Source of the DNA: Planctomycetota bacterium
GTDB lineage: Bacteria > Planctomycetota > Phycisphaerae > Sedimentisphaerales > Anaerohalosphaeraceae
Assembly: GCA_019456225.1 (NCBI GenBank)
Contig: VRUI01000006.1
Coordinates: forward strand, 1-64,000
Reading direction: 5' to 3'
DNA: 64,000 nucleotides
A program made the translations under genes and the position numbers. Position 1 is the stretch's first letter. Each line of letters starts with the position of its first letter. The notes beneath the pieces are model-generated. The model worked only from the letters and a program-made list of their open reading frames with translations, ran no database searches and was not told the origin of the DNA. This document shows positions 1 to 64,000 of this stretch, in pieces.

Positions 1-534
1 CTCCATGGCATTGCGGTAAAAATCGTTATTGGTAAGACTTGCCTGGTATTGCTTACTACTTTGCTTATCTTTTTCGGTAGCCACTTCAAGCATCTTACGA
101 AATGAAGGATTAATGCCTGATTCTGCCAGTTCCTCCATCGCCTCCTGGACTTCTTCCCTACAAATATATATCCTAATGTAATTCTGAGCCTGGCGAGGAC
201 CAATATCTAACTGATTGTCTATCCAGTCATGCCACTGGCCATGTTTGAGAGCATCTTTTTGGTTTAACAATATTTCACCGATTTCTATAGCCTTAATAAA
301 TATGCCCTTAAGGTCATTAAGCACTTCACTATGGATATCATTGACTTTTTTCGCCGCCAAATCAGAAACAGTGTTTCGTATTTGACCAGATCCGGCAGTC
401 AATTCTGCGCCACTACTTGTATTGGCCTTGGGAGCAGCTGTTTCTCCTAACTGTTCTTGTATAGCCCGCGTAGCCTCACTGTCAGGATTGGCTTTCATAA
501 ACTTGTCTAATTCTTTTCTACTTATCGTTGGCAT
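1..534 (-). CDS. DUF3102-like protein, partial (runs off the left edge)
   Basis: An open minus-strand frame starts at ATG 534 and continues without a stop to position 1, so 178 residues are visible and the C-terminus lies outside the window. A strong Shine-Dalgarno sequence (AAGGAGG) sits 6-7 bases upstream of the ATG, which fixes the start. Residues about 97-122 contain the pattern HGQWHDWIDNQ...IGPRQAQNYIRIY. This resembles the DUF3102 fold found in plasmid, phage and ICE proteins, where a short helical domain recognises something during growth or DNA transactions; the exact function is unknown. It is divergent from the ParB-methyltransferase gene to its right. The family assignment rests on the motif alone. 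Confidence 0.7.
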   Translation of the reverse strand, partial: MPTISRKELDKFMKANPDSEATRAIQEQLGETAAPKANTSSGAELTAGSGQIRNTVSDLAAKKVNDIHSEVLNDLKGIFIKAIEIGEILLNQKDALKHGQWHDWIDNQLDIGPRQAQNYIRIYICREEVQEAMEELAESGINPSFRKMLEVATEKDKQSSKQYQASLTNNDFYRNAME

Positions 535-949
535 GTTAATGCCTCCTTACTCAAAATAATAAAATATACCTTCGTATATAGCGAATTGGTTATCACTTTC
601 CAAACCTTTTTGCCTCCAGCGACATTTTTTTTAAGAGGTAAAATCTTTTGTAAAAAAAAAAGAATTTTTCTTGGAATAAACCGTTGGAAAGTGAAAGCTA
701 ATAATATAGCATAGGCAAAGTTAAAGTAATTTTTGCGAAATAATAGCAAAGTAGTCGATGTAGAAAAATAGTTGCCTGGTTATGGTCAGGTAAAGTCAGT
801 CAAGAGCTGGCAGATGTAGCAATGTTTATTGTAAGGCTACGTCTGCGGGCTCTTTTTTTATGGGGAGTTAGTAAGACACACCAAGCTGAGATGGTATCAG
901 TCGCGTGCATACCTATTATTTGCAAGCAGACAAGAAAGCAGGTGTATTA
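535..949. other. Divergent intergenic region with a terminator but no gene
   Basis: This 415-base stretch separates the minus-strand DUF3102-like gene from the plus-strand ParB-methyltransferase gene. I see no credible coding frame in it. It is AT-rich on the left and holds a strong plus-strand terminator hairpin at 803-859. Because the genes diverge, that terminator has no obvious protein gene to end, so a short noncoding transcript from a promoter around 680-715 (TTGGAA followed by an AT-rich box) is possible but weakly supported. Confidence 0.5.
803..859 (+). terminator. Rho-independent terminator, plus strand
   Basis: The arms AGAGC (803-807), GCAGA and GTAGC pair with GCTAC, TCTGC and GCTCT (849-853) across two small mismatches, giving a stem of about 15 bp, followed directly by seven T residues (853-859). 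It lies 90 bases before the ParB-methyltransferase start, with no protein gene behind it on the same strand. Confidence 0.75.
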
Positions 950-2257
950 ATGAAAAAGAAGGAAATTATTAAAATTGGAGACGTGGAATTTAAGGTGTTG
1001 TTTGGGGGATTACTGCCTCAAATTAGTGATGAGGAATACCAACGGCTCAAAGCCAGCATCAAAGAAATGGGCGTATTAGTGCCGGTGCTGACGGACGAGG
1101 ACAGGGGCATTATTGATGGAGAACAACGTTTGCAGGCAACATCAGAACTAAAGCTTAAGACAGTGCCGTTTACCATCTTGCATGGTTTGGATGATCAGGC
1201 CAAGAAGCATTTAGCTATAAAACTGAATGCTCAGCGCAGGCATATGACAAAAGATGAGCGACTGGCATTAGCGACAGGTCTTAGGAAAGATGGTCTAAGC
1301 TATCGGCAGATAGCTGACTTATTAAATGTCCATCATGAAACAGTTCGTAGGCAATTGGGAGGTGTCGCAAATGCGACAGGTGAATCACCTGATAAAGTGG
1401 TAGGCAAGGATGGCAAAGAGTATGCAGCCAAGGTGATTTGTAAACCAAAAACCCGTACCAACGCTAAGAATGTTGGTGAAGTTAAACGGGCATTTGATGC
1501 TTGTGTTGGATTAGATCCTTCCGATCTGCCAAAAAGTAGTATGGATGTTAAACGACTTGAGCGAGTGGCTAGAGAGAAGGATAATGAGCGTCTCAGAAAG
1601 CAGGAAGTCAATGATTATAAGGCTGGTCAAATAGAGCTTCTTCAGGGGGATTTCAACATCAAAGGACAGGAGATACCGGATAATTCTGTCGATGTGATAT
1701 TTACAGATCCTCCTTATGATAAGGCATCCCTTGATCTGTGGGGTCAATTAGGTTGTTTGGCAAACAGAGTCTTGAAACCAAGTGGATTGTTAGTGTCATA
1801 CTCAGGCTGTCTTTATCTCAATCAAATTTTTCCTATGCTGGATGAACATTTGACATATCTTTGGACAGCGGCGATCTATCATTCCGGTGCAAAAAAGAAG
1901 ATTTACCCAGTGGGAATGAACCAGGCCTGGAAGCCTATTCTTATTTATTACAAACCTCCAAAGAACATCTACTGGCCGACAATTACAGATATGGTCACCG
2001 GAGGTGAAAGTAAACAACATCACGACTGGGAACAAAGTGTTGATGAAGCATTACATTACATCAAGGCATTTTGTCCAAGAAATGGTGTTCTGCTCGATCC
2101 TATGGCAGGATCAGGAACATCACTGGTTGCAGGTATTCTGAGCGGATTATCCTTGCGCTGTATAGGTATAGAGCTTGATAAAGCCGCCCATATAAAGGCA
2201 GAGCAAAGGGTAAAGGAGACTATCGATAAGCTTGAGTCCAGTAGGGAGTCGGCATGA
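950..2257 (+). CDS. ParB-domain / beta-class DNA methyltransferase fusion
   Basis: The 435-residue protein has a ParB/KorB-like N-terminal domain (about 5-100, with GIIDGEQRLQAT in place of the usual GxRR box) and a helix-turn-helix around 117-137 (SYRQIADLLNVHHETVRRQL). Its C-terminal SAM-dependent methyltransferase has motif IV DPPY at 253-256 and motif I DPMAGSGT at 383-390. Motif IV before motif I is the beta-class order, typical of N6-adenine or N4-cytosine enzymes acting on short DNA sites. Such fusions are common in phages and conjugative elements and probably mark element DNA against restriction. I prefer ATG 950, with AGGTG upstream, over an in-frame GTG at 905 that has no ribosome site. 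No cognate restriction enzyme is adjacent. Confidence 0.85.
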   Translation: MKKKEIIKIGDVEFKVLFGGLLPQISDEEYQRLKASIKEMGVLVPVLTDEDRGIIDGEQRLQATSELKLKTVPFTILHGLDDQAKKHLAIKLNAQRRHMTKDERLALATGLRKDGLSYRQIADLLNVHHETVRRQLGGVANATGESPDKVVGKDGKEYAAKVICKPKTRTNAKNVGEVKRAFDACVGLDPSDLPKSSMDVKRLERVAREKDNERLRKQEVNDYKAGQIELLQGDFNIKGQEIPDNSVDVIFTDPPYDKASLDLWGQLGCLANRVLKPSGLLVSYSGCLYLNQIFPMLDEHLTYLWTAAIYHSGAKKKIYPVGMNQAWKPILIYYKPPKNIYWPTITDMVTGGESKQHHDWEQSVDEALHYIKAFCPRNGVLLDPMAGSGTSLVAGILSGLSLRCIGIELDKAAHIKAEQRVKETIDKLESSRESA

Positions 2258-2440
2258 TTGAGAATAGTTCGATATCAAGCAGCGACAGAGCAAGAGGGCC
2301 ACCTTGATATTGGCGATATGAGCAACTCTGTTGGCAGTATGGTCAGTAGAGATAGTTGTAAATTTAGATAATTATAAGAATTTCTCCAGTTGTGGAAATG
2401 TTATTGATGAAGATAGGAGATACAAAAATGGACAAGAATT

Positions 2441-3013
2441 ATGAAGAAATTCGATATTATATACGCGGACCCACCGTGGCCCTACAACAACCCAAAGGGA
2501 AACGATCCCGCAATGGGGGGTATTACATACCCAATCATGAGCCTTGCTGATATTAAGGCTCTACCAATAAATGAAATCGCAGCTAATGATTGTGGTTTAT
2601 TCCTATGGGCGACTATGCCCAAGCTGGAACAGGCTTTTGAAGTAATCAGGGCCTGGGGATTTACGCCCACTACGACGGCGTTCACCTGGGTGAAAACGAA
2701 CCCGAAGAGTGGGGGAATATACTCGGGAATGGGCCATTGGACGAATGGCAACGCCGAACTTGTTTTGTTTGGCAAGAAGGGTAGGCCCAAAAGAGTTGCC
2801 AAAAATGTCAAGCAAATCGTCATCGCCCCACGCGGCAAGCACAGTTCGAAACCGAATGAAGTTCGAGAGCGGATCATTCGGCTGATGGGGGATGTGTCCC
2901 GCATTGAGTTGTTCGCTCGCCGGGAGTATCCAGGCTGGACATGCTTGGGCAATGAGGTCCAAAACGGCCTTGATATCAGGGATGCTCTGAAAGACATAAT
3001 TGAAGCCAACTAA
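2441..3013 (+). CDS. MT-A70 family adenine methyltransferase
   Basis: The 190-residue protein opens with the catalytic core IIYADPPWPY (DPPW at 10-13). It also contains LFLWATMP, a tract ending NAELVLFGKKG, and a C-terminal ELFARREYPGW, all hallmarks of bacterial and phage MT-A70 N6-adenine methyltransferases. It is close to the family's minimal length. The best ribosome site (AGGAGA, 2415-2420) is ideally spaced for ATG 2428, which begins an out-of-frame 40-codon ORF (2428-2550). The methyltransferase ATG at 2441 is about 20 bases away, so it may be translated by reinitiation or coupling. It follows the ParB-methyltransferase by 183 bases and could be co-transcribed. A role in element protection or regulation is inferred. 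Confidence 0.88.
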   Translation: MKKFDIIYADPPWPYNNPKGNDPAMGGITYPIMSLADIKALPINEIAANDCGLFLWATMPKLEQAFEVIRAWGFTPTTTAFTWVKTNPKSGGIYSGMGHWTNGNAELVLFGKKGRPKRVAKNVKQIVIAPRGKHSSKPNEVRERIIRLMGDVSRIELFARREYPGWTCLGNEVQNGLDIRDALKDIIEAN

Positions 3014-3245
3014 GAAGTAATTGGTGTGCTGGCGTAAGGAGTCAGAGTGAGAAATTTGTTCAAATATTTTCTGATAGATGCAATTTGCACTTTCACTTTT
3101 TTGATTTTCAAAATAATTACAAAGTTTTTTTCGCCGCGGCGATTGCATTTTCCCGCACAGTTTTCTAAAAACGAAGATTATTTTCATCGAAGTAAAAAAA
3201 CGTTTTTATGGAAGCACGAATTTTGGAAGCGTACAGATATTTTTC

Positions 3246-3273
3246 TTGCCTTTGAAACTGCTTGTGGTATAAT
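3246..3273 (+). promoter_or_regulatory. Sigma-70-type promoter
   Basis: TTGCCT (3246-3251) and a perfect TATAAT (3268-3273) are separated by 16 bases. The predicted transcript would begin near 3280 and run into the terminator at 3393-3475 with no protein gene between. Confidence 0.6.
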
Positions 3274-3279
3274 GCTGTT

Positions 3280-3476
3280 TAATAGTTTAAGTAGTAAAGT
3301 AGTTGCTCTTTAAAATATTTAGTCACCAATTATTTCCTGTGGCCAGGAATAGTTGGAATAAAGTTGGTCACAAACATATCCGTATTTATTAAACGGGTTG
3401 AGCTGTAGGAGCCAGATATATTGTAGTGCCGCCATTACGGGCACGATTTGTCTTCACACTTCAACCCGTTTTTTTA
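3280..3476 (+). ncRNA. Candidate structured small RNA of about 195 nt
   Basis: This is the segment between a consensus promoter and an intrinsic terminator. It contains a hairpin near 3325-3356 (CCAATTATT-CCTG against CAGGAATAGTTGG, 13 bp with one bulge), an inner hairpin GTGCC 3426-3430 / GGCAC 3440-3444, and an outer 10-bp closing stem 3393-3402 / 3461-3470. No start codon with a ribosome site lies inside. It matches no RNA family I recognise: not tmRNA, 6S, SRP RNA or RNase P. No reverse transcriptase is nearby, so a retron is unlikely. A copy-control or regulatory RNA of the element is possible. Confidence 0.4.
3393..3475 (+). terminator. Intrinsic terminator with long structured loop
   Basis: AACGGGTTGA (3393-3402) pairs perfectly with TCAACCCGTT (3461-3470) and is followed by a run of T to 3475. 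The 58-base loop holds its own hairpin (GTGCC/GGCAC). Confidence 0.65.
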
Positions 3477-4248
3477 TGCCCAAAAATAAGTTTGATATCG
3501 GATCCAAACCTAAGCATAAGTTTATGCGATAGTAAAGAAACAATGTAGTGCTAAAGTAACTGCCGCCGGCGAAAGGAAAGGGCCAAAGATTGTTTAAGGG
3601 TCAAAATTATTTTATGACAGAATCAGCGTTTTTGCCTGAGTAAAGTGGCTTTTATAGGGCTTTCTGCTGGGGATAGAAAAAAAGTTGTCCTAAGATTCAA
3701 AAGTGGCACTTAAGTTTAGACGATAGAATATGCAATGACATGTGCGCAAGTGAAACAAATTACATCGGGGCTTAAATTGTCAGACTTTAGCAGTTTTTTT
3801 AGGAATTTCTAAAAAAGTTGCTCTGAAAAAGGAAAGTGACAGGTAGTTTTGTACGATAGAGTGTTGTTGATGCAATAATACAAGCTGTAATTGTTGCAGC
3901 TTGGTTAGACTGAGGTAAACTGCGTAGGTTTGAGGCAGTTCTACAATGACGATACTACAAAATAACCGGCAGGCAAGACTCGACATAACTGACATAATAT
4001 AAGTTGCAGATGAAAGAAGTTATAATATGAACATATACAAAATAATCATAGTTGGAATATACACACATCCACACCCTCCGTAGGTGATCGTAGTCGTATT
4101 CATCTCAGCAGTTTAGCACAAATTCAGTATAAATTAACAAATTAATGTTTGTTTGCGGGGAGTCCTCGTAAACATTTTGAAACGAAGCCGCCGGCGCAGG
4201 CGTGCAGTAAATAATAATGGTGTAGTTAAATTTTAAAGGAGTATTATC

Positions 4249-5715
4249 ATGAATAAAAGTAATTGGTTTGATGTTAACAATAAAGGCTTGTCGGAGCTTG
4301 TGGGAGGGCGAAACAAAGCCTTTATTGTTAACGAAATGATCCAGAATTCATGGGATCAGAATGTTACAAAAGTTAAAATAACCTTAGAACCTATAAAGGG
4401 CAGGCGTTGGTACAAACTTGTCGTTACAGATGATGATCCTGAAGGTTTCAAGGACATCACTGATTCCTTCACGCTATTTGCCAGTTCCAACAAAAAGGAT
4501 GACCCCACAAAACGTGGTAGATTCAACCTTGGAGAGAAACTTGTATTGGTATTGTGCGACAATGCTGAAATCATTACAACATCAGGTTCAGTGATCTTTC
4601 AGAAAAACGGACCACGCAAATCCGGTCGCAAGAAGACTGAAAAAGGATCTACCTTCTCAGCAGTGGTGAAAATAACCAAGAATGAGTATGAAGAGATATG
4701 TAAAGCGGTAAGTATGCTCATACCGCCACAAAACATAGATACCTATTTCAATGGTGAAAAACTTGCCACACGAGAGCCAATAAGAAGCTTTGAAGCTAAG
4801 CTACAGACTGAGAAGTCCAGGCCAGATGGGGTGCTAACGCGAACGACGCGAAATACGGAAGTTGAGATTTTCAGTGTGCTAGATGGCGAAGAGGCACATT
4901 TGTATGAAATGGGGATTCCTGTCGTAGCGACTGGTGATGCTTTCCATGTTAACATTAAACAGAAAATTCCGTTGAATATGAATCGTGATAATGTCACACC
5001 CGCCTACTTGAAAAAGATTCGGACTCTTGTTTATAACAATACCTATGATCTGGTCGATTATGGCACAGTTAATGAAACGTGGGTAAAAGAGGCTCTGTCC
5101 GATAGCGAGTGTGATTCAAAAGCTGTGGATGCATCTATGGACCTCCGCTTTAGTGAAAATAGAGTTATCTTCGACCCCAGTGACCACGAAGCTAATAATA
5201 AAGCGGTTAGCAATGGCTTTGTAGTCATTCATGGAAGTCAGCTATCTAAGAATGAGTGGGTTAACGTCAAAAAAACAGGCACAACGAAGCCAGCGGGCCA
5301 AGTGTTTCCCACTCCCCATCCTAAGTCATCCCCTGACGGTGAACCACCCATCCCTTATGATAAGTTGACAGACAAACAGAAGCTTGTTGTTGATTTCACA
5401 AAGGGGCTAGCCAGGCGGATCATGGGCATTGACATTGAGGTGAATGTATATGCCATAAATGACCCGTTTGCCGCATGTTATGGAGGTGGGGAATTTTCCT
5501 ATAATGTGAAGCGTTTGAGAGCTAGTTTCTTTAATAATTTCCCCACCAATCTCGAAGCGGTCATAGACTTGATCATTCATGAGTTTGGCCATGAATACAG
5601 CGGCAACCATCTCTCCGATGAATATTACAATGCACTTAGTAAACTTGGAGCAAAGATGACCCTGCTGGCTCTTGCTGATCCTAAGTTTTTTAATGTAAAA
5701 GAATCCAGTCTATGA
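4249..5715 (+). CDS. GHKL-type ATPase with C-terminal HEFGH metallopeptidase motif
   Basis: The 488-residue protein has an N-terminal GHKL (Hsp90/MutL/histidine-kinase) nucleotide fold: N box NEMIQNSWD at 28-36, G1 box DDDPEGF at 61-67 and G2 box RGRFNLGEK at 89-97. The middle is undefined, with a proline-rich linker near 350-370. The last 110 residues hold an HExxH zinc motif, HEFGH at 444-448, followed by NH at 453-454, as in small zinc-dependent peptidases. No kinase dimerisation domain is present. A ribosome site (AAAGGAG) precedes ATG 4249. It heads the zinc-ribbon and radical-SAM gene run. The pairing suggests an ATP-switched protease; that is inference, and the HEFGH could be structural. 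Confidence 0.75.
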   Translation: MNKSNWFDVNNKGLSELVGGRNKAFIVNEMIQNSWDQNVTKVKITLEPIKGRRWYKLVVTDDDPEGFKDITDSFTLFASSNKKDDPTKRGRFNLGEKLVLVLCDNAEIITTSGSVIFQKNGPRKSGRKKTEKGSTFSAVVKITKNEYEEICKAVSMLIPPQNIDTYFNGEKLATREPIRSFEAKLQTEKSRPDGVLTRTTRNTEVEIFSVLDGEEAHLYEMGIPVVATGDAFHVNIKQKIPLNMNRDNVTPAYLKKIRTLVYNNTYDLVDYGTVNETWVKEALSDSECDSKAVDASMDLRFSENRVIFDPSDHEANNKAVSNGFVVIHGSQLSKNEWVNVKKTGTTKPAGQVFPTPHPKSSPDGEPPIPYDKLTDKQKLVVDFTKGLARRIMGIDIEVNVYAINDPFAACYGGGEFSYNVKRLRASFFNNFPTNLEAVIDLIIHEFGHEYSGNHLSDEYYNALSKLGAKMTLLALADPKFFNVKESSL

Positions 5716-5750
5716 AAAGTAAAATCAATAAATGGAGTAAATCTAACAAC

Positions 5751-5780
5751 TGCACTAATGTCTACATAGGCATTAGTGCA
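5751..5780 (+). promoter_or_regulatory. Perfect 10-bp hairpin before the zinc-ribbon gene
   Basis: TGCACTAATG (5751-5760) is the exact complement of CATTAGTGCA (5771-5780) with a 10-base loop. It ends just before the ribosome site of the next gene. There is no T-run, so it is more likely an operator, an RNA-processing site or a translational control hairpin than a terminator. Confidence 0.5.
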
Positions 5781-5796
5781 CAAGGAGTTTATTAAA

Positions 5797-6138
5797 ATGG
5801 CAAAAATAGAAAAATTCCCATTAACAAATGAGATGATGCACGAAGCAGAAGATATCAATGATGAGCTAAGGGCTGAACGGTTCCGGTATCCAAAGATATG
5901 CCCAAAATGTGGCAGTGATAATCTAACAGCAGAAGTTCCTCACGTTGATTATATAAGATATGAGCTGGTCGATGGGGAATGGGTCGATATTGATGAAAAT
6001 GAAATAGGCGGTGACTGGGATGCCGCGAAATATCATTGTAAAGATTGTGATGAAGATTTTGAAGCTTCCAATGAAAATGGCTGGGCAGTAGAAACCAGAG
6101 ATTTACAGCAAAGATTAAATATGAATGGAGATGAATAA
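5797..6138 (+). CDS. Small acidic zinc-ribbon protein
   Basis: The start is ATG 5797, placed by AAGGAG ten bases upstream; a longer in-frame ATG at 5776 lies inside the hairpin and has no ribosome site. The 113-residue product has two CxxC knuckles, CPKC at 35-38 and CKDC at 81-84, spaced as in zinc ribbons, with a strongly acidic stretch between them (EWVDIDENEIGGDW). It ends 2 bases before the radical SAM gene, so the two are almost certainly co-translated. The function is unknown. Zinc ribbons of this kind often bind nucleic acid or a partner protein. Confidence 0.7.
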   Translation: MAKIEKFPLTNEMMHEAEDINDELRAERFRYPKICPKCGSDNLTAEVPHVDYIRYELVDGEWVDIDENEIGGDWDAAKYHCKDCDEDFEASNENGWAVETRDLQQRLNMNGDE

Positions 6139-6140
6139 TT

Positions 6141-6833
6141 ATGTCAAAACAAAAAAATATGTATGAGTTGTCTGTAAAACAATGGAATGTATTCAAAGGG
6201 TGTAGGTTCGATTGCACCTATTGCGAGTCAAGCTTTAAACGACAAGCAAAAAGGCAGAAACGAAATTGTATGAAATGTTATGAGTATACACCTCATACGC
6301 ATCCGGAGAGATTGACTCAAAGTCTGCCCAGGACAAAGTTTATGCAATTCATATTCACCTGTGCAAGCGGCGACATAGCATTTTGCCCAACCAGTTTTCT
6401 GAGAAATATCGTAGCTAGAATAGAGAAAGAGCCTGGAAAAAACTTCCTGATCCAGTCAAAGAACCCTAAGACATTTAGCAGAGTTAGCTTCCCTGACAAT
6501 GTTATCCTGGGCACAACTATCGAAACTAACAGGAATAAGCTTTGCAAAGCAGTTGCTACAGCCCCACTACCGTCTAAACGCTATAAGGATTTTGTTAAAA
6601 TCGAGCATCCTCTGAAAATGGTCACAATCGAGCCGGTTATGGATTTTGATTTGAACGTGATGGTGAAATGGATGAAGGATATCAAGCCCTGCATGATATG
6701 GCTTGGTTATGACTCAAAGAAATGCCATCTTCCTGAGCCGGAACTGGCGAAAGTGAGAGAACTACACTGGGAACTGAGCAGGGCTGGGTTTGTAGTGATG
6801 CTGAAAACGATAAGAGAGGCAAGGAATAGTTAA
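6141..6833 (+). CDS. Radical SAM-like protein (phage/element type)
   Basis: The 230-residue protein has a CX3CX2C cluster (C21, C25, C28 in GCRFDCTYC), the classical radical SAM iron-sulfur motif. A second CxxC follows at 43-46. The layout WNVFKGC...CTYC near the N-terminus, then FIFTCASGDIAF, FLIQSKNP and VTIEPVMDFDL, resembles the DUF5131 / phage Gp37-Gp68 family. That family is distantly related to spore photoproduct lyase-like radical SAM enzymes. The substrate is unknown. It directly follows the zinc-ribbon gene and may act with it. A tRNA- or DNA-modifying role would be a guess. Confidence 0.75.
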   Translation: MSKQKNMYELSVKQWNVFKGCRFDCTYCESSFKRQAKRQKRNCMKCYEYTPHTHPERLTQSLPRTKFMQFIFTCASGDIAFCPTSFLRNIVARIEKEPGKNFLIQSKNPKTFSRVSFPDNVILGTTIETNRNKLCKAVATAPLPSKRYKDFVKIEHPLKMVTIEPVMDFDLNVMVKWMKDIKPCMIWLGYDSKKCHLPEPELAKVRELHWELSRAGFVVMLKTIREARNS

Positions 6834-6864
6834 CAATACTAACGCCTACAAAGGCAATATAATG

Positions 6865-6883
6865 TACGGCAATCGTTGCCGTA
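6865..6883 (+). promoter_or_regulatory. Short perfect hairpin between radical SAM and DUF2958 genes
   Basis: TACGGCAA (6865-6872) and TTGCCGTA (6876-6883) form an 8-bp stem with a TCG loop. It is preceded by an ACTAACGCCTACAAA sequence that also occurs in reverse at 12184-12204. No T-run follows. Confidence 0.4.
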
Positions 6884-6921
6884 GGTTGAAATTAATGATG
6901 TATTATTTAAGGAATTAAAAA

Positions 6922-7359
6922 ATGAAAAACATGATGCTATTAACTAAGGCTCTTGAGAAAAAATTACCGTCATTCTCAGAATTACTAAAAGAGCTTGAAA
7001 AATTAGATAGTAACTCAGATGAAATTACTGCTTACATAAAGTTCTTTACTCCTTTCCCAAGGTGTATGTGGGGAACTATATGCGATTGGAGATGGTATGC
7101 TGTTGCTTGGGACGCAGAAACAAAAGCCTTCTATGGATGGGTAGATGGTATAGAATCAGAATGGGGATGGTTTAGTTTAGAAGAAATTAAAAGTATAAGA
7201 GTAACGGGAGAATTAGGCGTAGAAAGGGATCTAAGTTTCACTCCCAAAAAAATGAAAGACATCGATTATTATGTGCAAAGAGAAATACATAACATAGAAA
7301 AAAGAATTGGGGAATATGAAGCTGGCGAAAATGATCAACCTCGTATAACTATTGAATAG
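6922..7359 (+). CDS. DUF2958 family protein
   Basis: The 145-residue protein begins MMLLTKALEKKLP and contains FFTPFPRCMWG, W(R)WYAVAWD, FYGWVDGIESEWGWFSLEEI and VERDLSFTPKKMKDI. These are the sequential signatures of DUF2958, a small family carried by plasmids, ICEs and integrated elements. The function is unknown; the tryptophan-rich beta fold is conserved. AAGGAA upstream of ATG 6922 supports the start. Its presence supports mobile-element origin of this half of the window. Confidence 0.85.
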   Translation: MKNMMLLTKALEKKLPSFSELLKELEKLDSNSDEITAYIKFFTPFPRCMWGTICDWRWYAVAWDAETKAFYGWVDGIESEWGWFSLEEIKSIRVTGELGVERDLSFTPKKMKDIDYYVQREIHNIEKRIGEYEAGENDQPRITIE

Positions 7360-7413
7360 ATAGATGAAGTTGGATAGTGGGCAGGTCATATGGATTAACA
7401 AGGTATAAACTCA

Positions 7414-7695
7414 ATGAGTCATAATTACTACAATAAAAACCTAACAGCCTACTGCCACTACCCTTTGGTTTTAGCAGAGCAGGAGCTTGAGCATAGTCAA
7501 AATGACATGTATAGGATCACTACTATCAACTGGGCAGTTGCAACTAGTGAGATTTTAGGAACAGTTGATTCTGAGCATGTTTATAAGAATGTTTATGAGA
7601 TGACTCTTGGGGAATTTCTTGAGTGGATCAGGGACATGGATGAGGGTGGTGAAAGTATAGTGAGTATTGAAAAAATAACTAATATTAAATTTTGA
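7414..7695 (+). CDS. Small hypothetical protein, 93 aa
   Basis: The frame opens at ATG 7414 behind a modest AAGGT site, 54 bases after the DUF2958 gene, and is followed 13 bases later by the next gene. The product is acidic and rich in Tyr, Glu and Asp, with no signal peptide or membrane segment. I do not recognise a family. Gene spacing and ribosome sites on both sides make it a credible operon member. Confidence 0.6.
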   Translation: MSHNYYNKNLTAYCHYPLVLAEQELEHSQNDMYRITTINWAVATSEILGTVDSEHVYKNVYEMTLGEFLEWIRDMDEGGESIVSIEKITNIKF

Positions 7696-7708
7696 AGGAA
7701 GTAGTAAA

Positions 7709-8248
7709 ATGGAAAAAGAAAATTATGAATTTGAACTAGCCACCCCTGATTTATACATCTCAGACGAATTAACCTTAGCCTACTATCAACCTCTTGCTAA
7801 TTTTTGCATCTTTGCCTGTCCTATTGGTTATCATGGTGATCCAGAAAGCTGCACTAAAGCATTTCAACCCGATGACGATGGTGATTGGCAAGGAGTAAAT
7901 GGCTTTGAACTCGAGGATTATGAGGACGAATTAAATGAATATACTGAAACAGTTGAGAAACATATTTTAGATTTATTCAGTGATCATCTACAATACTTTA
8001 TCGATAATAAAGTAGCAACAATAACAGACATTGATGATGAGCCATTATCATCCAAAGCAATAAGTGAAAGTCTTGGTTGGGTTGACAGAGATTATTATGA
8101 TTGTTACAAAAGCACATACACCCAGGACAAAATAAGTGGGAATACAGTTCCATATATAAATTATCTATGCCATAGTCCTGTCCGTGGATCAAACTATGTT
8201 TTAGTTTGTGAATTATGTAATATACATTTTTTGAAAGGAGAAAAATAA
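7709..8248 (+). CDS. Acidic hypothetical protein, 179 aa
   Basis: ATG 7709 has a GAAGGAAG site 8-10 bases upstream. The product is strongly acidic with many Tyr and Asp residues (for example DDDGDWQG and DYEDELNEYTE) and several Cys, including a C-terminal CELCN. No known domain is recognised. Its stop overlaps the start of the following 49-residue gene (TAATG), showing translational coupling. Small acidic proteins on mobile elements can be DNA mimics that block host defences. That is speculation here. Confidence 0.6.
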   Translation: MEKENYEFELATPDLYISDELTLAYYQPLANFCIFACPIGYHGDPESCTKAFQPDDDGDWQGVNGFELEDYEDELNEYTETVEKHILDLFSDHLQYFIDNKVATITDIDDEPLSSKAISESLGWVDRDYYDCYKSTYTQDKISGNTVPYINYLCHSPVRGSNYVLVCELCNIHFLKGEK

Positions 8249-8397
8249 TGGCTAAAAAAGCAAAAGGCAAATTGCCAAGCAATCGTTGGCTAATTAAGAA
8301 TGGACGTATGGAACTTATCAAATGTATGAAAGAACATCCAGAAATGTTTGCTCATATTGAACAGGATGAAGAACCTATTGAGAAAGAAAAAAAGTAA
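8248..8397 (+). CDS. Small basic hypothetical protein, 49 aa
   Basis: This short gene begins at ATG 8248, overlapping the previous stop as TAATG, with AAAGGAG 8 bases upstream. It ends with TAA 8395-8397, overlapping the next start in the same TAATG way. The product is lysine-rich at both ends (MAKKAKGK... and ...EKEKK) around a short helical middle. No family is recognised. The double overlap and the good ribosome site are the evidence that it is real. Confidence 0.6.
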   Translation: MAKKAKGKLPSNRWLIKNGRMELIKCMKEHPEMFAHIEQDEEPIEKEKK

Positions 8398-8663
8398 TGT
8401 GTGATTTTATAGAAACAGATGAAAGCAAGCTTATTATTAATAAGTTCTTAACACAAATATACGACATAAGTATGGATCTTTTGAAACGTTACGGTTTTGA
8501 TAAGGAATGGAACGTCTATTATGTTGAAAACTCAGATGCTCCGTTGGTAGAATGTGACTACAAAGACAAGCATCTAAGACTATCTCTTGAGAAAATGATT
8601 TATGACGGAGATAATGTAGATAGTAGAATCCACGACTATTTGTTAGAACAAATCAAAAAATAA
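8397..8663 (+). CDS. Small hypothetical protein, 88 aa
   Basis: The gene starts at ATG 8397 within the stop of the 49-residue gene and has no strong ribosome site of its own, which suggests coupled translation. The product is mixed-charge and probably helical, with no signal or membrane segment. No family is recognised. Confidence 0.55.
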   Translation: MCDFIETDESKLIINKFLTQIYDISMDLLKRYGFDKEWNVYYVENSDAPLVECDYKDKHLRLSLEKMIYDGDNVDSRIHDYLLEQIKK

Positions 8664-8687
8664 AATTATATCAAAAGGAACATTAAA

Positions 8688-8951
8688 ATGAATAAACAAA
8701 AAGCAAATCAGAGGGTAGTTATGGATCACTTCCCTTGTTGCTTGCGATATGCCACCATTATCCTAGGTCTTGCAATAGTCGATTTAATGCTAAATATTCA
8801 ACAAACGGTTCCTTGCCAACTGATAATATTTTTTAGATACCTCTATTCCTATGAACCGATGTCCTGTCAATCGACATGCCGATCCGGTTGTCCCTACCCC
8901 TGCGAACGGATCCACAACAATGGTATTTTTCTTAGTCAACAAAATAATTAA
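8688..8951 (+). pseudogene. Possible gene remnant cut by the convergent methyltransferase
   Basis: ATG 8688 has a correctly placed AAAGGA site and continues the spacing pattern of the genes before it. From about 8790 onward, however, the frame simply reads the reverse strand of the methyltransferase gene. Only about the first 35 codons can be native. This looks like a gene truncated when the methyltransferase block joined here. It could also be chance. Confidence 0.25.
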
Positions 8952-10190
8952 CCTCTCCATCAGAGCTACAGGAATTTGACATGGGTGAGAATTCTTACCT
9001 TTTGAAACATTCTTCTCTAATTGTAGGTCAGCAAACCAATCATATATAGTAGTTCCACTGCTGCCGTGCTTTATAAGTTTCTTAACTTTTTTGTCTTTAG
9101 GATTTTTATAGGGTTGTCTGACCATATTGTAGTCAGGTGTTGTGTTATAAATATTGATGAGTCTAAATGCTCTACTGATATTTGAGCTATAGCACCATGC
9201 CAATACTTCATCAGGTTTTCCTAAGGCAGGATAAATGAGAGACATCATCTCTTCAGGATATTGAATTATAGCAGAAGGCAGACCTCTGAACATTTTCATC
9301 ATCTTAATATACTCAGCATCAGGAAGATTGTCAGAGTACTTATCATACCCAGCAAACTTGATATTATAGGGAGGATCAGAGATTACAATAATATCAGCAT
9401 CAGGAGATTCTTTTTTCAGTGCTTTTATTATGCCAGGGAATAGCTCACGGCAGTCACCATGGTATAGCCTAATATCATCTGACTTAGAAGCAGAATTACT
9501 CAGTAGTTTTTTTCTATCCCTTTCCCTGTCCCTTACTCTTTTCTTGACCAGCAAGTCTTTGACTATTTCGTCAATAGTCATGTCGTCATTTTTCAAACGT
9601 ATTTTGACAACTCTATTTTGGAGTTTAGAATCTAATCTTGCAAGATGGAGTAACTCATTTTTGTTGTTAGCAAGGTCAGACTTTAGTATCATCTTTTTCA
9701 GGTCAGGAGGTATATTGTTGGCGATTTGGACAACATGCTCAATAGTTCTGCGACCGCTACCTGTTTTATTTGAAGTATCTGCTGTAAAAGAAACGAATTT
9801 AGTTCGGTTTGTTTCTTTATGTCCTCTCCCTGGTCCCCTTTTAATCGACTCGGGATACATTGTTTCATAAATGTCTTTCCTTTTTTGCAGGCATTCTGCT
9901 CTTTCTAATACGCTGAGTTCTTGCCTGATGAGGTTCTCGTCAATTTCTGCTAAATCTGCCTTAAGCCCTTTCTCTGTAGTTATTGCAGGGATAGTCTTTT
10001 TGCCCAACTTTTTATAAGCTTCAAGTCTGTGTCTTCCAGTTACCAGTTGGTATTGCTTATTTACTGAGATAGGATGAAGTAATCCTATTGTTGTGATGCT
10101 CTCAGCAATCTCAAGAACTCTTTCTTTATTGGCTACTCTTCTTCCCCGTTTGATTTTTATCCTGTTAATACTGATATTCTTAACTTGCAT
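8790..10190 (-). CDS. Second ParB-domain / DNA methyltransferase fusion
   Basis: The 466-residue protein has an N-terminal ParB-like nuclease domain (about 3-100, with YQLVTGRHRLEAYKKLG at 48-64, a GxHR variant of the GxRR box). A middle helical region follows, then a beta-class methyltransferase with motif IV SDPPYNIKF at 271-279 and motif I DPFAGVGTT at 427-435. I start it at ATG 10190; an in-frame TTG at 10208 is less likely. It is not a close copy of the plus-strand fusion at 950-2257: the ParB boxes and the linker differ. It is convergent with the small-gene run on its left. Phage-type fusions like this probably methylate specific sites for self-protection. Confidence 0.85.
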   Translation of the reverse strand: MQVKNISINRIKIKRGRRVANKERVLEIAESITTIGLLHPISVNKQYQLVTGRHRLEAYKKLGKKTIPAITTEKGLKADLAEIDENLIRQELSVLERAECLQKRKDIYETMYPESIKRGPGRGHKETNRTKFVSFTADTSNKTGSGRRTIEHVVQIANNIPPDLKKMILKSDLANNKNELLHLARLDSKLQNRVVKIRLKNDDMTIDEIVKDLLVKKRVRDRERDRKKLLSNSASKSDDIRLYHGDCRELFPGIIKALKKESPDADIIVISDPPYNIKFAGYDKYSDNLPDAEYIKMMKMFRGLPSAIIQYPEEMMSLIYPALGKPDEVLAWCYSSNISRAFRLINIYNTTPDYNMVRQPYKNPKDKKVKKLIKHGSSGTTIYDWFADLQLEKNVSKGKNSHPCQIPVALMERLIILLTKKNTIVVDPFAGVGTTGSACRLTGHRFIGIEVSKKYYQLARNRLLNI

Positions 10191-10585
10191 AATTAGTTCC
10201 AATCTCAATTATTTGGCAGAATATTCTAAAATCTGTTAACATTGTATTGGTGCTCATAAGTAAGATCAAGAAGAAAATGAGTAAATATTGGGAAATGGAA
10301 TAGGATGCAGTCAAATCAGACACAGGAACCCCCTCTGGCAGCCCCCGGTTGGCTCATGTTGGGTAATAGGCATTACGTTGCCACTGGGGGTCAAAACTCG
10401 TGAGAACGGATACTGGTGGGCTGGGAGTTATGAAATTAGACAAGAATTAGGTGATAGTTGGATAGGGTTAAAATCTATTATTTTTTGGGGAGAAAAATAG
10501 ATGGGAGGGAAAAGGGCAGAAAAAAGTAATTCTTTTTTTAGCAATTTCTGTGAGACTCTGATGGTAAGGGGTATGCCTATGTGGA
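10191..10585. other. Intergenic stretch without a convincing gene
   Basis: This 395-base region lies between the second ParB-methyltransferase (divergent start at 10190) and the end of the DUF5677-like gene. A 70-codon plus frame at 10288-10500 lacks a ribosome site and protein-like composition. No strong terminator or repeat is visible; short T-runs near 10480 and 10535 are not preceded by good stems. Confidence 0.4.
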
Positions 10586-12133
10586 CTAAAAATTATCTTT
10601 CGAAATGTCATTGGTAATATCTTGCAATAGATTTCCAATGATTTTTACACTTTCTGCTTCAACTTCTAGATATTTAAAAATACGATCACACGTTTCTTTT
10701 GCTAAAACACAAGCAGTCAGTGGGAGGAAGGGATTGACACATCTTTGACCAAAAGCTGGCATCAAATGAGAATTGTGTAATGGATTACTACATAATGTCA
10801 TATTCCATTTTGCCAGCGACGCAAATTGAGAATGCACATCTGCACTGCTCAGTGTGAATATCAAGTCATAATATTGTTTTGTCCCTCCTTCTACGGCCAT
10901 TTTCCTAGTGTCTACTCCGGCCCAATTACCTAGTTCAATAGTACGGAGTTGGGCGGCCCACTTATCTTCAACGTGAGTGTCCACTGCCGGATCATTCCCA
11001 AGATAAAGGGATTTAAACACTTCTCGATAGCCCTCATAACCCTCAATTTTCAGACCATAAAGATCGGCTTGTCCCAAGCTGTACAGGACAAACTTTTTAT
11101 AAAGTTCTATATCATCTTTAGAAATTAGCCAAGCTGACAGTATAAGAGTTTCACACATACATCTCAGAATAATTCCTCCAATTTCTGCAACCCATAAACT
11201 CCTCTGTGTAAGCATATCTAACAAGAATGCAGTTGTACGGGAGAGTAGTCCTGAAATCGTAGAAGTCTTCTCAAAACTACTAATTTCTGGCAAATATTTT
11301 AGATAGTCGTTCCTGACTGCTTCTATGAACTGACTGGCTCCTTCTGAATATTTTGAACTTAATTCATAGAGCCAGCTATCACTCTCAGGTAAAGTGTCAG
11401 CATTGTCTTTATCATTCTCTGTGCACATGCTGATTCTCCCATTAGTTTCCCAGAAGTCAAAGCCCCACTTTGAATCTTGAATAGTATCACACCAAACCAT
11501 ATTGGTCATTGAACGAATAGATGATTCAGTTAATTGGCGGTCTTTGCAATTAGGGTATAAAGCTAGTTCTTCAAGTTGTTCTCTGTCATGTATTTTAAGT
11601 TTCCCAGCCTTAATGTAGCGGGCTAAAACTATTGCTCTAGCCATATTGGAACTTTCGCCTATACGGTCAATAAGATTATTCGTCCATCGCTTCAAGGCAC
11701 GTAAAGCCAAATCTAAATCAAACTCTGGCAATTCACCATGAAATTCAGAAACGAACCAATTCATTGGACAACTTGGATATAAGTTAAGTACATTGAAAAA
11801 AGGTTTAATTACAACCTCTTGAATAGCAATTTGATTATCATGCACAAAAATAGGTCGGCCAGTCTCTGAAACATATTCAAAGCTTTGAACCAAGCCTGAC
11901 ACAGGCCCAGAGTCTCCCTTATTTATATCATCAAACAAATTGAGAAAATCGTGGATTATTTTGATAAAGTTCTTGCCCTCATAATAATCTCTAACTGCTT
12001 CAATCCATAAAAGATTGGGTAAAATGTCTAATGAATAATCTATCAGATTAAGATTAGGATATGATGCAAGCGGTGGTACTAATTTTTTGCCTGTTTTTTT
12101 ATAAGAATCAATCCGTCGCTTTTTGCGTTTCAT
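10586..12133 (-). CDS. DUF5677-like hypothetical protein, 515 aa
   Basis: The 515-residue protein is soluble and mostly helical. Its C-terminal half contains RCMCETLILSAWLI, then a helix-rich stretch and LSSADVHSQFAS. This pattern of an Arg/Glu-bearing helix followed by a conserved His resembles DUF5677, a family often found in genomic islands beside defence genes. It starts with a basic N-terminus (MKRKKRRIDSYKK). AGGA lies about 10 bases before ATG 12133. A 31-codon ORF sits in its leader. The function is unknown. Confidence 0.55.
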   Translation of the reverse strand: MKRKKRRIDSYKKTGKKLVPPLASYPNLNLIDYSLDILPNLLWIEAVRDYYEGKNFIKIIHDFLNLFDDINKGDSGPVSGLVQSFEYVSETGRPIFVHDNQIAIQEVVIKPFFNVLNLYPSCPMNWFVSEFHGELPEFDLDLALRALKRWTNNLIDRIGESSNMARAIVLARYIKAGKLKIHDREQLEELALYPNCKDRQLTESSIRSMTNMVWCDTIQDSKWGFDFWETNGRISMCTENDKDNADTLPESDSWLYELSSKYSEGASQFIEAVRNDYLKYLPEISSFEKTSTISGLLSRTTAFLLDMLTQRSLWVAEIGGIILRCMCETLILSAWLISKDDIELYKKFVLYSLGQADLYGLKIEGYEGYREVFKSLYLGNDPAVDTHVEDKWAAQLRTIELGNWAGVDTRKMAVEGGTKQYYDLIFTLSSADVHSQFASLAKWNMTLCSNPLHNSHLMPAFGQRCVNPFLPLTACVLAKETCDRIFKYLEVEAESVKIIGNLLQDITNDISKDNF

Positions 12134-12180
12134 GTTTTTTTCCTAGATTGAAAGCCTGCTGTATTCATAGTTTATATTCC

Positions 12181-12276
12181 CTAAAGGTGTTTGTAGGCGT
12201 TAGTTAGTTCCACTGTCACATCATTCATATTACTCATACCTATTTCCAACACTGTGTCACCAGAAGAATTGATCAT
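12181..12276 (-). CDS. 31-residue upstream ORF (possible leader peptide)
   Basis: ATG 12276 opens a 31-codon frame ending at TAG 12181-12183, 47 bases before the DUF5677-like start. The frame begins only 9 bases after the box AGTTATAATACTCCCCAT, so it would lie at or near the 5' end of the transcript. The product (starting MINSSGDTVLEIGM) has no known relatives I can name. It may be a leader peptide, a true microprotein or chance. Confidence 0.3.
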   Translation of the reverse strand: MINSSGDTVLEIGMSNMNDVTVELTNAYKHL

Positions 12277-12290
12277 TGTTGATGGGGAGT

Positions 12291-12320
12291 ATTATAACTG
12301 AAATCACTAATAAGTCGATA
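12291..12320 (-). promoter_or_regulatory. Promoter box shared with the gene at 13369
   Basis: On the minus strand, TATAAT (12291-12296) lies in an 18-base string, AGTTATAATACTCCCCAT, identical to the plus-strand sequence at 13353-13370. The upstream -35 is poor here (ATCGAC or TCGACT about 16-18 bases away). The identity of the flanks beyond the -10 box suggests a shared operator rather than chance. Confidence 0.5.
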
Positions 12321-12479
12321 GTTTTATTTATACAGTTTTTTAGGCAAAAAAACTATAATTTTTCAACCCAAAAACTGCCTTCTCTAAAAAACACATTTCA
12401 AAGAAGTATCATTCTATGGGTTCCCATGGTCATTTTGTCAATGAGGTAGGGGTAGGGTTGGCTCAGAAAAAAAGCATGC

Positions 12480-13082
12480 TTAACTATTTCTTTTTTTCAA
12501 TCCCAATCTGACTACTTTTATTCTTATCGCTCCTGCTGATCTTCCGATTTTATCAGCTATTTCTCGGGTGGTGTTAGTCGGGTATAATCTCTTTAACATA
12601 TCCACCTCTTCCTTTGACCAATGGTTTCTTTCTGTAATCCCCAGTAAAAATGCTTGCCCCTTTACCGCTGTGGCAGTTCTCCCAAGCCGTTTTGCTATTT
12701 CCGATGAGGTGTGGCTTTTGTACAGGTTCTTCAGTAGTGTTTTCTCCTGCGGTGACCAAAGGATAAGAGTTCCTCTTTTTCCAATGCCGATTTTACGAGC
12801 CTTGTAACCTACTGAGCTTAAAGACCTCCCAATTATATCTGCTACTCTTTGTGAAGTCTCTTTTGGGTAAAGTTTCTTGAGTAGTTCGATTTCATCGGTA
12901 GTCCACAGACACCTTCCCTTTGTTTTTAACCCCATGTCATATGCTTTTTGTCTCACCGCTGTCAAAGGTCGTCCTGTTAGGTCAGCTACTTCTCGTGCTC
13001 TACCTTTCGGAACCAGTTTCTTGAGCAGTTTAACCTCATCTTCCGACCAACGTACCCATGTGTTTTTCTTACTCTTTGCCAT
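12480..13082 (-). CDS. Four-repeat Myb/SANT-like DNA-binding protein
   Basis: The 200-residue protein consists of four tandem repeats of about 41 residues beginning at W12, W60, W109 and W155. Each follows the pattern W(S/T)xxExxLLKxLYPxxxxxEIAxxxGRSxxAVxxKAxxLGL. This is a helix-turn-helix of the Myb/SANT type, with a single tryptophan per repeat. No other domain is present, so it is probably a DNA-binding or organising factor. A cluster of four such repeats in one small bacterial protein is uncommon. The start at ATG 13082 follows an AGGA-type site. Confidence 0.7.
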   Translation of the reverse strand: MAKSKKNTWVRWSEDEVKLLKKLVPKGRAREVADLTGRPLTAVRQKAYDMGLKTKGRCLWTTDEIELLKKLYPKETSQRVADIIGRSLSSVGYKARKIGIGKRGTLILWSPQEKTLLKNLYKSHTSSEIAKRLGRTATAVKGQAFLLGITERNHWSKEEVDMLKRLYPTNTTREIADKIGRSAGAIRIKVVRLGLKKRNS

Positions 13083-13331
13083 TTCTGCCTGTCCTACTAA
13101 TAATTCCCTAAATAGCTATTAAGAACTATTCTACAGGGATATCAGGAAAAATCAATCTTAAAAACCTACTCCGACTTACCACCACAACCACCACTCCTAC
13201 TCTCTCCTCAGGAAGAGCACAGATAGGCCATATCCTAATCAAAAAGACATTAGAGCATATCCAGCAGGGCAAGCAGTTTATCCTCTCCTGCCCTCCCCAT
13301 GAGCCATTATGGCTCTTGTCAAAAGAAGTTA

Positions 13332-13361
13332 TTGATAAACCACTCCCCAAACAGTTATAAT
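13332..13361 (+). promoter_or_regulatory. Consensus promoter giving an apparently leaderless mRNA
   Basis: TTGATA (13332-13337) and TATAAT (13356-13361) are 18 bases apart. Transcription would start about 7 bases downstream, near 13368, one base before ATG 13369. No Shine-Dalgarno sequence is present. Confidence 0.6.
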
Positions 13362-13368
13362 ACTCCCC

Positions 13369-14529
13369 ATGATCCAAATAAACCCTAACAACATGGTTAA
13401 AGTCGAACTGACTCCTAAAGAGCAGAAGACAGTTCTTACTCACTGTCAAAATATCGATAGAGATATGTATGACAGGATTCAAAATGCTCACAACGGAGTA
13501 ATACACCTACTCATAGAAGATTGTCACTTCTTAAAAGGTTGCATACAAGCAGGGATACAAACAGCCACAAAACCCAAAGTTCAGAATATCCTTGGGAATG
13601 TCTTTAATAAACTATCTCCTAATCCTGCAACAAAGAGTATTGCAGAAGAAATAGAAGGACAAGATTTTGACAACATCGATGCTCTAAATGATCATCTGCA
13701 AGGTATGATGACTAATCATAATAGTTCTCCTGATCCTGATATGGGAGGGTTATCTCCTGACCAGGTAAATAGGTTGATTTATATAAAATGGGATGATAAT
13801 AATTTCCCTCTGAAATTTAATAAAAAACTCAAACTATCAGATATTAAAGATGCTACGTTCTTTACTAATGCAAGAATATTCTTAAAAACACTCATTGAAA
13901 TGGAGAAAGAACCTACTGCTACTGCAACTGGGAATCTCAACAGGAAAATAGTTAAAATACTTTTTGATAAACTAATTCTTGATGAAGATGATAGGATATC
14001 TACTCTCAAATATAACAAAGTTATAAACGAAGATGATGTCTTTCGATTGCATCTCATAAGAATAGTCTGTGAGTCTGCTGGAATTATTCACAAGAGAAAG
14101 AACAAAATTCTTGTAGTCAAAAAATACCAGGATCTTTTATCAGAAGAGAAAGCAGGAGAGTTATATCATTTGATTTTTAATGGTTATTTTACAAAGTTTA
14201 ATATTGGGTATATGGACAGATTAGCTGAGTTAGAATGTATTCAGGAAACAATAGGTTATTCTTTTTATAGGTTGGGAGAAATTGCTGATCGTTGGGTAGG
14301 TAGAGAAGAGTTAGAAGAGAAGATACTCCTTCCGACAGTCAGAAAGGAAATTAGGAAAGATCTTTCTGATGAACTGAGGGTAGAGTTAGTATTAGACTCA
14401 AGGATAATAAGACCCTTGGAAGAATTTGGCTTATTAAAATGTAAATACAGGGAAACAAAGTGGCGGCTTAAAATAGAGAAAGTGAAGAAGAGTAAGTTGT
14501 TTGATAGGTTTATAGGGATTGAGTGGTAA
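13369..14529 (+). CDS. Hypothetical protein, 386 aa
   Basis: The 386-residue protein is charged and helical, with no signal or membrane segment and no family that I recognise. The C-terminal third (about 250-386) alternates Glu/Lys/Arg helices with short hydrophobic patches, as in DNA-binding winged-helix proteins, but no clear motif supports that. ATG 13369 coincides with the predicted transcription start; an internal ATG at 13393 is the alternative. It is divergent from the Myb-like gene and 61 bases upstream of the HNH nuclease gene, with which it may form an operon. Confidence 0.55.
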   Translation: MIQINPNNMVKVELTPKEQKTVLTHCQNIDRDMYDRIQNAHNGVIHLLIEDCHFLKGCIQAGIQTATKPKVQNILGNVFNKLSPNPATKSIAEEIEGQDFDNIDALNDHLQGMMTNHNSSPDPDMGGLSPDQVNRLIYIKWDDNNFPLKFNKKLKLSDIKDATFFTNARIFLKTLIEMEKEPTATATGNLNRKIVKILFDKLILDEDDRISTLKYNKVINEDDVFRLHLIRIVCESAGIIHKRKNKILVVKKYQDLLSEEKAGELYHLIFNGYFTKFNIGYMDRLAELECIQETIGYSFYRLGEIADRWVGREELEEKILLPTVRKEIRKDLSDELRVELVLDSRIIRPLEEFGLLKCKYRETKWRLKIEKVKKSKLFDRFIGIEW

Positions 14530-14590
14530 GTGGATGGTGAGCAAACACAAATGCTTTTTAAATTATATATAATATTTTGAAGGAAAGTTT

Positions 14591-15148
14591 ATGAAACCAA
14601 GATTTAAAATGCCAACTCCAATGAAAATCACAGGTAGAACTTCTACCTTGACTCATGCGTTTATAACTTCGATTATCCCTCACATAGAACCTACAGAGGA
14701 TCAAATAATTGAAAGTTTAGAGATTTTAGGGATGTCATTGAGTGATATCAGATGTGCTTACTGCTGGGACAAACCAACTGAATGGGATCATCTTCTGCCA
14801 TTGGTTGAAAACAAATTCCCAACTGGCTACATCTCCGAAATACATAATCTTGTTCCTGCTTGTGGTAAATGTAATCAATCAAAGGGAAACAAATATTGGA
14901 AAAAATGGATATTGAGTGATGCTCCTCTTTCTCCAAAATCTAAAAAAGTTTCTGGCATTGAAGGCATAATCAGTAGACTTGATAAGTATGAAGAATGGGG
15001 AAGTGTTACCAGGATAAACCTTGAAGAATTAGTTGGCCAGGAACTGTGGAATAATCACTGGAATAATCGTGAAAAGCTTTTTGAATTAATGGCAGAAAGT
15101 CAAATTCTTGCAGATAAAATTAAACAAATAATTTCGAAAAACCACTAA
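14591..15148 (+). CDS. HNH endonuclease
   Basis: The 185-residue protein carries a complete zinc-bound HNH (beta-beta-alpha metal) core: CAYC at 55-58, the catalytic pair DH at 66-67, N86 in IHNLVPAC, CGKC at 91-94, and N95...KG 98-99. A GAAGGAAAG site precedes ATG 14591. The flanking segments (1-50 and 105-185) are unassigned and may give specificity. It follows the unknown 386-residue gene on the same strand. It could be a restriction-type effector or a homing-type nuclease. No methyltransferase is directly adjacent. Confidence 0.8.
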   Translation: MKPRFKMPTPMKITGRTSTLTHAFITSIIPHIEPTEDQIIESLEILGMSLSDIRCAYCWDKPTEWDHLLPLVENKFPTGYISEIHNLVPACGKCNQSKGNKYWKKWILSDAPLSPKSKKVSGIEGIISRLDKYEEWGSVTRINLEELVGQELWNNHWNNREKLFELMAESQILADKIKQIISKNH

Positions 15149-15204
15149 ATGAGAGCTTTCAAAATTTCCTTAAAACCTATTCCAGTGATTGAACAAATTT
15201 AACT

Positions 15205-15227
15205 GCTCCCTTTACAAAAGAGGGAGC
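15205..15227. terminator. Probable bidirectional terminator hairpin
   Basis: GCTCCCT (15205-15211) pairs with AGGGAGC (15221-15227) around a 9-base loop. It lies between the convergent HNH and UvrD-like genes. No long T-run follows on either strand, so strength is uncertain. Confidence 0.4.
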
Positions 15228-15304
15228 TATGGCTGATATGTATGTTGTTGTGTTTTACAGCATCCCATTGTTTAATCCTGAATAATAAGAATAATTGTCG
15301 CTGA

Positions 15305-17671
15305 TCAGCTTCTTCCGTATTGGCAAATTTCACCAAATATGCTTTTTATACCATCCTTGAACTCTGTAACATCATCAAGATATAATATTCTTAAGTTTTT
15401 AATTGCTCTAGAACAAGAAACATATAGCAAATTCTTAGTGTTGTTAAATTTAAGATTGTCTTCCATATCCAAAGAAGTTGAATCATTGTAATGCTCAAAA
15501 AAAGACGAGAATTTATTTCTATTCATTCGACCAAAGTCATTCTCCATAATAATAATGACGTTATCGAATTCAGCACCTTTTGTTCCATGGTAAGTGTGGT
15601 ATATAATATCTGCTTTTTGCTCATCCTCAATGAACTCATACCAAAGGATCCATTGGTGAATATCAACGCTTAGTAATTCACATAATTTTGTCTTCGCACT
15701 CTCTACTTCATCAATATCAATAATCGAATATATTTCATGATCAAATAATTTATCTACCTTTGCTGTCAAAGCTTCTCTGCCTGCATTTTCTATAATAAGT
15801 AATTCATCATCATTAATGACTTTGTGCAATTTCAATTTAAAACTATTCACTTCGTCTATGTCTATATAGGAAAAAAAATCGTCTTCTAACAACTTCTCAA
15901 ATATTCCTTTAAATTCATCCAATTCCTTCTGATCTGCTTTGGAAAATAATTCTTCATCAAACAAGTCTTTCAGTTTTAATTTAAAATCAAGCGTTTTGCC
16001 GCTACCTACATTTAGAAACAATTCATCTAATAAGTAGTTGATGAAATTCTGATAGGTACAACCCTCTATATTAATTAACTCTGCTATCACCTGTCGGTAA
16101 TGACTATTCCCTGAACTATCATATTTCTCAAATATATTTTCAATATATTCCCCCAATGAATCGCCCTTGATAGTTTTCAATAAAGCAATTAGTTCCTTTA
16201 ACTTTAAAAAAGTCATTTTAGAATAAATCTTTTTATCAATCAAGCTACTCAAAGATGTTTCAGAGTTACCTATATTAAATATGAATTGAGAAATTCTATA
16301 GAAAAGACTCGGAATACTTCCAAGTTTTGATGGATCATTACTTAATAATTCGGTGTTTAATCGGTCATAATTTTTCTTATAAAAGGCAGTGTCTGAAAAG
16401 TGCTTGTAGATAGCTGGAAACTCATTGAATTCAGCTACAAACTTGTTCAGCAAAACCAAGCAATGCAGTTTATTTTCAGAATTAATCTTCCATTTAATTT
16501 TATATTTATTAATAAAATCATGTTTGAATTCGTCAGTGCCTGTATAAAATTTAAGAGAGCCTCCAGTGCAATCAGCAAAGATTGACTTTTGTTTAATATG
16601 ATCATTTCTAATTTTATTTATAACATCAATAATCTCTGAATGAGACCTTCTGTTAAATTGTTTATCTATTTTTTTTAACCCTGGATGAATATTGGTTAGT
16701 TCGCTTCCGACACCATCTTCATAAATATTTTGTGCTGTGTCACCAAAATACCCAATAAATAGTTTTCTCTGTATGCTTTTTGCATGCTCATCAATTAGTT
16801 TCATTATGTGTATAACACTTTTATTTGTGTCTTGATATTCATCAATTAAAATATAGGGGTAACTATCAAAAATCAATCTCTTCAACAAATCATAGGTTTT
16901 AACTATTTTCAAAGAATACTCTAACAGAGTATCATGACTAATTAACATTCTATGTAGGATATCAGTATTGTATTTGTCTTCATATCTTACCTCAGTAAAA
17001 TTAGGGCTTCCAAGCCCAATCTGCTTTAAACAATATTCAAACTTATCAATTTTATAAATTGTATTTACGGTTTTTTTGAAGTTCGCAACATTATTCAAAA
17101 TATTGGGATATTGATATAGGCTCTCCCCAAAAGCACCCTTAAACTCCTTGGCTGGCTTATCGTAATATTTGTAAAAAATATCTTTAGAGGCAATTAAGTC
17201 CGTCATAAAAGCATCTTTGAGACCTTCAGATAATTTACGATAAGCTCTAAACCGCTTTTCTACTTTGTCTTCAGCATTGTCAATTAAATCAAACCGCAAA
17301 CGACCAAGCTCCTCATGAAGCTTTTCAATATGTATCTTCACAAGTTCTTTTTTATGTTCTCTGATCAATGCCCAAAGTCTTTCATGAATTGTCGAAACTT
17401 TCACTATATCAGAATTACCAAGACGATCTTTAATTTCATTAGTCGCAACATTGGTATATGTGATGCACATAATCTTCTGATTGTGATGCATCAATTTATC
17501 ACCATACTTATTGATAATATATTTCAGACTTTCAGTTAATGCAAAAGTTTTGCCTGAGCCTGCACCAGCGTTAAAAACAACATTCTCGTAATTATCTATA
17601 GAATAGTTAATAAGGGCTTGAACACCTAACTCTTCTTGCTTCGAAATAGGAGATATTTCTGATAAACTCAT
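15305..17671 (-). CDS. UvrD/Rep-like helicase (GajB-like)
   Basis: The 788-residue superfamily-1A helicase has Walker A AGAGSGKT at 35-42, Walker B ILIDEYQDT in the first half, a GDTAQNIYEDG motif III, and the late motifs YHGTKGAEFDNVII and LLYVSCSRA. Its start is ATG 17671, whose ATGA overlaps the OLD nuclease stop. A TTG further upstream would give a longer, less likely start. Paired with an OLD-family nuclease, this matches the gene pair of the Gabija defence system (gajA-gajB). It is longer than typical GajB (about 500 aa), having a large insert between the core motifs, so Gabija-like is safer than Gabija. Confidence 0.85.
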   Translation of the reverse strand: MSLSEISPISKQEELGVQALINYSIDNYENVVFNAGAGSGKTFALTESLKYIINKYGDKLMHHNQKIMCITYTNVATNEIKDRLGNSDIVKVSTIHERLWALIREHKKELVKIHIEKLHEELGRLRFDLIDNAEDKVEKRFRAYRKLSEGLKDAFMTDLIASKDIFYKYYDKPAKEFKGAFGESLYQYPNILNNVANFKKTVNTIYKIDKFEYCLKQIGLGSPNFTEVRYEDKYNTDILHRMLISHDTLLEYSLKIVKTYDLLKRLIFDSYPYILIDEYQDTNKSVIHIMKLIDEHAKSIQRKLFIGYFGDTAQNIYEDGVGSELTNIHPGLKKIDKQFNRRSHSEIIDVINKIRNDHIKQKSIFADCTGGSLKFYTGTDEFKHDFINKYKIKWKINSENKLHCLVLLNKFVAEFNEFPAIYKHFSDTAFYKKNYDRLNTELLSNDPSKLGSIPSLFYRISQFIFNIGNSETSLSSLIDKKIYSKMTFLKLKELIALLKTIKGDSLGEYIENIFEKYDSSGNSHYRQVIAELINIEGCTYQNFINYLLDELFLNVGSGKTLDFKLKLKDLFDEELFSKADQKELDEFKGIFEKLLEDDFFSYIDIDEVNSFKLKLHKVINDDELLIIENAGREALTAKVDKLFDHEIYSIIDIDEVESAKTKLCELLSVDIHQWILWYEFIEDEQKADIIYHTYHGTKGAEFDNVIIIMENDFGRMNRNKFSSFFEHYNDSTSLDMEDNLKFNNTKNLLYVSCSRAIKNLRILYLDDVTEFKDGIKSIFGEICQYGRS

Positions 17672-19830
17672 GACTCTGTGCCCCCCTTTACTTGATTCTT
17701 CACTGCACTCTTCAACCAAATTAAACCATCCTTAATATATTTAGGTAGTATTGGAATTGCTTCCACATCATCATTAACAACAATCCTATATAAGAGTTCA
17801 TTTGAAAAATCACTCTTACTGCCAGATATTTTTTTTTGCAATTCATAAGACTTTTCTTTTAGATTTTCTTTATCTATTGGATTCCCCACAATCCCTTTAT
17901 AAATATTAGGCTTAATAATTTCCAACACGGCATTAAGAATGTCATTTTTATAATTGGCTAATATAAAAGATTCTTCAAAACTGGTTGCAAAATAACCTTC
18001 TACTGCATTAAGCTGAAAAACAACAAAAAGATTATCATCTTCAAAATAATCGCTCAAATTATCAATCTTTTCCTTATTAGGATTATATTTAACAATAGTC
18101 TTATTTGTTGTTGTTAGATTATTTAAATCGCTAATCTGCACATGGCTTTCCTTTTCAATATCAGTCCTTTTTATATCTAAGTCAGTGATAATTAAGGTCG
18201 GAACTTTGAGCAACTTAATCAGAGGGTGGTAAACAAGGCCGTGGGCACCATTGATGTTAAAAATAGAAATATAATATTTATTGAGTTCTTCATCTTGATC
18301 AATGTAATAAGAAAGCAAGGTTTCTTCTGTAACGCCTTCTACAAAAATAACAGCATCGGAGAAGAACAACTCTGAAACTTTATACTTAATATGTTTTTTT
18401 AAAAACTTCAGGTCATCAGAAAGATTCTTTTCCTTCATTTTCTTTTCCACAGGTGTTTCTACAGGTGTTTCTACAGGTATCTCTACAGGTGTCTCTACGG
18501 GTGTTTCTATTTCAGTTGGTGCTTCCGAAGCGTTTACATCTTCCATTACGTTTTCATCATTCAAGTTTACTACATTAGAAAAATTATCAACAATGGTTAT
18601 GTAACTTATGTTATTGAATGAATTACCACTATGAATTTTACTATTCAAAATATGAGAAGAATGGGTTGTTATTATAAGCTGGCTATTAATTTCCTTCTTC
18701 ATATCCGCTATCAGGTAGGAAATGGCATCGTTAATATGCTTAATAAATAACTCTTGCATCTGTGAATGCATAAATGCTTCTGGTTCTTCAATGCAAATCA
18801 AATTTACCTTACTATGACATTCTTGCTGTGGATATCTTTCGATATAGTCAATCAGTTCCCCAATGATTGTCATCAAACTGGAATATCCTAAACCAAATTG
18901 CTCTTCAGGAATATATAATTCCCCTTCTTTATATTCATACTTAATTATATTAGTCATTAAGGTATCAAAGGTTAAATCTGCACTCAATTCCACTTCTAGC
19001 CTATCACTAGACTCAATTTTACCTAAAGCCTTATTTATAGATTTGGTGTGCGCCTTTGAAACACTTGTAGTAATTTTTTTATTAATTTTTTCTATTTCAC
19101 TATCTACCGTGCTAGAAGCACTGCGATTTTTCTCTGCTTTATATCTAAAGTTAATGATACGATTAAACGTTTTAGACAAGCTCTTGTCATCAATAATTTT
19201 ATTTGCACTAATGACTTTTATTTTAAATAAATCATTAAGTTTGAATTTGTTTTTATCTATTAAAGCACCTTTGGAATCATAGCAATTCAATTTAAACTCG
19301 GTACTGTTAACTATTTCCAAAAACTTTCTAAATAATATTGATTTGTCTTTATATTTTGAAATGAGCAATTTCGTTTCTTCTACAAATTTAGTAGTTTCTT
19401 TTATCTCATATTTTAAGATAATTTGACAGTCTCTTTCTTTATCACCCGAGGTAACGTTTTCTATATTCATAAAGGGAGCGATATTCGTAACTAAATCACA
19501 GTTGCTATTAAAATCAATTGCAACTTGCACTTCAAACTCAAGGCTAGGAAATTGTTCAAAACTTCCTTTTAGATATCCCTTTAGCAGGCTATTTAGATAA
19601 ATAAAATTAAAATCATTTGCTTGAAACTTGTTCTCTGTTATCAACTTTTTTAAAGCTTCTATAACGGTTGTTTTTCCCGAATTATTCTTCCCGACAATCA
19701 ATGTTGTTGATGGTGCTATATTGATTTCCCCAGGCTTCAGGGGATCACCTTTTGCGCCTACAAACTCTATAACATTGTTTTTTTTACCAAACTTCCTGAA
19801 ATTAGTAATCTTTAGACTTTTTAAATGCAT
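17668..19830 (-). CDS. OLD-family ATP-dependent nuclease (GajA-like)
   Basis: The 720-residue protein has an ABC-type ATPase head with Walker A GKNNSGKT at 47-54 and Walker B/signature LICIEEPEAFMHSQMQ near residue 340. Its C-terminal TOPRIM nuclease has FVEGVTEE near 497 and the acidic pair in ITDLDIKR. Between the two lies a repeat of five ETPVE-like units. AGGAG precedes ATG 19830. The gene starts by overlapping the stop of the NucS-like gene (TAATG) and ends with ATGA into the helicase. OLD-plus-UvrD pairs are class 2 OLD / Gabija systems that cut phage DNA. The length and the repeat insert are atypical. Confidence 0.85.
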   Translation of the reverse strand: MHLKSLKITNFRKFGKKNNVIEFVGAKGDPLKPGEINIAPSTTLIVGKNNSGKTTVIEALKKLITENKFQANDFNFIYLNSLLKGYLKGSFEQFPSLEFEVQVAIDFNSNCDLVTNIAPFMNIENVTSGDKERDCQIILKYEIKETTKFVEETKLLISKYKDKSILFRKFLEIVNSTEFKLNCYDSKGALIDKNKFKLNDLFKIKVISANKIIDDKSLSKTFNRIINFRYKAEKNRSASSTVDSEIEKINKKITTSVSKAHTKSINKALGKIESSDRLEVELSADLTFDTLMTNIIKYEYKEGELYIPEEQFGLGYSSLMTIIGELIDYIERYPQQECHSKVNLICIEEPEAFMHSQMQELFIKHINDAISYLIADMKKEINSQLIITTHSSHILNSKIHSGNSFNNISYITIVDNFSNVVNLNDENVMEDVNASEAPTEIETPVETPVEIPVETPVETPVEKKMKEKNLSDDLKFLKKHIKYKVSELFFSDAVIFVEGVTEETLLSYYIDQDEELNKYYISIFNINGAHGLVYHPLIKLLKVPTLIITDLDIKRTDIEKESHVQISDLNNLTTTNKTIVKYNPNKEKIDNLSDYFEDDNLFVVFQLNAVEGYFATSFEESFILANYKNDILNAVLEIIKPNIYKGIVGNPIDKENLKEKSYELQKKISGSKSDFSNELLYRIVVNDDVEAIPILPKYIKDGLIWLKSAVKNQVKGGTES
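18449..18508 (-). repeat. Five 12-bp tandem repeats inside the OLD nuclease gene
   Basis: Five in-frame copies of ACAGGTGTTTCT (plus strand; two have small changes) encode a repeated P-V-E-T / P-V-E-I linker between the ATPase and TOPRIM domains. Such repeats change copy number readily without breaking the frame. Confidence 0.85.
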
Positions 19831-20435
19831 TAATTACTCCTCATATTTTTCTTTTTCCACAACTGTTGATTTTGGTCAAGAGCAAGGATGTCAATAAAAC
19901 CCCCGGATATTGGGTACTCAACGCCACTTCTTTCCTTTTTGTCTACATACAATTCCAGCCCAGATTCTATCAGATTTAAATTTTTTGCTAAATAATCTCT
20001 TAGATGTGCTTCTGCAGCAAAGGCAGTGTTGATGTTTTGGTCAGACGCTGTTCTTTCAATAACAATAGGCTCATCAAGTAATTCATTATGAACATCAGAG
20101 CCTGTCTGCCGAACTATCATCTTGCCATTGTCTCCCATACAAAGTTCCCAATGGCCGTGTCGCTTAGGATCATAAAATTCAACAAGACCGTATCCTGGCT
20201 TAAAAAGAAAATCATACTTGCCCGTGCATTTTCTGGGTCTGGAATTTTCAGGCCAGTTAATGCGTGATTCTACGTTTACGCAAGAACTTAATATTGTGCA
20301 CTGAATCGTATTATCTTTGGTTCCAGGGTAGTGCTGTTGTATCCATTTGACAATTGCACCATTTGTCGTTTCACCTTCAAGGGATTCAACTGCTTCTCTT
20401 ACCATTTTTAATACTGTAGGCTTTCCGTTCGTCAT
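19830..20435 (-). CDS. NucS-like PD-(D/E)XK protein lacking its C-terminal ExK motif
   Basis: The protein has an N-terminal helical region (about 1-60), a central region ending near HGHWELCMGD, and a C-terminal segment AEAHLRDYLAKNL...GGFIDILALDQNQQL. That segment resembles the start of NucS/DUF91-type PD-(D/E)XK nuclease cores, in which an ELK motif normally follows at once. Here the chain instead ends with WKKKNMRSN, so the catalytic ExK is missing. Its stop overlaps the OLD start. I prefer ATG 20435 (201 aa), with GGAG upstream, over ATG 20450. It may be an inactive DNA-binding remnant or a partner subunit. Confidence 0.55.
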   Translation of the reverse strand: MTNGKPTVLKMVREAVESLEGETTNGAIVKWIQQHYPGTKDNTIQCTILSSCVNVESRINWPENSRPRKCTGKYDFLFKPGYGLVEFYDPKRHGHWELCMGDNGKMIVRQTGSDVHNELLDEPIVIERTASDQNINTAFAAEAHLRDYLAKNLNLIESGLELYVDKKERSGVEYPISGGFIDILALDQNQQLWKKKNMRSN

Positions 20436-20553
20436 CTCTCGTTTCTCCATGAAATATTAATTAGCTGTTTAATCATAGATTGACAGCCAGTTTGACCACA
20501 TTAGTGTTTTTGCAACTTCGTCAGGCATTTTAGTATCCCTTTTGAAATCAACG

Positions 20554-21924
20554 TTACCTTATAAATTTCCTGGTAAGTGAAACAATAAACACTGCCATTA
20601 TCGCAGCACCTAATACAGCTTCTGTAGAAGATAATAATCGTGAGAATCCCGGAGTTGGTTTAATGTCGCCATAGCCAAGCGTAGTAAATGTTACTGTACT
20701 AAAATAGAGACAAGTGCCGATAGAGGTGCTTTCAGTACCTGTGTTTCCACTTTTGTCAATCCCACCAATTGTTAAAAAAAGAATCGCCCAAATCAATATT
20801 ACAGCACATCCAGTTATCAGCGGTCTTAAAGGTCTTTCTCCGTACCCAAAAAACCATCGCCCAATTACCACTCCTAACCACTGAAATAACAAATTACTCT
20901 TTAACTTCCTGAATTTTACATTAAAAGGATTCAGAGTTGCATTCTTTTGATTGTTCACACTTTCAGCACACTTATGCTGAAAGTGGTAGATGCCCTCCAT
21001 TTCTGAATCACCTGCTTGATGAGCGGTTTGTTTGGCAACTCTGTAAGGTTCTATCGAATCACCCGGCCTTGAAAATGACTTGAAGTCTGTATCTAAAAAA
21101 AGTCTATCATTGAAATGATTATTACGGTCAATCAATACGCTATTATTGAATTCTGCTTTTCGGAATTCGGCATGGTCGTCGAAATGGTTATCAACATACC
21201 TTACAGGACAGTCAAAACGGACGTTCCAAAATGAAACCTTTCCGTGAAAGGAGTTATGTAAAAACCTCACTCTGTTCCTTCGTTTGTCCTTTTTCCCAGA
21301 ATATTCCAGAAAATTCGCAGCTTCAAAATTTGTTCTGCCCTTAATTTCACATTTATCAAAATCGAGTTCGTATTCAAAAGTTCCATTTTTGAAGAAAGCA
21401 TCATCGCGGAAGATGACATCTAAAAAGTGTACGTACTCCTTCCAAATACATCTATCAAAATTGGCAAAGTATTGAAATTCTGTTTTCTTGTGTTCTCCGA
21501 CCGATGGAGACTCTTCGCTTTCAAAGGCCGCCATCGCGTTGAATGTCGATCCGGAGAAGTTCGCATCCTGCATAAAAACCACTCCTGCAAACCGGGTCTT
21601 GCCATCAAAAAAGGTATTTCCAAATTCCGCATCGCCATGAAATTGAGTAAATAGAAATATCCCCCCATCAGGGAATTTGCAATTTTCAAAAATGGCATCC
21701 TGTTCAAAAACTGCCTTGCTGAAAACGGTACTGTGCAAAAAAGTAGCACCTGAGAAATCGGCATCACTATGAAATGTTATGTTGTGAAAATATTCACCTG
21801 CTGGATCTTCCGGAAACTCCATATCGGAAAAATCTATCGTGCCCTCAGGTACTGCATCAGCAACTCTTTGCCTCTGATCTTTCCAGAATTTTATAGTGTT
21901 ATCTGTATTAAAAATATCAGCCAT
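20554..21924 (-). CDS. Pentapeptide-repeat protein with K+-channel pore
   Basis: The 456-residue protein has an N-terminal pentapeptide-repeat helix (about 36-270, F-x-x-A/x-x-F units such as FSGATF and DANFSGSTF). A hydrophobic helix around 365-385 is followed by a pore segment with the potassium selectivity filter TLGYGD at 415-420 and a second transmembrane helix near 430-450. The architecture is that of an Ion_trans_2 channel fused to pentapeptide repeats. GGGGGAG precedes ATG 21924, one base after the 4-TM gene's stop. Its place between two nucleic-acid defence modules suggests a membrane effector that depolarises infected cells; this is inference. Confidence 0.75.
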   Translation of the reverse strand: MADIFNTDNTIKFWKDQRQRVADAVPEGTIDFSDMEFPEDPAGEYFHNITFHSDADFSGATFLHSTVFSKAVFEQDAIFENCKFPDGGIFLFTQFHGDAEFGNTFFDGKTRFAGVVFMQDANFSGSTFNAMAAFESEESPSVGEHKKTEFQYFANFDRCIWKEYVHFLDVIFRDDAFFKNGTFEYELDFDKCEIKGRTNFEAANFLEYSGKKDKRRNRVRFLHNSFHGKVSFWNVRFDCPVRYVDNHFDDHAEFRKAEFNNSVLIDRNNHFNDRLFLDTDFKSFSRPGDSIEPYRVAKQTAHQAGDSEMEGIYHFQHKCAESVNNQKNATLNPFNVKFRKLKSNLLFQWLGVVIGRWFFGYGERPLRPLITGCAVILIWAILFLTIGGIDKSGNTGTESTSIGTCLYFSTVTFTTLGYGDIKPTPGFSRLLSSTEAVLGAAIMAVFIVSLTRKFIR

Positions 21925-21925
21925 A

Positions 21926-22558
21926 TCACCACTCCCCCTGCTCTTCTATGACGGCCTTGCGAAGTTTTCGACCACTCATATATGGCTGTAATAAGGAAAA
22001 AATAATACCACCCAAGCAGGCAAATGGATAAAACTTCCAAGCTAACAGCAATTTGGAAGACATATCACCTGGTGAATACAAGAACTTGACTATGCTCAGG
22101 CAAATTATGACAAACAGGGATGCCCAATAAAAGACTTTAATATTTCCAGGGGGATCGCACCATGGAATACACTTTATTAGCTGATATTCTAAGAATTTCT
22201 CAGGGCAACGAGGCCATCTTTTTAGCATTGATTTCTCAATATCCAGAAACTTACTTGACTCAAATTTAGCTAACTGAAGTGTGAGGTAGCGAAAATTATA
22301 GCCAAGAGCAATTGTGTAAACACATGAGATCATTAGAACAAACAAAACAGCATACATGCCAAGAACATATATAAGAGCGTCGTTACGGAATTCAGAGGAA
22401 TGCAAGAAAATCAGTGCAGCGATAGCTGGTCCAAGTATCGCCAAAAAGCGAAGCACGTCCTGTTCCCTATGGCGTAAAGCCTCTAAAAATAGCTGATGTG
22501 TTTGCAGAAGAGCTTTTTGTTGAAGATCTTTAAGTTTAATATTCTTTTGTTCTTCCAT
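21926..22558 (-). CDS. Four-transmembrane hypothetical protein, 210 aa
   Basis: The 210-residue protein has a short polar N-terminus and four predicted membrane helices (about 39-56, 63-85, 136-158 and 165-185), with a soluble stretch between the second and third. The start ATG 22558 is 9 bases past the methyltransferase stop, and the gene ends one base before the channel gene. I do not recognise its family. Close coupling to the channel suggests that the two act together in the membrane. Confidence 0.65.
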   Translation of the reverse strand: MEEQKNIKLKDLQQKALLQTHQLFLEALRHREQDVLRFLAILGPAIAALIFLHSSEFRNDALIYVLGMYAVLFVLMISCVYTIALGYNFRYLTLQLAKFESSKFLDIEKSMLKRWPRCPEKFLEYQLIKCIPWCDPPGNIKVFYWASLFVIICLSIVKFLYSPGDMSSKLLLAWKFYPFACLGGIIFSLLQPYMSGRKLRKAVIEEQGEW

Positions 22559-22567
22559 AATTTAACC

Positions 22568-25500
22568 TTAATCATCCAAGCCATAGAGTTTTGTAACAAT
22601 CTTATCTATCTCCGATTCCCATTTTTCACAATTTATTCCTCCTGCATCCAAGCATTTCTTCACTAGCTTTTCAATAGTCTTTTTCTCTCCGGATGACGCT
22701 TTGGGGATAGGAAGCTGCTCAACAAATATTGTCTGCAATGTTAGTCTTCCACCTTTGTCTTCATCACCAAGAACAGAGCAAACCCTTTTTAAATATTCCC
22801 ATGCTGATGATGAATTAAGTATGCCAAGTAAATACATATTTCCAGTTGGTATTGTAAAAACTGTTTTTAGTGGGTAGATTCCAGAGTCATCGAAAGCAAA
22901 ACGTCTCTCTTTTGCAATTTCAGGGTAATGAATCTTTGGGGAATCATAAAGGCCGTAATAAGTACACGGCCTTAGTTCCCACCAATGATTACCCTGGTCC
23001 TGTCTGGCCTTTAATTCATTCTCCCATTTTTTTAAATGGCTGAAGATAGCACGATACTTATCAATTTCTACATTAATAGGAGTAACAATAATCCACCTGT
23101 CTTTATCTCGAATATGCCATTTGCGTACATCATCTCCTTTTGCCATTGGTTTAATTAAATCTTCGCTTGCTGGGTCCTCCTCGATCAATTTCTCTCTTGT
23201 TTTTGAATCAATAACAAATGCTTTGTTGAAACCTGTCAGTATGCCTCTGTAAATTTCGCCATTTACATATTCCTTTAATGAAATGCCGGAGGCCTCCATC
23301 TTGCGAAGGGTTTTAATGGTTTCAGCGTCTGTTAAATTCCAGTCTTCACCTTCAATTGCATCTGAGGGCAAAACACTTCCAGATTGACGAATAATAGCTT
23401 TTACGTCAGGATAAGGGCTGTCGAGAGTTTTTACCTGCGTAAAGGTTGTTTCTGATTTTGTTTCTGTTTTCTGGGCTACAAAGATCATAGGGAAAGTTGC
23501 AGCTGTTTCAAAAACCGGCAATTCACCAAAATCTGTAACGGAAATAATATTGCACTTTTCTGCAATATATCCTCTTAATTTTTTGCCATAATTCGCTCTG
23601 AACCATTTATTTGGTGAAATAAAACTTAGCACCCCTCCCGGAGCTAATAATTCAACGGCACGAGTGTAGAAATAAGTATATAAATCAGCAGTACCTACAA
23701 ATGTATCTTTATAAATATCTTTAAGTACAAGTTTGTCATCCTTAATAAGTTCCTGGCGAATATAAGGAGGGTTTGCAAGTACAATATCAAAGCCACCAGG
23801 CTCAAAAGTAGTAACTTTATAGTCTTTCAGTTCATCAATGCCTTTTTGTATCTCTTTTTGCCTTCGACTTGACATGAAAACTTCAGCAAAGTGTACATGC
23901 CATGCAATAACACCTTGGCCATATGCCGTGCTGGTATCTGAGGCAATTTCATCTTCTTCCTTTTTGATTTCATCGTATAGTTGTTTTTTACGATCTCCAT
24001 GAGCAGTAAGATACTCATCTTTTTTTATGACAAGTGTTTCTGAACGCTGTTTCATTTGCTGCAGGAATAGCAGTTTATCACTGTCATAGTCAAGAGGATT
24101 ACAAGGCCCAAGCACAGCGTCTCCAGTTTCAATCTTGAAATCAAGATTTGGAAGTGGCTGGGGGCTATCAGCTTCTACCGCAAGCGAAAGCCAAAGCCTA
24201 AGTTTGGCAATATTTGTTGCAAATGGGTCAATGTCTACACCATAAAGGTTGCGGCTGATTGCTCTAAGTTTTAATTCATAATGGAAATTAGGTTCAGCTC
24301 TGAGTTTTTGATTCTGTAATGCACGACGGATCGCCATAAGTTCCTGTAAAAGGCCAAGTAGATATGCACCAGACCCACAGGCAGGATCTAATGCTTTCAA
24401 TGTTTCCAGATAATACAATATATCATCAGCATCTTTTTCTGTTAGACTCCCGTCTTCAAGCTCATGTTCATCGACTAACTTCTCAATGGCCTCTCGAGCA
24501 GCAGATGTTTTTTTAAAAAGATAACCCTTGATGGCTTCACGGCACATAAATGACACTACTGCCCTTGGTGTATAGTAACTGCCTGATTCATGTCTGCCAG
24601 TCACAAGTTCCTCAAAAACCTTACCAAGCATTTCAGGATCAACAGCAACTTCGATGTCTAATGGAGTTGACTCTTCGACTGTAAAATTGTATTTGTAGAA
24701 AAGGCCATCAGGTCCAAGAATATCTGAAAAAGCATTGTCAGGAATATCATCAACCTTACCATCAAGATTTTCGTCTTCCTCAAACAAGCCTCCATTCAGG
24801 AAAACCGTGCTGCCTACCGCTTCAAAATCCTGCTGCCCTTCTATTGCTAATGCCACAAAGAACAAGGGGGATAGCCGACTTTTGAAGAAAGACTCACCAT
24901 TTAAGCCGCCCGCAGCATACAAATTTGCAAGATAATCTGGCGAATCTCCAAATTGAATCCAACGCTTTTTTTCAAGAAACCGGAGAAACATCAAACGGTT
25001 CATCAGGGTCTGTGTATATAGCCGCAACTCCTCATCTTTCAATTTATTAACCGAAGCAATCGCTTTTTCTAGCCCACCAAATATCTTTGCGTATTCTCTG
25101 TAGAACTCTTTCGTAACAATCTCAATAGAGAATCGCTCTTTGAGATCATCGAAGCATTTGACTCTGCCGGGCTTTAATAAATATTCCTGAATGGTATGAG
25201 TCTTCGTTTCCGGGCCAAGAAAAAAAGAAAGTCTTCGTGGATTGGAAAAGTCCTTGGTGATTTCCCTGCCTTCTAGTTTGAGTTCCAACGTAACCAGCGA
25301 GAGGCGAAAATTCGCTGTTTTTGTAGAAATAAACAATATCAATGCCTGCTCCTTACCATGGCTGGCAAGTATGCGGAAGGTTTCTCTGGACAGCGTGACT
25401 CGGGGATCGTTCTCGGAGTGATGTTTGATCTCAAAGACTGGCATATCCAGCGATGGGACTTCGCCTATTTTTGTGACCTGTTTGATATAGTCAGGCTTGA

Positions 25501-25600
25501 AATCGATAGGTTCTTCTGTTATCTCGAAATCCTCAGGTAAAAATGTATCTCTAAAGAAATCCAGATAGTCCGCTCTTTTGTATTCTTCTTTAAAATTCAT
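22568..25600 (-). CDS. Eco57I/type IIG-like N6-adenine DNA methyltransferase
   Basis: The 1010-residue protein has methyltransferase motif I DPACGSGAYLLG (around 405), motif IV ANPPYIRQE (around 610), a preceding helical region, and a C-terminal target-recognition-like region (TaqI-specificity type) ending near LPIPKAS. The N-terminus has VFEIKHHSEND, an E-x-K in a short beta context that could be a remnant nuclease site. The start ATG 25600 is three bases after the stop of the PLD-SNF2 helicase, so the two are a unit. Helicase-plus-methylase pairs resemble DISARM or type I-like modules, but drmA and drmB are not here. A restriction-modification or methylation-gated defence role is inferred. 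Confidence 0.8.
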   Translation of the reverse strand: MNFKEEYKRADYLDFFRDTFLPEDFEITEEPIDFKPDYIKQVTKIGEVPSLDMPVFEIKHHSENDPRVTLSRETFRILASHGKEQALILFISTKTANFRLSLVTLELKLEGREITKDFSNPRRLSFFLGPETKTHTIQEYLLKPGRVKCFDDLKERFSIEIVTKEFYREYAKIFGGLEKAIASVNKLKDEELRLYTQTLMNRLMFLRFLEKKRWIQFGDSPDYLANLYAAGGLNGESFFKSRLSPLFFVALAIEGQQDFEAVGSTVFLNGGLFEEDENLDGKVDDIPDNAFSDILGPDGLFYKYNFTVEESTPLDIEVAVDPEMLGKVFEELVTGRHESGSYYTPRAVVSFMCREAIKGYLFKKTSAAREAIEKLVDEHELEDGSLTEKDADDILYYLETLKALDPACGSGAYLLGLLQELMAIRRALQNQKLRAEPNFHYELKLRAISRNLYGVDIDPFATNIAKLRLWLSLAVEADSPQPLPNLDFKIETGDAVLGPCNPLDYDSDKLLFLQQMKQRSETLVIKKDEYLTAHGDRKKQLYDEIKKEEDEIASDTSTAYGQGVIAWHVHFAEVFMSSRRQKEIQKGIDELKDYKVTTFEPGGFDIVLANPPYIRQELIKDDKLVLKDIYKDTFVGTADLYTYFYTRAVELLAPGGVLSFISPNKWFRANYGKKLRGYIAEKCNIISVTDFGELPVFETAATFPMIFVAQKTETKSETTFTQVKTLDSPYPDVKAIIRQSGSVLPSDAIEGEDWNLTDAETIKTLRKMEASGISLKEYVNGEIYRGILTGFNKAFVIDSKTREKLIEEDPASEDLIKPMAKGDDVRKWHIRDKDRWIIVTPINVEIDKYRAIFSHLKKWENELKARQDQGNHWWELRPCTYYGLYDSPKIHYPEIAKERRFAFDDSGIYPLKTVFTIPTGNMYLLGILNSSSAWEYLKRVCSVLGDEDKGGRLTLQTIFVEQLPIPKASSGEKKTIEKLVKKCLDAGGINCEKWESEIDKIVTKLYGLDD

Positions 25601-25603
25601 ATG

Positions 25604-28600
25604 CTAAATCAACTCCTCTGATAAAATTAATGATTCCTCTCCTTCTTCAATTTTATTTTCACGTTCAATAATGCTTACGATGTAACGGTGAGGGACCTGG
25701 CTATAGAACTTTTCAAAATCTGAAAGCAGCTTTCGGCTGTCTATCGCCCGTATTATCTTTGAATACCTGCCGGGCAGGGCATCCAACTGCTGCAAGACAT
25801 AAAGCAAATCCTGTAAATAATCCTTCTTTTCCGGCAGTTCTTTAATAAGGACGCGAACTTTATGGATAGTGTCCTGCTTGGCTTTATTCATAGCCACTTC
25901 TGAGCGTTTGCTAAACAGGTTTTCTTTTAGTGCGGCGTACATAGGCTCAAAGTCGTCTGTGACTTTTTTGGGCTTTTCAGAAATCTCCGCCTCGAACAGG
26001 TTCAGTGCCTCGGAAATATTGATGGATTGACACTCACCGAGTTGCGATGAAGTCTTAAAAACGTATTCGCCTCCTTTCCTGGCAAAAACAATTACACCTG
26101 AGAGGTCTTTCTTATGGCTTCGACGAACACGGCAGCGTTTGGGTAAAGCTACCGCCTTTTCGATGATTTCGGGGTGTGTACTTCGCAGGTTTCGGATAAA
26201 GTTTTCATGGCGTACCTCTGGAGAAAGCTCTTCCTGTGCCGTCATCTGCTTACGGAACTCTTCTGCAAAAAATGACTGCAGCTGCTCATCGCTGGTCAGC
26301 ACCTTTGTATCTTCACCCATTAAGGCGTGGATCATAGCGATCTTTAGCGTTGATATTCCCTTAACGCGAGTTTCCCTTTCGCCAGTTTTAGTCGGGAAAA
26401 AATTGTATATAAACAGTTCATCAAAAACCTTCTTATTGATACGGTTGATACGGCCAACACGCTGGATCACGCGGGTTGGGTTATAAGGAATGTCATAGTT
26501 GAATACAATCCCTGCCCTGTGGAGGTTGTAGCCCTCGGAAATGGCATCCGTAGCGATAAGCACATCATAGTCGTCAGCCTGTGTTTGAGACCCGGCATCA
26601 AAGTTGGTGCGAATGGTCTCTTTGTTTGCCTTGGTCGAATCTTTACCGGAATACTTGAACAGCCGCAGCCGGTCTTTAAGTTTATCAAAGAGATAATCGG
26701 CAGTGTCGGCAAACTCTGTAAAAACTACTATCTTGCGTTTAGGGTTTTCTTTCAGCTTTGCTGCCATTACCCGTTCAAACTCTTCTAACTTGGGATCGTG
26801 ACGCGGGCCATCAGCAAACCACTCATCACGAATTTCCTTAAGGATTTCGAGGTCTTTTTCAACATGCTTGATGAAGTTAATGCCAAGTTCCTTCTTCTCA
26901 ATGAACCAAACGCCTTTTTCTTTAAGGGCTTCAATGCTGTCGTCGAAGTTGATTTTCTGAAGTTCTTCGTCAATATCTTCCCCCGAACCCTCTAAGAGCG
27001 AATCCACATCAGGAAGCTGCCCCTTTTTATATATCGGGACCAATCCGGCTTTTTCATACCAGTCCTGAACCAGTTCAGTAGATTTTATCAGAGAATCCAA
27101 AGTTGACTGGAACGCGAATATTGAACTTTCAAATCGCCGGACAAGAAGGCGTTTCATGAATTTAGCCAAGTTGGCCTGCCCCTGTTTGAGCAGGTTTTCA
27201 TCAATGCCCATTTCCTCGGCTATCTTTTTCTTGTAACTCGCATAGTTCTTGATGTAATTAGTAGGCATGTATCGAGCTCCGATAAAGCCTTTCTTTTGCT
27301 CTTCCGGTGCAATGGTTTTGAGTGTATTTTCGTAAAGCTCTGAAATGTCGCCGAGATCATAATCCATCTCCTGCGGATCATTAACCGTTGGGAAACTGAT
27401 CTTCTGACGTTTTAGGTCGGCCTTATACTCATCTATTGCTTCCAGGTCGAGTCGAGATCGGCGAATAACAAGAGGCGATAAGATGTCTCGTATTTCAGAG
27501 GCTACCTTTTGTATACGAGCGTCTATCGCTACGGCACTTTCTGATCCGTCCTTCTGGATTTTGCCAATTAGTTTATACTCTGCAACAAGTTTTTTGAACT
27601 GATATGAGAGATTGTCAACCGTCTGAATCGTCGAGCGGGTAGGAATCTGGAAGAGTTTGATCATCGAGAAGATGTCCTGGGGCTGATTGTTGAATGGCGT
27701 TGCCGACAGGAGCATGACCTTATTTCGCTGGCAAAGCTGATGCAGGTTGGCATAATCTTCAGTAAGTTCGTTGCGGTATTTGTGAGCTTCGTCAACGATG
27801 ATCAGTTTTTCCTCATCGTATGAATTATCATCAACAGCCTGCTGGATCATTCCACTGCTATAAACGCGGGCATTGAAACGGAAATCAAAGCGATAATCTT
27901 CCCATTGCTTTTTTAAATGGGGCGGAGCAATGACGATTGTTTTAAGATTGAGGTTGTTTGCGACCGCTGAGGCGATTACACTTTTGCCCAGACCAACTAC
28001 ATCTGCAATGATTACACCGTTGTGGGCTTGAATAATATCCAGCGTCTTTCGTATCGCATCAATCTGATATTTCAGATTAATATAGCGGCCAAGGGTGATC
28101 TCATCCGGTAAACGCAGGTTATCGCTGTTGCGAAGAGTGAAATACTCTTCCAATACACGGACATAAAGCAGAAACGGATCAGGAAGCAGTTCCAGCCAGA
28201 CTTTTTGTACCACTTCCTTGAGAAAATCATCCAGGTTGTCTTTATCGACTATGGTCACTGCTGTCTGCCATAGCTGGTCAAAAATACTCATTGCTTCTTT
28301 ATAGTTTGCGGCTTCGCGTGTGATGACATTAATTTCAAATCTACCCCGCAGTCCCTGATGTGACAGGTTGCTTGAGCCGGTAATAACAGTGCCGGGGAAT
28401 TCGCCTCCCTGACTGGCCTCTGTTTTGTTCTCGAAGATATAGAGCTTTGCATGATTAGGCTGTATGGTTTTCCTGATCTGCAGAGTGCCATCCTTCATCT
28501 TATTGAGAAATAGCCTAAAAGCATCCTGTTTTTCTTTGGTATCGAAAAAGTCCGTGTCGTTAAACAGGCTTACTAAAGACTTGAAATAATTATCCCGAAT

Positions 28601-28846
28601 CTTGCCGCGTGGGGCGTTAATGTCTTGCAGTACTTCAAATTCCCGGATTTTGTTTGTAATATCCTTTTCAACTTCCATGCCAACCAAGATACGGATTTCT
28701 TTCTCAGCTAAATTCTGGTAGAGCTCCTGAAAGCCGGAAAAATAGAAATAACCAACTAATGCATACAGTTTTTGTGATGAAGGTAAGATATTATTGACAA
28801 CATCCGAAAGCAATCGTTGTTGATTTGTTATGAACTGAGTTGTCAC
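25604..28846 (-). CDS. PLD-nuclease / SNF2 helicase fusion
   Basis: The 1080-residue protein begins with a phospholipase-D-like half-site, HxK at 132-134 (NHAKLYIF) with GSSN at 157-160, as in PLD nucleases. A superfamily-2 SNF2-type helicase follows: GLGKS at 285-289, DEAH at 352-355, SATPF at 381-385, and a late VIQRVGRINR arginine-finger motif. The start is GTG 28846, supported by GGAGAG upstream. It is immediately followed by the methyltransferase. In DISARM, PLD, SNF2 and methylase functions are on separate genes; here PLD and helicase are fused in one protein, so this is a variant or a distinct system. Confidence 0.85.
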   Translation of the reverse strand: MTTQFITNQQRLLSDVVNNILPSSQKLYALVGYFYFSGFQELYQNLAEKEIRILVGMEVEKDITNKIREFEVLQDINAPRGKIRDNYFKSLVSLFNDTDFFDTKEKQDAFRLFLNKMKDGTLQIRKTIQPNHAKLYIFENKTEASQGGEFPGTVITGSSNLSHQGLRGRFEINVITREAANYKEAMSIFDQLWQTAVTIVDKDNLDDFLKEVVQKVWLELLPDPFLLYVRVLEEYFTLRNSDNLRLPDEITLGRYINLKYQIDAIRKTLDIIQAHNGVIIADVVGLGKSVIASAVANNLNLKTIVIAPPHLKKQWEDYRFDFRFNARVYSSGMIQQAVDDNSYDEEKLIIVDEAHKYRNELTEDYANLHQLCQRNKVMLLSATPFNNQPQDIFSMIKLFQIPTRSTIQTVDNLSYQFKKLVAEYKLIGKIQKDGSESAVAIDARIQKVASEIRDILSPLVIRRSRLDLEAIDEYKADLKRQKISFPTVNDPQEMDYDLGDISELYENTLKTIAPEEQKKGFIGARYMPTNYIKNYASYKKKIAEEMGIDENLLKQGQANLAKFMKRLLVRRFESSIFAFQSTLDSLIKSTELVQDWYEKAGLVPIYKKGQLPDVDSLLEGSGEDIDEELQKINFDDSIEALKEKGVWFIEKKELGINFIKHVEKDLEILKEIRDEWFADGPRHDPKLEEFERVMAAKLKENPKRKIVVFTEFADTADYLFDKLKDRLRLFKYSGKDSTKANKETIRTNFDAGSQTQADDYDVLIATDAISEGYNLHRAGIVFNYDIPYNPTRVIQRVGRINRINKKVFDELFIYNFFPTKTGERETRVKGISTLKIAMIHALMGEDTKVLTSDEQLQSFFAEEFRKQMTAQEELSPEVRHENFIRNLRSTHPEIIEKAVALPKRCRVRRSHKKDLSGVIVFARKGGEYVFKTSSQLGECQSINISEALNLFEAEISEKPKKVTDDFEPMYAALKENLFSKRSEVAMNKAKQDTIHKVRVLIKELPEKKDYLQDLLYVLQQLDALPGRYSKIIRAIDSRKLLSDFEKFYSQVPHRYIVSIIERENKIEEGEESLILSEELI

Positions 28847-28941
28847 GCTATCTCTCCAAAAATGAAAACCCGTAATCCATTAAACAGGTTAATGACAATA
28901 TTTTGCCCTAAATAGCACGCCATGTCAACAAAAACAATCTA

Positions 28942-29256
28942 TTAGCAGCTTTTCAGCCCCTCAGGCCCGATACTAACCAGCGGCAGGTGTGCAACTTCGG
29001 CCTGATTGAAAGTAAAAACGCGTTTAAACCGGGAAAACAAAGAATCAGGAGACTTTAGAAATAGCGATTTATTCGGCTTATTATCTTTTCCATTCAGGAA
29101 AGCCATTACTTCTGCAAAACGGCCTGGGGATAGCTGGCCGATTTTTCTACAGATTCCTGCCCACTGAGCGGGATCTATTCCATCTGCAAGCTGACACCAG
29201 ACCCCTGTTTCAGCAATACTGGGAATATCAAAAAGTAGTGGCTGTGTGTTGTTCAT
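28942..29256 (-). CDS. Small hypothetical protein at the head of the defence operon
   Basis: The 104-residue protein is soluble, with no known family. The sequence has QLSPGRFAEVMAFLN and a basic C-terminal stretch near FSRFKRVFTF. An AAAGGA site precedes ATG 29256. A consensus minus-strand promoter lies 104 bases upstream (29360-29387), so this is the first gene of the run of defence genes. It might be a regulator, but nothing proves it. Confidence 0.6.
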   Translation of the reverse strand: MNNTQPLLFDIPSIAETGVWCQLADGIDPAQWAGICRKIGQLSPGRFAEVMAFLNGKDNKPNKSLFLKSPDSLFSRFKRVFTFNQAEVAHLPLVSIGPEGLKSC

Positions 29257-29359
29257 GGTACGGTCCTTTCAACTAAGTCTTTATAAAATAAGTAGTTAAA
29301 AGAGTTGCGGAGGGACTTGCAATGACAGAGGTCGGTTCTACTCTTACTGATAAATAACA

Positions 29360-29387
29360 AATATAATCATTGTCTAATAATTGTCAA
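29360..29387 (-). promoter_or_regulatory. Consensus promoter of the defence operon
   Basis: On the minus strand a perfect TTGACA (29382-29387) and TATATT (29360-29365) are separated by 16 bases. It lies directly after the upstream terminator and directs transcription toward 29256 and the helicase gene. Confidence 0.65.
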
Positions 29388-29390
29388 GGA

Positions 29391-29421
29391 AAAAATGGGG
29401 AGAGCAATATAAGCCCTCCCC
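29391..29421 (-). terminator. Rho-independent terminator, minus strand
   Basis: Read on the minus strand, GGGGAG (from 29421) pairs with CTCCCC (to 29397), followed by ATTTTTTCC. It would end transcripts from the DUF5677-like and DUF4238 genes. Confidence 0.65.
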
Positions 29422-29683
29422 TTTATCTGACTATGGCTCTTCTCTTTATGGGTTTAGCTTTTTCCTTATCGTGCATTGATTACGATCTGACCTGTTTGCA
29501 ATGCCTATGAACAGCAGTCTAAGGTACAGCCAAGATGACCTATCGGTCTTTGATTAAGAACCATTATTTACATTTGTATTAATGACTATATCGTCAGAAC
29601 ACCTTATTGAGCTTGAAAAAATATTCCCACCTATTGAGAAGCAACATTTGCCGATTTGGACTACCTGGAGGGGTAGTGATTAG

Positions 29684-30400
29684 TTAGGTTTTTTCAATAG
29701 CCCAATCAAGACTTGAGAGTTTTTCTGTTATACCCTCAAATCGACTTCCATAGATAAGCTCAAACATCTTCAATGACACAACTCCAACCTTCACGGTTGT
29801 CTGCAAGCCAACTTTGCAAATATCTGTATCACCAGACACAAGAATATCTACACTGCCACCATCGATTTTTATATCGCTTGTAGTAATGTGCCCAAGGAAA
29901 TTTGGATGGGCACCGTAATCAAGAGTATGTTCGTATAAGTCAGAAATCTTACTACCTAACTCTGAACTATGATTTATTAGATTCTTTTTAAGCTTGCTAT
30001 AGGAAAACATATTCCTACAAACTTTCCGCGATTTCTCATCATCTTCTCTTTTAAGCCATATAAACATTCGCTCTGGTGAGTCAGTGTCTAATGTAGGGTC
30101 GGTTTGAATGAAATGAGCATAAAGAGCATTTTCAATGCAACCACGTAAGAGCATATATGTTTCCACGACTTGCCCAGATGTAATTAGGCGTACAGCCCCA
30201 AGAAAAGTACTGTGACAACGCGATACAAAAAGTGGCAAAAGTAATTCCTTAGAATATCTATGCTTTATCACACTGATTTCATTGAACAATTCATCAATTG
30301 TAAACATTGCCTGAATTACGGGGGTATTTTCGAAATTATGCAATGTGGCAATAGTATTATCTTGAGCACTTATTATGAATTCTAACAATTTATGCGACAT
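29684..30400 (-). CDS. DUF5677-like hypothetical protein, 238 aa
   Basis: The 238-residue helical protein contains LLRGCIENALYAHFI near 85-100, an R...EN pattern followed by a long helix and a conserved H (YGAHPNF), the general layout of DUF5677. It is half the size of the gene at 10586-12133 and not obviously a copy. AGGAGG precedes ATG 30400. It follows the DUF4238 gene by 48 bases and the two may be co-transcribed. The function is unknown; relatives sit in genomic islands. Confidence 0.55.
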   Translation of the reverse strand: MSHKLLEFIISAQDNTIATLHNFENTPVIQAMFTIDELFNEISVIKHRYSKELLLPLFVSRCHSTFLGAVRLITSGQVVETYMLLRGCIENALYAHFIQTDPTLDTDSPERMFIWLKREDDEKSRKVCRNMFSYSKLKKNLINHSSELGSKISDLYEHTLDYGAHPNFLGHITTSDIKIDGGSVDILVSGDTDICKVGLQTTVKVGVVSLKMFELIYGSRFEGITEKLSSLDWAIEKT

Positions 30401-30448
30401 TCTTAAACCTCCTATTGTTGGGTTGGAAGGGTTGATGATATGAGCGAG

Positions 30449-31393
30449 TTAATCTTTATCTATACCCCATTTATGAATCACAGAATCTCCAACTCTATAA
30501 GCTCTGAGTCGTTGTTTATTTCCTTTAGCCGATATAATCTGTTCTAATAGTTTTTCCGATTGCACAGGCGAATATACAAATCTTTGCGATGAAAAACATT
30601 CTTGCTCATTCACTAATTCAACAAAACCTTTTTCGGCTTCCTTGAATTCAAATGCACTGTTATCTGATCTGCAATATGGTCTGGCGACAAGAGCTATCTT
30701 CTTGTTTAATGGACAAATAACCCAACTTTGAGGACTTGATGGTCCTGTTTCTTGAGAGTTATCATGCATTTGACCAAATAGGACAGGTGTATCAGAAGTA
30801 ACGTAATAATCCTTTTCTAAAAAAAACAATATCCATTTCTTATTGCATAATGATTCTGACATTTGAATCGCACCATCAATCATATATCGAAGGCTTACGT
30901 GCGGTAAAATTTTAGTTTTGATAACAGAAGTTATATCATTATTCTTAATAAGTTTTTTTATTATCTCTGGCGGCTCTGGAAGCCTACCCATTTTATATTC
31001 ATTCTGAGTCATTATATCTACCTGGTGTTTGAGGGCAGAGTGACACCCGTCTCTAAATGATGGTCCACGAGTTAACAGAAGAGCAACATAAAATGCAAGA
31101 GTACCCTTGTCTGACTCGGACAAGTCATACTTGGGATTGAGTTTTTTTACTATCTCTATGCCAGCTTTTTCCACGTCATTGAATGCATCTTCAAACATTT
31201 GAGTAGTAGAACCGTCAGGAGTTGGTTGCTCATAGTAATAATCTTCACTGCATATATTATCAACTGAGCGTTTGCCTGTACATTTTCCATATTTCTTATC
31301 ATACCCCCATATCAAACTATTTTCACCGTCAATTGTATAACCTTTTAAATATGACGCTGGAACATAGTGATGATTTATCTTTTCTTGGCTCAT
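30449..31393 (-). CDS. DUF4238 family protein
   Basis: The 314-residue protein begins with the DUF4238 signature HHYVPASYLKGY (8-19) and continues with LIWGYDKK, then YVTSDTPVLFGQ and WVICPLNKKIAL in the middle, the conserved HHYVP...SDxPV...PL pattern of the family. DUF4238 proteins are frequent in accessory regions and have been suspected as nuclease-like defence proteins, but the activity is not shown here. ATG 31393 has an AAAGG-type site upstream. Confidence 0.8.
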   Translation of the reverse strand: MSQEKINHHYVPASYLKGYTIDGENSLIWGYDKKYGKCTGKRSVDNICSEDYYYEQPTPDGSTTQMFEDAFNDVEKAGIEIVKKLNPKYDLSESDKGTLAFYVALLLTRGPSFRDGCHSALKHQVDIMTQNEYKMGRLPEPPEIIKKLIKNNDITSVIKTKILPHVSLRYMIDGAIQMSESLCNKKWILFFLEKDYYVTSDTPVLFGQMHDNSQETGPSSPQSWVICPLNKKIALVARPYCRSDNSAFEFKEAEKGFVELVNEQECFSSQRFVYSPVQSEKLLEQIISAKGNKQRLRAYRVGDSVIHKWGIDKD

Positions 31394-31573
31394 ATGGACA
31401 ACCTTTGTATCAAAAACATACTCTTACCCCACCTCCACAAGCTCATCCCAATTTGTCATATATCGATCTGATCTATAATTGAACTTTGTCTTCCAAGGTT
31501 TAACTACTCCCTTCCCACAAATGCTTGTACATGATGCCCCATACTGTGGTTTCTTTAGTCCCGATTTAATTGT

Positions 31574-32050
31574 TTACCCTCTAAAAGAATTAAGTAATCC
31601 CTCTGTTTTTGTGATAGCTTCCTGCTCCAAAGGAGCCTCTGGGTAACCAATGCTAAGGCACTCAGATAAATATTGCTTTAAAAATGGCATAAAGCCGCCA
31701 AACTTTTCATATTGAGATGTGTGCACCAATTCATGGATCACCAATTCTCTTTTACCCCAGCAATCTGAACGGATAAAAATACCATATCTCAAAGTAAGCC
31801 CTTCTGTATAAGAAGTAATAAGTTGCGTCATATCTGTAGCAGCCATTAAAATAGGATCATTGGGTTTAGGAATGTTACTGACTGACAACAATCTTATCCT
31901 TTCAGGGTATTCTATATTCAGCTTACGAGCATCTTGAAGCTGATAATCATTTAATGGTTCACCTTCCCTGATAATTATTTCCTCCTGCTGTTCTGCCCAC
32001 GTAGAAGCCAAGGGCAATAATAATTCAAATTGTTCGGGTGTAATTTTCAT
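31574..32050 (-). CDS. Putative zinc metallopeptidase-like protein (HELVH)
   Basis: The protein contains HELVHTSQYEKFGG, an HExxH motif with a following helix, near its middle (about 110-123 counting from ATG 32050). I chose ATG 32050; a GTG at 32092 would add 14 residues. The sequence is soluble with no signal peptide. Small HExxH proteins of this sort are often cytosolic peptidases or degenerate domains. This is the second HExxH protein on the element. The function is unknown. Confidence 0.55.
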   Translation of the reverse strand: MKITPEQFELLLPLASTWAEQQEEIIIREGEPLNDYQLQDARKLNIEYPERIRLLSVSNIPKPNDPILMAATDMTQLITSYTEGLTLRYGIFIRSDCWGKRELVIHELVHTSQYEKFGGFMPFLKQYLSECLSIGYPEAPLEQEAITKTEGLLNSFRG

Positions 32051-32191
32051 AATAAAATCTTTCGAAAGATAGTTTAAAACCTCTCCAGCCACTTTGGCTC
32101 ATCTCCATCTATTTTACCACTCCCTTTCTCCCTTTCAAGCACTAATTTTATCGCCCCCAAGGCGACCTACTCACCCACACCTACTAACAAC

Positions 32192-32875
32192 TCAGGCTCT
32201 TCCCAATACCCTCATATCATTATCTATCCCTTCTCCACAACACTCCTCAAATATCTCACAATGCTTACACTCCCATTTAAGATCAGGAGCAGGTTGTTCT
32301 TCAGAAGAAAGAACCTGAGCTATACTATCACTCAATTCACAGAACTCATTTGCTCTGACAGATACTTTTGCACTAAGGTCTATCTCAACAAGGAGATTAT
32401 CATCAGTCATTCCTAATCGGTAGTCTTTATTTATGAGCATCAGGGAGCAGGAAGATATCTCCAATCCCGACTGGAGAGCAACAAAGGTTGTATAAGCAAT
32501 GTCATTAATATGCTCATCACTCTGATTAACTGCTGACTTAATCTCAATCATCTTCCATTTAGAGTTGTTCCTGACCAGGATATCTGCCTTGGTTATGTAG
32601 GGACCACTCTGAAAGGTAGCTTCAAATATGGTCGATACTTCTGGGTTGGCAAGCAGTTCTCTTGTTCTATTGATACAAGTCTCATTACTCCCTGACACTA
32701 ATACTCCAGTAGGGAATAGGTTTCTTGCTCTTTCCTGCACTTCGATGCCCTCATCGATTCGGAGCTGGTCAGATGGGCTTGTAGTGGGTTGTGTAGGCTG
32801 TTGTTGCTGCAGGTGGCCGTATGTCGGGCATTTCAGAGAGGAGAGGAATAGGTTTTTAGTTATGTATTTTGGCAT
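32192..32875 (-). CDS. PD-(D/E)XK nuclease with C-terminal Cys cluster (Cas4/DUF2779-like)
   Basis: The 227-residue protein contains the core IFEATFQSGPYITKADILV...WKMIEIKSAV. The D (in ADIL) and the E-x-K (in IEIKS) form a PD-(D/E)XK active site. It ends with C-K-H-C...E-E-C-C, like the iron-sulfur cysteines of Cas4/AddB-type RecB-family exonucleases or the first half of DUF2779 proteins. It lacks the helicase or long C-terminal part of larger members. No cas genes or repeats are seen, so a CRISPR role is not supported. It lies 87 bases downstream of the integrase gene, on the same strand. Confidence 0.7.
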   Translation of the reverse strand: MPKYITKNLFLSSLKCPTYGHLQQQQPTQPTTSPSDQLRIDEGIEVQERARNLFPTGVLVSGSNETCINRTRELLANPEVSTIFEATFQSGPYITKADILVRNNSKWKMIEIKSAVNQSDEHINDIAYTTFVALQSGLEISSCSLMLINKDYRLGMTDDNLLVEIDLSAKVSVRANEFCELSDSIAQVLSSEEQPAPDLKWECKHCEIFEECCGEGIDNDMRVLGRA

Positions 32876-32962
32876 ATTCGATAGTCAGTTTCTAAGATTA
32901 AAGACTACAATATTTGGGTCGATAGTTCAATAGGTGGTAGTGGAAAACTGGTTCTCTGGAAA

Positions 32963-34447
32963 TTATGTTGATTTTTCCTTTCCAAAAAAGTATTTCTCAA
33001 TTCCCAAACAGAAGTCCTTCATTATACTTTTTCTTCTTTTAAGATAATGATCATCAACGGCTGGGACACTTCGTTGCCCCATTAAGTATTTGATTTTTTG
33101 ATCCCCATCCAGCTCCATTTCAGCGGCTGCCTGCCTGCACCCAGATCGTATATGCTTGAATTGAACAGATGAATCTACGTTAGTTTTTTTGTGTGTACGT
33201 ATTCGATACCATATGTTGCCAACAGCAGAGCGTGTAAGTTTGCCACCATTTTCATTGACAATTAGATATTTACTCTGATGTGGATAGTCTTGCTGATAAG
33301 CTTTTATCGCGGCTATGGTACGATCCCATAGATAGCAAGCCCTCGGAACCATTTTGCTTCTTCTTTGAGTTCGCTTGGAAGTTTTTAGCCTATTCATTAT
33401 TATAGTTTTATTCTTTAAATCAAGGTGTCTTGTTTCGATATCACCAAGTTCTTTAGGTAGATATGCTCCATTTGCTGCCAGCAACATGCACAGTATTGCC
33501 CTTGTGTCATTTTTTCGTTTTGCAACTTCAAGCATTGTTCGAAGATCTTCTGGCTCAATAGGATTGGGGTCTATCTCGTCAGCTTCGGGTCGTGTGAAAA
33601 TACATAAATCTAAGATTCTCCTGAGTTCTTTCTTTTGAGCCTCTGTGCTTTTTCTGTCTTTGAGCACGTAGCTCATTACTGCTCGGACTTTGACAAATCT
33701 ATTATCTAAAGTTTTGGCTGCCCAAATCCCATTGGTATATTTTTCCCATAGTGTATCTTCATATCGTTCGATATTTTCTGCATTTAGATCTATGGTTGTC
33801 GCCCCCTCGGTTATCAATGTAAATTCATCCCAGCAAGTTTCACTGAATTTTTTATCATAGCCTTCAAAACCCTCTCTTCTTTTAAGATACCAATCTCCAA
33901 TTTTTTTCAGGGTCAGTGGTTTCTCCTTTGGCTTCAAGTCATCGAGGTATGCAATTTCCTGGATTCCGATCTTTCTTGAGGCAAGGTTAGGGTCTCTGAT
34001 AATCAGTTCTCTCGCTTTTTTCCATATTAAGTCTTCGATAAAAGTAGTTTCATCAATCGTAATATTGCTCACAAATTCCTTTATAACAATATTAACACCA
34101 TTTTCATCAAGTCCCAGCTTTTCAAATAGCTCAAATATTTCATCTGAAATTCGGATAGTAAGTCTACCCTTGATGCTTTTCTTCTCATCGTCCTTTAGAA
34201 GGGTAAAGGTCTTTTGACCCTGCAATTTTTCCGCTAAAGCTTCATATTGTTGCATAGCCTTGTCGGGATCAACAGAGAATTTTTTCCTCTCCCGCTGAGC
34301 GGTTTTTGGGTCTGTATAGTAGCAGTAGTGCTGCCTATTAGATGACTCTCTTGATAGCCCTCCCAAGCCGATGGATTCGTTCCCAGCAATTACCTCATTT
34401 CCGTAAATTACATAGGTTGCCTTTGGTCCAGGTCTTTTTTTTGCCAT
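32963..34447 (-). CDS. Tyrosine recombinase (integrase) of the element
   Basis: The 494-residue protein has an N-terminal region with DNA-binding character and a C-terminal catalytic domain ending in the nucleophile Y468 (DDHYLKR). Several usual residues are changed. The first Arg box reads NGAYLPKEL rather than a G-x-R form, the His box is KHIRSG, and the late His is Q in LMGQRS. CGGAG precedes ATG 34447. It sits about 160 bases from a 20-base tRNA 3' end copy, as expected for a tRNA-integrating element. The domain call is firm; catalytic competence cannot be judged by eye. Confidence 0.8.
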   Translation of the reverse strand: MAKKRPGPKATYVIYGNEVIAGNESIGLGGLSRESSNRQHYCYYTDPKTAQRERKKFSVDPDKAMQQYEALAEKLQGQKTFTLLKDDEKKSIKGRLTIRISDEIFELFEKLGLDENGVNIVIKEFVSNITIDETTFIEDLIWKKARELIIRDPNLASRKIGIQEIAYLDDLKPKEKPLTLKKIGDWYLKRREGFEGYDKKFSETCWDEFTLITEGATTIDLNAENIERYEDTLWEKYTNGIWAAKTLDNRFVKVRAVMSYVLKDRKSTEAQKKELRRILDLCIFTRPEADEIDPNPIEPEDLRTMLEVAKRKNDTRAILCMLLAANGAYLPKELGDIETRHLDLKNKTIIMNRLKTSKRTQRRSKMVPRACYLWDRTIAAIKAYQQDYPHQSKYLIVNENGGKLTRSAVGNIWYRIRTHKKTNVDSSVQFKHIRSGCRQAAAEMELDGDQKIKYLMGQRSVPAVDDHYLKRRKSIMKDFCLGIEKYFFGKEKST

Positions 34448-34605
34448 GTCAACTCCGACTACATCATAACTCTTTTATTTACATGTTATTACAACTTCAC
34501 CATCCTCTCAAATTATAGTGACAAAGCTTTCACTTTGCAAGATTATTTATCCTACTAATTATCCTAACATGTGTTTTTAGGCTAAAATATGGGGCTGGGA
34601 GATGA

Positions 34606-34625
34606 ATCGAATCCTCTCATCCGCA
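34606..34625 (+). other. tRNA 3'-end fragment (putative attachment site)
   Basis: The segment ATCGAATCCTCTCATCCGCA matches the T-loop, T-stem and acceptor 3' strand of a tRNA. The acceptor pairs would be GCGGATG with CATCCGC, as in many tRNA-Leu genes. The rest of a tRNA is missing to its left, where the element begins. A displaced 3' end at the far side of an integrated element is what tRNA integration leaves; the intact tRNA should lie beyond the left edge of the window. The tRNA identity is inference. Confidence 0.6.
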
Positions 34626-34632
34626 TTGACTC

Positions 34633-34670
34633 ATAACTCCTTATCTCACCAAGATTTAAGGAGTTATTTT
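34633..34670 (+). terminator. Terminator just after the tRNA fragment
   Basis: ATAACTCCTTA (34633-34643) is perfectly complementary to TAAGGAGTTAT (34657-34667), an 11-bp stem, followed by TTT. It may be the original terminator of the disrupted tRNA gene. Confidence 0.7.
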
Positions 34671-34844
34671 GTAATTAGAGCCGGAGTTGTGGAAATATTC
34701 ATTTAGAAAAACTCGCCTAAACACATATTGCCGTAAGTGCTTGCTGAGTAATTGCTTACCGTTACCCGTCCTCTTTCCCCTTAAGAAGCCAGAACCTCTT
34801 TTTGGACTTCTGGCAAAACCCAGAATTCGTATTTTAACTGCTTT

Positions 34845-34865
34845 TAGCTGATTGCTGATTGCTGA
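34845..34865 (-). repeat. Heptamer-type tract
   Basis: On the minus strand the sequence reads three near-copies of TCAGCAA, a 7-base period. It belongs to the same class as the tracts at 46231 and 52694. Confidence 0.55.
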
Positions 34866-34885
34866 ATAATGTAGTTATTTCTTAT

Positions 34886-34922
34886 CGCCCGTCTGAGTAA
34901 ATATCTCAAGCGGGCGTTTTTT
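34886..34922 (+). terminator. Strong rho-independent terminator
   Basis: CGCCCG (34886-34891) pairs with CGGGCG (34911-34916), with an inner TGAG/CTCA pair, then six T residues (34917-34922). It lies upstream of the amidase gene and would isolate it from transcription entering from the element. Confidence 0.75.
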
Positions 34923-35002
34923 GTGCTGTTACACAATAAAATCAGCCAAAAAATCCGAAATATGGTTATTTTTTCTTGATTTATTGAGCTTAGTTTGTTT
35001 GA

Positions 35003-36874
35003 ATGTTGTTTATGGAAGACAAACAGAATACTAAAAGGGTGGGATCGGCTTGTGGGGACGGCCAGTCTGGTCGCAAGGCTAAGGTCGGGAATTTTCTTTA
35101 TTATTCGGGACTTTGCCTGTTATTATGCACTGTAGGTGCTTTGCTTGGGTACTATGCAGGGGCGTATGGATGGCGTTGGCTGCCTACAATGCTGGAGATT
35201 TTGCTTGCCGGGTGCATTGCTGCGTTTGTGTTGATGATCGTTGGCCGTGTTGTTGAGGGCTCGGCGGTTCGGCTTACCCAGAAGGGCGTCAGGATCAGAA
35301 AGCGTGTACTTTTGTCTTCTGTATTGATATCGCTTTCTTTGCTGGTTCGCCTTGGAGTGTATTGGAGCCAAAAACCTTCACCGCTGACATCGCTCACACG
35401 GGCGCAATTCAACGAGGTGTTTGAGGTTGACCTGGATAACTACCAGAGGTATGACGCCGCTATCGAGGAGTATATTGTTTTGCTTGAGGAGTATTCGGTG
35501 AATTTTGGCGACGATAAGAACCGTCTGCTCAGCGCTGATGAGGAAAAGCGGTTTCGGGATATCTGGATCGGGCTTTATAACTACGCGATCGCTATGGATC
35601 AGATCCGTTTGTTTTATGAGGACTGGTACAGGTTCGATCCTTCGCCGGCCGAGGCGAGTTATCATCACAGGAGTTTTATGCTGACCTTTGCTGCCGAGCT
35701 TTCACTATACGAAAAGAGCACACGGTTTATCATGCTGGTTGTTGAGTATCCAAATGTTGTCAAGTTCCTCGATACTCCCCATACCCAAAACCACCTGGCG
35801 GCCGATTCGTTCAGCAGGTTTCGCAGGCAGTTCCAGGGGGCCAGAGATTCTTCACGTGTGCTCGCCGGTAAGCACTATTTCACATGGATGAACAAGGGGC
35901 TAAAGGGTAAAGAAGTTGCGATGGAGACGGGGTGCAGATGGCTTTGGAATAAGGTTAAGCAGGAGGTTGCTATTATCGATGACCAGCCGCAGGTGGCACT
36001 TGCAACTCTTACCGTCAAGAGCGATCTGGAGATATTTAAGAAGGCCGTCAGCAATGCGTGGTATCCCGCGCAGAAAAAAGTTGCACTTCTTATGGCTAAC
36101 ACGCGGATCAGGAGAGGCAGTGAGTATCTCATTACACCGGCTCAGCAGGAAGAGATGGACAAGGCCCTTTTGCCCGGTGATATTATGATCTCGCGGAAGA
36201 ACTGGCACGTCACTAATGCGGGGCTGCCGGGGTTCTGGCCGCATGCGATTCTTTATATTGGCGCAGAAGATAAGTTTAACAGGTTTTTTGACGATGCGGC
36301 GGTTGATCAATTGGTTAGCTCGTTGGCGAGCAGGGAGTTATCGCTCGGTGAATATCTTGCTGAAAGATATCCAATCCGATGGAAAAAGTATACCAGGGGA
36401 GCCGATTCGGGTAAGTACCGGGTTATTGAGTCTTGTAAGTATGGAGTTATCCTTAATTCGTTTAAGGCCGCGTTCGGGGATTATATGGCGGCGATCAGGC
36501 CAAGGCTGGACAAAAAGGCCAAGGCACAGGCGATAATAGAGGCGTTCGGTCACCTGGATAAACCGTACGATTACAATTTCGATTTTGCGACGGACAATGC
36601 ACTTGTCTGTACCGAGCTGGTGTGGAGGAGCTATAGGCCGGCGAAAGGCAAAAAGGGGCTTGTGATCGATCTTATAGATATGGCAGGCAGAAAGACACTT
36701 CCGGCAAACGAGATAATAAAATGCTATGCCGAAAATAAGGGGACCAAAAAATCGCAGTTCGATTTCGTATATTTTATAGATGCCATCGAAAAGAAGAGCA
36801 AAACATTCGTCGCCGACGAAAAGGCACTGCTGAAATCATACAAAAGAGGAAAGTGGAGCTTCACGATGGATTGA
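35003..36874 (+). CDS. YiiX/YebB-like (permuted papain-fold) membrane amidase
   Basis: The 623-residue protein has two or three hydrophobic helices near the N-terminus (about 29-50, 55-78 and 100-118) and a long helical middle. Its C-terminal permuted NlpC/P60-type domain carries LPGDIMISRKNWHVTNAGLPGFWPHA and later ALVCTELVWRSYR, where the Cys and His/Glu residues of the YiiX fold occur. Such proteins are membrane-anchored amidases or acyltransferases of unknown substrate. ATG 35003 is the first start; ATG 35012 is an alternative, with no clear ribosome site for either. It is the first chromosomal gene right of the element. Confidence 0.7.
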   Translation: MLFMEDKQNTKRVGSACGDGQSGRKAKVGNFLYYSGLCLLLCTVGALLGYYAGAYGWRWLPTMLEILLAGCIAAFVLMIVGRVVEGSAVRLTQKGVRIRKRVLLSSVLISLSLLVRLGVYWSQKPSPLTSLTRAQFNEVFEVDLDNYQRYDAAIEEYIVLLEEYSVNFGDDKNRLLSADEEKRFRDIWIGLYNYAIAMDQIRLFYEDWYRFDPSPAEASYHHRSFMLTFAAELSLYEKSTRFIMLVVEYPNVVKFLDTPHTQNHLAADSFSRFRRQFQGARDSSRVLAGKHYFTWMNKGLKGKEVAMETGCRWLWNKVKQEVAIIDDQPQVALATLTVKSDLEIFKKAVSNAWYPAQKKVALLMANTRIRRGSEYLITPAQQEEMDKALLPGDIMISRKNWHVTNAGLPGFWPHAILYIGAEDKFNRFFDDAAVDQLVSSLASRELSLGEYLAERYPIRWKKYTRGADSGKYRVIESCKYGVILNSFKAAFGDYMAAIRPRLDKKAKAQAIIEAFGHLDKPYDYNFDFATDNALVCTELVWRSYRPAKGKKGLVIDLIDMAGRKTLPANEIIKCYAENKGTKKSQFDFVYFIDAIEKKSKTFVADEKALLKSYKRGKWSFTMD

Positions 36875-36890
36875 TCGCCCGGCCGGAAAT

Positions 36891-37616
36891 TTATTGCTTT
36901 TTGTTTACTATTTTAGTGATTATATAGGACGTTGCTGTTGCTGCGATTATCGCCGATGCTGCTGTTATTATGTTCAAGAGCCAGAAATCTTTTCCGAAAG
37001 CCAGCGATATGAGGGTCATTGCCGTCATTGCGGCGGCGGGGATGCCTATGGAACTTATGAACCATTTGGCCTGGGATTTTTTTATGTTCCAGATTCGCTC
37101 CGACGACTGTATCCATACCAGTGTGAAAAACGCGTATGACAAAAAGTAAAACGCTGAGTTGGTGTATTCGTTCATGAAGGCAATGTTTGGACGGGTCAGG
37201 CAGGTTATCGAGAATATAAAAAATGTTGTCAGTGTCAGCACTGCCGGCCAGAAGGTCAAAAAGGTTAGTATCACAAGGGCAGTAAATGCCGCGGAGATAT
37301 CGGCAAAGAAATCAAGCATTTCAGGTTGTCTTCCGACGAATTTCTGCAGCCATTCGTCGAACGCCCCGTACCAGACGATAGCGGCGAGGATGATCCAGAC
37401 CTTGGATTTTTTCCAGTTGACCTTCTCGAAAGGGCTCACCGCAAACCATGCGATCGACACCAGTGCAAGGTAGGCAAGAAAATGCATGGTTTTATCGGAC
37501 ATTCCTGCCTTTTGGACAAAATCACCCGAAATTGGAATGTGTGTCGCGACGAATATTGCCGGCCAGTAAAGGCCAAGGACAACCAGCATAAATTTATGAC
37601 GCCTCATTAATGGCAT
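36891..37616 (-). CDS. VanZ-like membrane protein
   Basis: The 241-residue protein starts at ATG 37616 (GGAAG five bases before it); a TTG seven codons earlier is less likely. It has about seven hydrophobic helices and the VanZ-family pattern HFLAYLALVSIAW, then YGAFDEWLQKFVGRQPEMLDFFAD. VanZ-like proteins are common in chromosomes and need not confer antibiotic resistance. It is convergent with the amidase gene. Confidence 0.8.
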   Translation of the reverse strand: MPLMRRHKFMLVVLGLYWPAIFVATHIPISGDFVQKAGMSDKTMHFLAYLALVSIAWFAVSPFEKVNWKKSKVWIILAAIVWYGAFDEWLQKFVGRQPEMLDFFADISAAFTALVILTFLTFWPAVLTLTTFFIFSITCLTRPNIAFMNEYTNSAFYFLSYAFFTLVWIQSSERIWNIKKSQAKWFISSIGIPAAAMTAMTLISLAFGKDFWLLNIITAASAIIAATATSYIITKIVNKKQ

Positions 37617-37849
37617 AAAAACTTCCAAAAAAAACAATAAAGAGATTCTTATATCGGCAAAGACACAGGCTTGCTCTAATAGAATATTTTCTAATCTACG
37701 GTTTCCCTCTTGATTGCAATAGCTGCTGTTGGTAAATTATCATTCCGGACGAGTTAATTGCTTGTATCACGGAAAAAGTATTGTCCGAAAAAAAGTTTAG
37801 TCAGGTATCTATTAAACAATATTATTTAGTTTATGGAAGAGACCGGTTT

Positions 37850-38437
37850 ATGAAGATAATAGCACAGTCAATCAAAACTACTCTTATCGGGGGTGTGATA
37901 TTTCTGGTTCCTCTAGCCGTTATCGCAGCGATTGCCGGCAAGGTTTTCCAGGTCATCGGCAAGGTCGCCATAGTTATAAGCGATATTTTGCCTTTCAAAA
38001 CCATCTCAGGGATCGCAGTCGTTAACCTTGTGGGACTGGTATTGATCGTGATGCTTTGTTTCTTTGCCGGTCACCTGGCCAGAAGTCGCATTGGCAAAAA
38101 GATATCGGCCTCGGTAGAATCGAAGATGTATGCGCTGGTGCCTCGCTACGCGTTCATAAAAAGCATGACGGCGGCGCTGTCTGACAACTGCCAGGATCAG
38201 AACCTGCTAAAACCGATCTGGGTGAAATTTGACGATTACTCCCAGATCGCATTCGAGGTCAACAGAGACGCCCAGGACATGGTGACAATATATCTGCCAG
38301 GCGCTCCCGACCCCTGGTCCGGTTCTATCGTCCATGTCGATCCCGACCGTGTCGAGCCTCTTGACGCCGAGTTCAGTGCGGTTATAAAGAGCTTAAGGAA
38401 AGTCGGGATAGATACGGATAAATTTCGTAAGTCGTGA
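37850..38437 (+). CDS. DUF502 family membrane protein
   Basis: I start the gene at ATG 37850 (195 residues). The protein has two transmembrane helices (about 11-33 and 53-78), followed by a soluble domain with LVPRYAFIKSM and VTIYLPGAPDPWSGS, the conserved PGxPxPxSG segment of DUF502. An upstream TTG at 37781 would add 23 residues without a ribosome site. Family members are widespread envelope proteins of unknown function. Confidence 0.82.
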   Translation: MKIIAQSIKTTLIGGVIFLVPLAVIAAIAGKVFQVIGKVAIVISDILPFKTISGIAVVNLVGLVLIVMLCFFAGHLARSRIGKKISASVESKMYALVPRYAFIKSMTAALSDNCQDQNLLKPIWVKFDDYSQIAFEVNRDAQDMVTIYLPGAPDPWSGSIVHVDPDRVEPLDAEFSAVIKSLRKVGIDTDKFRKS

Positions 38438-38532
38438 GTCGGTTTAACTGCCTGGACAATTGGCTTGTATTTTGATATTATATTCGGCAGAGTTTTTGGG
38501 AATTTTCATGGTATTCAGGAAAGGATTTAGAA

Positions 38533-39045
38533 ATGGCCAATGCAAAAGCGGTTCTTATTATAGCTAAGGAAATTTTTCGTGACGAGGAATTATTTGACAC
38601 GCAGGACGCTCTCGAAGAAGCCGGCGTTGCAACTACCGTCTCCAGCTCTATCGTAGGTACGTGCAAGGGCAAACTCGGCCGCAATGCTGAATCCACGGTG
38701 CTTATCGATGACATCTCGGCGGACGATTACGACGCTGTGGTCTTTATCGGCGGCGGCGGGGCGATGGAATATTATGACAGCGAGGCTGCTTTGGCACTTG
38801 CCAAAGATACGTGCAATAAGGGCAAGGTGATCGCGGCGATCTGTATCGCTCCGAGGATACTAGCCAATGCCGGACTGCTCAAAGGAAAGACGGCGACATG
38901 CTTCGAAAGCGAAGGAGATGCGTTGACAAGGCTTGGGGCCAACTATACCGCCAATGATGTCGAGCAGGACGGGATGATAGTAACGGCCAACGGTCCGCAT
39001 GCGGCCAGCGAGTTCGGCAGGGCGATTGCCAAACTATTGCTTTGA
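38533..39045 (+). CDS. DJ-1/PfpI family protein
   Basis: The 170-residue protein has the flavodoxin-like DJ-1/PfpI fold. A nucleophile elbow with Cys lies at AAICIAPRILANAGLLKG near 98-115, and VVFIGGGGAMEYYDSEAAL follows the conserved glutamate region. Family members act as chaperones, glyoxalases or stress-response proteins. AAGGA precedes ATG 38533. The specific activity is not determined. Confidence 0.85.
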   Translation: MANAKAVLIIAKEIFRDEELFDTQDALEEAGVATTVSSSIVGTCKGKLGRNAESTVLIDDISADDYDAVVFIGGGGAMEYYDSEAALALAKDTCNKGKVIAAICIAPRILANAGLLKGKTATCFESEGDALTRLGANYTANDVEQDGMIVTANGPHAASEFGRAIAKLLL

Positions 39046-39097
39046 ACCTAACAGCGTGGGCGCAGCTCATCTTACCGGAATAATTTAAAGGGTTGTT

Positions 39098-39877
39098 ATG
39101 AATGCCGCAATATTCAGGCTTGGTACTTTTGCTGGCGGGTTTGGGTTGATGTTTTGTCTGGAGACTTTGTTTCCATGCAGGCGGTGGGATGTCCCTCGTA
39201 GAGTTCGGTTCTTTTTTCATGCAGGGCTTATGATCTTTAATACCGCGATCCTTAGATTTCCAGCTGTTGTTCCGCTTGTCATCTGGCTTAAGTTCGTAAA
39301 TTCGCGTCAGTGGGGGGTGGCGCCGATGCTGGGGCTTTCTGCCGCGTGGAATATTATCATCGGTATTATCGTTCTTGATATGTTCGATTACTGGTGGCAT
39401 CGGTTTAACCATCGCATACCGCTGCTCTGGAGGTTTCATAAGGTCCATCACGTCGACACCCACGTCGATGTTACGACCGCTTTGCGTTTTCATCCCGGCG
39501 AGCTTTTATTCTCGGCATTGGTTAAATCGGTATGGATAATTATCTGGGGTCCGACTTTATGGGCGTTTATAATTTTCGAATCCTGTGTTTCTCTCGCCGC
39601 TCATTTTCATCATACAAATATTGATTTTCCCGACAGAATTGAGAACCCGCTTAGAATGATATTCGTTACTCCACGTTTCCATACCGCCCACCACACGGTA
39701 AGCAAAAGGACGGGAGACGCGAACTTTTCAACGATATTTATTTTCTGGGACAAACTCTTCGGGTCATACGGCGTGCCGGACTACAGGGAGATGGAATACC
39801 TCGGACTGCCCGCGGGCAGGGAAAATTACCTGTCAATAGTCCCAACCCTGAAAGGACCCTTCTCTAGTGAATATTAG
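39098..39877 (+). CDS. Fatty acid hydroxylase / sterol desaturase superfamily protein
   Basis: The 259-residue membrane protein has four or so hydrophobic helices and the three His clusters of the superfamily: HRFNH (near 108-112) with HKVHHVDTH (near 119-127), HFHHTN in the middle, and HTAHH near the end. These bind a di-iron centre. The substrate is unknown; planctomycetes use such enzymes on lipids. AAAGGG precedes ATG 39098. Confidence 0.85.
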   Translation: MNAAIFRLGTFAGGFGLMFCLETLFPCRRWDVPRRVRFFFHAGLMIFNTAILRFPAVVPLVIWLKFVNSRQWGVAPMLGLSAAWNIIIGIIVLDMFDYWWHRFNHRIPLLWRFHKVHHVDTHVDVTTALRFHPGELLFSALVKSVWIIIWGPTLWAFIIFESCVSLAAHFHHTNIDFPDRIENPLRMIFVTPRFHTAHHTVSKRTGDANFSTIFIFWDKLFGSYGVPDYREMEYLGLPAGRENYLSIVPTLKGPFSSEY

Positions 39878-39883
39878 CAAAAT

Positions 39884-39912
39884 GAGCCGCACCTTTTAAA
39901 AAGATGCGGCTC
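39884..39912. terminator. Bidirectional terminator hairpin
   Basis: GAGCCGCA (39884-39891) pairs with TGCGGCTC (39905-39912). It lies between the convergent hydroxylase and PEP-CTERM genes. On the minus strand ATTTTGC follows, a short T-run. Confidence 0.6.
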
Positions 39913-39974
39913 GAGTATTAAAACAAGGCCGAAGAGGAACCTCCTCCTGCTTCAACCTTTCTCGGATGAGGATT

Positions 39975-40613
39975 CTACAAGGCCTTTCTGCGTTTGAGCC
40001 ATCCGGTAACACCTATTCCGATCATCCCAAGCAAACCTGCACCGGGTACAGGAACCGCCTCAACGTAAAGGTTGTCGATACCGACCCAGTCTTTTCCACT
40101 ATTGCTCAAGACCAGCAGTGTTACGGGTCTGCTAAATGTTATATCGAACGGAGCTTCATGACCGTCTCCTGTTAATATACCGAGTTGCTGGACAAATGAA
40201 CTTCCCTTTGGATTTTCATGGCTGTTGCCATAACTGGCATCGTATCCCTTGACATAATAATCATACCCGTTTCGAGTGTCAAAGGCATACCCGTCACCCT
40301 TAACTCTTATTATAGGTTTCTTGAAAATAATCTCGATGTCTCCGCTTTCAACATTACATCGAAGGTAATCGTCACCGCCGTTTTTACCTTCCCAGTAAGG
40401 CCAGTCACCGTCCCAGTTGTCGCGAACTTCCGCGTCATCGATGGTAACCTTGCTTCCCATCATATTTGTCATGTACCTGCCTATTTTTGCCTCATTGTCG
40501 CCCTTTTCAAGCCGGTTAAAGTCCATATATATCATTCCTGCTTGTGCCTGAACATTTGTAAATACTGCAAAACATGCACCCAGTACTAATATTGATAGAG
40601 TTAAATTTTTCAT
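39975..40613 (-). CDS. PEP-CTERM sorted secreted protein
   Basis: The 212-residue protein has a signal peptide (KNLTLSILVLGACFAVF...QAQA) and ends with VPVPGAGLLGMIGIG then GWLKRRKAL: the short VPxPG motif, hydrophobic span and basic tail of an exosortase-processed protein. The mature part is rich in Asp, Gly and Tyr with no known domain. AGGAG precedes ATG 40613. Surface or extracellular matrix delivery is inferred from the tail. It supports a planctomycete-type cell envelope. Confidence 0.85.
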   Translation of the reverse strand: MKNLTLSILVLGACFAVFTNVQAQAGMIYMDFNRLEKGDNEAKIGRYMTNMMGSKVTIDDAEVRDNWDGDWPYWEGKNGGDDYLRCNVESGDIEIIFKKPIIRVKGDGYAFDTRNGYDYYVKGYDASYGNSHENPKGSSFVQQLGILTGDGHEAPFDITFSRPVTLLVLSNSGKDWVGIDNLYVEAVPVPGAGLLGMIGIGVTGWLKRRKAL

Positions 40614-41294
40614 GATAATTCTCCTAAAGATTTTTTTGAGTTAATTTTTTTTTGAAACATTTCGTTAATTTGCTTTTGTTCTTCATTATAGATTTACGGT
40701 TCTCTCCTTTTTACGTTTATAGCGATAAAGCCTCCTGGCTTCAGCCTTTTTATTCGCCGCCGCGAAACATTGATATGATGAAACTCTCCCCATGAGGTTT
40801 CGCCGCAGCGTCTGATCTTGTTAGATCGGAATGCGTTGTTAATTACAGTCGGCTCAGAAATGACCGGCTGTAATTGTATCTTCCTCCCTTCTCTTTTCCC
40901 CCTCCTTCGTGATGACCGGAGTGTTTGAACTAATTCTTTTTTTTCGAATATTTTTTTCTACTTCATTCAGTGTTTGATAGTAATACGCAGAAGTGAATGT
41001 TAGGGGTTAAACTTTCTTTGAAAAAAACAAAAATAATGAATTTTTTTTGAAGTTATCGCTAAATTGTTTCATGCGGATTAATACGTCAGTGTAAAGTGTA
41101 AAGCGAAAGGAGTAAGGCGAAAAGCGTAAAGAGAAAGGCGTGGCTTGTGCCTTCGCATAATATTGCCGATGAGATTCATAAGTATGTTTGCCTCATGTTC
41201 AAAGTTTTTCATGATGAAATTAAAAAATTTTGAGAGTGTGCTCTTCTGTGTCACTCGCGATATCGGATGGAACACTTACTGTGGCCCTCACGCC
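40614..41294. other. Long upstream region with structured RNA-like elements
   Basis: This 681-base gap precedes the PEP-CTERM gene (minus). On the minus strand it would form a long leader holding AATTACAG...CTGTAATT (40841-40875, a 12-bp stem), a GATCT/AGATC hairpin near 40813-40827, and GAAGCC/GGCTTT pairing near 40727-40744. A heptamer tract lies at 41091-41139. No protein gene is visible. A riboswitch is possible but no known class fits by eye. Confidence 0.4.
41091..41139 (+). repeat. Seven degenerate heptamers
   Basis: The sequence reads GTAAAGT GTAAAGC, then GAAAGGA GTAAGGC, GAAAAGC GTAAAGA and GAAAGGC, a strict 7-base period with substitutions and no length change. Confidence 0.75.
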
Positions 41295-41999
41295 TCACAC
41301 TCTTCGCTCATTCTGTATGACCATGATTTTTTGCCAGATCTTTCTGCTAAGCCCGTTGGTCATTTCTTCCAGATCCCTGACCGATTCCGTTGCGTTGGAG
41401 TCGTTGTAATTTTGAACATACAAAAATCCGACCTTGCTCACCAGCGAAAGCATCTCCGAGCAATAATCCAGGTACCTGCCAAGCTCAAAGGCGGTCATAT
41501 TCCGCTTGGGCGAGTGGGTTGTATGGATCACCGCCTGGTCCAGGTAGCTCGGGTCCTTCGTCAGTTGATGGGAATCGATCACATGTCCAAGGCAGCGCAG
41601 CGTGCTGACAGCTTTTATGACCCGTCTTCGCTTTGTGCGGTTTTCTATAGAGACCAGGAAAATTATCGCACCGCCAACCAGTATAATAATATTGAAGACA
41701 GCGTCGAGTACCTGCAGCAGCAGTATTACTGTCATCTCCTGGTCGCTTGTACGAAGCCTGCTAAACCCAAAAGCACAGCAGCAAAGTATCGCTGCGACAA
41801 AGACGAAAACCAGTATGCGGTATCCGGGTCTGTTTTTCTGGATGTGGGCGATCGTATCGTCACTGTTTTCGGCGATTCCGGCAAGGTCACGGCACACCAT
41901 AGAAAGGCTCGATCCGGCGAAACGTTCTTCGATACGTTTCTGCAGCAGACGGACAGTCTTAAGAATCTTTTGAGAGTCAAGGTTATAGTTAGACATCAT
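41295..41999 (-). CDS. Membrane protein with two transmembrane helices
   Basis: The 234-residue protein has a cytosolic helical N-terminus, two hydrophobic helices (about 61-80 and 89-115) and a helical C-terminal half, with basic stretch NRTKRRR after the second helix. No family is recognised. ATG 41999 and ATG 41996 both follow a weak GGGATAG site. It is divergent from the phospho-signalling operon. Confidence 0.6.
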   Translation of the reverse strand: MMSNYNLDSQKILKTVRLLQKRIEERFAGSSLSMVCRDLAGIAENSDDTIAHIQKNRPGYRILVFVFVAAILCCCAFGFSRLRTSDQEMTVILLLQVLDAVFNIIILVGGAIIFLVSIENRTKRRRVIKAVSTLRCLGHVIDSHQLTKDPSYLDQAVIHTTHSPKRNMTAFELGRYLDYCSEMLSLVSKVGFLYVQNYNDSNATESVRDLEEMTNGLSRKIWQKIMVIQNERRV

Positions 42000-42199
42000 C
42001 TATCCCATTAAAAAGGTTACCGGACCTGAGTCTATCGTAGAAATGAAATTCTTTCAAGTGGAAATGTCCTTTTTTCGGTGTAAATATCGCTTAACTCTGT
42101 AAATCCTTGCATTTACAAGCTAAACGCTATATCAGTCCCCGGGCTTTTTGCTTTATTTTGTTAAACCTTCCCATTAATTAGCCGAAATAAATAGCATCT

Positions 42200-42225
42200 T
42201 TACTCCTGCCGGTTATGCGGAGTAA
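42200..42225 (+). promoter_or_regulatory. Hairpin in the leader of the phospho-signalling operon
   Basis: TTACTCC (42200-42206) pairs with GGAGTAA (42219-42225) around a 12-base loop, 58 bases upstream of ATG 42284. No T-run follows. It may be a regulatory or processing hairpin. Confidence 0.35.
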
Positions 42226-42283
42226 GATAACTGTAGTTTAGTGCAAATGATCAAGGTAGTCAGAAAAGAATCGGAGACTGTAC

Positions 42284-43108
42284 ATGGATAGCAAGGATTT
42301 TAGCGTTATCAGGGAAAACGGCTCATTACCGAATCCCAGACGCATAGATACCAGCGGACTAATTTCCGATTTGTGGGAGGTTTATTGCGATTCGACTTCA
42401 ACGCTATTAAATAAGCTCGAGACTGCCGCTATGGAACTGGAAGAAGGCAATAATCCCGAAGAAAACGCAGCAAATATCCGCCGCTTACTTCATTCGCTTA
42501 AAGGCGACTCCGGCGTAACCGGCCTGGCGGATATTTACCACCTCTGCCACGAGGCGGAATTTGCTTTCGAGGAACTTCCAGTAACCGATGCAACCGATAT
42601 GATACTGAAAGTTAAAGACTGGGTCACAGAAGCTGTAACCTGTATCAAGAACGGCGAGACGATTGAAGAGGAACCGGCCGAAGAAAACAATGATCATAAG
42701 ATCAAGACGCTGGTCATAGATGATCAACCTGTAATTAGAAAACACATAGAAATCCTGTTACAAGATTTCTGTGTTTGCACTTTTGCCCATGACGGCAGTA
42801 AAGGCTGTGAGTTATTCGAGCAGGCCTTCCAAGCCGGTAAACCTTTTGAACTGGTTACGCTTGACATAGAGATGCCTGTTATGAACGGTCACGAAACGTT
42901 GGCGATGATCAGGGATATCGAAGCAAAAAAAGGAATACTCGGACTCGATGGCGTAAAAGTAGTTATGAGCACTTCGCTTGAAGATTCGCAGCATATCTTC
43001 TCTTCCTTCAATGAAGGATGCGAAGCTTACGTAAAGAAAATCGACATGGAAAAGAAACTTGTTGAAGAGATCAAAAAGCTGGGTATCAAAACCCCGCAAG
43101 CCGTTTAA
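42284..43108 (+). CDS. HPt-response regulator hybrid protein
   Basis: The 274-residue protein has an N-terminal HPt domain, with the phospho-accepting His in LLHSLKGDSG near residue 70. Its C-terminal REC domain (about 142-268) has IDD, the phospho-Asp in TLDIEMPVMNG and a late Lys/Ser site. The domains are linked by a short acidic stretch. No DNA-binding domain is present. GGAGA precedes ATG 42284. It leads a three-gene operon with a CheY-like and a CheX-like protein, suggesting a phosphorelay that controls motility or surface behaviour. Confidence 0.85.
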   Translation: MDSKDFSVIRENGSLPNPRRIDTSGLISDLWEVYCDSTSTLLNKLETAAMELEEGNNPEENAANIRRLLHSLKGDSGVTGLADIYHLCHEAEFAFEELPVTDATDMILKVKDWVTEAVTCIKNGETIEEEPAEENNDHKIKTLVIDDQPVIRKHIEILLQDFCVCTFAHDGSKGCELFEQAFQAGKPFELVTLDIEMPVMNGHETLAMIRDIEAKKGILGLDGVKVVMSTSLEDSQHIFSSFNEGCEAYVKKIDMEKKLVEEIKKLGIKTPQAV

Positions 43109-43132
43109 GCTGTCCTTCAGCAAAGGAGATTA

Positions 43133-43519
43133 ATGATGTCACATCATATTTTAATAGTTGACGATTCAATACTGATGAGAACCGCTCTCAAAAGGACTAT
43201 CGAAATGGTCGGTATCGAAACGGCAAGCATATCAGAAGCAGGAAATGGTAAAGAGGCTCTTGAGGTTCTCGATTCCAAGCCGGTCGACTTGATTCTCACC
43301 GACCTTAACATGCCGGAAATGAACGGCGTTGAACTAATCCACTGCCTGAAGGAAAAATCAGAATATGCAAATATACCGGTGATCGTAATAACCACCGAAT
43401 CGAGTACTATTCGGATCGAAGACCTCCTGACCGAAGGCATCCAGGATTACCTGCACAAACCTTTCACACCTGAAGAATTTAGGGAAATTATAACCAGAAG
43501 TCTAGGTATTTGCTCATGA
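43133..43519 (+). CDS. CheY-like single-domain response regulator
   Basis: The 128-residue protein is one REC domain: the acidic pair in ILIVDDS, phospho-Asp in LILTDLNMPEMNG near 61, VITTES for the Thr switch, and KPF for the conserved Lys. GGAGA precedes ATG 43133. Its stop overlaps the CheX-like start (ATGA). It probably carries phosphoryl groups to a motor or another partner. Confidence 0.88.
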   Translation: MMSHHILIVDDSILMRTALKRTIEMVGIETASISEAGNGKEALEVLDSKPVDLILTDLNMPEMNGVELIHCLKEKSEYANIPVIVITTESSTIRIEDLLTEGIQDYLHKPFTPEEFREIITRSLGICS

Positions 43520-43968
43520 ATGTAACTGATACAATGGATATAATAACGGAGTCGATTTCACAGGCTCTCGAAAAAATAGCTTTTCTTGAGGTAACGCCGC
43601 CTGAGGACGAAAGCAAATCTCCCGATGACATCATCGTCGCCGAGATAGGTTTTGTCGGTCATGTTTCAGGAAGGATTCAGATCGCTTCGGAAAGGGAGTT
43701 CGTAACTGCTTTCGCCGAAAATATGTGCGGTATGGAGGGACTCACTTCCGAACAGTATGACGACGCACTGAAAGAACTGGCAAACATAACCTGCGGACTC
43801 GTACTCCCAATGTTAGCACAGTCACAAAAAGAAGATTTCAACATGACTGTACCCTACCTCACAACATTGTCACCGCCAAAGTGGCAGGATTTCATCGCAG
43901 AAGACGACACAGTACTTCTGGAAGTAGAAGGCCGCCTGATCTGCGTAAAACTCGAAATACATAACTAA
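43516..43968 (+). CDS. CheX-like phosphatase domain protein
   Basis: The 150-residue protein resembles CheX/CheC-type phosphatases: EIGFVGHVSGRIQI, then a long helix with ELANITCGLVLP, where the E-x-x-N pair is the catalytic signature that attacks phospho-Asp of CheY. I choose ATG 43516, within the CheY-like stop; a TTG at 43510 would add two residues. It likely dephosphorylates the partner encoded just upstream. Confidence 0.78.
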   Translation: MNVTDTMDIITESISQALEKIAFLEVTPPEDESKSPDDIIVAEIGFVGHVSGRIQIASEREFVTAFAENMCGMEGLTSEQYDDALKELANITCGLVLPMLAQSQKEDFNMTVPYLTTLSPPKWQDFIAEDDTVLLEVEGRLICVKLEIHN

Positions 43969-43973
43969 AAAAC

Positions 43974-43999
43974 AGGGCCGTTGCCTTTGATACGGCCTC
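43974..43999 (+). terminator. Weak terminator-like hairpin
   Basis: GGCCGT (43976-43981) pairs with ACGGCC (43992-43997) just after the CheX-like gene. There is no T-run. Confidence 0.35.
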
Positions 44000-44121
44000 A
44001 CAGACCGCCCCGGCACCCAAAAACAAATCCGCAATAAAAACATTGCATTTTCCGCGCCCGCATTCTACAATCCCATGCTGATATTAAGAGTTTTTATTAT
44101 GCATGCGGAGTAATTGCGAAA

Positions 44122-44844
44122 ATGGATATTTTACCGGCGATAGACCTCATTGGCGGAAAGTGCGTACGCCTCATTCAGGGCGAATACGACAAACAGATCA
44201 CCTATAAGGACAACCCCGTTCAGCAGGCCCTCGAATTCAGGCAGGCAGGCTCCCATTGGCTCCATATCGTCGACCTGGACGGTGCAAAGGCCGGTTCGCC
44301 GATAAACATAGAGTCCATAAAAGCCATCGCACACGCCGGCACCGGCCTCAAGATAGAAGTAGGCGGCGGCATTCGCGACGAAGAGACCATACAGAAATAT
44401 GTCGACATCGGCATCGACCGCCTGATAATCGGAACCAGTGCCGTCAGCCGATTTGACTGGTTCAGCGAGATGGCCGCCAAATTCCCCGGAAAACTCGCTC
44501 TCGGCCTAGACGCTCGCGGTGCGGAAATTTCCGTTGACGGCTGGACAAAGAGCGGCGCACACCAGCTCAGCGATTTTGCCGCCAAAGCCGTAAACTTGCC
44601 CATAGCCGGAATAATCTACACCGACATCTCAAAGGACGGCATGCTCGCAGGACCAAACCTTGAGCGGACAAAAGGCCTTGTCGACGCTTTCGACATACCG
44701 ATCATCGCAGCCGGCGGAGTAACCAGCACCGAAGACATCGTCAACCTCAAAAAAGCCGGCGTTAGCGGTGCGATAATCGGACGGGCATTATACGAAGGAA
44801 AACTGGACCTGAAAGACGCCATCAAAGCGGAACAAACGGCCTAA
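44122..44844 (+). CDS. hisA: Phosphoribosylformimino-AICAR-P isomerase
   Basis: The 240-residue TIM-barrel protein begins with the HisA signature LPAIDLIGGKCVRLIQGEYD and has HIVDLDGAKAG, KIEVGGGIRD, LALGLDARG, YTDISKDGML, IAAGGVTS and GAIIGRALYEG, all conserved phosphate- and substrate-binding loops. It catalyses the fourth step in histidine biosynthesis, the ProFAR to PRFAR isomerisation. GGAG precedes ATG 44122. Unusually, no other his genes are adjacent; it leads the menaquinone cluster with only 12 bases before menF. Confidence 0.95.
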   Translation: MDILPAIDLIGGKCVRLIQGEYDKQITYKDNPVQQALEFRQAGSHWLHIVDLDGAKAGSPINIESIKAIAHAGTGLKIEVGGGIRDEETIQKYVDIGIDRLIIGTSAVSRFDWFSEMAAKFPGKLALGLDARGAEISVDGWTKSGAHQLSDFAAKAVNLPIAGIIYTDISKDGMLAGPNLERTKGLVDAFDIPIIAAGGVTSTEDIVNLKKAGVSGAIIGRALYEGKLDLKDAIKAEQTA

Positions 44845-44856
44845 TATATTGTTGCT

Positions 44857-46227
44857 ATGAATGAAAGCACAAAAACCAGCTTAAAAGAAACAGTCGCCCA
44901 GAGACTCGTTGAGCGCATCGAAAAATCCCTGCCCGATCTCACCGAAGGTCTAAACCGATTCGAGATAGAGTTGGAAGGTATCTCAGCGATTGACTGGCTA
45001 AGCCGGCAAAGCTGCCCCCACAAAATATATTTTTCCGACAGAGACAAATCATTTGTCGTCGCCGCAATCGGCCAGGCAAAAACCGTTACTGAACAAAACT
45101 CAAAAAACCTCAAAGACGCTCTCGATGCGATTGACAATACTTTAAAGAGTTCAGACCCGGCGATCAAATTCTTCGGAGGAATATGTTTCGATTACGATGA
45201 CGAGCCGGCTGACGACTGGGAGGCTTTTGGCAGATACAGATTTACAGTGCCGCAATTCGAGATACGTATAGAAGATAAGAAAACAGTTTTTGCCTGTAAC
45301 GTAGAGCATCCCGGCAAGGGAGATATTGCCGGAATGCTTAAAAGTCTCCGGGAATCTATTGCCTCCGTTAATTTTGAAATTGCAAATTCCGAATCTGTCG
45401 ACAAATACACAATTACAAACCACGCAGACTTACCAGAAGAAAAACTGTGGAGCGAAAATGTTACCCGCGTGATAGACGACCTCGGCGACAAACATATTCA
45501 AAAGGTCGTACTCGCCAGAAAGTCGGTCCTGCAAACATCGGTACCGGCAGGTGCCGTCGAAATACTCAGCCGTCTGAAAAAAAACAATGTAATGACGTAC
45601 GACTTCTGTTTTCAATTTGCCAAGGAAGATGCTTTCATTGGCTGCAGCCCGGAATGTTTGTTCTCCGCCGGCGGCAGAAAAATTTACAGCGAAGCCATCG
45701 CCGGAACGCGACTGAAAGGAACCGGCACCGCTGAGCAAAAAAAATACCACGCCGAACTCGTCGAGTCTGAAAAAGAACAGCTCGAACATGATTATGTATT
45801 CGACGATGTCAGCGAATCCCTTGCCGAAATTTGCGACAGCGTAGAAGTCGCCAACCGCCGTCAGGTCGTTTCCCTGTCCTACCTGCAGCACTTTCGCAGC
45901 GGCTTCAACGGCCAGTTAAAAGACGGCATTTCCGTTTGCGATATTATCAGATCGCTTCACCCGACAGCCGCGGTAAACGGGTATCCCTCAGAGGCGGCAA
46001 TGCGTCAGATACGCAAATACGAGCCATTCTCACGCGGTTGGTTCGCAGGTCCCGTCGGCTGGATCGGCAAAGATTCGGCGAATTTCGCCGTCGCAATCCG
46101 ATCGGCACTTATCCGCGGAAAACAAATCTCTTTATTTGCCGGAGCAGGTATTGTAAAATCATCACAGCCTACTCTCGAATGGCAGGAAACCGAAAACAAA
46201 ATAAAACAGTTTCTAGACGTGATTTGA
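44857..46227 (+). CDS. menF: Isochorismate synthase
   Basis: The 456-residue protein has the chorismate-binding fold of MenF/EntC. Its C-terminal catalytic half holds FIGCSPECLFS, SEAIAGTRLKGTG, LHPTAAVNGYPSEAA and FSRGWFAGPVGWIG, with the conserved Lys/Glu that direct water and Mg. It turns chorismate into isochorismate, the entry to menaquinone synthesis. The N-terminal half is less conserved, as usual. It follows hisA closely and leads menD. Confidence 0.93.
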   Translation: MNESTKTSLKETVAQRLVERIEKSLPDLTEGLNRFEIELEGISAIDWLSRQSCPHKIYFSDRDKSFVVAAIGQAKTVTEQNSKNLKDALDAIDNTLKSSDPAIKFFGGICFDYDDEPADDWEAFGRYRFTVPQFEIRIEDKKTVFACNVEHPGKGDIAGMLKSLRESIASVNFEIANSESVDKYTITNHADLPEEKLWSENVTRVIDDLGDKHIQKVVLARKSVLQTSVPAGAVEILSRLKKNNVMTYDFCFQFAKEDAFIGCSPECLFSAGGRKIYSEAIAGTRLKGTGTAEQKKYHAELVESEKEQLEHDYVFDDVSESLAEICDSVEVANRRQVVSLSYLQHFRSGFNGQLKDGISVCDIIRSLHPTAAVNGYPSEAAMRQIRKYEPFSRGWFAGPVGWIGKDSANFAVAIRSALIRGKQISLFAGAGIVKSSQPTLEWQETENKIKQFLDVI

Positions 46228-46230
46228 TAT

Positions 46231-46261
46231 AGCGATTAGCAATAAGCGATTAGCGATTAGC
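46231..46261 (+). repeat. Heptamer tract between menF and menD
   Basis: Units AGCGATT AGCAATA, then AGCGATT AGCGATT AGC form a 7-base-period tract directly after the menF stop. It resembles the STRR repeats known from cyanobacteria. Confidence 0.75.
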
Positions 46262-46286
46262 TTTTTTAATGAAAGTCTAAAATTAA

Positions 46287-48038
46287 ATGGCAAACGAAAA
46301 TCTCAACACATTCTGGGCAAACATAATTGTCGAAGAACTCATCCGCTGCGGCGTTGACTATTTCTGCATCTCCCCCGGTTCCAGATCCACCCCGCTGACC
46401 GCCGCCGTCGCCGGCAACAAAAATGCCAAAAGCATAATCTGCTATGACGAAAGAAACTCGGCATTCCATGCGGTAGGCTACGCCAGGGCATCCGGAAAAC
46501 CGGCGGCAATAATCACAACCTCCGGCACCGCCTGCGCGAATCTGTATCCGGCAATAATAGAGGCCTCAAACGACAATATACCAATGATCGTCCTAACCGC
46601 AGACCGCCCGCCGGAACTGATCGACACATCTGCAAATCAGACCATCGATCAGCCCAACATGTTCGGTGATTACACACGCTTTAAGTTCGACCTGCCATGC
46701 CCCGATGAAAATATTCCGCCTGAAATGGTACTGACAACAATCGACCAATCGGTCTTCCGCAGCAAATATTCAAACCCCGGCCCGGTACACATAAACTGCA
46801 GATACAGAAAACCACTCGAACCGACAGACGACCAGCCTCCGGCAGGTTACACAAAGAACATAGAAGCCTGGACCGATTCAACAGACCCATTTACAAAATA
46901 CGAATATCCCGAAGTCGTAGCAAACTCCGAATGCCTCGATAGCCTCGCAGACGACATCAACAAAACCGACCGCGGCATGATAATCGTCGGCAAGCTCAAT
47001 TCCGGCGAGCAGCGAAAAGCCGTCATGGGCGTTATCAACATGTTAAACTGGCCGGTTTACGCCGATATTACATCCGGCCTGAGGTTGACCGATTGCACGA
47101 CAAATGTGATCAGATATTTCGATCAGGAATTACTCACCGGCGAGTTTAACAAAAAAGCCGCACCTTCATTAGTGATACACTTCGGCGGCAGAAAAACATC
47201 AAAGAGAGTCGACGAATTCCTTGACCAGAACCGTCCGGACAAATACATCATTATAAACAACACCCCACAACGCCAGGATCCGATCCATGCCGCCGGCGCT
47301 TATCTCAAAGGCGATATTACAGATACCTGTGAAAGCCTCATGGACCGAATTCATCTCAGTGAAGAGGGTGATTACGCAAGATTCTATGCCGACAAGGCAT
47401 TGCATGCCGATGCGATAATAGCAAGGAATATCGACAGGGTGAAATTTATGAGCGAACCGTTTATCGCACGCGATCTTTCAAAAAATATCCCCGAAAACAC
47501 CTCGCTAGTCCTCTCAAGCTCTATGCCCATACGCGATGTCGATCTTTACTCTGTCAGCGGACGAACCGGCATAACCGTTTCGGCCAACCGCGGAGTAAGC
47601 GGTATAGACGGCGTCATCTCGACAGCTTCGGGATTCGCGGCAGCAAAAAAAGAACTTACAACCCTGCTGATCGGCGACATGGCTTTCATACACGACATAA
47701 ACGCACTCGCCGTTCTAAAAAAGCTCGACGTCCCTGTCATAGTTGTAGTAATAAACAACCGCGGCGGAGGAATATTCCACTTCCTGCCTATCTCGCAGGT
47801 CGAAGACATATTCGAAGATTACTTCGTCGCACCCCACGACCACTATTTCCAGGGAGCCTGCGAAACATTTGGTATAGACTACTACAACCCGCAGGATAAA
47901 AAAGATTTTACACTCGCATACTTCCTTGCAAAAGATAATGCAAAATCGGCAGTAATAGAAGTAAACACAGACAGAAACAAAAACCTCAAACTAAGGCGCA
48001 AAATAAAAAAACAAATAATAGAAGCACTAGAAAAATAA
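46287..48038 (+). CDS. menD: SEPHCHC synthase (MenD)
   Basis: The 583-residue thiamine-diphosphate enzyme has FCISPGSRSTPL, TTSGTACANLYPA, MIVLTADRPPEL, and a late ThDP-binding segment with DMAFIHDINAL...NNRGGGIFHFLPI. It joins 2-oxoglutarate to isochorismate to form SEPHCHC. Length and motif order match the family. It follows menF, the enzyme supplying its substrate. Confidence 0.95.
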   Translation: MANENLNTFWANIIVEELIRCGVDYFCISPGSRSTPLTAAVAGNKNAKSIICYDERNSAFHAVGYARASGKPAAIITTSGTACANLYPAIIEASNDNIPMIVLTADRPPELIDTSANQTIDQPNMFGDYTRFKFDLPCPDENIPPEMVLTTIDQSVFRSKYSNPGPVHINCRYRKPLEPTDDQPPAGYTKNIEAWTDSTDPFTKYEYPEVVANSECLDSLADDINKTDRGMIIVGKLNSGEQRKAVMGVINMLNWPVYADITSGLRLTDCTTNVIRYFDQELLTGEFNKKAAPSLVIHFGGRKTSKRVDEFLDQNRPDKYIIINNTPQRQDPIHAAGAYLKGDITDTCESLMDRIHLSEEGDYARFYADKALHADAIIARNIDRVKFMSEPFIARDLSKNIPENTSLVLSSSMPIRDVDLYSVSGRTGITVSANRGVSGIDGVISTASGFAAAKKELTTLLIGDMAFIHDINALAVLKKLDVPVIVVVINNRGGGIFHFLPISQVEDIFEDYFVAPHDHYFQGACETFGIDYYNPQDKKDFTLAYFLAKDNAKSAVIEVNTDRNKNLKLRRKIKKQIIEALEK

Positions 48039-48050
48039 TTAAAAAATCTT

Positions 48051-48086
48051 TTCTTCATGTTCTTCATGTTCTTCATGCCCTTCATG
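48051..48086 (+). repeat. Four 9-bp repeats between menD and menB
   Basis: Three exact copies of TTCTTCATG and a CCCTTCATG variant lie in tandem just before the menB ribosome site. Confidence 0.75.
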
Positions 48087-48118
48087 GTAATATACACGCT
48101 TAACAGGAGCAAAATAAA

Positions 48119-48928
48119 ATGACAAACTACAACTGGCAAAAAGCCGGCGAATTCGAAGATATCAAATACGAAAAACTAGAAGGCATCGCAAAAATAACCA
48201 TCAACCGCCCCGAAGTACGAAACGCCTTTCGTCCGCAGACGGTCATCGAAATGTCCGACGCCTTCCGCAATGCAGAGCGGGACAAAACCGTCGGCGTTAT
48301 CGTTCTTACCGGCGAAGGTAAAAAGGCCTTTTGCTCCGGCGGCGACCAGAAGATTCGCGGCCATGCCGGATACAAAGACTCAGCCGGCGACGAAAGCCTC
48401 AACGTCCTCGAGTTCCAGCGGCAGATACGACGCTCGCCAAAACCGGTCATCGCAATGGTCGCAGGCTACGCCATCGGCGGCGGTCATGTCCTGCATCTGA
48501 TATGCGACCTGACCATCGCCGCGGACAACGCCGTATTCGGCCAGACCGGCCCGATAGTCGGCTCCTTCGACGGCGGATTCGGAGCAAGCTACATGGCCAG
48601 GATAGTCGGCCAGAAAAAAGCACGCGAAATATGGTTCCTGTGCAGAAAATACTCAGCCGACGAAGCACTCGCCATGGGCCTTGTAAACACCGTCGTCCCG
48701 CTTGACCGCCTCGAAGCCGAAACCGTAAAATGGTGTCGCGAGATACTCGAAAAATCCCCCGTCGCGATCCAGTGCCTAAAAGCCGCCCTAAACGCCGACT
48801 GCGACGGACAAGCCGGTCTCCAGGAACTCGCCGGATGCGCAACAATGCTATTCTACCAGACCAAAGAAGCACAGGAAGGAAGAAACGCATTCATAGAAAA
48901 AAGAAAACCGGATTTCTCAGGTTTCTAA
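48119..48928 (+). CDS. menB: 1,4-dihydroxy-2-naphthoyl-CoA synthase
   Basis: The 269-residue crotonase-family protein has [51 protein letters not shown] and a [12 protein letters not shown] segment, the hallmarks of MenB. It closes the second ring by Dieckmann condensation of OSB-CoA. AGGAGC precedes ATG 48119. It follows menD and overlaps no gene; menA begins one base after its stop. Confidence 0.95.
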
Positions 48929-48929
48929 A

Positions 48930-49817
48930 ATGACAACAAAATCAAAACTAAAAATCTGGTTCGAAACCTGCCGCCCAAAAACACTAACCGCCTCGGTCGC
49001 TCCGGTGCTAATAGGCGCGGCAATGGCATTCAATGACGGCAGTATTGACCCGCTTGTATTAGCCCTAACATTCGCCGCCGCACTGCTCATACAGATAGGC
49101 ACCAACCTCGCAAACGACTACTACGATTTCAAAAAAGGCGCAGACACCGAAACCCGCATCGGCCCAACCCGCGCAACCCAGGCAGGCCTCGTAACCCCGT
49201 CCCAAATGAAATTCGCCTTCATCCTGACATTCGCCCTCGCCGCCGCAGCGGGCCTCTACCTCGTCTATAAAGGCGGCATACCGATCCTCACCATCGGCCT
49301 CGTCTCGATAATATGCGGCGTCCTCTACACAGCCGGCCCAATCCCGCTAGCCTACTACGGCCTCGGCGACATCTTCGTACTCGTCTTTTTCGGCCCCGTC
49401 GCAGTCGGCGGAACCTATTACCTCCAGACCCGCACGATTAATCCATACGTCCTGATAGCTGGCCTCGCCCCGGGCCTGTTTTCCGTCGCAATACTCACAG
49501 TCAACAATTTCAGAGACATCGAAACCGACAAAGCCGCAAACAAAAAAACACTCGCCGTAAGATTCGGCCCAAAATTCGCCATCGCCGAATACATCACCGC
49601 AGTCATCGCAGCATGCCTTATCCCCGCTGCCATTTTTATTCTTACCTGGTCAAACAAGTGGTCGCTAATGTCCCTCCACGCTTTACTAATCGCGATCCTC
49701 CCGATCAAAACCATACTTTCAAAACCAACCCCCGAAACCCTCAACGCAATGCTCGCAAAAACCGGTTTCCTCCTGATATTCTATAGCGTCCTCTTTTCTG
49801 TCGGCTGGGTAATATGA
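48930..49817 (+). CDS. menA: 1,4-dihydroxy-2-naphthoate polyprenyltransferase
   Basis: The 295-residue polytopic membrane protein (about eight helices) has the prenyltransferase Asp-rich motif NDYYDFKKGADTETRIG with GPTRATQAG and a second motif NNFRDIETDKAANKKT. It attaches the polyprenyl tail to DHNA, giving demethylmenaquinone. It starts one base after menB and its stop overlaps the menC/menE start (ATGA). Confidence 0.93.
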   Translation: MTTKSKLKIWFETCRPKTLTASVAPVLIGAAMAFNDGSIDPLVLALTFAAALLIQIGTNLANDYYDFKKGADTETRIGPTRATQAGLVTPSQMKFAFILTFALAAAAGLYLVYKGGIPILTIGLVSIICGVLYTAGPIPLAYYGLGDIFVLVFFGPVAVGGTYYLQTRTINPYVLIAGLAPGLFSVAILTVNNFRDIETDKAANKKTLAVRFGPKFAIAEYITAVIAACLIPAAIFILTWSNKWSLMSLHALLIAILPIKTILSKPTPETLNAMLAKTGFLLIFYSVLFSVGWVI

Positions 49818-52207
49818 AAATACAAGCGGCAAAACTAAAACGCTATTCGATCCCGCTGGCCCGCGAACTAACCCTGAAAACCGCCCGGATCAAAACCCGC
49901 AACGGCGCACTGCTTTTCCTGACAGACGACAGCGGCAATACCGCCTGCGGAGAACTCGCCCCGCTCGAAACACTCCACAAAGAACCCCTCGACGAAGCAA
50001 TAAACCAGTTGACAAAATTAAAAGACAAAATCATCTCCGCAGAGATCAACGACTCGTTCATTAACTTCACAGAAGACATCGCCCAACTTATTGACTCAAC
50101 ACTATTCCCCTCAGTCGCCACCGCGATAGAAATGGCAATCCTCAACCTCTTCAAACAGCAAGGCAAATTCGACGACCTCAAAAATATCGAAATACCCGTA
50201 AACGCACTGCTTTCAGCCGATACGGACAATATATGCGATTTGGCAGGCAAGCTCATCGACCAGGGTTTTACATCAATAAAAGTAAAAGTAGGTAGATCGA
50301 ATCTCGACAAAGAAATCGCCGCGATCAATGAACTAACGAAAACCGTAAAAGACAAAGCAGCCATCCGTCTCGACGCAAACAGAAAATGGTCACTGGATAC
50401 CGCACTGAATTTCTGCAGCCAAACAGCATCTCAGATTATCGAATACATCGAAGAACCCCTAAGCAATCCAAACGAAATACCTGAATTCACAAGTAGGTCA
50501 AAAATCCCGCTAGCCCTCGACGAAACACTCATCGAAAAAAATCTCGAACAAATAAGCCGGCTTAAAAACATAGCAGCCTATATACTAAAACCATCGCTGC
50601 TCGGCGGTTTCAAAAAAACAGCCGACCTGGTAAGACACGCAAAGCAAAACAAAATAATCCCGGTAATAAGCGCAGCCTTTCCAACCTCCGTTTCCCTAAA
50701 GGCCTACGCCATCTTCGCCGCAAAAATGAACCTCCAGAATACCCCCCACGGCCTCGACACACTAAAATTCCTCGCAGAAGACATCGTGGAAAACCCGCTG
50801 AAAATTAAAAACGGAAAAATAAACCTCGCCGAAATAATCAAAACAGAAACCCAAACAGAAGCCCGAAGCGCAAGCGCAGGGATAAAAACCCAAATAAAAA
50901 CAACATCCCAAAAACTAATAAACGCCGGAATAAAACCAAAAGACCGAATCGCCATACTAAGCGAAAATTCCGCAGACTATGCAGCCCTTATCATCGCCCT
51001 GTGGAACATAGGCGCAATCGCCGTCCCGCTAAGCACCCGCTATACGCCCGCACAATTAAAAGAAGCAATCGAACTTACATCATGCAAAAAATTATTCGGT
51101 AGGATGGGCTGTGCCCATGCTGTAAGCATGGAAGTTTTCAATATTGAAGACTTCACAAACATAAACAAAAACCAAACCGCCAACCTCGCATTCGATGATT
51201 TCAACTTTGACCTCAACGCCCACGCCAGCATAATCTTCACCTCATCATCCGCCGCAAAACCAAAAGCCGTCCTCCACACAATCGCAAACCACTACTACAG
51301 CGCACTCGGCTCAAACGAAAACATCCCATTTACGCAAGGCGACGCATGGCTGATGTCACTGCCGATCTACCACATCAGCGGATTCTCGCTGATCATGCGA
51401 TCACTGATAAACAGATCGTCGATCATATTCCCCAACCCGGCAGAGTCAATAACAGAAGCGATCGATAACTTGGGCGTAACACACATTTCCCTCGTCGCCG
51501 CCCAACTGTCAACCCTCCTCGAATCAACCGAATCAATTAATCGCCTCCAAAAATTCAAAGCAATACTCATCGGCGGTTCGGCAGTACCTTCCAATCTAAT
51601 AAAACGATCCCTGCAAAACTCCCTGCCGATCTTTACAACCTACGGTTCGACCGAAATGGCCTCGCAAATAACAACTACGGCCCCCGGCGATTTACAAACC
51701 AAAATCGGATCCTCGGGCAAACTTTTGTCCTATAGAAACCTAAAACTCACAGATGACAGTGAGATTCTCGTAAAAGGAAAGGCTCTTTTTAAGGGCTACA
51801 TAAAAAAAGATTCCATAGAATTACCAACGGATTCCCAGGGCTATTTCCACACAAACGACATCGGATCGCTGGACGCCCAGGGCAATCTAACGGTAACCGC
51901 CCGCAAGGACCAAATGTTCATATCAGGCGGCGAAAACATCCATCCCCAGCAGATCGAAAGAGCCATCGAGCGGATATCCAACGTCCAATGCGCGATAGTC
52001 ATCCCGTCAGACGACAAGAAATTCGGCAAAGTTCCCGTCGCCTTCATAAAAATGCAAAATGACACCCCCCTCGACACCGCGGAAATCCAGGCTCAGCTGA
52101 AAAAAACCCTCGAATCCTTCAAAATCCCAAAATCCATCCACCCCTGGCCGAAGCAAATCCCAGAATCCATAAAACCCGACCGCAAAAGTTTCGCAAAATT
52201 CCTGTAA
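49814..52207 (+). CDS. menC-menE: Fused o-succinylbenzoate synthase / OSB-CoA ligase
   Basis: The 797-residue protein joins two enzymes. The N-terminal part (about 1-330) is an enolase-superfamily MenC with IKVKVG, the acidic residues in LDANRKW, EYIEEPL and ALDETL. The C-terminal part (about 360-797) is an adenylate-forming MenE with IIFTSSSAAKPKAVLHT, TYGSTEMAS and an ISGGENIHPQQIE tail. It makes o-succinylbenzoate and activates it to OSB-CoA, so consecutive steps are physically linked. The linker around residues 347-359 and an insertion near 428-440 are encoded by repeat-like DNA (see repeats). The split of MenC and MenE roles is firm; kinetic coupling is not shown. Confidence 0.9.
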   Translation: MKIQAAKLKRYSIPLARELTLKTARIKTRNGALLFLTDDSGNTACGELAPLETLHKEPLDEAINQLTKLKDKIISAEINDSFINFTEDIAQLIDSTLFPSVATAIEMAILNLFKQQGKFDDLKNIEIPVNALLSADTDNICDLAGKLIDQGFTSIKVKVGRSNLDKEIAAINELTKTVKDKAAIRLDANRKWSLDTALNFCSQTASQIIEYIEEPLSNPNEIPEFTSRSKIPLALDETLIEKNLEQISRLKNIAAYILKPSLLGGFKKTADLVRHAKQNKIIPVISAAFPTSVSLKAYAIFAAKMNLQNTPHGLDTLKFLAEDIVENPLKIKNGKINLAEIIKTETQTEARSASAGIKTQIKTTSQKLINAGIKPKDRIAILSENSADYAALIIALWNIGAIAVPLSTRYTPAQLKEAIELTSCKKLFGRMGCAHAVSMEVFNIEDFTNINKNQTANLAFDDFNFDLNAHASIIFTSSSAAKPKAVLHTIANHYYSALGSNENIPFTQGDAWLMSLPIYHISGFSLIMRSLINRSSIIFPNPAESITEAIDNLGVTHISLVAAQLSTLLESTESINRLQKFKAILIGGSAVPSNLIKRSLQNSLPIFTTYGSTEMASQITTTAPGDLQTKIGSSGKLLSYRNLKLTDDSEILVKGKALFKGYIKKDSIELPTDSQGYFHTNDIGSLDAQGNLTVTARKDQMFISGGENIHPQQIERAIERISNVQCAIVIPSDDKKFGKVPVAFIKMQNDTPLDTAEIQAQLKKTLESFKIPKSIHPWPKQIPESIKPDRKSFAKFL
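50853..50891 (+). repeat. Dispersed palindromic repeat inside menC-menE
   Basis: A segment containing AAGCCCGAAGCGC and AGCGCAGGGATAAAA recurs at 60626-60662 with one base changed in its core. It lies in frame in the interdomain linker of the fusion protein. Confidence 0.7.
51097..51131 (+). repeat. REP-like double hairpin inside the menE part
   Basis: ATGGGC-TGT-GCCCAT is followed by CATGC-TGTAA-GCATG, two adjacent hairpins encoding GRMGCAHAVSME. This has the look of a dispersed repeat read as coding sequence. No second copy is seen in this window. Confidence 0.55.
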
Positions 52208-52229
52208 AGATTGCAGGTTTGCTTCAGTA

Positions 52230-52613
52230 CTAAAGTTTTGCAAACCGGTCCCGAATAGAATCCGGCATCTCAATAGACTTGCCGCTTTTGCGGTCCACAA
52301 CGGAGTGAACCGTCTTGGCTTCGGCAACGACTTCGCCCCGCTGGTTTGTCAGACGATACGCAAGCGTATACGAGCTCCTGCCCGTATCGGCCAGACCCAT
52401 TTCGACCGTAATCCGGTCCGAAAGTACCATCATCGCCCGATAATCAGCTTCGGCATGGACGATTGGGACAAGATATTTACCTTCATTCAGTATCGCCGCG
52501 ATATCAAAAAACGATTCGTAGCACTCATGGATAATCAAAAAAACACTCCCATAAAAAGCGATCCCAGCCGAATCAGTCTGATGCAGTCGAAGCGTAGTTT
52601 CATATGTATGCAT
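52230..52613 (-). CDS. Hotdog thioesterase, probably DHNA-CoA hydrolase
   Basis: The 127-residue protein is a single hotdog domain of the 4-hydroxybenzoyl-CoA thioesterase type: RLHQTDSAGIAFYG with catalytic Asp, then LVPIVHAEADYRAMM and a basic-acidic helix. The classical pathway needs a thioesterase (MenI) to release DHNA before menA, and this gene lies convergent right after menC-menE, so that role is likely. It could also act on other acyl-CoAs. ATG 52613 starts the frame. Confidence 0.75.
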   Translation of the reverse strand: MHTYETTLRLHQTDSAGIAFYGSVFLIIHECYESFFDIAAILNEGKYLVPIVHAEADYRAMMVLSDRITVEMGLADTGRSSYTLAYRLTNQRGEVVAEAKTVHSVVDRKSGKSIEMPDSIRDRFAKL

Positions 52614-52693
52614 AAAAATACCTCATAATTAGTATTAAAAAACGATTTCCGTTTGGCAAGTTCAATTTTATTTCTTAGATTATAAGTGTCAAC

Positions 52694-52719
52694 AGCGATT
52701 AGCAATAAGCAATTAGCAC
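52694..52719 (+). repeat. Heptamer tract
   Basis: AGCGATT AGCAATA then AGCAATT AGCAC; nearly identical to the tract at 46231-46261. Confidence 0.7.
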
Positions 52720-52793
52720 AGAAAACGAAATTATTTTCATATTTTTACCATTATACTTGGATATTTAGCATAGCACTAACACTTTCTTTTTAT

Positions 52794-52941
52794 CTGGCTG
52801 CGTAAAAGCCATAGCTAAACCCGTTTAACGGACTAAACAATGCCGAACCTGACAATTTAGAGCTCCCAAAAGGAGCATGCAAAAGTCATAAATGGCACAA
52901 TGCAGGGCAGGGACTCTTTTAAATGGGTTCCTGCCTTTTTT
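52794..52941 (+). ncRNA. Candidate structured leader or riboswitch-like RNA
   Basis: GCCAT (52808-52812) can pair with ATGGC (52892-52896), enclosing hairpins CCGT/ACGG (52821-52831) and GCTCC/GGAGC (52862-52876). An alternative GGCT/AGCC hairpin at 52794-52810 would exclude the closing stem. A strong terminator follows (52906-52941), 200 bases before the rhomboid gene. The arrangement, a folded domain plus terminator in front of a gene, is that of a riboswitch or attenuator. I match it to no known class, and a free small RNA is equally possible. Confidence 0.4.
52906..52941 (+). terminator. Strong rho-independent terminator
   Basis: GGCAGGGAC (52906-52914) pairs with GGTTCCTGCC (52926-52935) in a 9-bp stem with one G-U, followed by six T residues. 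Confidence 0.8.
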
Positions 52942-53142
52942 AGTCCACAAATAAAGGTACCGGGTACCCTTTTCGTAAGATAGGTAATTTAGCGGGTCTC
53001 CGGATACATGAAACTGCTTAAATTTCATCAAATACGCAGTAAGAATTTACCGAAATATTTACTCTACATGAAATCTCTTGTCCAATCGCCCTCTGACCGA
53101 TAAAATATGGACAGTTCATAATATTATTTTTAGAATGCCGAT

Positions 53143-54324
53143 ATGTTTCTACCTATTAGAACAAGTATATGCCCGCGACGGACGCCCTACACAAATTACG
53201 CGCTGATCGCGATAAATATTTTTATTTTCCTCATCAGTTACTGGCCTCACACATATATCAGTGGCGGTCGTCAGGTTCATGAGGTCCTCCGCAACTGGGC
53301 TCAGCCGTTCATGTTACACCCGGACTCGCCGGAAATCTGGCAGTTCGTTACATACGCCTTCCTCCACGGCTCAATGCTGCACATTTTCGGAAACATGTTC
53401 TTTCTTTACCTCTTCGGAAATGCCATAAATGATAAAATGGGTAATGTAGGCTATATCTGCCTCTACCTCGCCGGAGCTGTTTTCAGCGGCCTAGGACACG
53501 CCTTAATTTCCAGCAACCCCGTATTGGGTGCAAGCGGAGCCGTCGCCGCCATCACAGGCGCCTACCTCGTACTATTTCCAAAAGCGATTATTACAGTAAT
53601 ATACTGGTTCTTTTTTATCGGGACATTCGACCTGCACGCATATTTCTTCATCGCCATAAAAATGATCATCATCGACAATATTCTCTACAGAGGCGCCGAT
53701 AATGTAGCATACGAGGCACATCTATCCGGATACGCTTTCGGAATTATAGCAACATACCTTCTCCTTGCCGTTAAATTGATGCCAGGTGACCATTTCGACT
53801 TGTGGTCGTTGACAAGACAGTGGAACCGGCGCCGCCAATTCCGAGATATTTCAAACGGCCCAGGTCCAAATCAATCCAGAAAGTGGGTTAAGGCAAAGGA
53901 AGTTAAATCATCCGCACAGATGGAAAAAGAGGAGATGATCAACGACTTTCGCGCGAAGATATCCAGCCTGATATACCAGAAAAACATCTCTGAAGCCGCA
54001 AATACCTACCTCGATCTTACCCAGATTGACATTGATCACGTTTTACCGCGCCAGCAGCAGCTCGACATCGCAAACCAGCTAATGTCGATGAGCGAATGGG
54101 AGCAAGCCTCCAGGGCGTATGAATTGTTTCTCACCCGTTATCAGAATTGCCAGTATTCAGAGCAGGTAGAGCTTATGCTCGGGGTTATATATGCACGCTA
54201 TCTCCACAAACCCGAAAAGGCCGTCAAGTATCTAAAAGCGGCCAGGAAAAAGATCACAGATCGCGGACAGATAAACATGTGCGACGAAGAACTGAATAAA
54301 CTTGCAATGAAGGGTCACGAATAA
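53143..54324 (+). CDS. Rhomboid-family intramembrane serine protease with C-terminal repeats
   Basis: The 393-residue protein has six or so membrane helices in its first 215 residues with the rhomboid marks HGSMLHIFGNMFFLYLFG, catalytic Ser in GASGAVAA and catalytic His in AHLSGYAFG. The remaining 180 residues are soluble and helical, TPR-like, probably a cytosolic partner-binding domain. ATG 53143 follows no strong ribosome site. It lies downstream of a structured RNA and terminator. Confidence 0.85.
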   Translation: MFLPIRTSICPRRTPYTNYALIAINIFIFLISYWPHTYISGGRQVHEVLRNWAQPFMLHPDSPEIWQFVTYAFLHGSMLHIFGNMFFLYLFGNAINDKMGNVGYICLYLAGAVFSGLGHALISSNPVLGASGAVAAITGAYLVLFPKAIITVIYWFFFIGTFDLHAYFFIAIKMIIIDNILYRGADNVAYEAHLSGYAFGIIATYLLLAVKLMPGDHFDLWSLTRQWNRRRQFRDISNGPGPNQSRKWVKAKEVKSSAQMEKEEMINDFRAKISSLIYQKNISEAANTYLDLTQIDIDHVLPRQQQLDIANQLMSMSEWEQASRAYELFLTRYQNCQYSEQVELMLGVIYARYLHKPEKAVKYLKAARKKITDRGQINMCDEELNKLAMKGHE

Positions 54325-54468
54325 CCCGTTAGTTTTATGTAAAATCTTTCCCGCAGGCACTAAAACAGTTGACAACTACCGTAAACAGTGATAACATTCC
54401 ACTTGATATTCTAATTGAGAAGTTTTTCATTTACACGGTTCTATACCTGAAAAAAAGGGAGAAACAAA

Positions 54469-55716
54469 ATGTTGTCACAAACTAAGTCGGTTCTTACGGT
54501 TATCGTTATTGTCAGTATCGTCCTGAGTGTTGGAAACGTCCAGGCAGTTGACCTGCCCGAAACGGCGATATCTTACGATACAATTTCTTATCCATACCTC
54601 GCCCAGCCGGTCAGCGGAAGGGTGAACATTCGCTCGGGCGGAGGCATCGCATTTTATCCGTGCGGAAAACTGAAAGAAGGAGTAAACATCACCGTCGTCG
54701 CAGAAGAACTCGGGTGGGCAAAGATCGTTCCGCCGAAAGGAAGTTTTTCGTGGATAGCGAAAAAGTACGTTGACGTAGATCCGTCGAACCCCAAAGTCGG
54801 TAACGTAAACGCCGATGACGTTCGTGTATGGGTAGGTTCACCAAGCTACGACGCACTGACTTCTTCATCTACGCAGGTTAAGCTCAGCAAAAAAGATTTT
54901 GATTTCGTCGAATTGCTCGGAGAAGAAGAAGACGACTATCTGAAGATCGCCCCTCCTTCCGGGGCATACCTTTATGTCTCCGCAAAAGAAATCAAATACA
55001 TTGGACCGGTAGGAACGATACCATCTATAATAAAAAAAGGTCCGGGACTGGAGCAAGACAATGGCAATGATATTAATACCGACACCGGAAAAATCGCGAC
55101 CAGGCCGCCGGTCGACCACGAAAAAACCATGTATTCAAAGTCCACCTCAAGATCTCCTGACGATATGAAACTCATTACCGTCTGTCGCAGGATCGTCGAA
55201 AAGGTAGAAGCTGAAAAAGAAAAACCGTATGCCATGCAAAACTACACTGAGTTTAAGAAAGCTGTTGAAAAGGTCGCAAACGATCCGAAAGCTGCTCAGG
55301 CAAAGGCATACGCAAAATACCTGAAGAATCTCATCGGCCGTTACGAACTTGTTTCGATCGTCGATTCTTTGCTTCAAGAACAGAGTATAAAGCTGACTGA
55401 GGGATTAAAAGAGATTGAAGACGAGCTAATTAAGGCTAAAGAAGCTGTTACCGGCAAAGACTCCGGAAAGTACGTCGTAAAGGGAATTATAAAGCCTTCG
55501 AATATTTATATATCAGGCAAAAAGCGTTATCTCATACTTGATCAAAATCTCAAAATTATTTGCTACGCTGTTCCGTCGAATGTACCGGAAGGCATCATGG
55601 AAAAATACTACGACAAGAAGGTGGCCCTGCAAGGAAGCATCGAGAAAAAGTCTGACGGTTCTGTTAGCCTCGTAAAATTCACAGCAATTACACTGGAAGA
55701 ATCAATAGAGAAATAA
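54469..55716 (+). CDS. Secreted bacterial-SH3 domain protein
   Basis: The 415-residue protein has a signal peptide (about 1-26), a bacterial SH3 domain around 46-100 (GRVNIRSGGGIAFYP, then GWAKIVPPKGSFSWIAKKYV), a second weaker SH3-like segment, a helical middle and a C-terminal beta domain. GGGAG precedes ATG 54469. It probably binds the cell wall or another envelope partner. The function is not known. Confidence 0.75.
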   Translation: MLSQTKSVLTVIVIVSIVLSVGNVQAVDLPETAISYDTISYPYLAQPVSGRVNIRSGGGIAFYPCGKLKEGVNITVVAEELGWAKIVPPKGSFSWIAKKYVDVDPSNPKVGNVNADDVRVWVGSPSYDALTSSSTQVKLSKKDFDFVELLGEEEDDYLKIAPPSGAYLYVSAKEIKYIGPVGTIPSIIKKGPGLEQDNGNDINTDTGKIATRPPVDHEKTMYSKSTSRSPDDMKLITVCRRIVEKVEAEKEKPYAMQNYTEFKKAVEKVANDPKAAQAKAYAKYLKNLIGRYELVSIVDSLLQEQSIKLTEGLKEIEDELIKAKEAVTGKDSGKYVVKGIIKPSNIYISGKKRYLILDQNLKIICYAVPSNVPEGIMEKYYDKKVALQGSIEKKSDGSVSLVKFTAITLEESIEK

Positions 55717-55755
55717 AAAAACTACTCCCGGCATCTTGCCGACAAAAATAATCAG

Positions 55756-55778
55756 CCCCCGGACCTGTCCGGGGGTTT
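55756..55778 (+). terminator. Terminator-like hairpin after the SH3 gene
   Basis: CCCCCGGA (55756-55763) pairs with TCCGGGGG (55768-55775), a GC-rich 8-bp stem followed by TTT. It lies between convergent genes. Confidence 0.6.
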
Positions 55779-55803
55779 ACCCTTACCCATTACCCCTCAC
55801 TCC
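55776..55803 (+). repeat. Heptamer tract into the AsmA-like gene end
   Basis: Units TTACCCT, TACCCAT, TACCCCT and CACTCCT follow a 7-base period. The tract runs into the 3' end of the AsmA-like gene. Confidence 0.55.
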
Positions 55804-58800
55804 TTAAGCTTCTCCTTACCCTTCTCCTTAGTCCCAAATATACCAAAAGGTTTGGTGAAAATTGGCAGTACTGTCCTTTCGATTTCCGGTTTATCTAATG
55901 TGCCGCCAACTTTGACTTCCACAACCGCATAACTCAGGATCATCGCAAAAGTATCTGCTACCGATGGCCTCAAGCCGGTCTTTTTGCCAAAAGCATTGAA
56001 CTTCATCGCGACTCTTCCGTCGGTCATATTGATTGTCCCGGTACCTTTCATCTGCATTGATTTTCCGGAAATCAGAACCTCATCAAGAAAAAGCATATTA
56101 TTTTTCATATAGGATTCGGCGGTTATATCGCTGAAAATATAGTCCGTCGGATCTTCCAGTTGCGAAGCTGTAATTATCTTTCCCAGCAGTGTTCGCTCAG
56201 CGAACTCCATACCGGATATCTTCATATTCAGTCTGCCGATTCTTGATTTGTCATCGCCGAAGGTCCCCGTCGCGCCGAAATACCCGCTGATATGTCCTTT
56301 CGTGTAATCGTTGCCTTTGTCTGTTTTCTTTTCGGAGGCGACTAACTCATGGAGATCGATCTCGGAAAAAACTGTCTCGATCGAGTAGCTCATCTTTTTA
56401 TCTTTTTTGCGTTTCAGCAATAAATTCCCAAGAATCTTTCCACCGCCGCAATTGGCAGTATACTCTCGGCTCAGGAACGAATCGCTGTTCGGGTCATAGA
56501 TAAGTTCGCCGTCAATGTTATTGACGGACTTGCCTTTGATCTTGACGCTTTTGGCATTGTATCGTCCGCTGCCGGAGATTATTCCCTCGCCTATTTTATA
56601 AACGCCCTTAGATTCAAGCGAACCGTTTATCTCGCCTAGGATGCCTTTGTCTTTCAGGACGAATTCTTTTAGTGTAAGATCGCTGATGAAATCAACGATT
56701 CCCTCATTGTCGCCGTCGTTTTGATAAGTGATCCTCTCAATGGCAAGGTCAAATCTGCCGGACGGACTAAGATCCTTATCAAGGCCGGTCGAATACCCCT
56801 CAAGCGCTTTTTTTAGTTTGTCGTCAAAGGCGATATTCTTCGCGGAAACCGAGAAATCGCAGCTTTTTACTTTGTGGTTTCCTGTCAGGATAGTACCGTC
56901 AACCGTAATCGATTTTGCATGCTCGTCCGCATCGGTTGCTGACTGGCTGATTGACCGCATATTTTCAAGGGTGATCTTATCCTTCTCGATGGTAACTTTT
57001 CCAAAAATGTTTTCTATCGGATAAGGAAACTTCGTGTAATTGATACTGCCGCCAAGGCTTTCAACATCGATCTTAAAATCTGAACATTTTATCCGCGGAT
57101 TAACGCTTAGATCCGCTTTAACATTGATAGCCCCTTTCGGATGAAGCTTCGAAAGCACCTTATACGAATCGGCTGGAAGAGTTTTTAACCACCTGTCCTG
57201 GATCTGTATATTTTTCGCGTCCAATTCAAGACAGTAGCCCGGAGCAGGATAGTTCTCGTCAGCCGGCCATACTTTCCCGCTGATTTCCACCGTACCATCG
57301 TTGTTCCTTCCGGTCATCTTTATAATACGCGTAAGCGAAGGCGTCAAAATCGCCTCGACATTAACATTGGTCAAAGGCAGCGGGAAATTCTCATACATCA
57401 TCGTCGCGTCTTTAATGCTTATTTCGGCGGTATACTCAACCGGACGCGTACCGACCTGGTTTGGGAAAACATGAATCTTAGCGTCTGTCCGAGCCTTCAT
57501 TTTAAAACTATCAAAAAAACTACGCTGACTATAGGGCAGCGACATCTTCAGTCGAGTGTCCAGCGGGATATTTTTAGCGTTGATCCAAATATCATAGCTT
57601 GGCTTGCCGCTGCGAATATCGGTCACTTTACCGTTAAGCGTTATCGAGCTCTCGTCCGTACCAGAAACCAAATTGATAAGAGTAACTTCCTGCGGCCCTA
57701 TTATCACACGCCCAGTAATATTTTCCAGGGGGTATGGAAAATGCAGATAGCTTGCCCTGCCTCCGAGCATATCGATCTGAATTTCGCTGCGTCCTTTTAT
57801 CTGATCATGTTTGCGAAGATACGAGTATTTGATCCTCGCACGTCCTTCAGGTGAAAATGTGTACCAGACACTATGCTGCTTCTTATACAGTTTCAGTGCC
57901 CGGAAAACATCCTTACCGAGCAGCATATTCTCGCTGGTGATAATTATGTCTGTAACCTTGATCCCGTCGACAGGTTTTGTCCCGCCGCGAATCGTAAAAA
58001 CACTATCGTCATGCTTACAATTTAGGTCGGAAAAGGTGAAACTGTTATTAGAAAGAATAATATCACCGGTTATTTTCTCAAGCCGGTACGGAAATTTCTT
58101 ATGTTGTATCGAAACATCTTTACACGTCGCTGTCCCGGACCACTTACTTTTCCGCAACTCGCTCAATTTCCCGTTAGCTTTGAATTTAAAGTCGCAAATC
58201 CCCTTCGGCTCATAAAGCCCAAGAAATCTACGAAAACCCGGGCCGATATATTTAGTCAGTCCCTCGTCATATACCAGGGCGTTTACCTTCGTCTTATCGT
58301 TAAAATGCATATTCTCAGCATAAAATTGACCGCTGAAACTGCCCTTGTCCAGGTAATCGGTGACCTTCCCGGAAAGCGAGAATTTGCAGTCTTCGCCCAT
58401 CTCCCATTCAAGCGTGTTGATCATAAGGTCATCGGCGTCATAATCCATATCAAGCCGCAATTTCCGAACGTTCCACAGGTTTCCCAGTATTGTCTCCGGC
58501 CCGGTCGAAAAATTATCGCTGGTGATTATCAGCTTGCCGCTCTTGCCGGACTTATCCGTCTCCAGTTTACCGCCGATAACTCCCGAAAGGCCGCTAGAAG
58601 ATGGATTGATATCGAAAGTAAACCCAAGCCCGTTCTTCTTTTCGACATCCGCGACAGCTCCTTTTGTCACGCCAACAGAAATTATCTTTTCCACAACGCC
58701 GCCGGACACTCTGCTAAGCCGAATTGTCCCCCGTCTCAGCACTAATGCGGGGATCGCCCCCTTCTTTCCTTTGCCGTCGTCGCCGGTAAGCGCAAGGTTC

Positions 58801-59228
58801 CATGAAGAAATATCATTGTCGTAACGAAGGTCCAGAACAAAATCCTCGATAGTCAAACTTCTCAGGCGAGGACGCAGCCGTAAAATACTGGAAACAGGAA
58901 ATTCGACCAAAATCGTTTTCGCTTTCAATAAAGGCGGCTGATCGCCGGTGTCCAGGCACGAAGAAACCACTACCCCCTTCATCTTTGCAAGCCCGTTAAG
59001 CTGAACTTCGATCGATTCGATATCAACCTCAGAGCCCGTATACCTCTCGATCTGTTTTTTAGCTATCGGAAGCATCAGCTTAACTGCGACGTTCTTACAA
59101 ACAATCCAGAGCAATCCCAGCACCGCAAGTGTAATAATAACCTTGAGCAAGAACTTCTTCCGAATTCGCCGAAATTTCTTCAATTCAATCCCAAATAAAA
59201 CAGTATCCGCCGAAGGCGGTTTCCTCAA
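55797..59228 (-). CDS. Large AsmA-like / DUF3971-type envelope protein
   Basis: The 1143-residue protein has an N-terminal membrane anchor (about 29-53) and a long repetitive beta-rich body. Its many segments carry patterns such as ITGRVIIG, KFPYPIENIFGKVTIEKD and LENITGRV at intervals, as in AsmA/TamB proteins that form elongated beta structures and bridge membranes or carry lipid. The start TTG 59228 is uncertain, with no strong ribosome site. It lies downstream of purD on the same strand. Confidence 0.7.
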   Translation of the reverse strand: MRKPPSADTVLFGIELKKFRRIRKKFLLKVIITLAVLGLLWIVCKNVAVKLMLPIAKKQIERYTGSEVDIESIEVQLNGLAKMKGVVVSSCLDTGDQPPLLKAKTILVEFPVSSILRLRPRLRSLTIEDFVLDLRYDNDISSWNLALTGDDGKGKKGAIPALVLRRGTIRLSRVSGGVVEKIISVGVTKGAVADVEKKNGLGFTFDINPSSSGLSGVIGGKLETDKSGKSGKLIITSDNFSTGPETILGNLWNVRKLRLDMDYDADDLMINTLEWEMGEDCKFSLSGKVTDYLDKGSFSGQFYAENMHFNDKTKVNALVYDEGLTKYIGPGFRRFLGLYEPKGICDFKFKANGKLSELRKSKWSGTATCKDVSIQHKKFPYRLEKITGDIILSNNSFTFSDLNCKHDDSVFTIRGGTKPVDGIKVTDIIITSENMLLGKDVFRALKLYKKQHSVWYTFSPEGRARIKYSYLRKHDQIKGRSEIQIDMLGGRASYLHFPYPLENITGRVIIGPQEVTLINLVSGTDESSITLNGKVTDIRSGKPSYDIWINAKNIPLDTRLKMSLPYSQRSFFDSFKMKARTDAKIHVFPNQVGTRPVEYTAEISIKDATMMYENFPLPLTNVNVEAILTPSLTRIIKMTGRNNDGTVEISGKVWPADENYPAPGYCLELDAKNIQIQDRWLKTLPADSYKVLSKLHPKGAINVKADLSVNPRIKCSDFKIDVESLGGSINYTKFPYPIENIFGKVTIEKDKITLENMRSISQSATDADEHAKSITVDGTILTGNHKVKSCDFSVSAKNIAFDDKLKKALEGYSTGLDKDLSPSGRFDLAIERITYQNDGDNEGIVDFISDLTLKEFVLKDKGILGEINGSLESKGVYKIGEGIISGSGRYNAKSVKIKGKSVNNIDGELIYDPNSDSFLSREYTANCGGGKILGNLLLKRKKDKKMSYSIETVFSEIDLHELVASEKKTDKGNDYTKGHISGYFGATGTFGDDKSRIGRLNMKISGMEFAERTLLGKIITASQLEDPTDYIFSDITAESYMKNNMLFLDEVLISGKSMQMKGTGTINMTDGRVAMKFNAFGKKTGLRPSVADTFAMILSYAVVEVKVGGTLDKPEIERTVLPIFTKPFGIFGTKEKGKEKLKE

Positions 59229-59238
59229 TTACTAATTA

Positions 59239-59261
59239 CAAACTGGCCAAAGGTCAGTTTG
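59239..59261 (-). terminator. Hairpin over the purD stop codon
   Basis: CAAACTGGCC (59239-59248) pairs with GGTCAGTTTG (59252-59261), a 10-bp stem with loop AAA, without a T-run. It overlaps the purD stop (TGA at 59256-59254) and could slow read-through into the AsmA-like gene. Confidence 0.4.
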
Positions 59262-60528
59262 ATTCTATCGCTTTATCAGCAATATCCCGCCGGCAGTACG
59301 CCCCGTCAAACGAGATCATATCGACTGCTTTATAGGCAAGCTCTTTCGCCTCTGCGACAGTATCGCCCAGCGCAGTCACGCCCAGCACTCGTCCGCCTGC
59401 CGTTACAATATCATCGCCTTTCTTCGCCGTCCCCGCGTGGAAGACCATAACCCCGTCAAGTTTGCCCGCCGCTTCCAGTCCGCTGATCTTTTTGCCTTTT
59501 TCGTAGTCGCCCGGATACCCGCCAGATGCCATCACAACACAAACCGCAACCCGCTCGTCCCATTCCAGCGTAACCTCATCCAGGTTGCCCATGCAAGTCG
59601 CCAGCATAACTTCGAGCAGATCGCTTTTCATCCGCATAAGTATCGGCTGGGTCTCCGGATCCCCGAACCTGGCATTAAATTCCAGCACACGCGGCCCCCC
59701 CTTGGTAAGCATGATCCCCGCATAGAGGATCCCTCGAAAAGTCGAACCTTCACGGTTCATCCCGTCAATAGTCGGCACCAGCACTTCCGCCGAGATCTGG
59801 TCCATCAGCTTATCAGTAACGCACCGAGCAGGGCAATACGCACCCATCCCGCCGGTATTGGGCCCCGTGTCTCCTTCGCCGATAGGCTTATGGTCCTGTG
59901 AGGTTTCCATCACGTAGATATTCCTGCCGTCGACAAACGCCAGGATCGACGCCTCTTCGCCGAGCAGTTTTTCCTCGACGATCACCTTCGCCCCGGCCTC
60001 GCCGAACAGATTTTCGCACATGATCTTTTCCGCAGCTATTATCCCGTCAGCCGGTTCGTCGCACACGAACACACCTTTTCCCTTGGCAAGTCCCGCAGCC
60101 TTGATGACGACCGCTTCGTCCCTGCTGGCGATATAGGCCTTGGCGTCCGGGAAATTGTCGAATATCCGGCTTTCGGCTGTAGGTATCGAGTTGGCCCGCA
60201 TGATCTCTTTGGCGAACGCCTTGTCAGCCTCGAGTTGTGCAGCCGCTCCGCTCGGACCGAAAGCTTTTATGCCTGCTGCCTCGAACGCGTCAACGATCCC
60301 CGCCGCAAGCGGATCTTCCGGGCCGATCACAGCCAGGGCAACATCCTTGCTCTGGGCAAATTTCACAAGTGCTTCGATGTCGTTGACGTCGATATCGACA
60401 TTTTTCCCATAATCTGCCGTTCCCGGGTTACCCGGAGCCGTGTAGAGTTTACCGAGTTTCGGTGATTGAGCAAGTTTCCACGCGATAGCGTGCTCACGAC
60501 CGCCGCTGCCGACAAGTAATACGTTCAT
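59254..60528 (-). CDS. purD: Phosphoribosylamine-glycine ligase (GAR synthetase)
   Basis: The 424-residue ATP-grasp enzyme begins NVLLVGSGGREHAIAWKL and has IGPEDPLAAGI, FGPSGAAAQLEADKAFAKE, VIKAAGLAKGKGVFVCD, DHKPIGEGDTGPNTGGMGAY and FNARFGDPETQPI, all typical. It makes glycinamide ribonucleotide in purine synthesis. AAGGGAA precedes ATG 60528. Confidence 0.96.
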   Translation of the reverse strand: MNVLLVGSGGREHAIAWKLAQSPKLGKLYTAPGNPGTADYGKNVDIDVNDIEALVKFAQSKDVALAVIGPEDPLAAGIVDAFEAAGIKAFGPSGAAAQLEADKAFAKEIMRANSIPTAESRIFDNFPDAKAYIASRDEAVVIKAAGLAKGKGVFVCDEPADGIIAAEKIMCENLFGEAGAKVIVEEKLLGEEASILAFVDGRNIYVMETSQDHKPIGEGDTGPNTGGMGAYCPARCVTDKLMDQISAEVLVPTIDGMNREGSTFRGILYAGIMLTKGGPRVLEFNARFGDPETQPILMRMKSDLLEVMLATCMGNLDEVTLEWDERVAVCVVMASGGYPGDYEKGKKISGLEAAGKLDGVMVFHAGTAKKGDDIVTAGGRVLGVTALGDTVAEAKELAYKAVDMISFDGAYCRRDIADKAIESN

Positions 60529-60625
60529 GACAATTCCCTTTTAAAGACCTAATAAAATCCGTTTACACCACCCAAAAAAGAATTTTACCCACAAAACCAA
60601 AAACCGTCAACTATAAAAGCACAGC

Positions 60626-60662
60626 AAACAAAAGCCCGAAGCGCTAGCGCAGGGATAAAACC
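60626..60662 (+). repeat. Intergenic copy of the menC-menE repeat
   Basis: Contains GAAGCGCTAGCGCAGGG, nearly identical to the linker repeat at 50853-50891. Its core GCGCTAGCGC is a perfect palindrome. Confidence 0.7.
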
Positions 60663-60712
60663 TCAAAAACCCAAACGCCATCCTGCAAAACCTGCACCGC
60701 TGTTTTAGCATG

Positions 60713-60747
60713 AAAAAAGCACGGACAACCCTTAAGATCGCCCGTGC
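60713..60747 (-). terminator. Terminator after the EF-hand gene, minus strand
   Basis: Read on the minus strand, GCACGG pairs with CCGTGC and is followed by six T residues (60713-60718 complement). It lies about 160 bases downstream of the EF-hand gene end. Confidence 0.5.
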
Positions 60748-60903
60748 CCGAAAGAATGATGTAAAAGCAAATTATTTGCTTTTATACGGATTTTAGAAAA
60801 ATCTCGTGCGTTTATTTGCGGGTAAAACCTTTTTTTACAATAACTTAAAACCTTTGCAACGCGTGAGAAATAAATACCATTGGTATTACGCAAGATTTGA
60901 GTT

Positions 60904-61848
60904 CTATTTTTTCTTCTTGCCTTTGCCCTTCCTGGAGCCTTTTGCCTTCTTATCCTTATCCCTCTTGGCCTTTTGTGCGTTTCTGATAGTCTTCTTAAGT
61001 TCCTTCATCTCGTCGGCAGACAGTTTTCCGTCCTTATTCTTGTCAGCCTCGGGGTGCTTTTTAAGAAGCCTTGCAGTACCTTGAGTTTTTCTAAATGCCA
61101 TAGCCTCTTCTGCGGTCAGTTTGCCATCTTTATTAGCATCGGCCTTAGGCATTCTCTTAAGCATCTTGGCAAGCTGTTCTTCGCTCGGACCCTTCTTTTT
61201 TGCACCCTTCTTAGGCCCTTTTTTCTTGTCAGTCTTCTTAACAGGAGCTTTTGCTTTTGTTTTGTTTTTAGCCTGGTTCCACTTATGAACCTCGCCCCTG
61301 GTAAGTTTACCATCTTTATTGGCATCCATTTTCGGGTTCTCGGCAAGCATTTTCTTAGCAACCTCAGCTGGCATAGGCCTGTTCATATACTTTTTCCTGA
61401 GAGCTTCCATCTCGCCCTTGTCGAGTTTGCCATCTTTATTCTTGTCAGCTTCTGGGTGTCTTTCAAGAATTCTCTTTACCATCTCAGGAGATGGATTCGT
61501 CCATGGATTGCGTTTTTTGACATCTGTAGTACGCTTTTTAGCGCTAGCTTTGCGGAAAGCGGCGATTTCTTCTCTGGACAGTTTGCCGTCTTTGTTCGTG
61601 TCGGCTTTCGGGTGGTCCTTAAGCATTTTAGCAGCCGTTTTCTCAGCCATAACTTTTCTGTAGGCCGCTCTCTCTTCTTTTGACACCTTGCCGTCTTTGT
61701 CCGTGTCGGCAGGGTTGTTTTTGCGTGCTTTAGCAGCAGGGCGTTTTCCTCTTGTTTTTTTGGGTGCCTTTTTGTCATCTGCGACCGCAACAGCTGCAAA
61801 AACCAGCATCAGCGACACCAAAACCAAATTCTTAACCAATTTCTTCAT
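60904..61848 (-). CDS. Secreted protein with six EF-hand-like loops
   Basis: The 314-residue protein starts at ATG 61848 (GGGAG upstream), has a signal peptide (to about residue 23) and six calcium-type loops of the form D-x-(N/D)-K-D-G-K-(L/V)-x-x-x-E, spaced 30-50 residues apart in lysine-rich linkers. It ends with a strongly basic tail. Similar EF-hand repeat proteins are abundant in planctomycetes. Calcium binding and an extracellular scaffold role are inferred. Confidence 0.85.
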   Translation of the reverse strand: MKKLVKNLVLVSLMLVFAAVAVADDKKAPKKTRGKRPAAKARKNNPADTDKDGKVSKEERAAYRKVMAEKTAAKMLKDHPKADTNKDGKLSREEIAAFRKASAKKRTTDVKKRNPWTNPSPEMVKRILERHPEADKNKDGKLDKGEMEALRKKYMNRPMPAEVAKKMLAENPKMDANKDGKLTRGEVHKWNQAKNKTKAKAPVKKTDKKKGPKKGAKKKGPSEEQLAKMLKRMPKADANKDGKLTAEEAMAFRKTQGTARLLKKHPEADKNKDGKLSADEMKELKKTIRNAQKAKRDKDKKAKGSRKGKGKKKK

Positions 61849-62040
61849 TTTGTTCTCCCATAAAAAAAATAACATTACACTTCATCGACCGCACTCGTGG
61901 CATTCACATATATAACGTATGCGACATGTTGTCGTATTTCAATTATAATTTTTTTTTATAACTTTCTTGAATATAAGTGCCAATTTTACAATAATAAACC
62001 TGATTCGCACATGCTAAATTTATATGATGAAAGGTTTTTA

Positions 62041-62346
62041 ATGTTGATACATAATGTTTTTTTTACTTTAAAGGACTCCTCGCAGCCGGTTATTGATGCT
62101 CTCGTTGCCGATTGCCATACATATCTTAAGGATCATCCCGGCGTTGTATTCTTTGCCGCAGGTGTCCTTGCCGCAGAACTTGACCGGCCGGTTAACGATC
62201 TGGATTTCCAGGTCGGCCTCCACGTAGTCTTCGAGAATATGGACTACCAAACCCAGTACCAGCAGCACCCAAAGCACATCGAGTTTATTGAAAAGAACAA
62301 AGGCAACTGGCAGAATGTGCGCGTATTTGATTCTGTTACCCGGTAA
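62041..62346 (+). CDS. Dabb (stress-responsive A/B barrel) protein
   Basis: The protein starts at ATG 62041, with GAAAGG upstream. It has the dimeric A/B-barrel pattern: HNVFFTLKD, YLKDHPGVVFFAAGV, LDFQVGLHVVFENMDYQTQYQQHPKHIEFI. About 101 residues, one barrel. Such proteins bind small molecules or act in stress response. A start about 48 residues earlier lacks a ribosome site. Confidence 0.8.
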   Translation: MLIHNVFFTLKDSSQPVIDALVADCHTYLKDHPGVVFFAAGVLAAELDRPVNDLDFQVGLHVVFENMDYQTQYQQHPKHIEFIEKNKGNWQNVRVFDSVTR

Positions 62347-62377
62347 CAAGTGACCTTTAGCACACCCTGCGCAACTG

Positions 62378-63184
62378 TTATAGTTGTGAGTATTTTGTTG
62401 GGATCAGGAACGTCTTTGTTATTTTTGATACTGTGTCTTTGTATTTTGGCAGCTTTTTCATTCGGTTCCATTCAGGGTGTGCCATGAATGCTTTCCAGTG
62501 TTTTTTGTGGGCGTCGATGTCCGATGCTGAGAGCATGTATGTCAGGTTCGGCACGTCGCTGCCGATGAGGGTTTCTCCGAAAAAGACGGGTGCGAGTTTT
62601 GTATCACGCATTACCTGGATCTCGCCGGTGTTGAACATGTCTACTTTCTTGCGGGCCTTGTTTTCGTTGTGGCTTTCGTAAATTCGCACTTCGAACATTC
62701 TCTGGGATCTTGTTTTTGTCTGGGCGGGGATCTCCATGGCTGGTATGCCCGCAAACGCCTTCATCAGGCGGCTTTCGATCCGAGTGAATGGGGGATTCTT
62801 TATGCCGAGTGCGAAATAATCGGTTGCTGCTCTATTGTAGTACTTGTCGGCTGCGAGTTTGTCGTTTAGTTTGGCAAAAGTTTGCAGTTTGGGATAGGTG
62901 ATCAGGACATAGATCGAGAAATCTTCGGGAGCATCCTTGACGGTGAAAACTCCGACATTATTGAGCGATATACGTTTAAGGGCCGGAAGCAGGGCCTTTT
63001 CGAGGTATGTGCTTACGACCTTTTGCTTTTCGGCTGATTCGATGCGATATACACGCAACTCATAGAACTCCTGTTTCTGTGCGGAGGATTTTATTTTTGC
63101 CGAATCGGCAGCATTGTGAGCTGTCGTGCAGGACATAGATAGAGTAATTAAGATAGCGGCCAGGATTACGGTAATTTTCTTCAT
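62378..63184 (-). CDS. NIPSNAP-family lipoprotein
   Basis: The 268-residue protein has a lipoprotein signal ending LSMSC (Cys 19). Two NIPSNAP-type domains follow: FYELRVYRIES near 40-50 and FEVRIYESHNENKARKKVDMFN near 168-190. An AAAGGAAAA site precedes ATG 63184. NIPSNAP proteins are small ferredoxin-like-fold proteins of unclear function; the lipid anchor places it in the envelope. Confidence 0.82.
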   Translation of the reverse strand: MKKITVILAAILITLSMSCTTAHNAADSAKIKSSAQKQEFYELRVYRIESAEKQKVVSTYLEKALLPALKRISLNNVGVFTVKDAPEDFSIYVLITYPKLQTFAKLNDKLAADKYYNRAATDYFALGIKNPPFTRIESRLMKAFAGIPAMEIPAQTKTRSQRMFEVRIYESHNENKARKKVDMFNTGEIQVMRDTKLAPVFFGETLIGSDVPNLTYMLSASDIDAHKKHWKAFMAHPEWNRMKKLPKYKDTVSKITKTFLIPTKYSQL

Positions 63185-63231
63185 GTCAAATTTTCCTTTT
63201 CTAATTGGTTCGTAAGCGGTTTATTATGAAA

Positions 63232-63630
63232 TTATTTAATGGCTAACGCCCTGGTTCTGATGAAATCTCCCAAGCCCCGGAATCCGTGGGATTTTGCTAA
63301 TGCCTTCAGGACGTCTTTTTCAATTAGCGACAGCCGGATGTTTACCTGTTCGGTTCTTGCGTTGTCATGTGCAGGCAGGGGGGGTGTTTCGTTCATTTCG
63401 ATCATCGTCGCCACGGCAGCGAACAAAGCTTCCCTGGTGTTTTTGACACAGGCGTTTGCGGTTTTGCCCTCGCCGTATACATTTGGCATTTCCAGACCCC
63501 GGCCATAGAACTCACCGTCCTCATTATCTAAAATAATCTGATAATTATCGACGATCTCATGCGCTAAGTCTTTGACTTCCTTATTAAAGGGCCTGTCCAT
63601 AGACGCATTCTTGATTTTGGCAGTTTTCAT
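63232..63630 (-). CDS. hicB: HicB-like antitoxin
   Basis: The 132-residue protein (start ATG 63630, AAGG eight bases upstream) has the partial RNase-H-like HicB fold with the segment GEFYGRGLEMPNVYGEGKTANACVKNTREAL and a C-terminal DNA-binding helix region (VNIRLSLIEKDVLKALAKSH). It neutralises HicA and represses the operon. It follows hicA. Confidence 0.82.
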   Translation of the reverse strand: MKTAKIKNASMDRPFNKEVKDLAHEIVDNYQIILDNEDGEFYGRGLEMPNVYGEGKTANACVKNTREALFAAVATMIEMNETPPLPAHDNARTEQVNIRLSLIEKDVLKALAKSHGFRGLGDFIRTRALAIK

Positions 63631-63692
63631 TTTCATTGCCTTGCAATTTAATTTCAATCAATTTAACTTTTCGACAGAAATCGATAAAGGCT

Positions 63693-63872
63693 TTACAACT
63701 TATCGACTTGTCTTACATAATACGGTTTTACGGTCGCTTTATGTACCGGGATACTGACTGGATTGCATCCTTTTTTGGTGAAAATGTGGTGCGAGCCGCT
63801 TATCCGGGTTAATTCATAGCCTTTATTTTCTAGTTTCTTTCTTACATTCTTAAATCTTTCCTCTTTAAACAT
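63693..63872 (-). CDS. hicA: HicA-like mRNA interferase toxin
   Basis: The 59-residue protein (start ATG 63872, GGAGT upstream) has a double-stranded-RNA-binding-like HicA fold with ELTRISGSHHIFTKKG, where the His is catalytic, and IPVHK...VRQVDKL. It cleaves mRNA when free of HicB. A frame extension upstream of 63872 has no ribosome site. With hicB it forms a type II toxin-antitoxin pair. Confidence 0.85.
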   Translation of the reverse strand: MFKEERFKNVRKKLENKGYELTRISGSHHIFTKKGCNPVSIPVHKATVKPYYVRQVDKL

Positions 63873-63914
63873 ATTAATATCAACTCCGTTTATATATATT
63901 ATATCAACAGATAA

Positions 63915-63943
63915 AGTATACGCTAAGCTATACATTATGTCAA
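63915..63943 (-). promoter_or_regulatory. Promoter of hicAB with overlapping inverted repeat
   Basis: On the minus strand a perfect TTGACA (63938-63943) and TATACT (63915-63920) are 17 bases apart. A GTATA...TATAC inverted repeat covers the spacer and -10, suitable as a HicB operator. Sequence beyond 63943 shows nothing else. Confidence 0.7.
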
Positions 63944-64000
63944 GCGTGAAATTACTTGATTTTCAGTATTCTTGATTTTTCTTGCAAAAATTGGGGGTTT

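What the first reader, a model, noticed from the sequence alone, without database searches (positions are those of the whole stretch)
22568..28846. PLD-SNF2 helicase fused in one chain and coupled to an Eco57I-type methylase
In DISARM the PLD nuclease, SNF2 helicase and methylase are separate genes with drmA/drmB. Here PLD and helicase are one protein, drmA and drmB are absent, and the methylase N-terminus has a possible ExK remnant. This could be a compact restriction system that joins recognition, cutting and translocation.
Basis: partly seen in the sequence, partly recalled or inferred. Interest (0 to 1): 0.65.

Follow-up and report, generated by a model that had tools for sequence, protein, structure and literature searches.

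The report
Two-gene motor-driven restriction-modification system
Two neighbouring genes encode a DNA-cutting motor protein and a DNA-tagging protein that are kept together in many distantly related microbes, and they most likely form a compact anti-virus system that marks the cell's own DNA and destroys unmarked DNA.

Summary
On the - strand, a 1080-aa PLD-SNF2 protein (25604-28846) is followed 3 nt later by a 1010-aa Eco57I/PglX-like adenine methylase (22568-25600). The genome shows no DrmB (MZB/DUF1998), no DUF499, and only helicase-motif cross-hits to DrmA. It is not DISARM.

The pair is real and widespread. In a search made with the helicase alone, 70 of 74 informative loci have such a methylase beside it, from Parcubacteria to archaea. 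In the reverse search of 392 genomes, all 16 carriers of the methylase's N-terminal domain have the helicase (or its remnant) next door.

The PLD active site is invariant in 71/71 helicases. The methylase's 'ExK' is complete in only 6/43, so PLD is the likely nuclease. The N-domain's divergence tracks the helicase (r about 0.85). The half from NPPY onward does not (r about 0) and has been swapped between distant systems. Four relatives carry a silent inverted specificity segment plus a serine invertase.

Best reading: an ATP-dependent restriction-modification system working like a Type ISP enzyme split in two, with a PLD nuclease. Biochemistry is untested. New variant of a known kind: PLD-ATPase fusions and MTase-SNF2 pairs are separately known.

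The parts
25604..28846 (-). R protein: PLD nuclease - SNF2 motor - C-terminal region, 1080 aa
   Evidence: ORF; Pfam; 71-sequence alignment; model, mean pLDDT 85.8
28247..28846 (-). PLD nuclease domain of R (residues 1-200)
   Evidence: PLDc_2 and RE_NgoFVII matches
28334..28453 (-). PLD active-site motif H132-x-K134 ... G157-S158-S159-N160 ... E171
   Evidence: H132, K134, G157, S158, N160, E171 invariant in 71/71
26312..28141 (-). SNF2/SF2 motor core of R (residues 236-845)
   Evidence: Pfam; VIA-align Z 17-20 to SNF2 translocases
25607..25636 (-). Conserved C-terminal tail of R (residues 1071-1080), candidate docking strand
   Evidence: tail motif conserved after a variable linker; strand in model; docking is inferred
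22568..25600 (-). M protein: Eco57I/PglX-like adenine methylase, 1010 aa
   Evidence: ORF; Pfam; 43-sequence alignment; model, mean pLDDT 83.4
25121..25600 (-). N-terminal domain of M (residues 1-160): restriction-enzyme-like topology, probable coupling domain
   Evidence: topology; tracks R; no Pfam family; 16/16 reciprocal linkage
25424..25432 (-).
   Evidence: present here, complete in only 6/43 relatives
23801..25120 (-). Constant front half of M (residues 161-600): helical coupler and MTase motif I region
   Evidence: intermediate correlation with R, r about 0.5; aligns to BrxX and Type ISP
22571..23800 (-). Exchangeable back half of M (residues 601-1010): NPPY motif (23762-23773) and TaqI-like TRD
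   Evidence: r about 0 with R and swapped between distant systems; TaqI_C

Best explanation
The two genes are the R and M subunits of an ATP-dependent restriction-modification system. The M protein methylates adenine at a short target read by its C-terminal recognition domain. When the target is unmethylated, M (through its N-terminal domain and helical coupler) hands the DNA to the R protein, whose SNF2 motor translocates along double-stranded DNA. Its PLD domain has one HKD-type motif per chain, so it should need two R chains to form an active site, and it cuts when two complexes meet or pair. In layout this is a Type ISP enzyme (nuclease-motor-coupler-MTase-TRD) split into two polypeptides, with PLD in place of the Mrr-like nuclease. 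Shown here: the pair, its conservation in both search directions, the invariant PLD and motor motifs, the non-conserved ExK, the co-divergence of the M front half with R, and the swapping of the M back half. Inferred: physical complex, methylation, translocation, collision-triggered cleavage and phage defence.
For: The search used the helicase alone. 62 of 80 loci have the methylase within 3 kb downstream on the same strand, 51 of them within 100 nt and commonly with a 4-nt overlap. Eight more have it upstream and six contigs are too short to tell, so 70 of 74 informative loci are linked. In the reverse search, the methylase N-domain occurs in 16 of 392 genomes, 15 with the helicase adjacent and the 16th with a decayed helicase adjacent. 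No third gene is conserved. PLD residues are invariant in 71/71; Walker A and motif VI occur in 71/71. The M model matches BrxX, LlaBIII, LlaGI, CamA and MmeI. N-domain distance tracks helicase distance (r 0.89 over residues 1-130; partial 0.86 given the MTase core).
Against: No biochemistry or phage data exist for this pair. Many loci are MAG contigs, and related loci are not independent. The N-domain's restriction-enzyme-like topology rests on one model without an isolated fold search. PLD dimers in SauUSI and CglI/NgoAVII are pre-formed, so the collision trigger is only one option. The window's own M does keep E57, K59 and acidic residues nearby.
Confidence: 0.7

Rival explanations
1. Two independent enzymes side by side: M is a self-sufficient Type IIG restriction-modification enzyme cutting with its N-terminal ExK domain, and R is a separate SauUSI-like Type IV nuclease that attacks modified DNA.
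For: PADLOC files M and all 43 relatives as Type IIG; the window's M keeps E57/K59 with nearby acids; SauUSI is a PLD-SF2 single chain (PMC7913695).
Against: ExK complete in only 6/43; linkage 70/74 and 16/16 in reverse; N-domain co-divergence with R; R lacks an SRA domain.
Confidence: 0.12
2. A relative of DISARM/ARMADA or of BREX-related systems, in which the SNF2-methylase pair is a leftover or a module that works with a YprA helicase, a DUF499 ATPase or other partners elsewhere.
For: SNF2/RapA-like helicase plus PglX-like methylase is a shared pair in DISARM class I and ARMADA (PMC12458937); HKD-Snf2 plus N6-MTase occurs in BR type 2 (PMC12839542).
Against: No DrmB, DUF499 or true DrmA in the genome; no third gene conserved around 80+ relatives.
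Confidence: 0.08
3. The pair blocks phages by methylation-sensitive DNA binding and motor activity (remodelling or stalling replication), with PLD cutting a minor or conditional step, as DrmC is dispensable in DISARM.
For: DISARM works without DrmC (PMC9142583); the SNF2 core resembles remodelers.
Against: PLD residues are invariant in 71/71, unlike a dispensable domain.
Confidence: 0.1

Closest known systems
Type ISP restriction-modification enzymes (LlaGI, LlaBIII)
   Same: Nuclease, SF2 motor, helical coupler, gamma-type adenine MTase and C-terminal TRD in the same working order; residues 134-1006 of M align to LlaBIII 648-1577, Z 23.4
   Different: Here two chains; PLD instead of Mrr-like PD-(D/E)XK nuclease; SNF2-type motor; extra N-domain on M
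CglI / NgoAVII (BceSIV) ATP-dependent systems
   Same: PLD nuclease plus SF2 ATPase plus methylase; PMC4267653 notes >95 homologues with PLD and ATPase fused
   Different: Their R carries a B3 recognition domain, the ATPase has Z1 and C domains and is a separate chain, and the methylase is a C5-cytosine enzyme active on its own
SauUSI (Type IV)
   Same: PLD-SF2 motor in one chain
   Different: C-terminal SRA domain reads 5mC; no methylase partner (PMC7913695)
BREX-related (BR) type 2 systems
   Same: N-terminal HKD nuclease on an Snf2 helicase, with an N6-adenine MTase
   Different: They contain DUF499 and DUF3780 proteins; their MTase has DUF1156 (PMC12839542)
DISARM class I / ARMADA
   Same: SNF2/RapA-like helicase next to a PglX-like methylase
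   Different: They are built around a YprA-family helicase; the DISARM core is DrmAB, with the PLD nuclease DrmC separate and dispensable (PMC9142583, PMC12458937)
Type IIG enzymes (REBASE/PADLOC REase_MTase_IIG)
   Same: M is filed there by profile
   Different: The expected N-terminal nuclease residues are not conserved in M relatives

Membership tests
DISARM | DrmB (DUF1998/MZB) present | tested here: not met
   no hit over cut-off in the whole genome
DISARM | DrmA (YprA-family helicase) present | tested here: not met
   DrmA profile meets only SF2 motif stretches (109-156 of 1043 positions) in R itself and in two other helicases
DISARM | separate PLD gene DrmC | tested here: not met
   PLD is fused to the motor; DrmC is dispensable anyway (PMC9142583)
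Type ISP | nuclease, motor, MTase and TRD in one polypeptide | tested here: not met
   two ORFs with a stop and 3 nt between them
Type ISP | Mrr-like PD-(D/E)XK nuclease on the motor | tested here: not met
   PLD domain instead
Type ISP | head-to-head sites and translocation-collision cleavage | not testable with these tools
   needs purified proteins
CglI/NgoAVII | B3-type recognition domain on the PLD chain and Z1 domain on the ATPase | tested here: not met
   no such Pfam match on R
SauUSI-like Type IV | C-terminal SRA domain | tested here: not met
   no SRA/SAD match on R
BREX-related (BR) type 2 | DUF499 ATPase in the system | tested here: not met
   no hit in the genome
Type IIG | catalytic PD-(D/E)XK nuclease fused to the MTase | tested here: inconclusive
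   residues present in the window's M but in only 6/43 relatives; activity not testable here
Type IIG | gamma-type adenine MTase with C-terminal TRD | tested here: met
   Eco57I 5.5e-42, TaqI_C 1.1e-8; NPPY in 42/43
ATP-dependent restriction-modification (general) | methylase and motor-nuclease encoded as a conserved unit | tested here: met
   70/74 and 16/16 linkage
ATP-dependent restriction-modification (general) | ATP-dependent cleavage of unmethylated target DNA | not testable with these tools
   needs purified proteins

The most novel reading that the evidence does not exclude
A widespread, unnamed type of ATP-dependent restriction-modification system. Its methylase carries an undescribed, probably non-catalytic restriction-enzyme-like domain that docks a PLD-SNF2 motor. 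Its recognition half, from the NPPY motif onward, is an interchangeable cassette, which some relatives switch by DNA inversion.
Probability: 0.55. Interest if true: 0.68.

Novelty: new variant of a known kind. Interest (0 to 1): 0.55.

Why it matters
Methylases of this kind are filed as self-contained Type IIG enzymes by a current profile library, while their real nuclease and motor probably sit next door under a generic 'helicase-related protein' label. If so, annotation, restriction-site prediction and defence-system counts are wrong for hundreds of genomes. The constant/exchangeable split of the methylase at the NPPY motif suggests a natural way to change target specificity while keeping the restriction motor, and the inverted cassettes with invertases in relatives make that directly testable by long-read methylation sequencing.

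Tried and rejected
DISARM: rejected. BR type 2: rejected. Viral contigs: only four weak helicase-motif matches, no pair. Search for a third conserved gene: only recombinases (8 loci) and an AlbA/Schlafen-like family (6 loci) recur. Invertible repeats or a second TRD in the window itself: none of note. Pfam and PDB sequence searches with the N-domain: no family, no relative. Haloferax pHV4, where published annotation lists a 'Type IV' gene and a 'Type IIG' gene close together (PMC5867850), could not be read because the plasmid record is not held. VIA-align and Foldseek lists barely test M residues 1-160 and R residues outside 236-876, so absence of folds there means nothing. Full-text searches of the PMC library showed no description of this exact two-gene system, but subscription papers and REBASE itself were not searchable.

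Full report
What is there. On the minus strand, a GTG-started 1080-aa ORF (25604-28846) is followed after 3 nt by a 1010-aa ORF (22568-25600). The first has an N-terminal PLD domain (PLDc_2 60-193; weaker NgoFVII-type PLD), an SNF2 domain and a Helicase_C domain. The second has Eco57I, N6_Mtase and TaqI_C domains. Below, R is the PLD-SNF2 protein and M the methylase.

Not DISARM. The window is part of a 99-kb contig in a 4.45-Mb genome that is 95.8% complete. No MZB/DUF1998 (DrmB) match passes its cut-off. The DrmA profile meets only SF2 motif stretches, including one in R. DUF499 is absent. R scores 160 bits against DrmD, whose cut-off is 610.

The pair is a conserved unit. A scan of genome contigs with an alignment of R alone returned at least 576 relatives, of which the best 80 were kept. 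They come from many phyla, including Bacteroidales, Clostridia, Parcubacteria, Omnitrophota, Anaerolineaceae and the archaeon Methanoculleus. In 62 of the 80 a methylase related to M lies downstream on the same strand within 3 kb, in 51 within 100 nt, often with a 4-nt overlap. In 8 it lies upstream (five; L047, L060 and L094 seen as truncated 3' ends). Six contigs end too early to tell. That leaves 70 of 74 linked. A Bacteroidota plasmid copy (48% identical R) has the same order. Clustering all neighbouring ORFs shows no third conserved gene.

The reverse search also holds. A profile of the M N-domain found 16 carriers among 392 genomes of the window's phylum. In 15 of them R (E effectively 0 to 1e-231) lies on the same contig and strand next to it. 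In the 16th, G225, pieces of a decayed R lie directly upstream of a broken M. More distant PLD-helicases can pair with methylases that have other N-domains, for example G260 and a lactococcal plasmid.

Which domain cuts. In 71 aligned R proteins the PLD residues H132, K134, G157, S158, N160 and E171 are invariant, and Walker A and motif VI occur in all. In 43 aligned M proteins an acid at 57 together with lysine at 59 occurs in only 6, while R99, S101, R123 and T136 of the same domain are invariant. The AlphaFold model gives that domain the order helix, three strands, helix, strand, with E57 and K59 on the third strand. This is the order of the PD-(D/E)XK fold, but that identification is an inference from topology; the domain was not searched alone. 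Two solitary relatives of M in the same order of bacteria, without R beside them, instead carry a different HsdR_N-like N-domain with a PD...EAK pattern. So the PLD is the likely nuclease, and the M N-domain probably lost catalysis in most members.

How the parts divide. In 46 closely linked pairs the R and M trees correlate (Mantel r 0.61, 0 of 2000 permutations as high). Along M the correlation with R is 0.80-0.88 over residues 1-175, about 0.5 over 175-575, and about 0 from 600 on, with the break at the NPPY motif, 610-613. The N-domain's link to R survives correction for the MTase core (partial r 0.86), while the core's falls to 0.30. The zero is not only saturation. L068 and L037 have back halves 57-86% identical, front halves 19-48% and R 31%; L028 and L011 show the opposite, with front mostly 60-97%, back 10-41% and R 73%. 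The recognition half, from the catalytic loop through the TRD, has therefore moved between systems, while the front half stays with its motor. The N-domain, and perhaps the conserved tail of R that follows a variable linker (strand 1071-1079 in the model), are the best candidates for the contact. That contact is inferred.

Specificity switching in relatives. Four loci (L074, L095, L096 and Lactococcus cremoris pJM1F, L117) have an extra TRD segment in inverse orientation immediately behind M, inverted repeats joining it to the M gene (L117 321 nt 71%; L095 37 nt 89%; L096 34 nt 88%; L074 29 nt 93%) and a serine recombinase next to it. This is the arrangement of DNA-inversion switching known for Type I hsdS genes (PMC4948785). 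The window itself has none.

Mechanism. M from residue 161 aligns to BrxX residue 1 onward (Z 25.9) and to the coupler-MTase-TRD part of the Type ISP enzymes LlaGI and LlaBIII (Z 23-24). The R core aligns to SNF2 double-stranded DNA translocases (Z 17-20). Type ISP enzymes are chains of nuclease, motor, gamma-MTase and TRD that need two head-to-head sites and two enzyme molecules to cut (PMC3874165). The pair has the same parts in two chains with a PLD nuclease. PLD restriction nucleases build one active site from two protomers (BfiI, SauUSI; PMC7913695), so R should dimerise, either on convergence or beforehand. I hold the ATP-dependent restriction-modification reading at 0.7; the collision trigger is only one version of it.

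What is known and what is not. PLD-SF2 fusions are known (SauUSI; the >95 fused CglI/NgoAVII homologues in PMC4267653; PbeA in PMC10853773; BR type 2 in PMC12839542). SNF2 helicase with PglX-like methylase is a shared pair in DISARM class I and ARMADA (PMC12458937). I found no paper in the searchable library describing this stand-alone pair, the N-domain, or the exchange break at NPPY. PADLOC calls all 43 M proteins Type IIG. Published homologues of a haloarchaeal 'Type IIG' protein were already noted to lack a conserved N-terminal nuclease region, and one homologue had an m6A motif (PMC5867850); whether those are members of this family was not tested here. The verdict is a new variant of a known kind.

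Limits. The 80 loci are the best of more than 576, many are MAG contigs, and relatives are not independent. Correlations use identity over alignable columns. No complex was modelled and no biochemistry exists.

Noticed in passing
window 15305-19830: Intact-looking Gabija system (GajA 3e-197, GajB 9e-254) in the same orientation downstream, preceded by a 206-aa ORF (19830-20450) with DUF7669 and a weak NucS-like C-terminal part.
   Followed up: partly
window 20554-22558: Directly behind the methylase (9-nt gap) are a 210-aa membrane protein and a 456-aa pentapeptide-repeat protein with a C-terminal potassium-channel-like pore (TLGYGD). They may be co-transcribed accessory genes; not conserved next to the pair in relatives.
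   Followed up: partly
window 32963-34447 and 32192-32875: Tyrosine recombinase and a Cas4-like nuclease at the upstream end of the defence cluster, suggesting an integrated element; attachment sites not mapped.
   Followed up: no
L117 5425-10230; L095 3231-7797; L096 12149-17102; L074 6611-11524: Inverted silent TRD segment, inverted repeats and serine recombinase behind the methylase: predicted DNA-inversion switching of specificity.
   Followed up: yes
L169 5568-10879 (G225): Decayed copy of the whole pair (fragmented helicase, frameshifted methylase).
   Followed up: partly
window 8790-10208: ParB-N domain fused to an N6/N4 methylase, outside the cluster.
   Followed up: no
window 29684-31393: DUF4238 protein (30449-31393, weak match to a candidate phage-defence model) and a 238-aa unknown (29684-30400) just upstream of the pair.
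   Followed up: no
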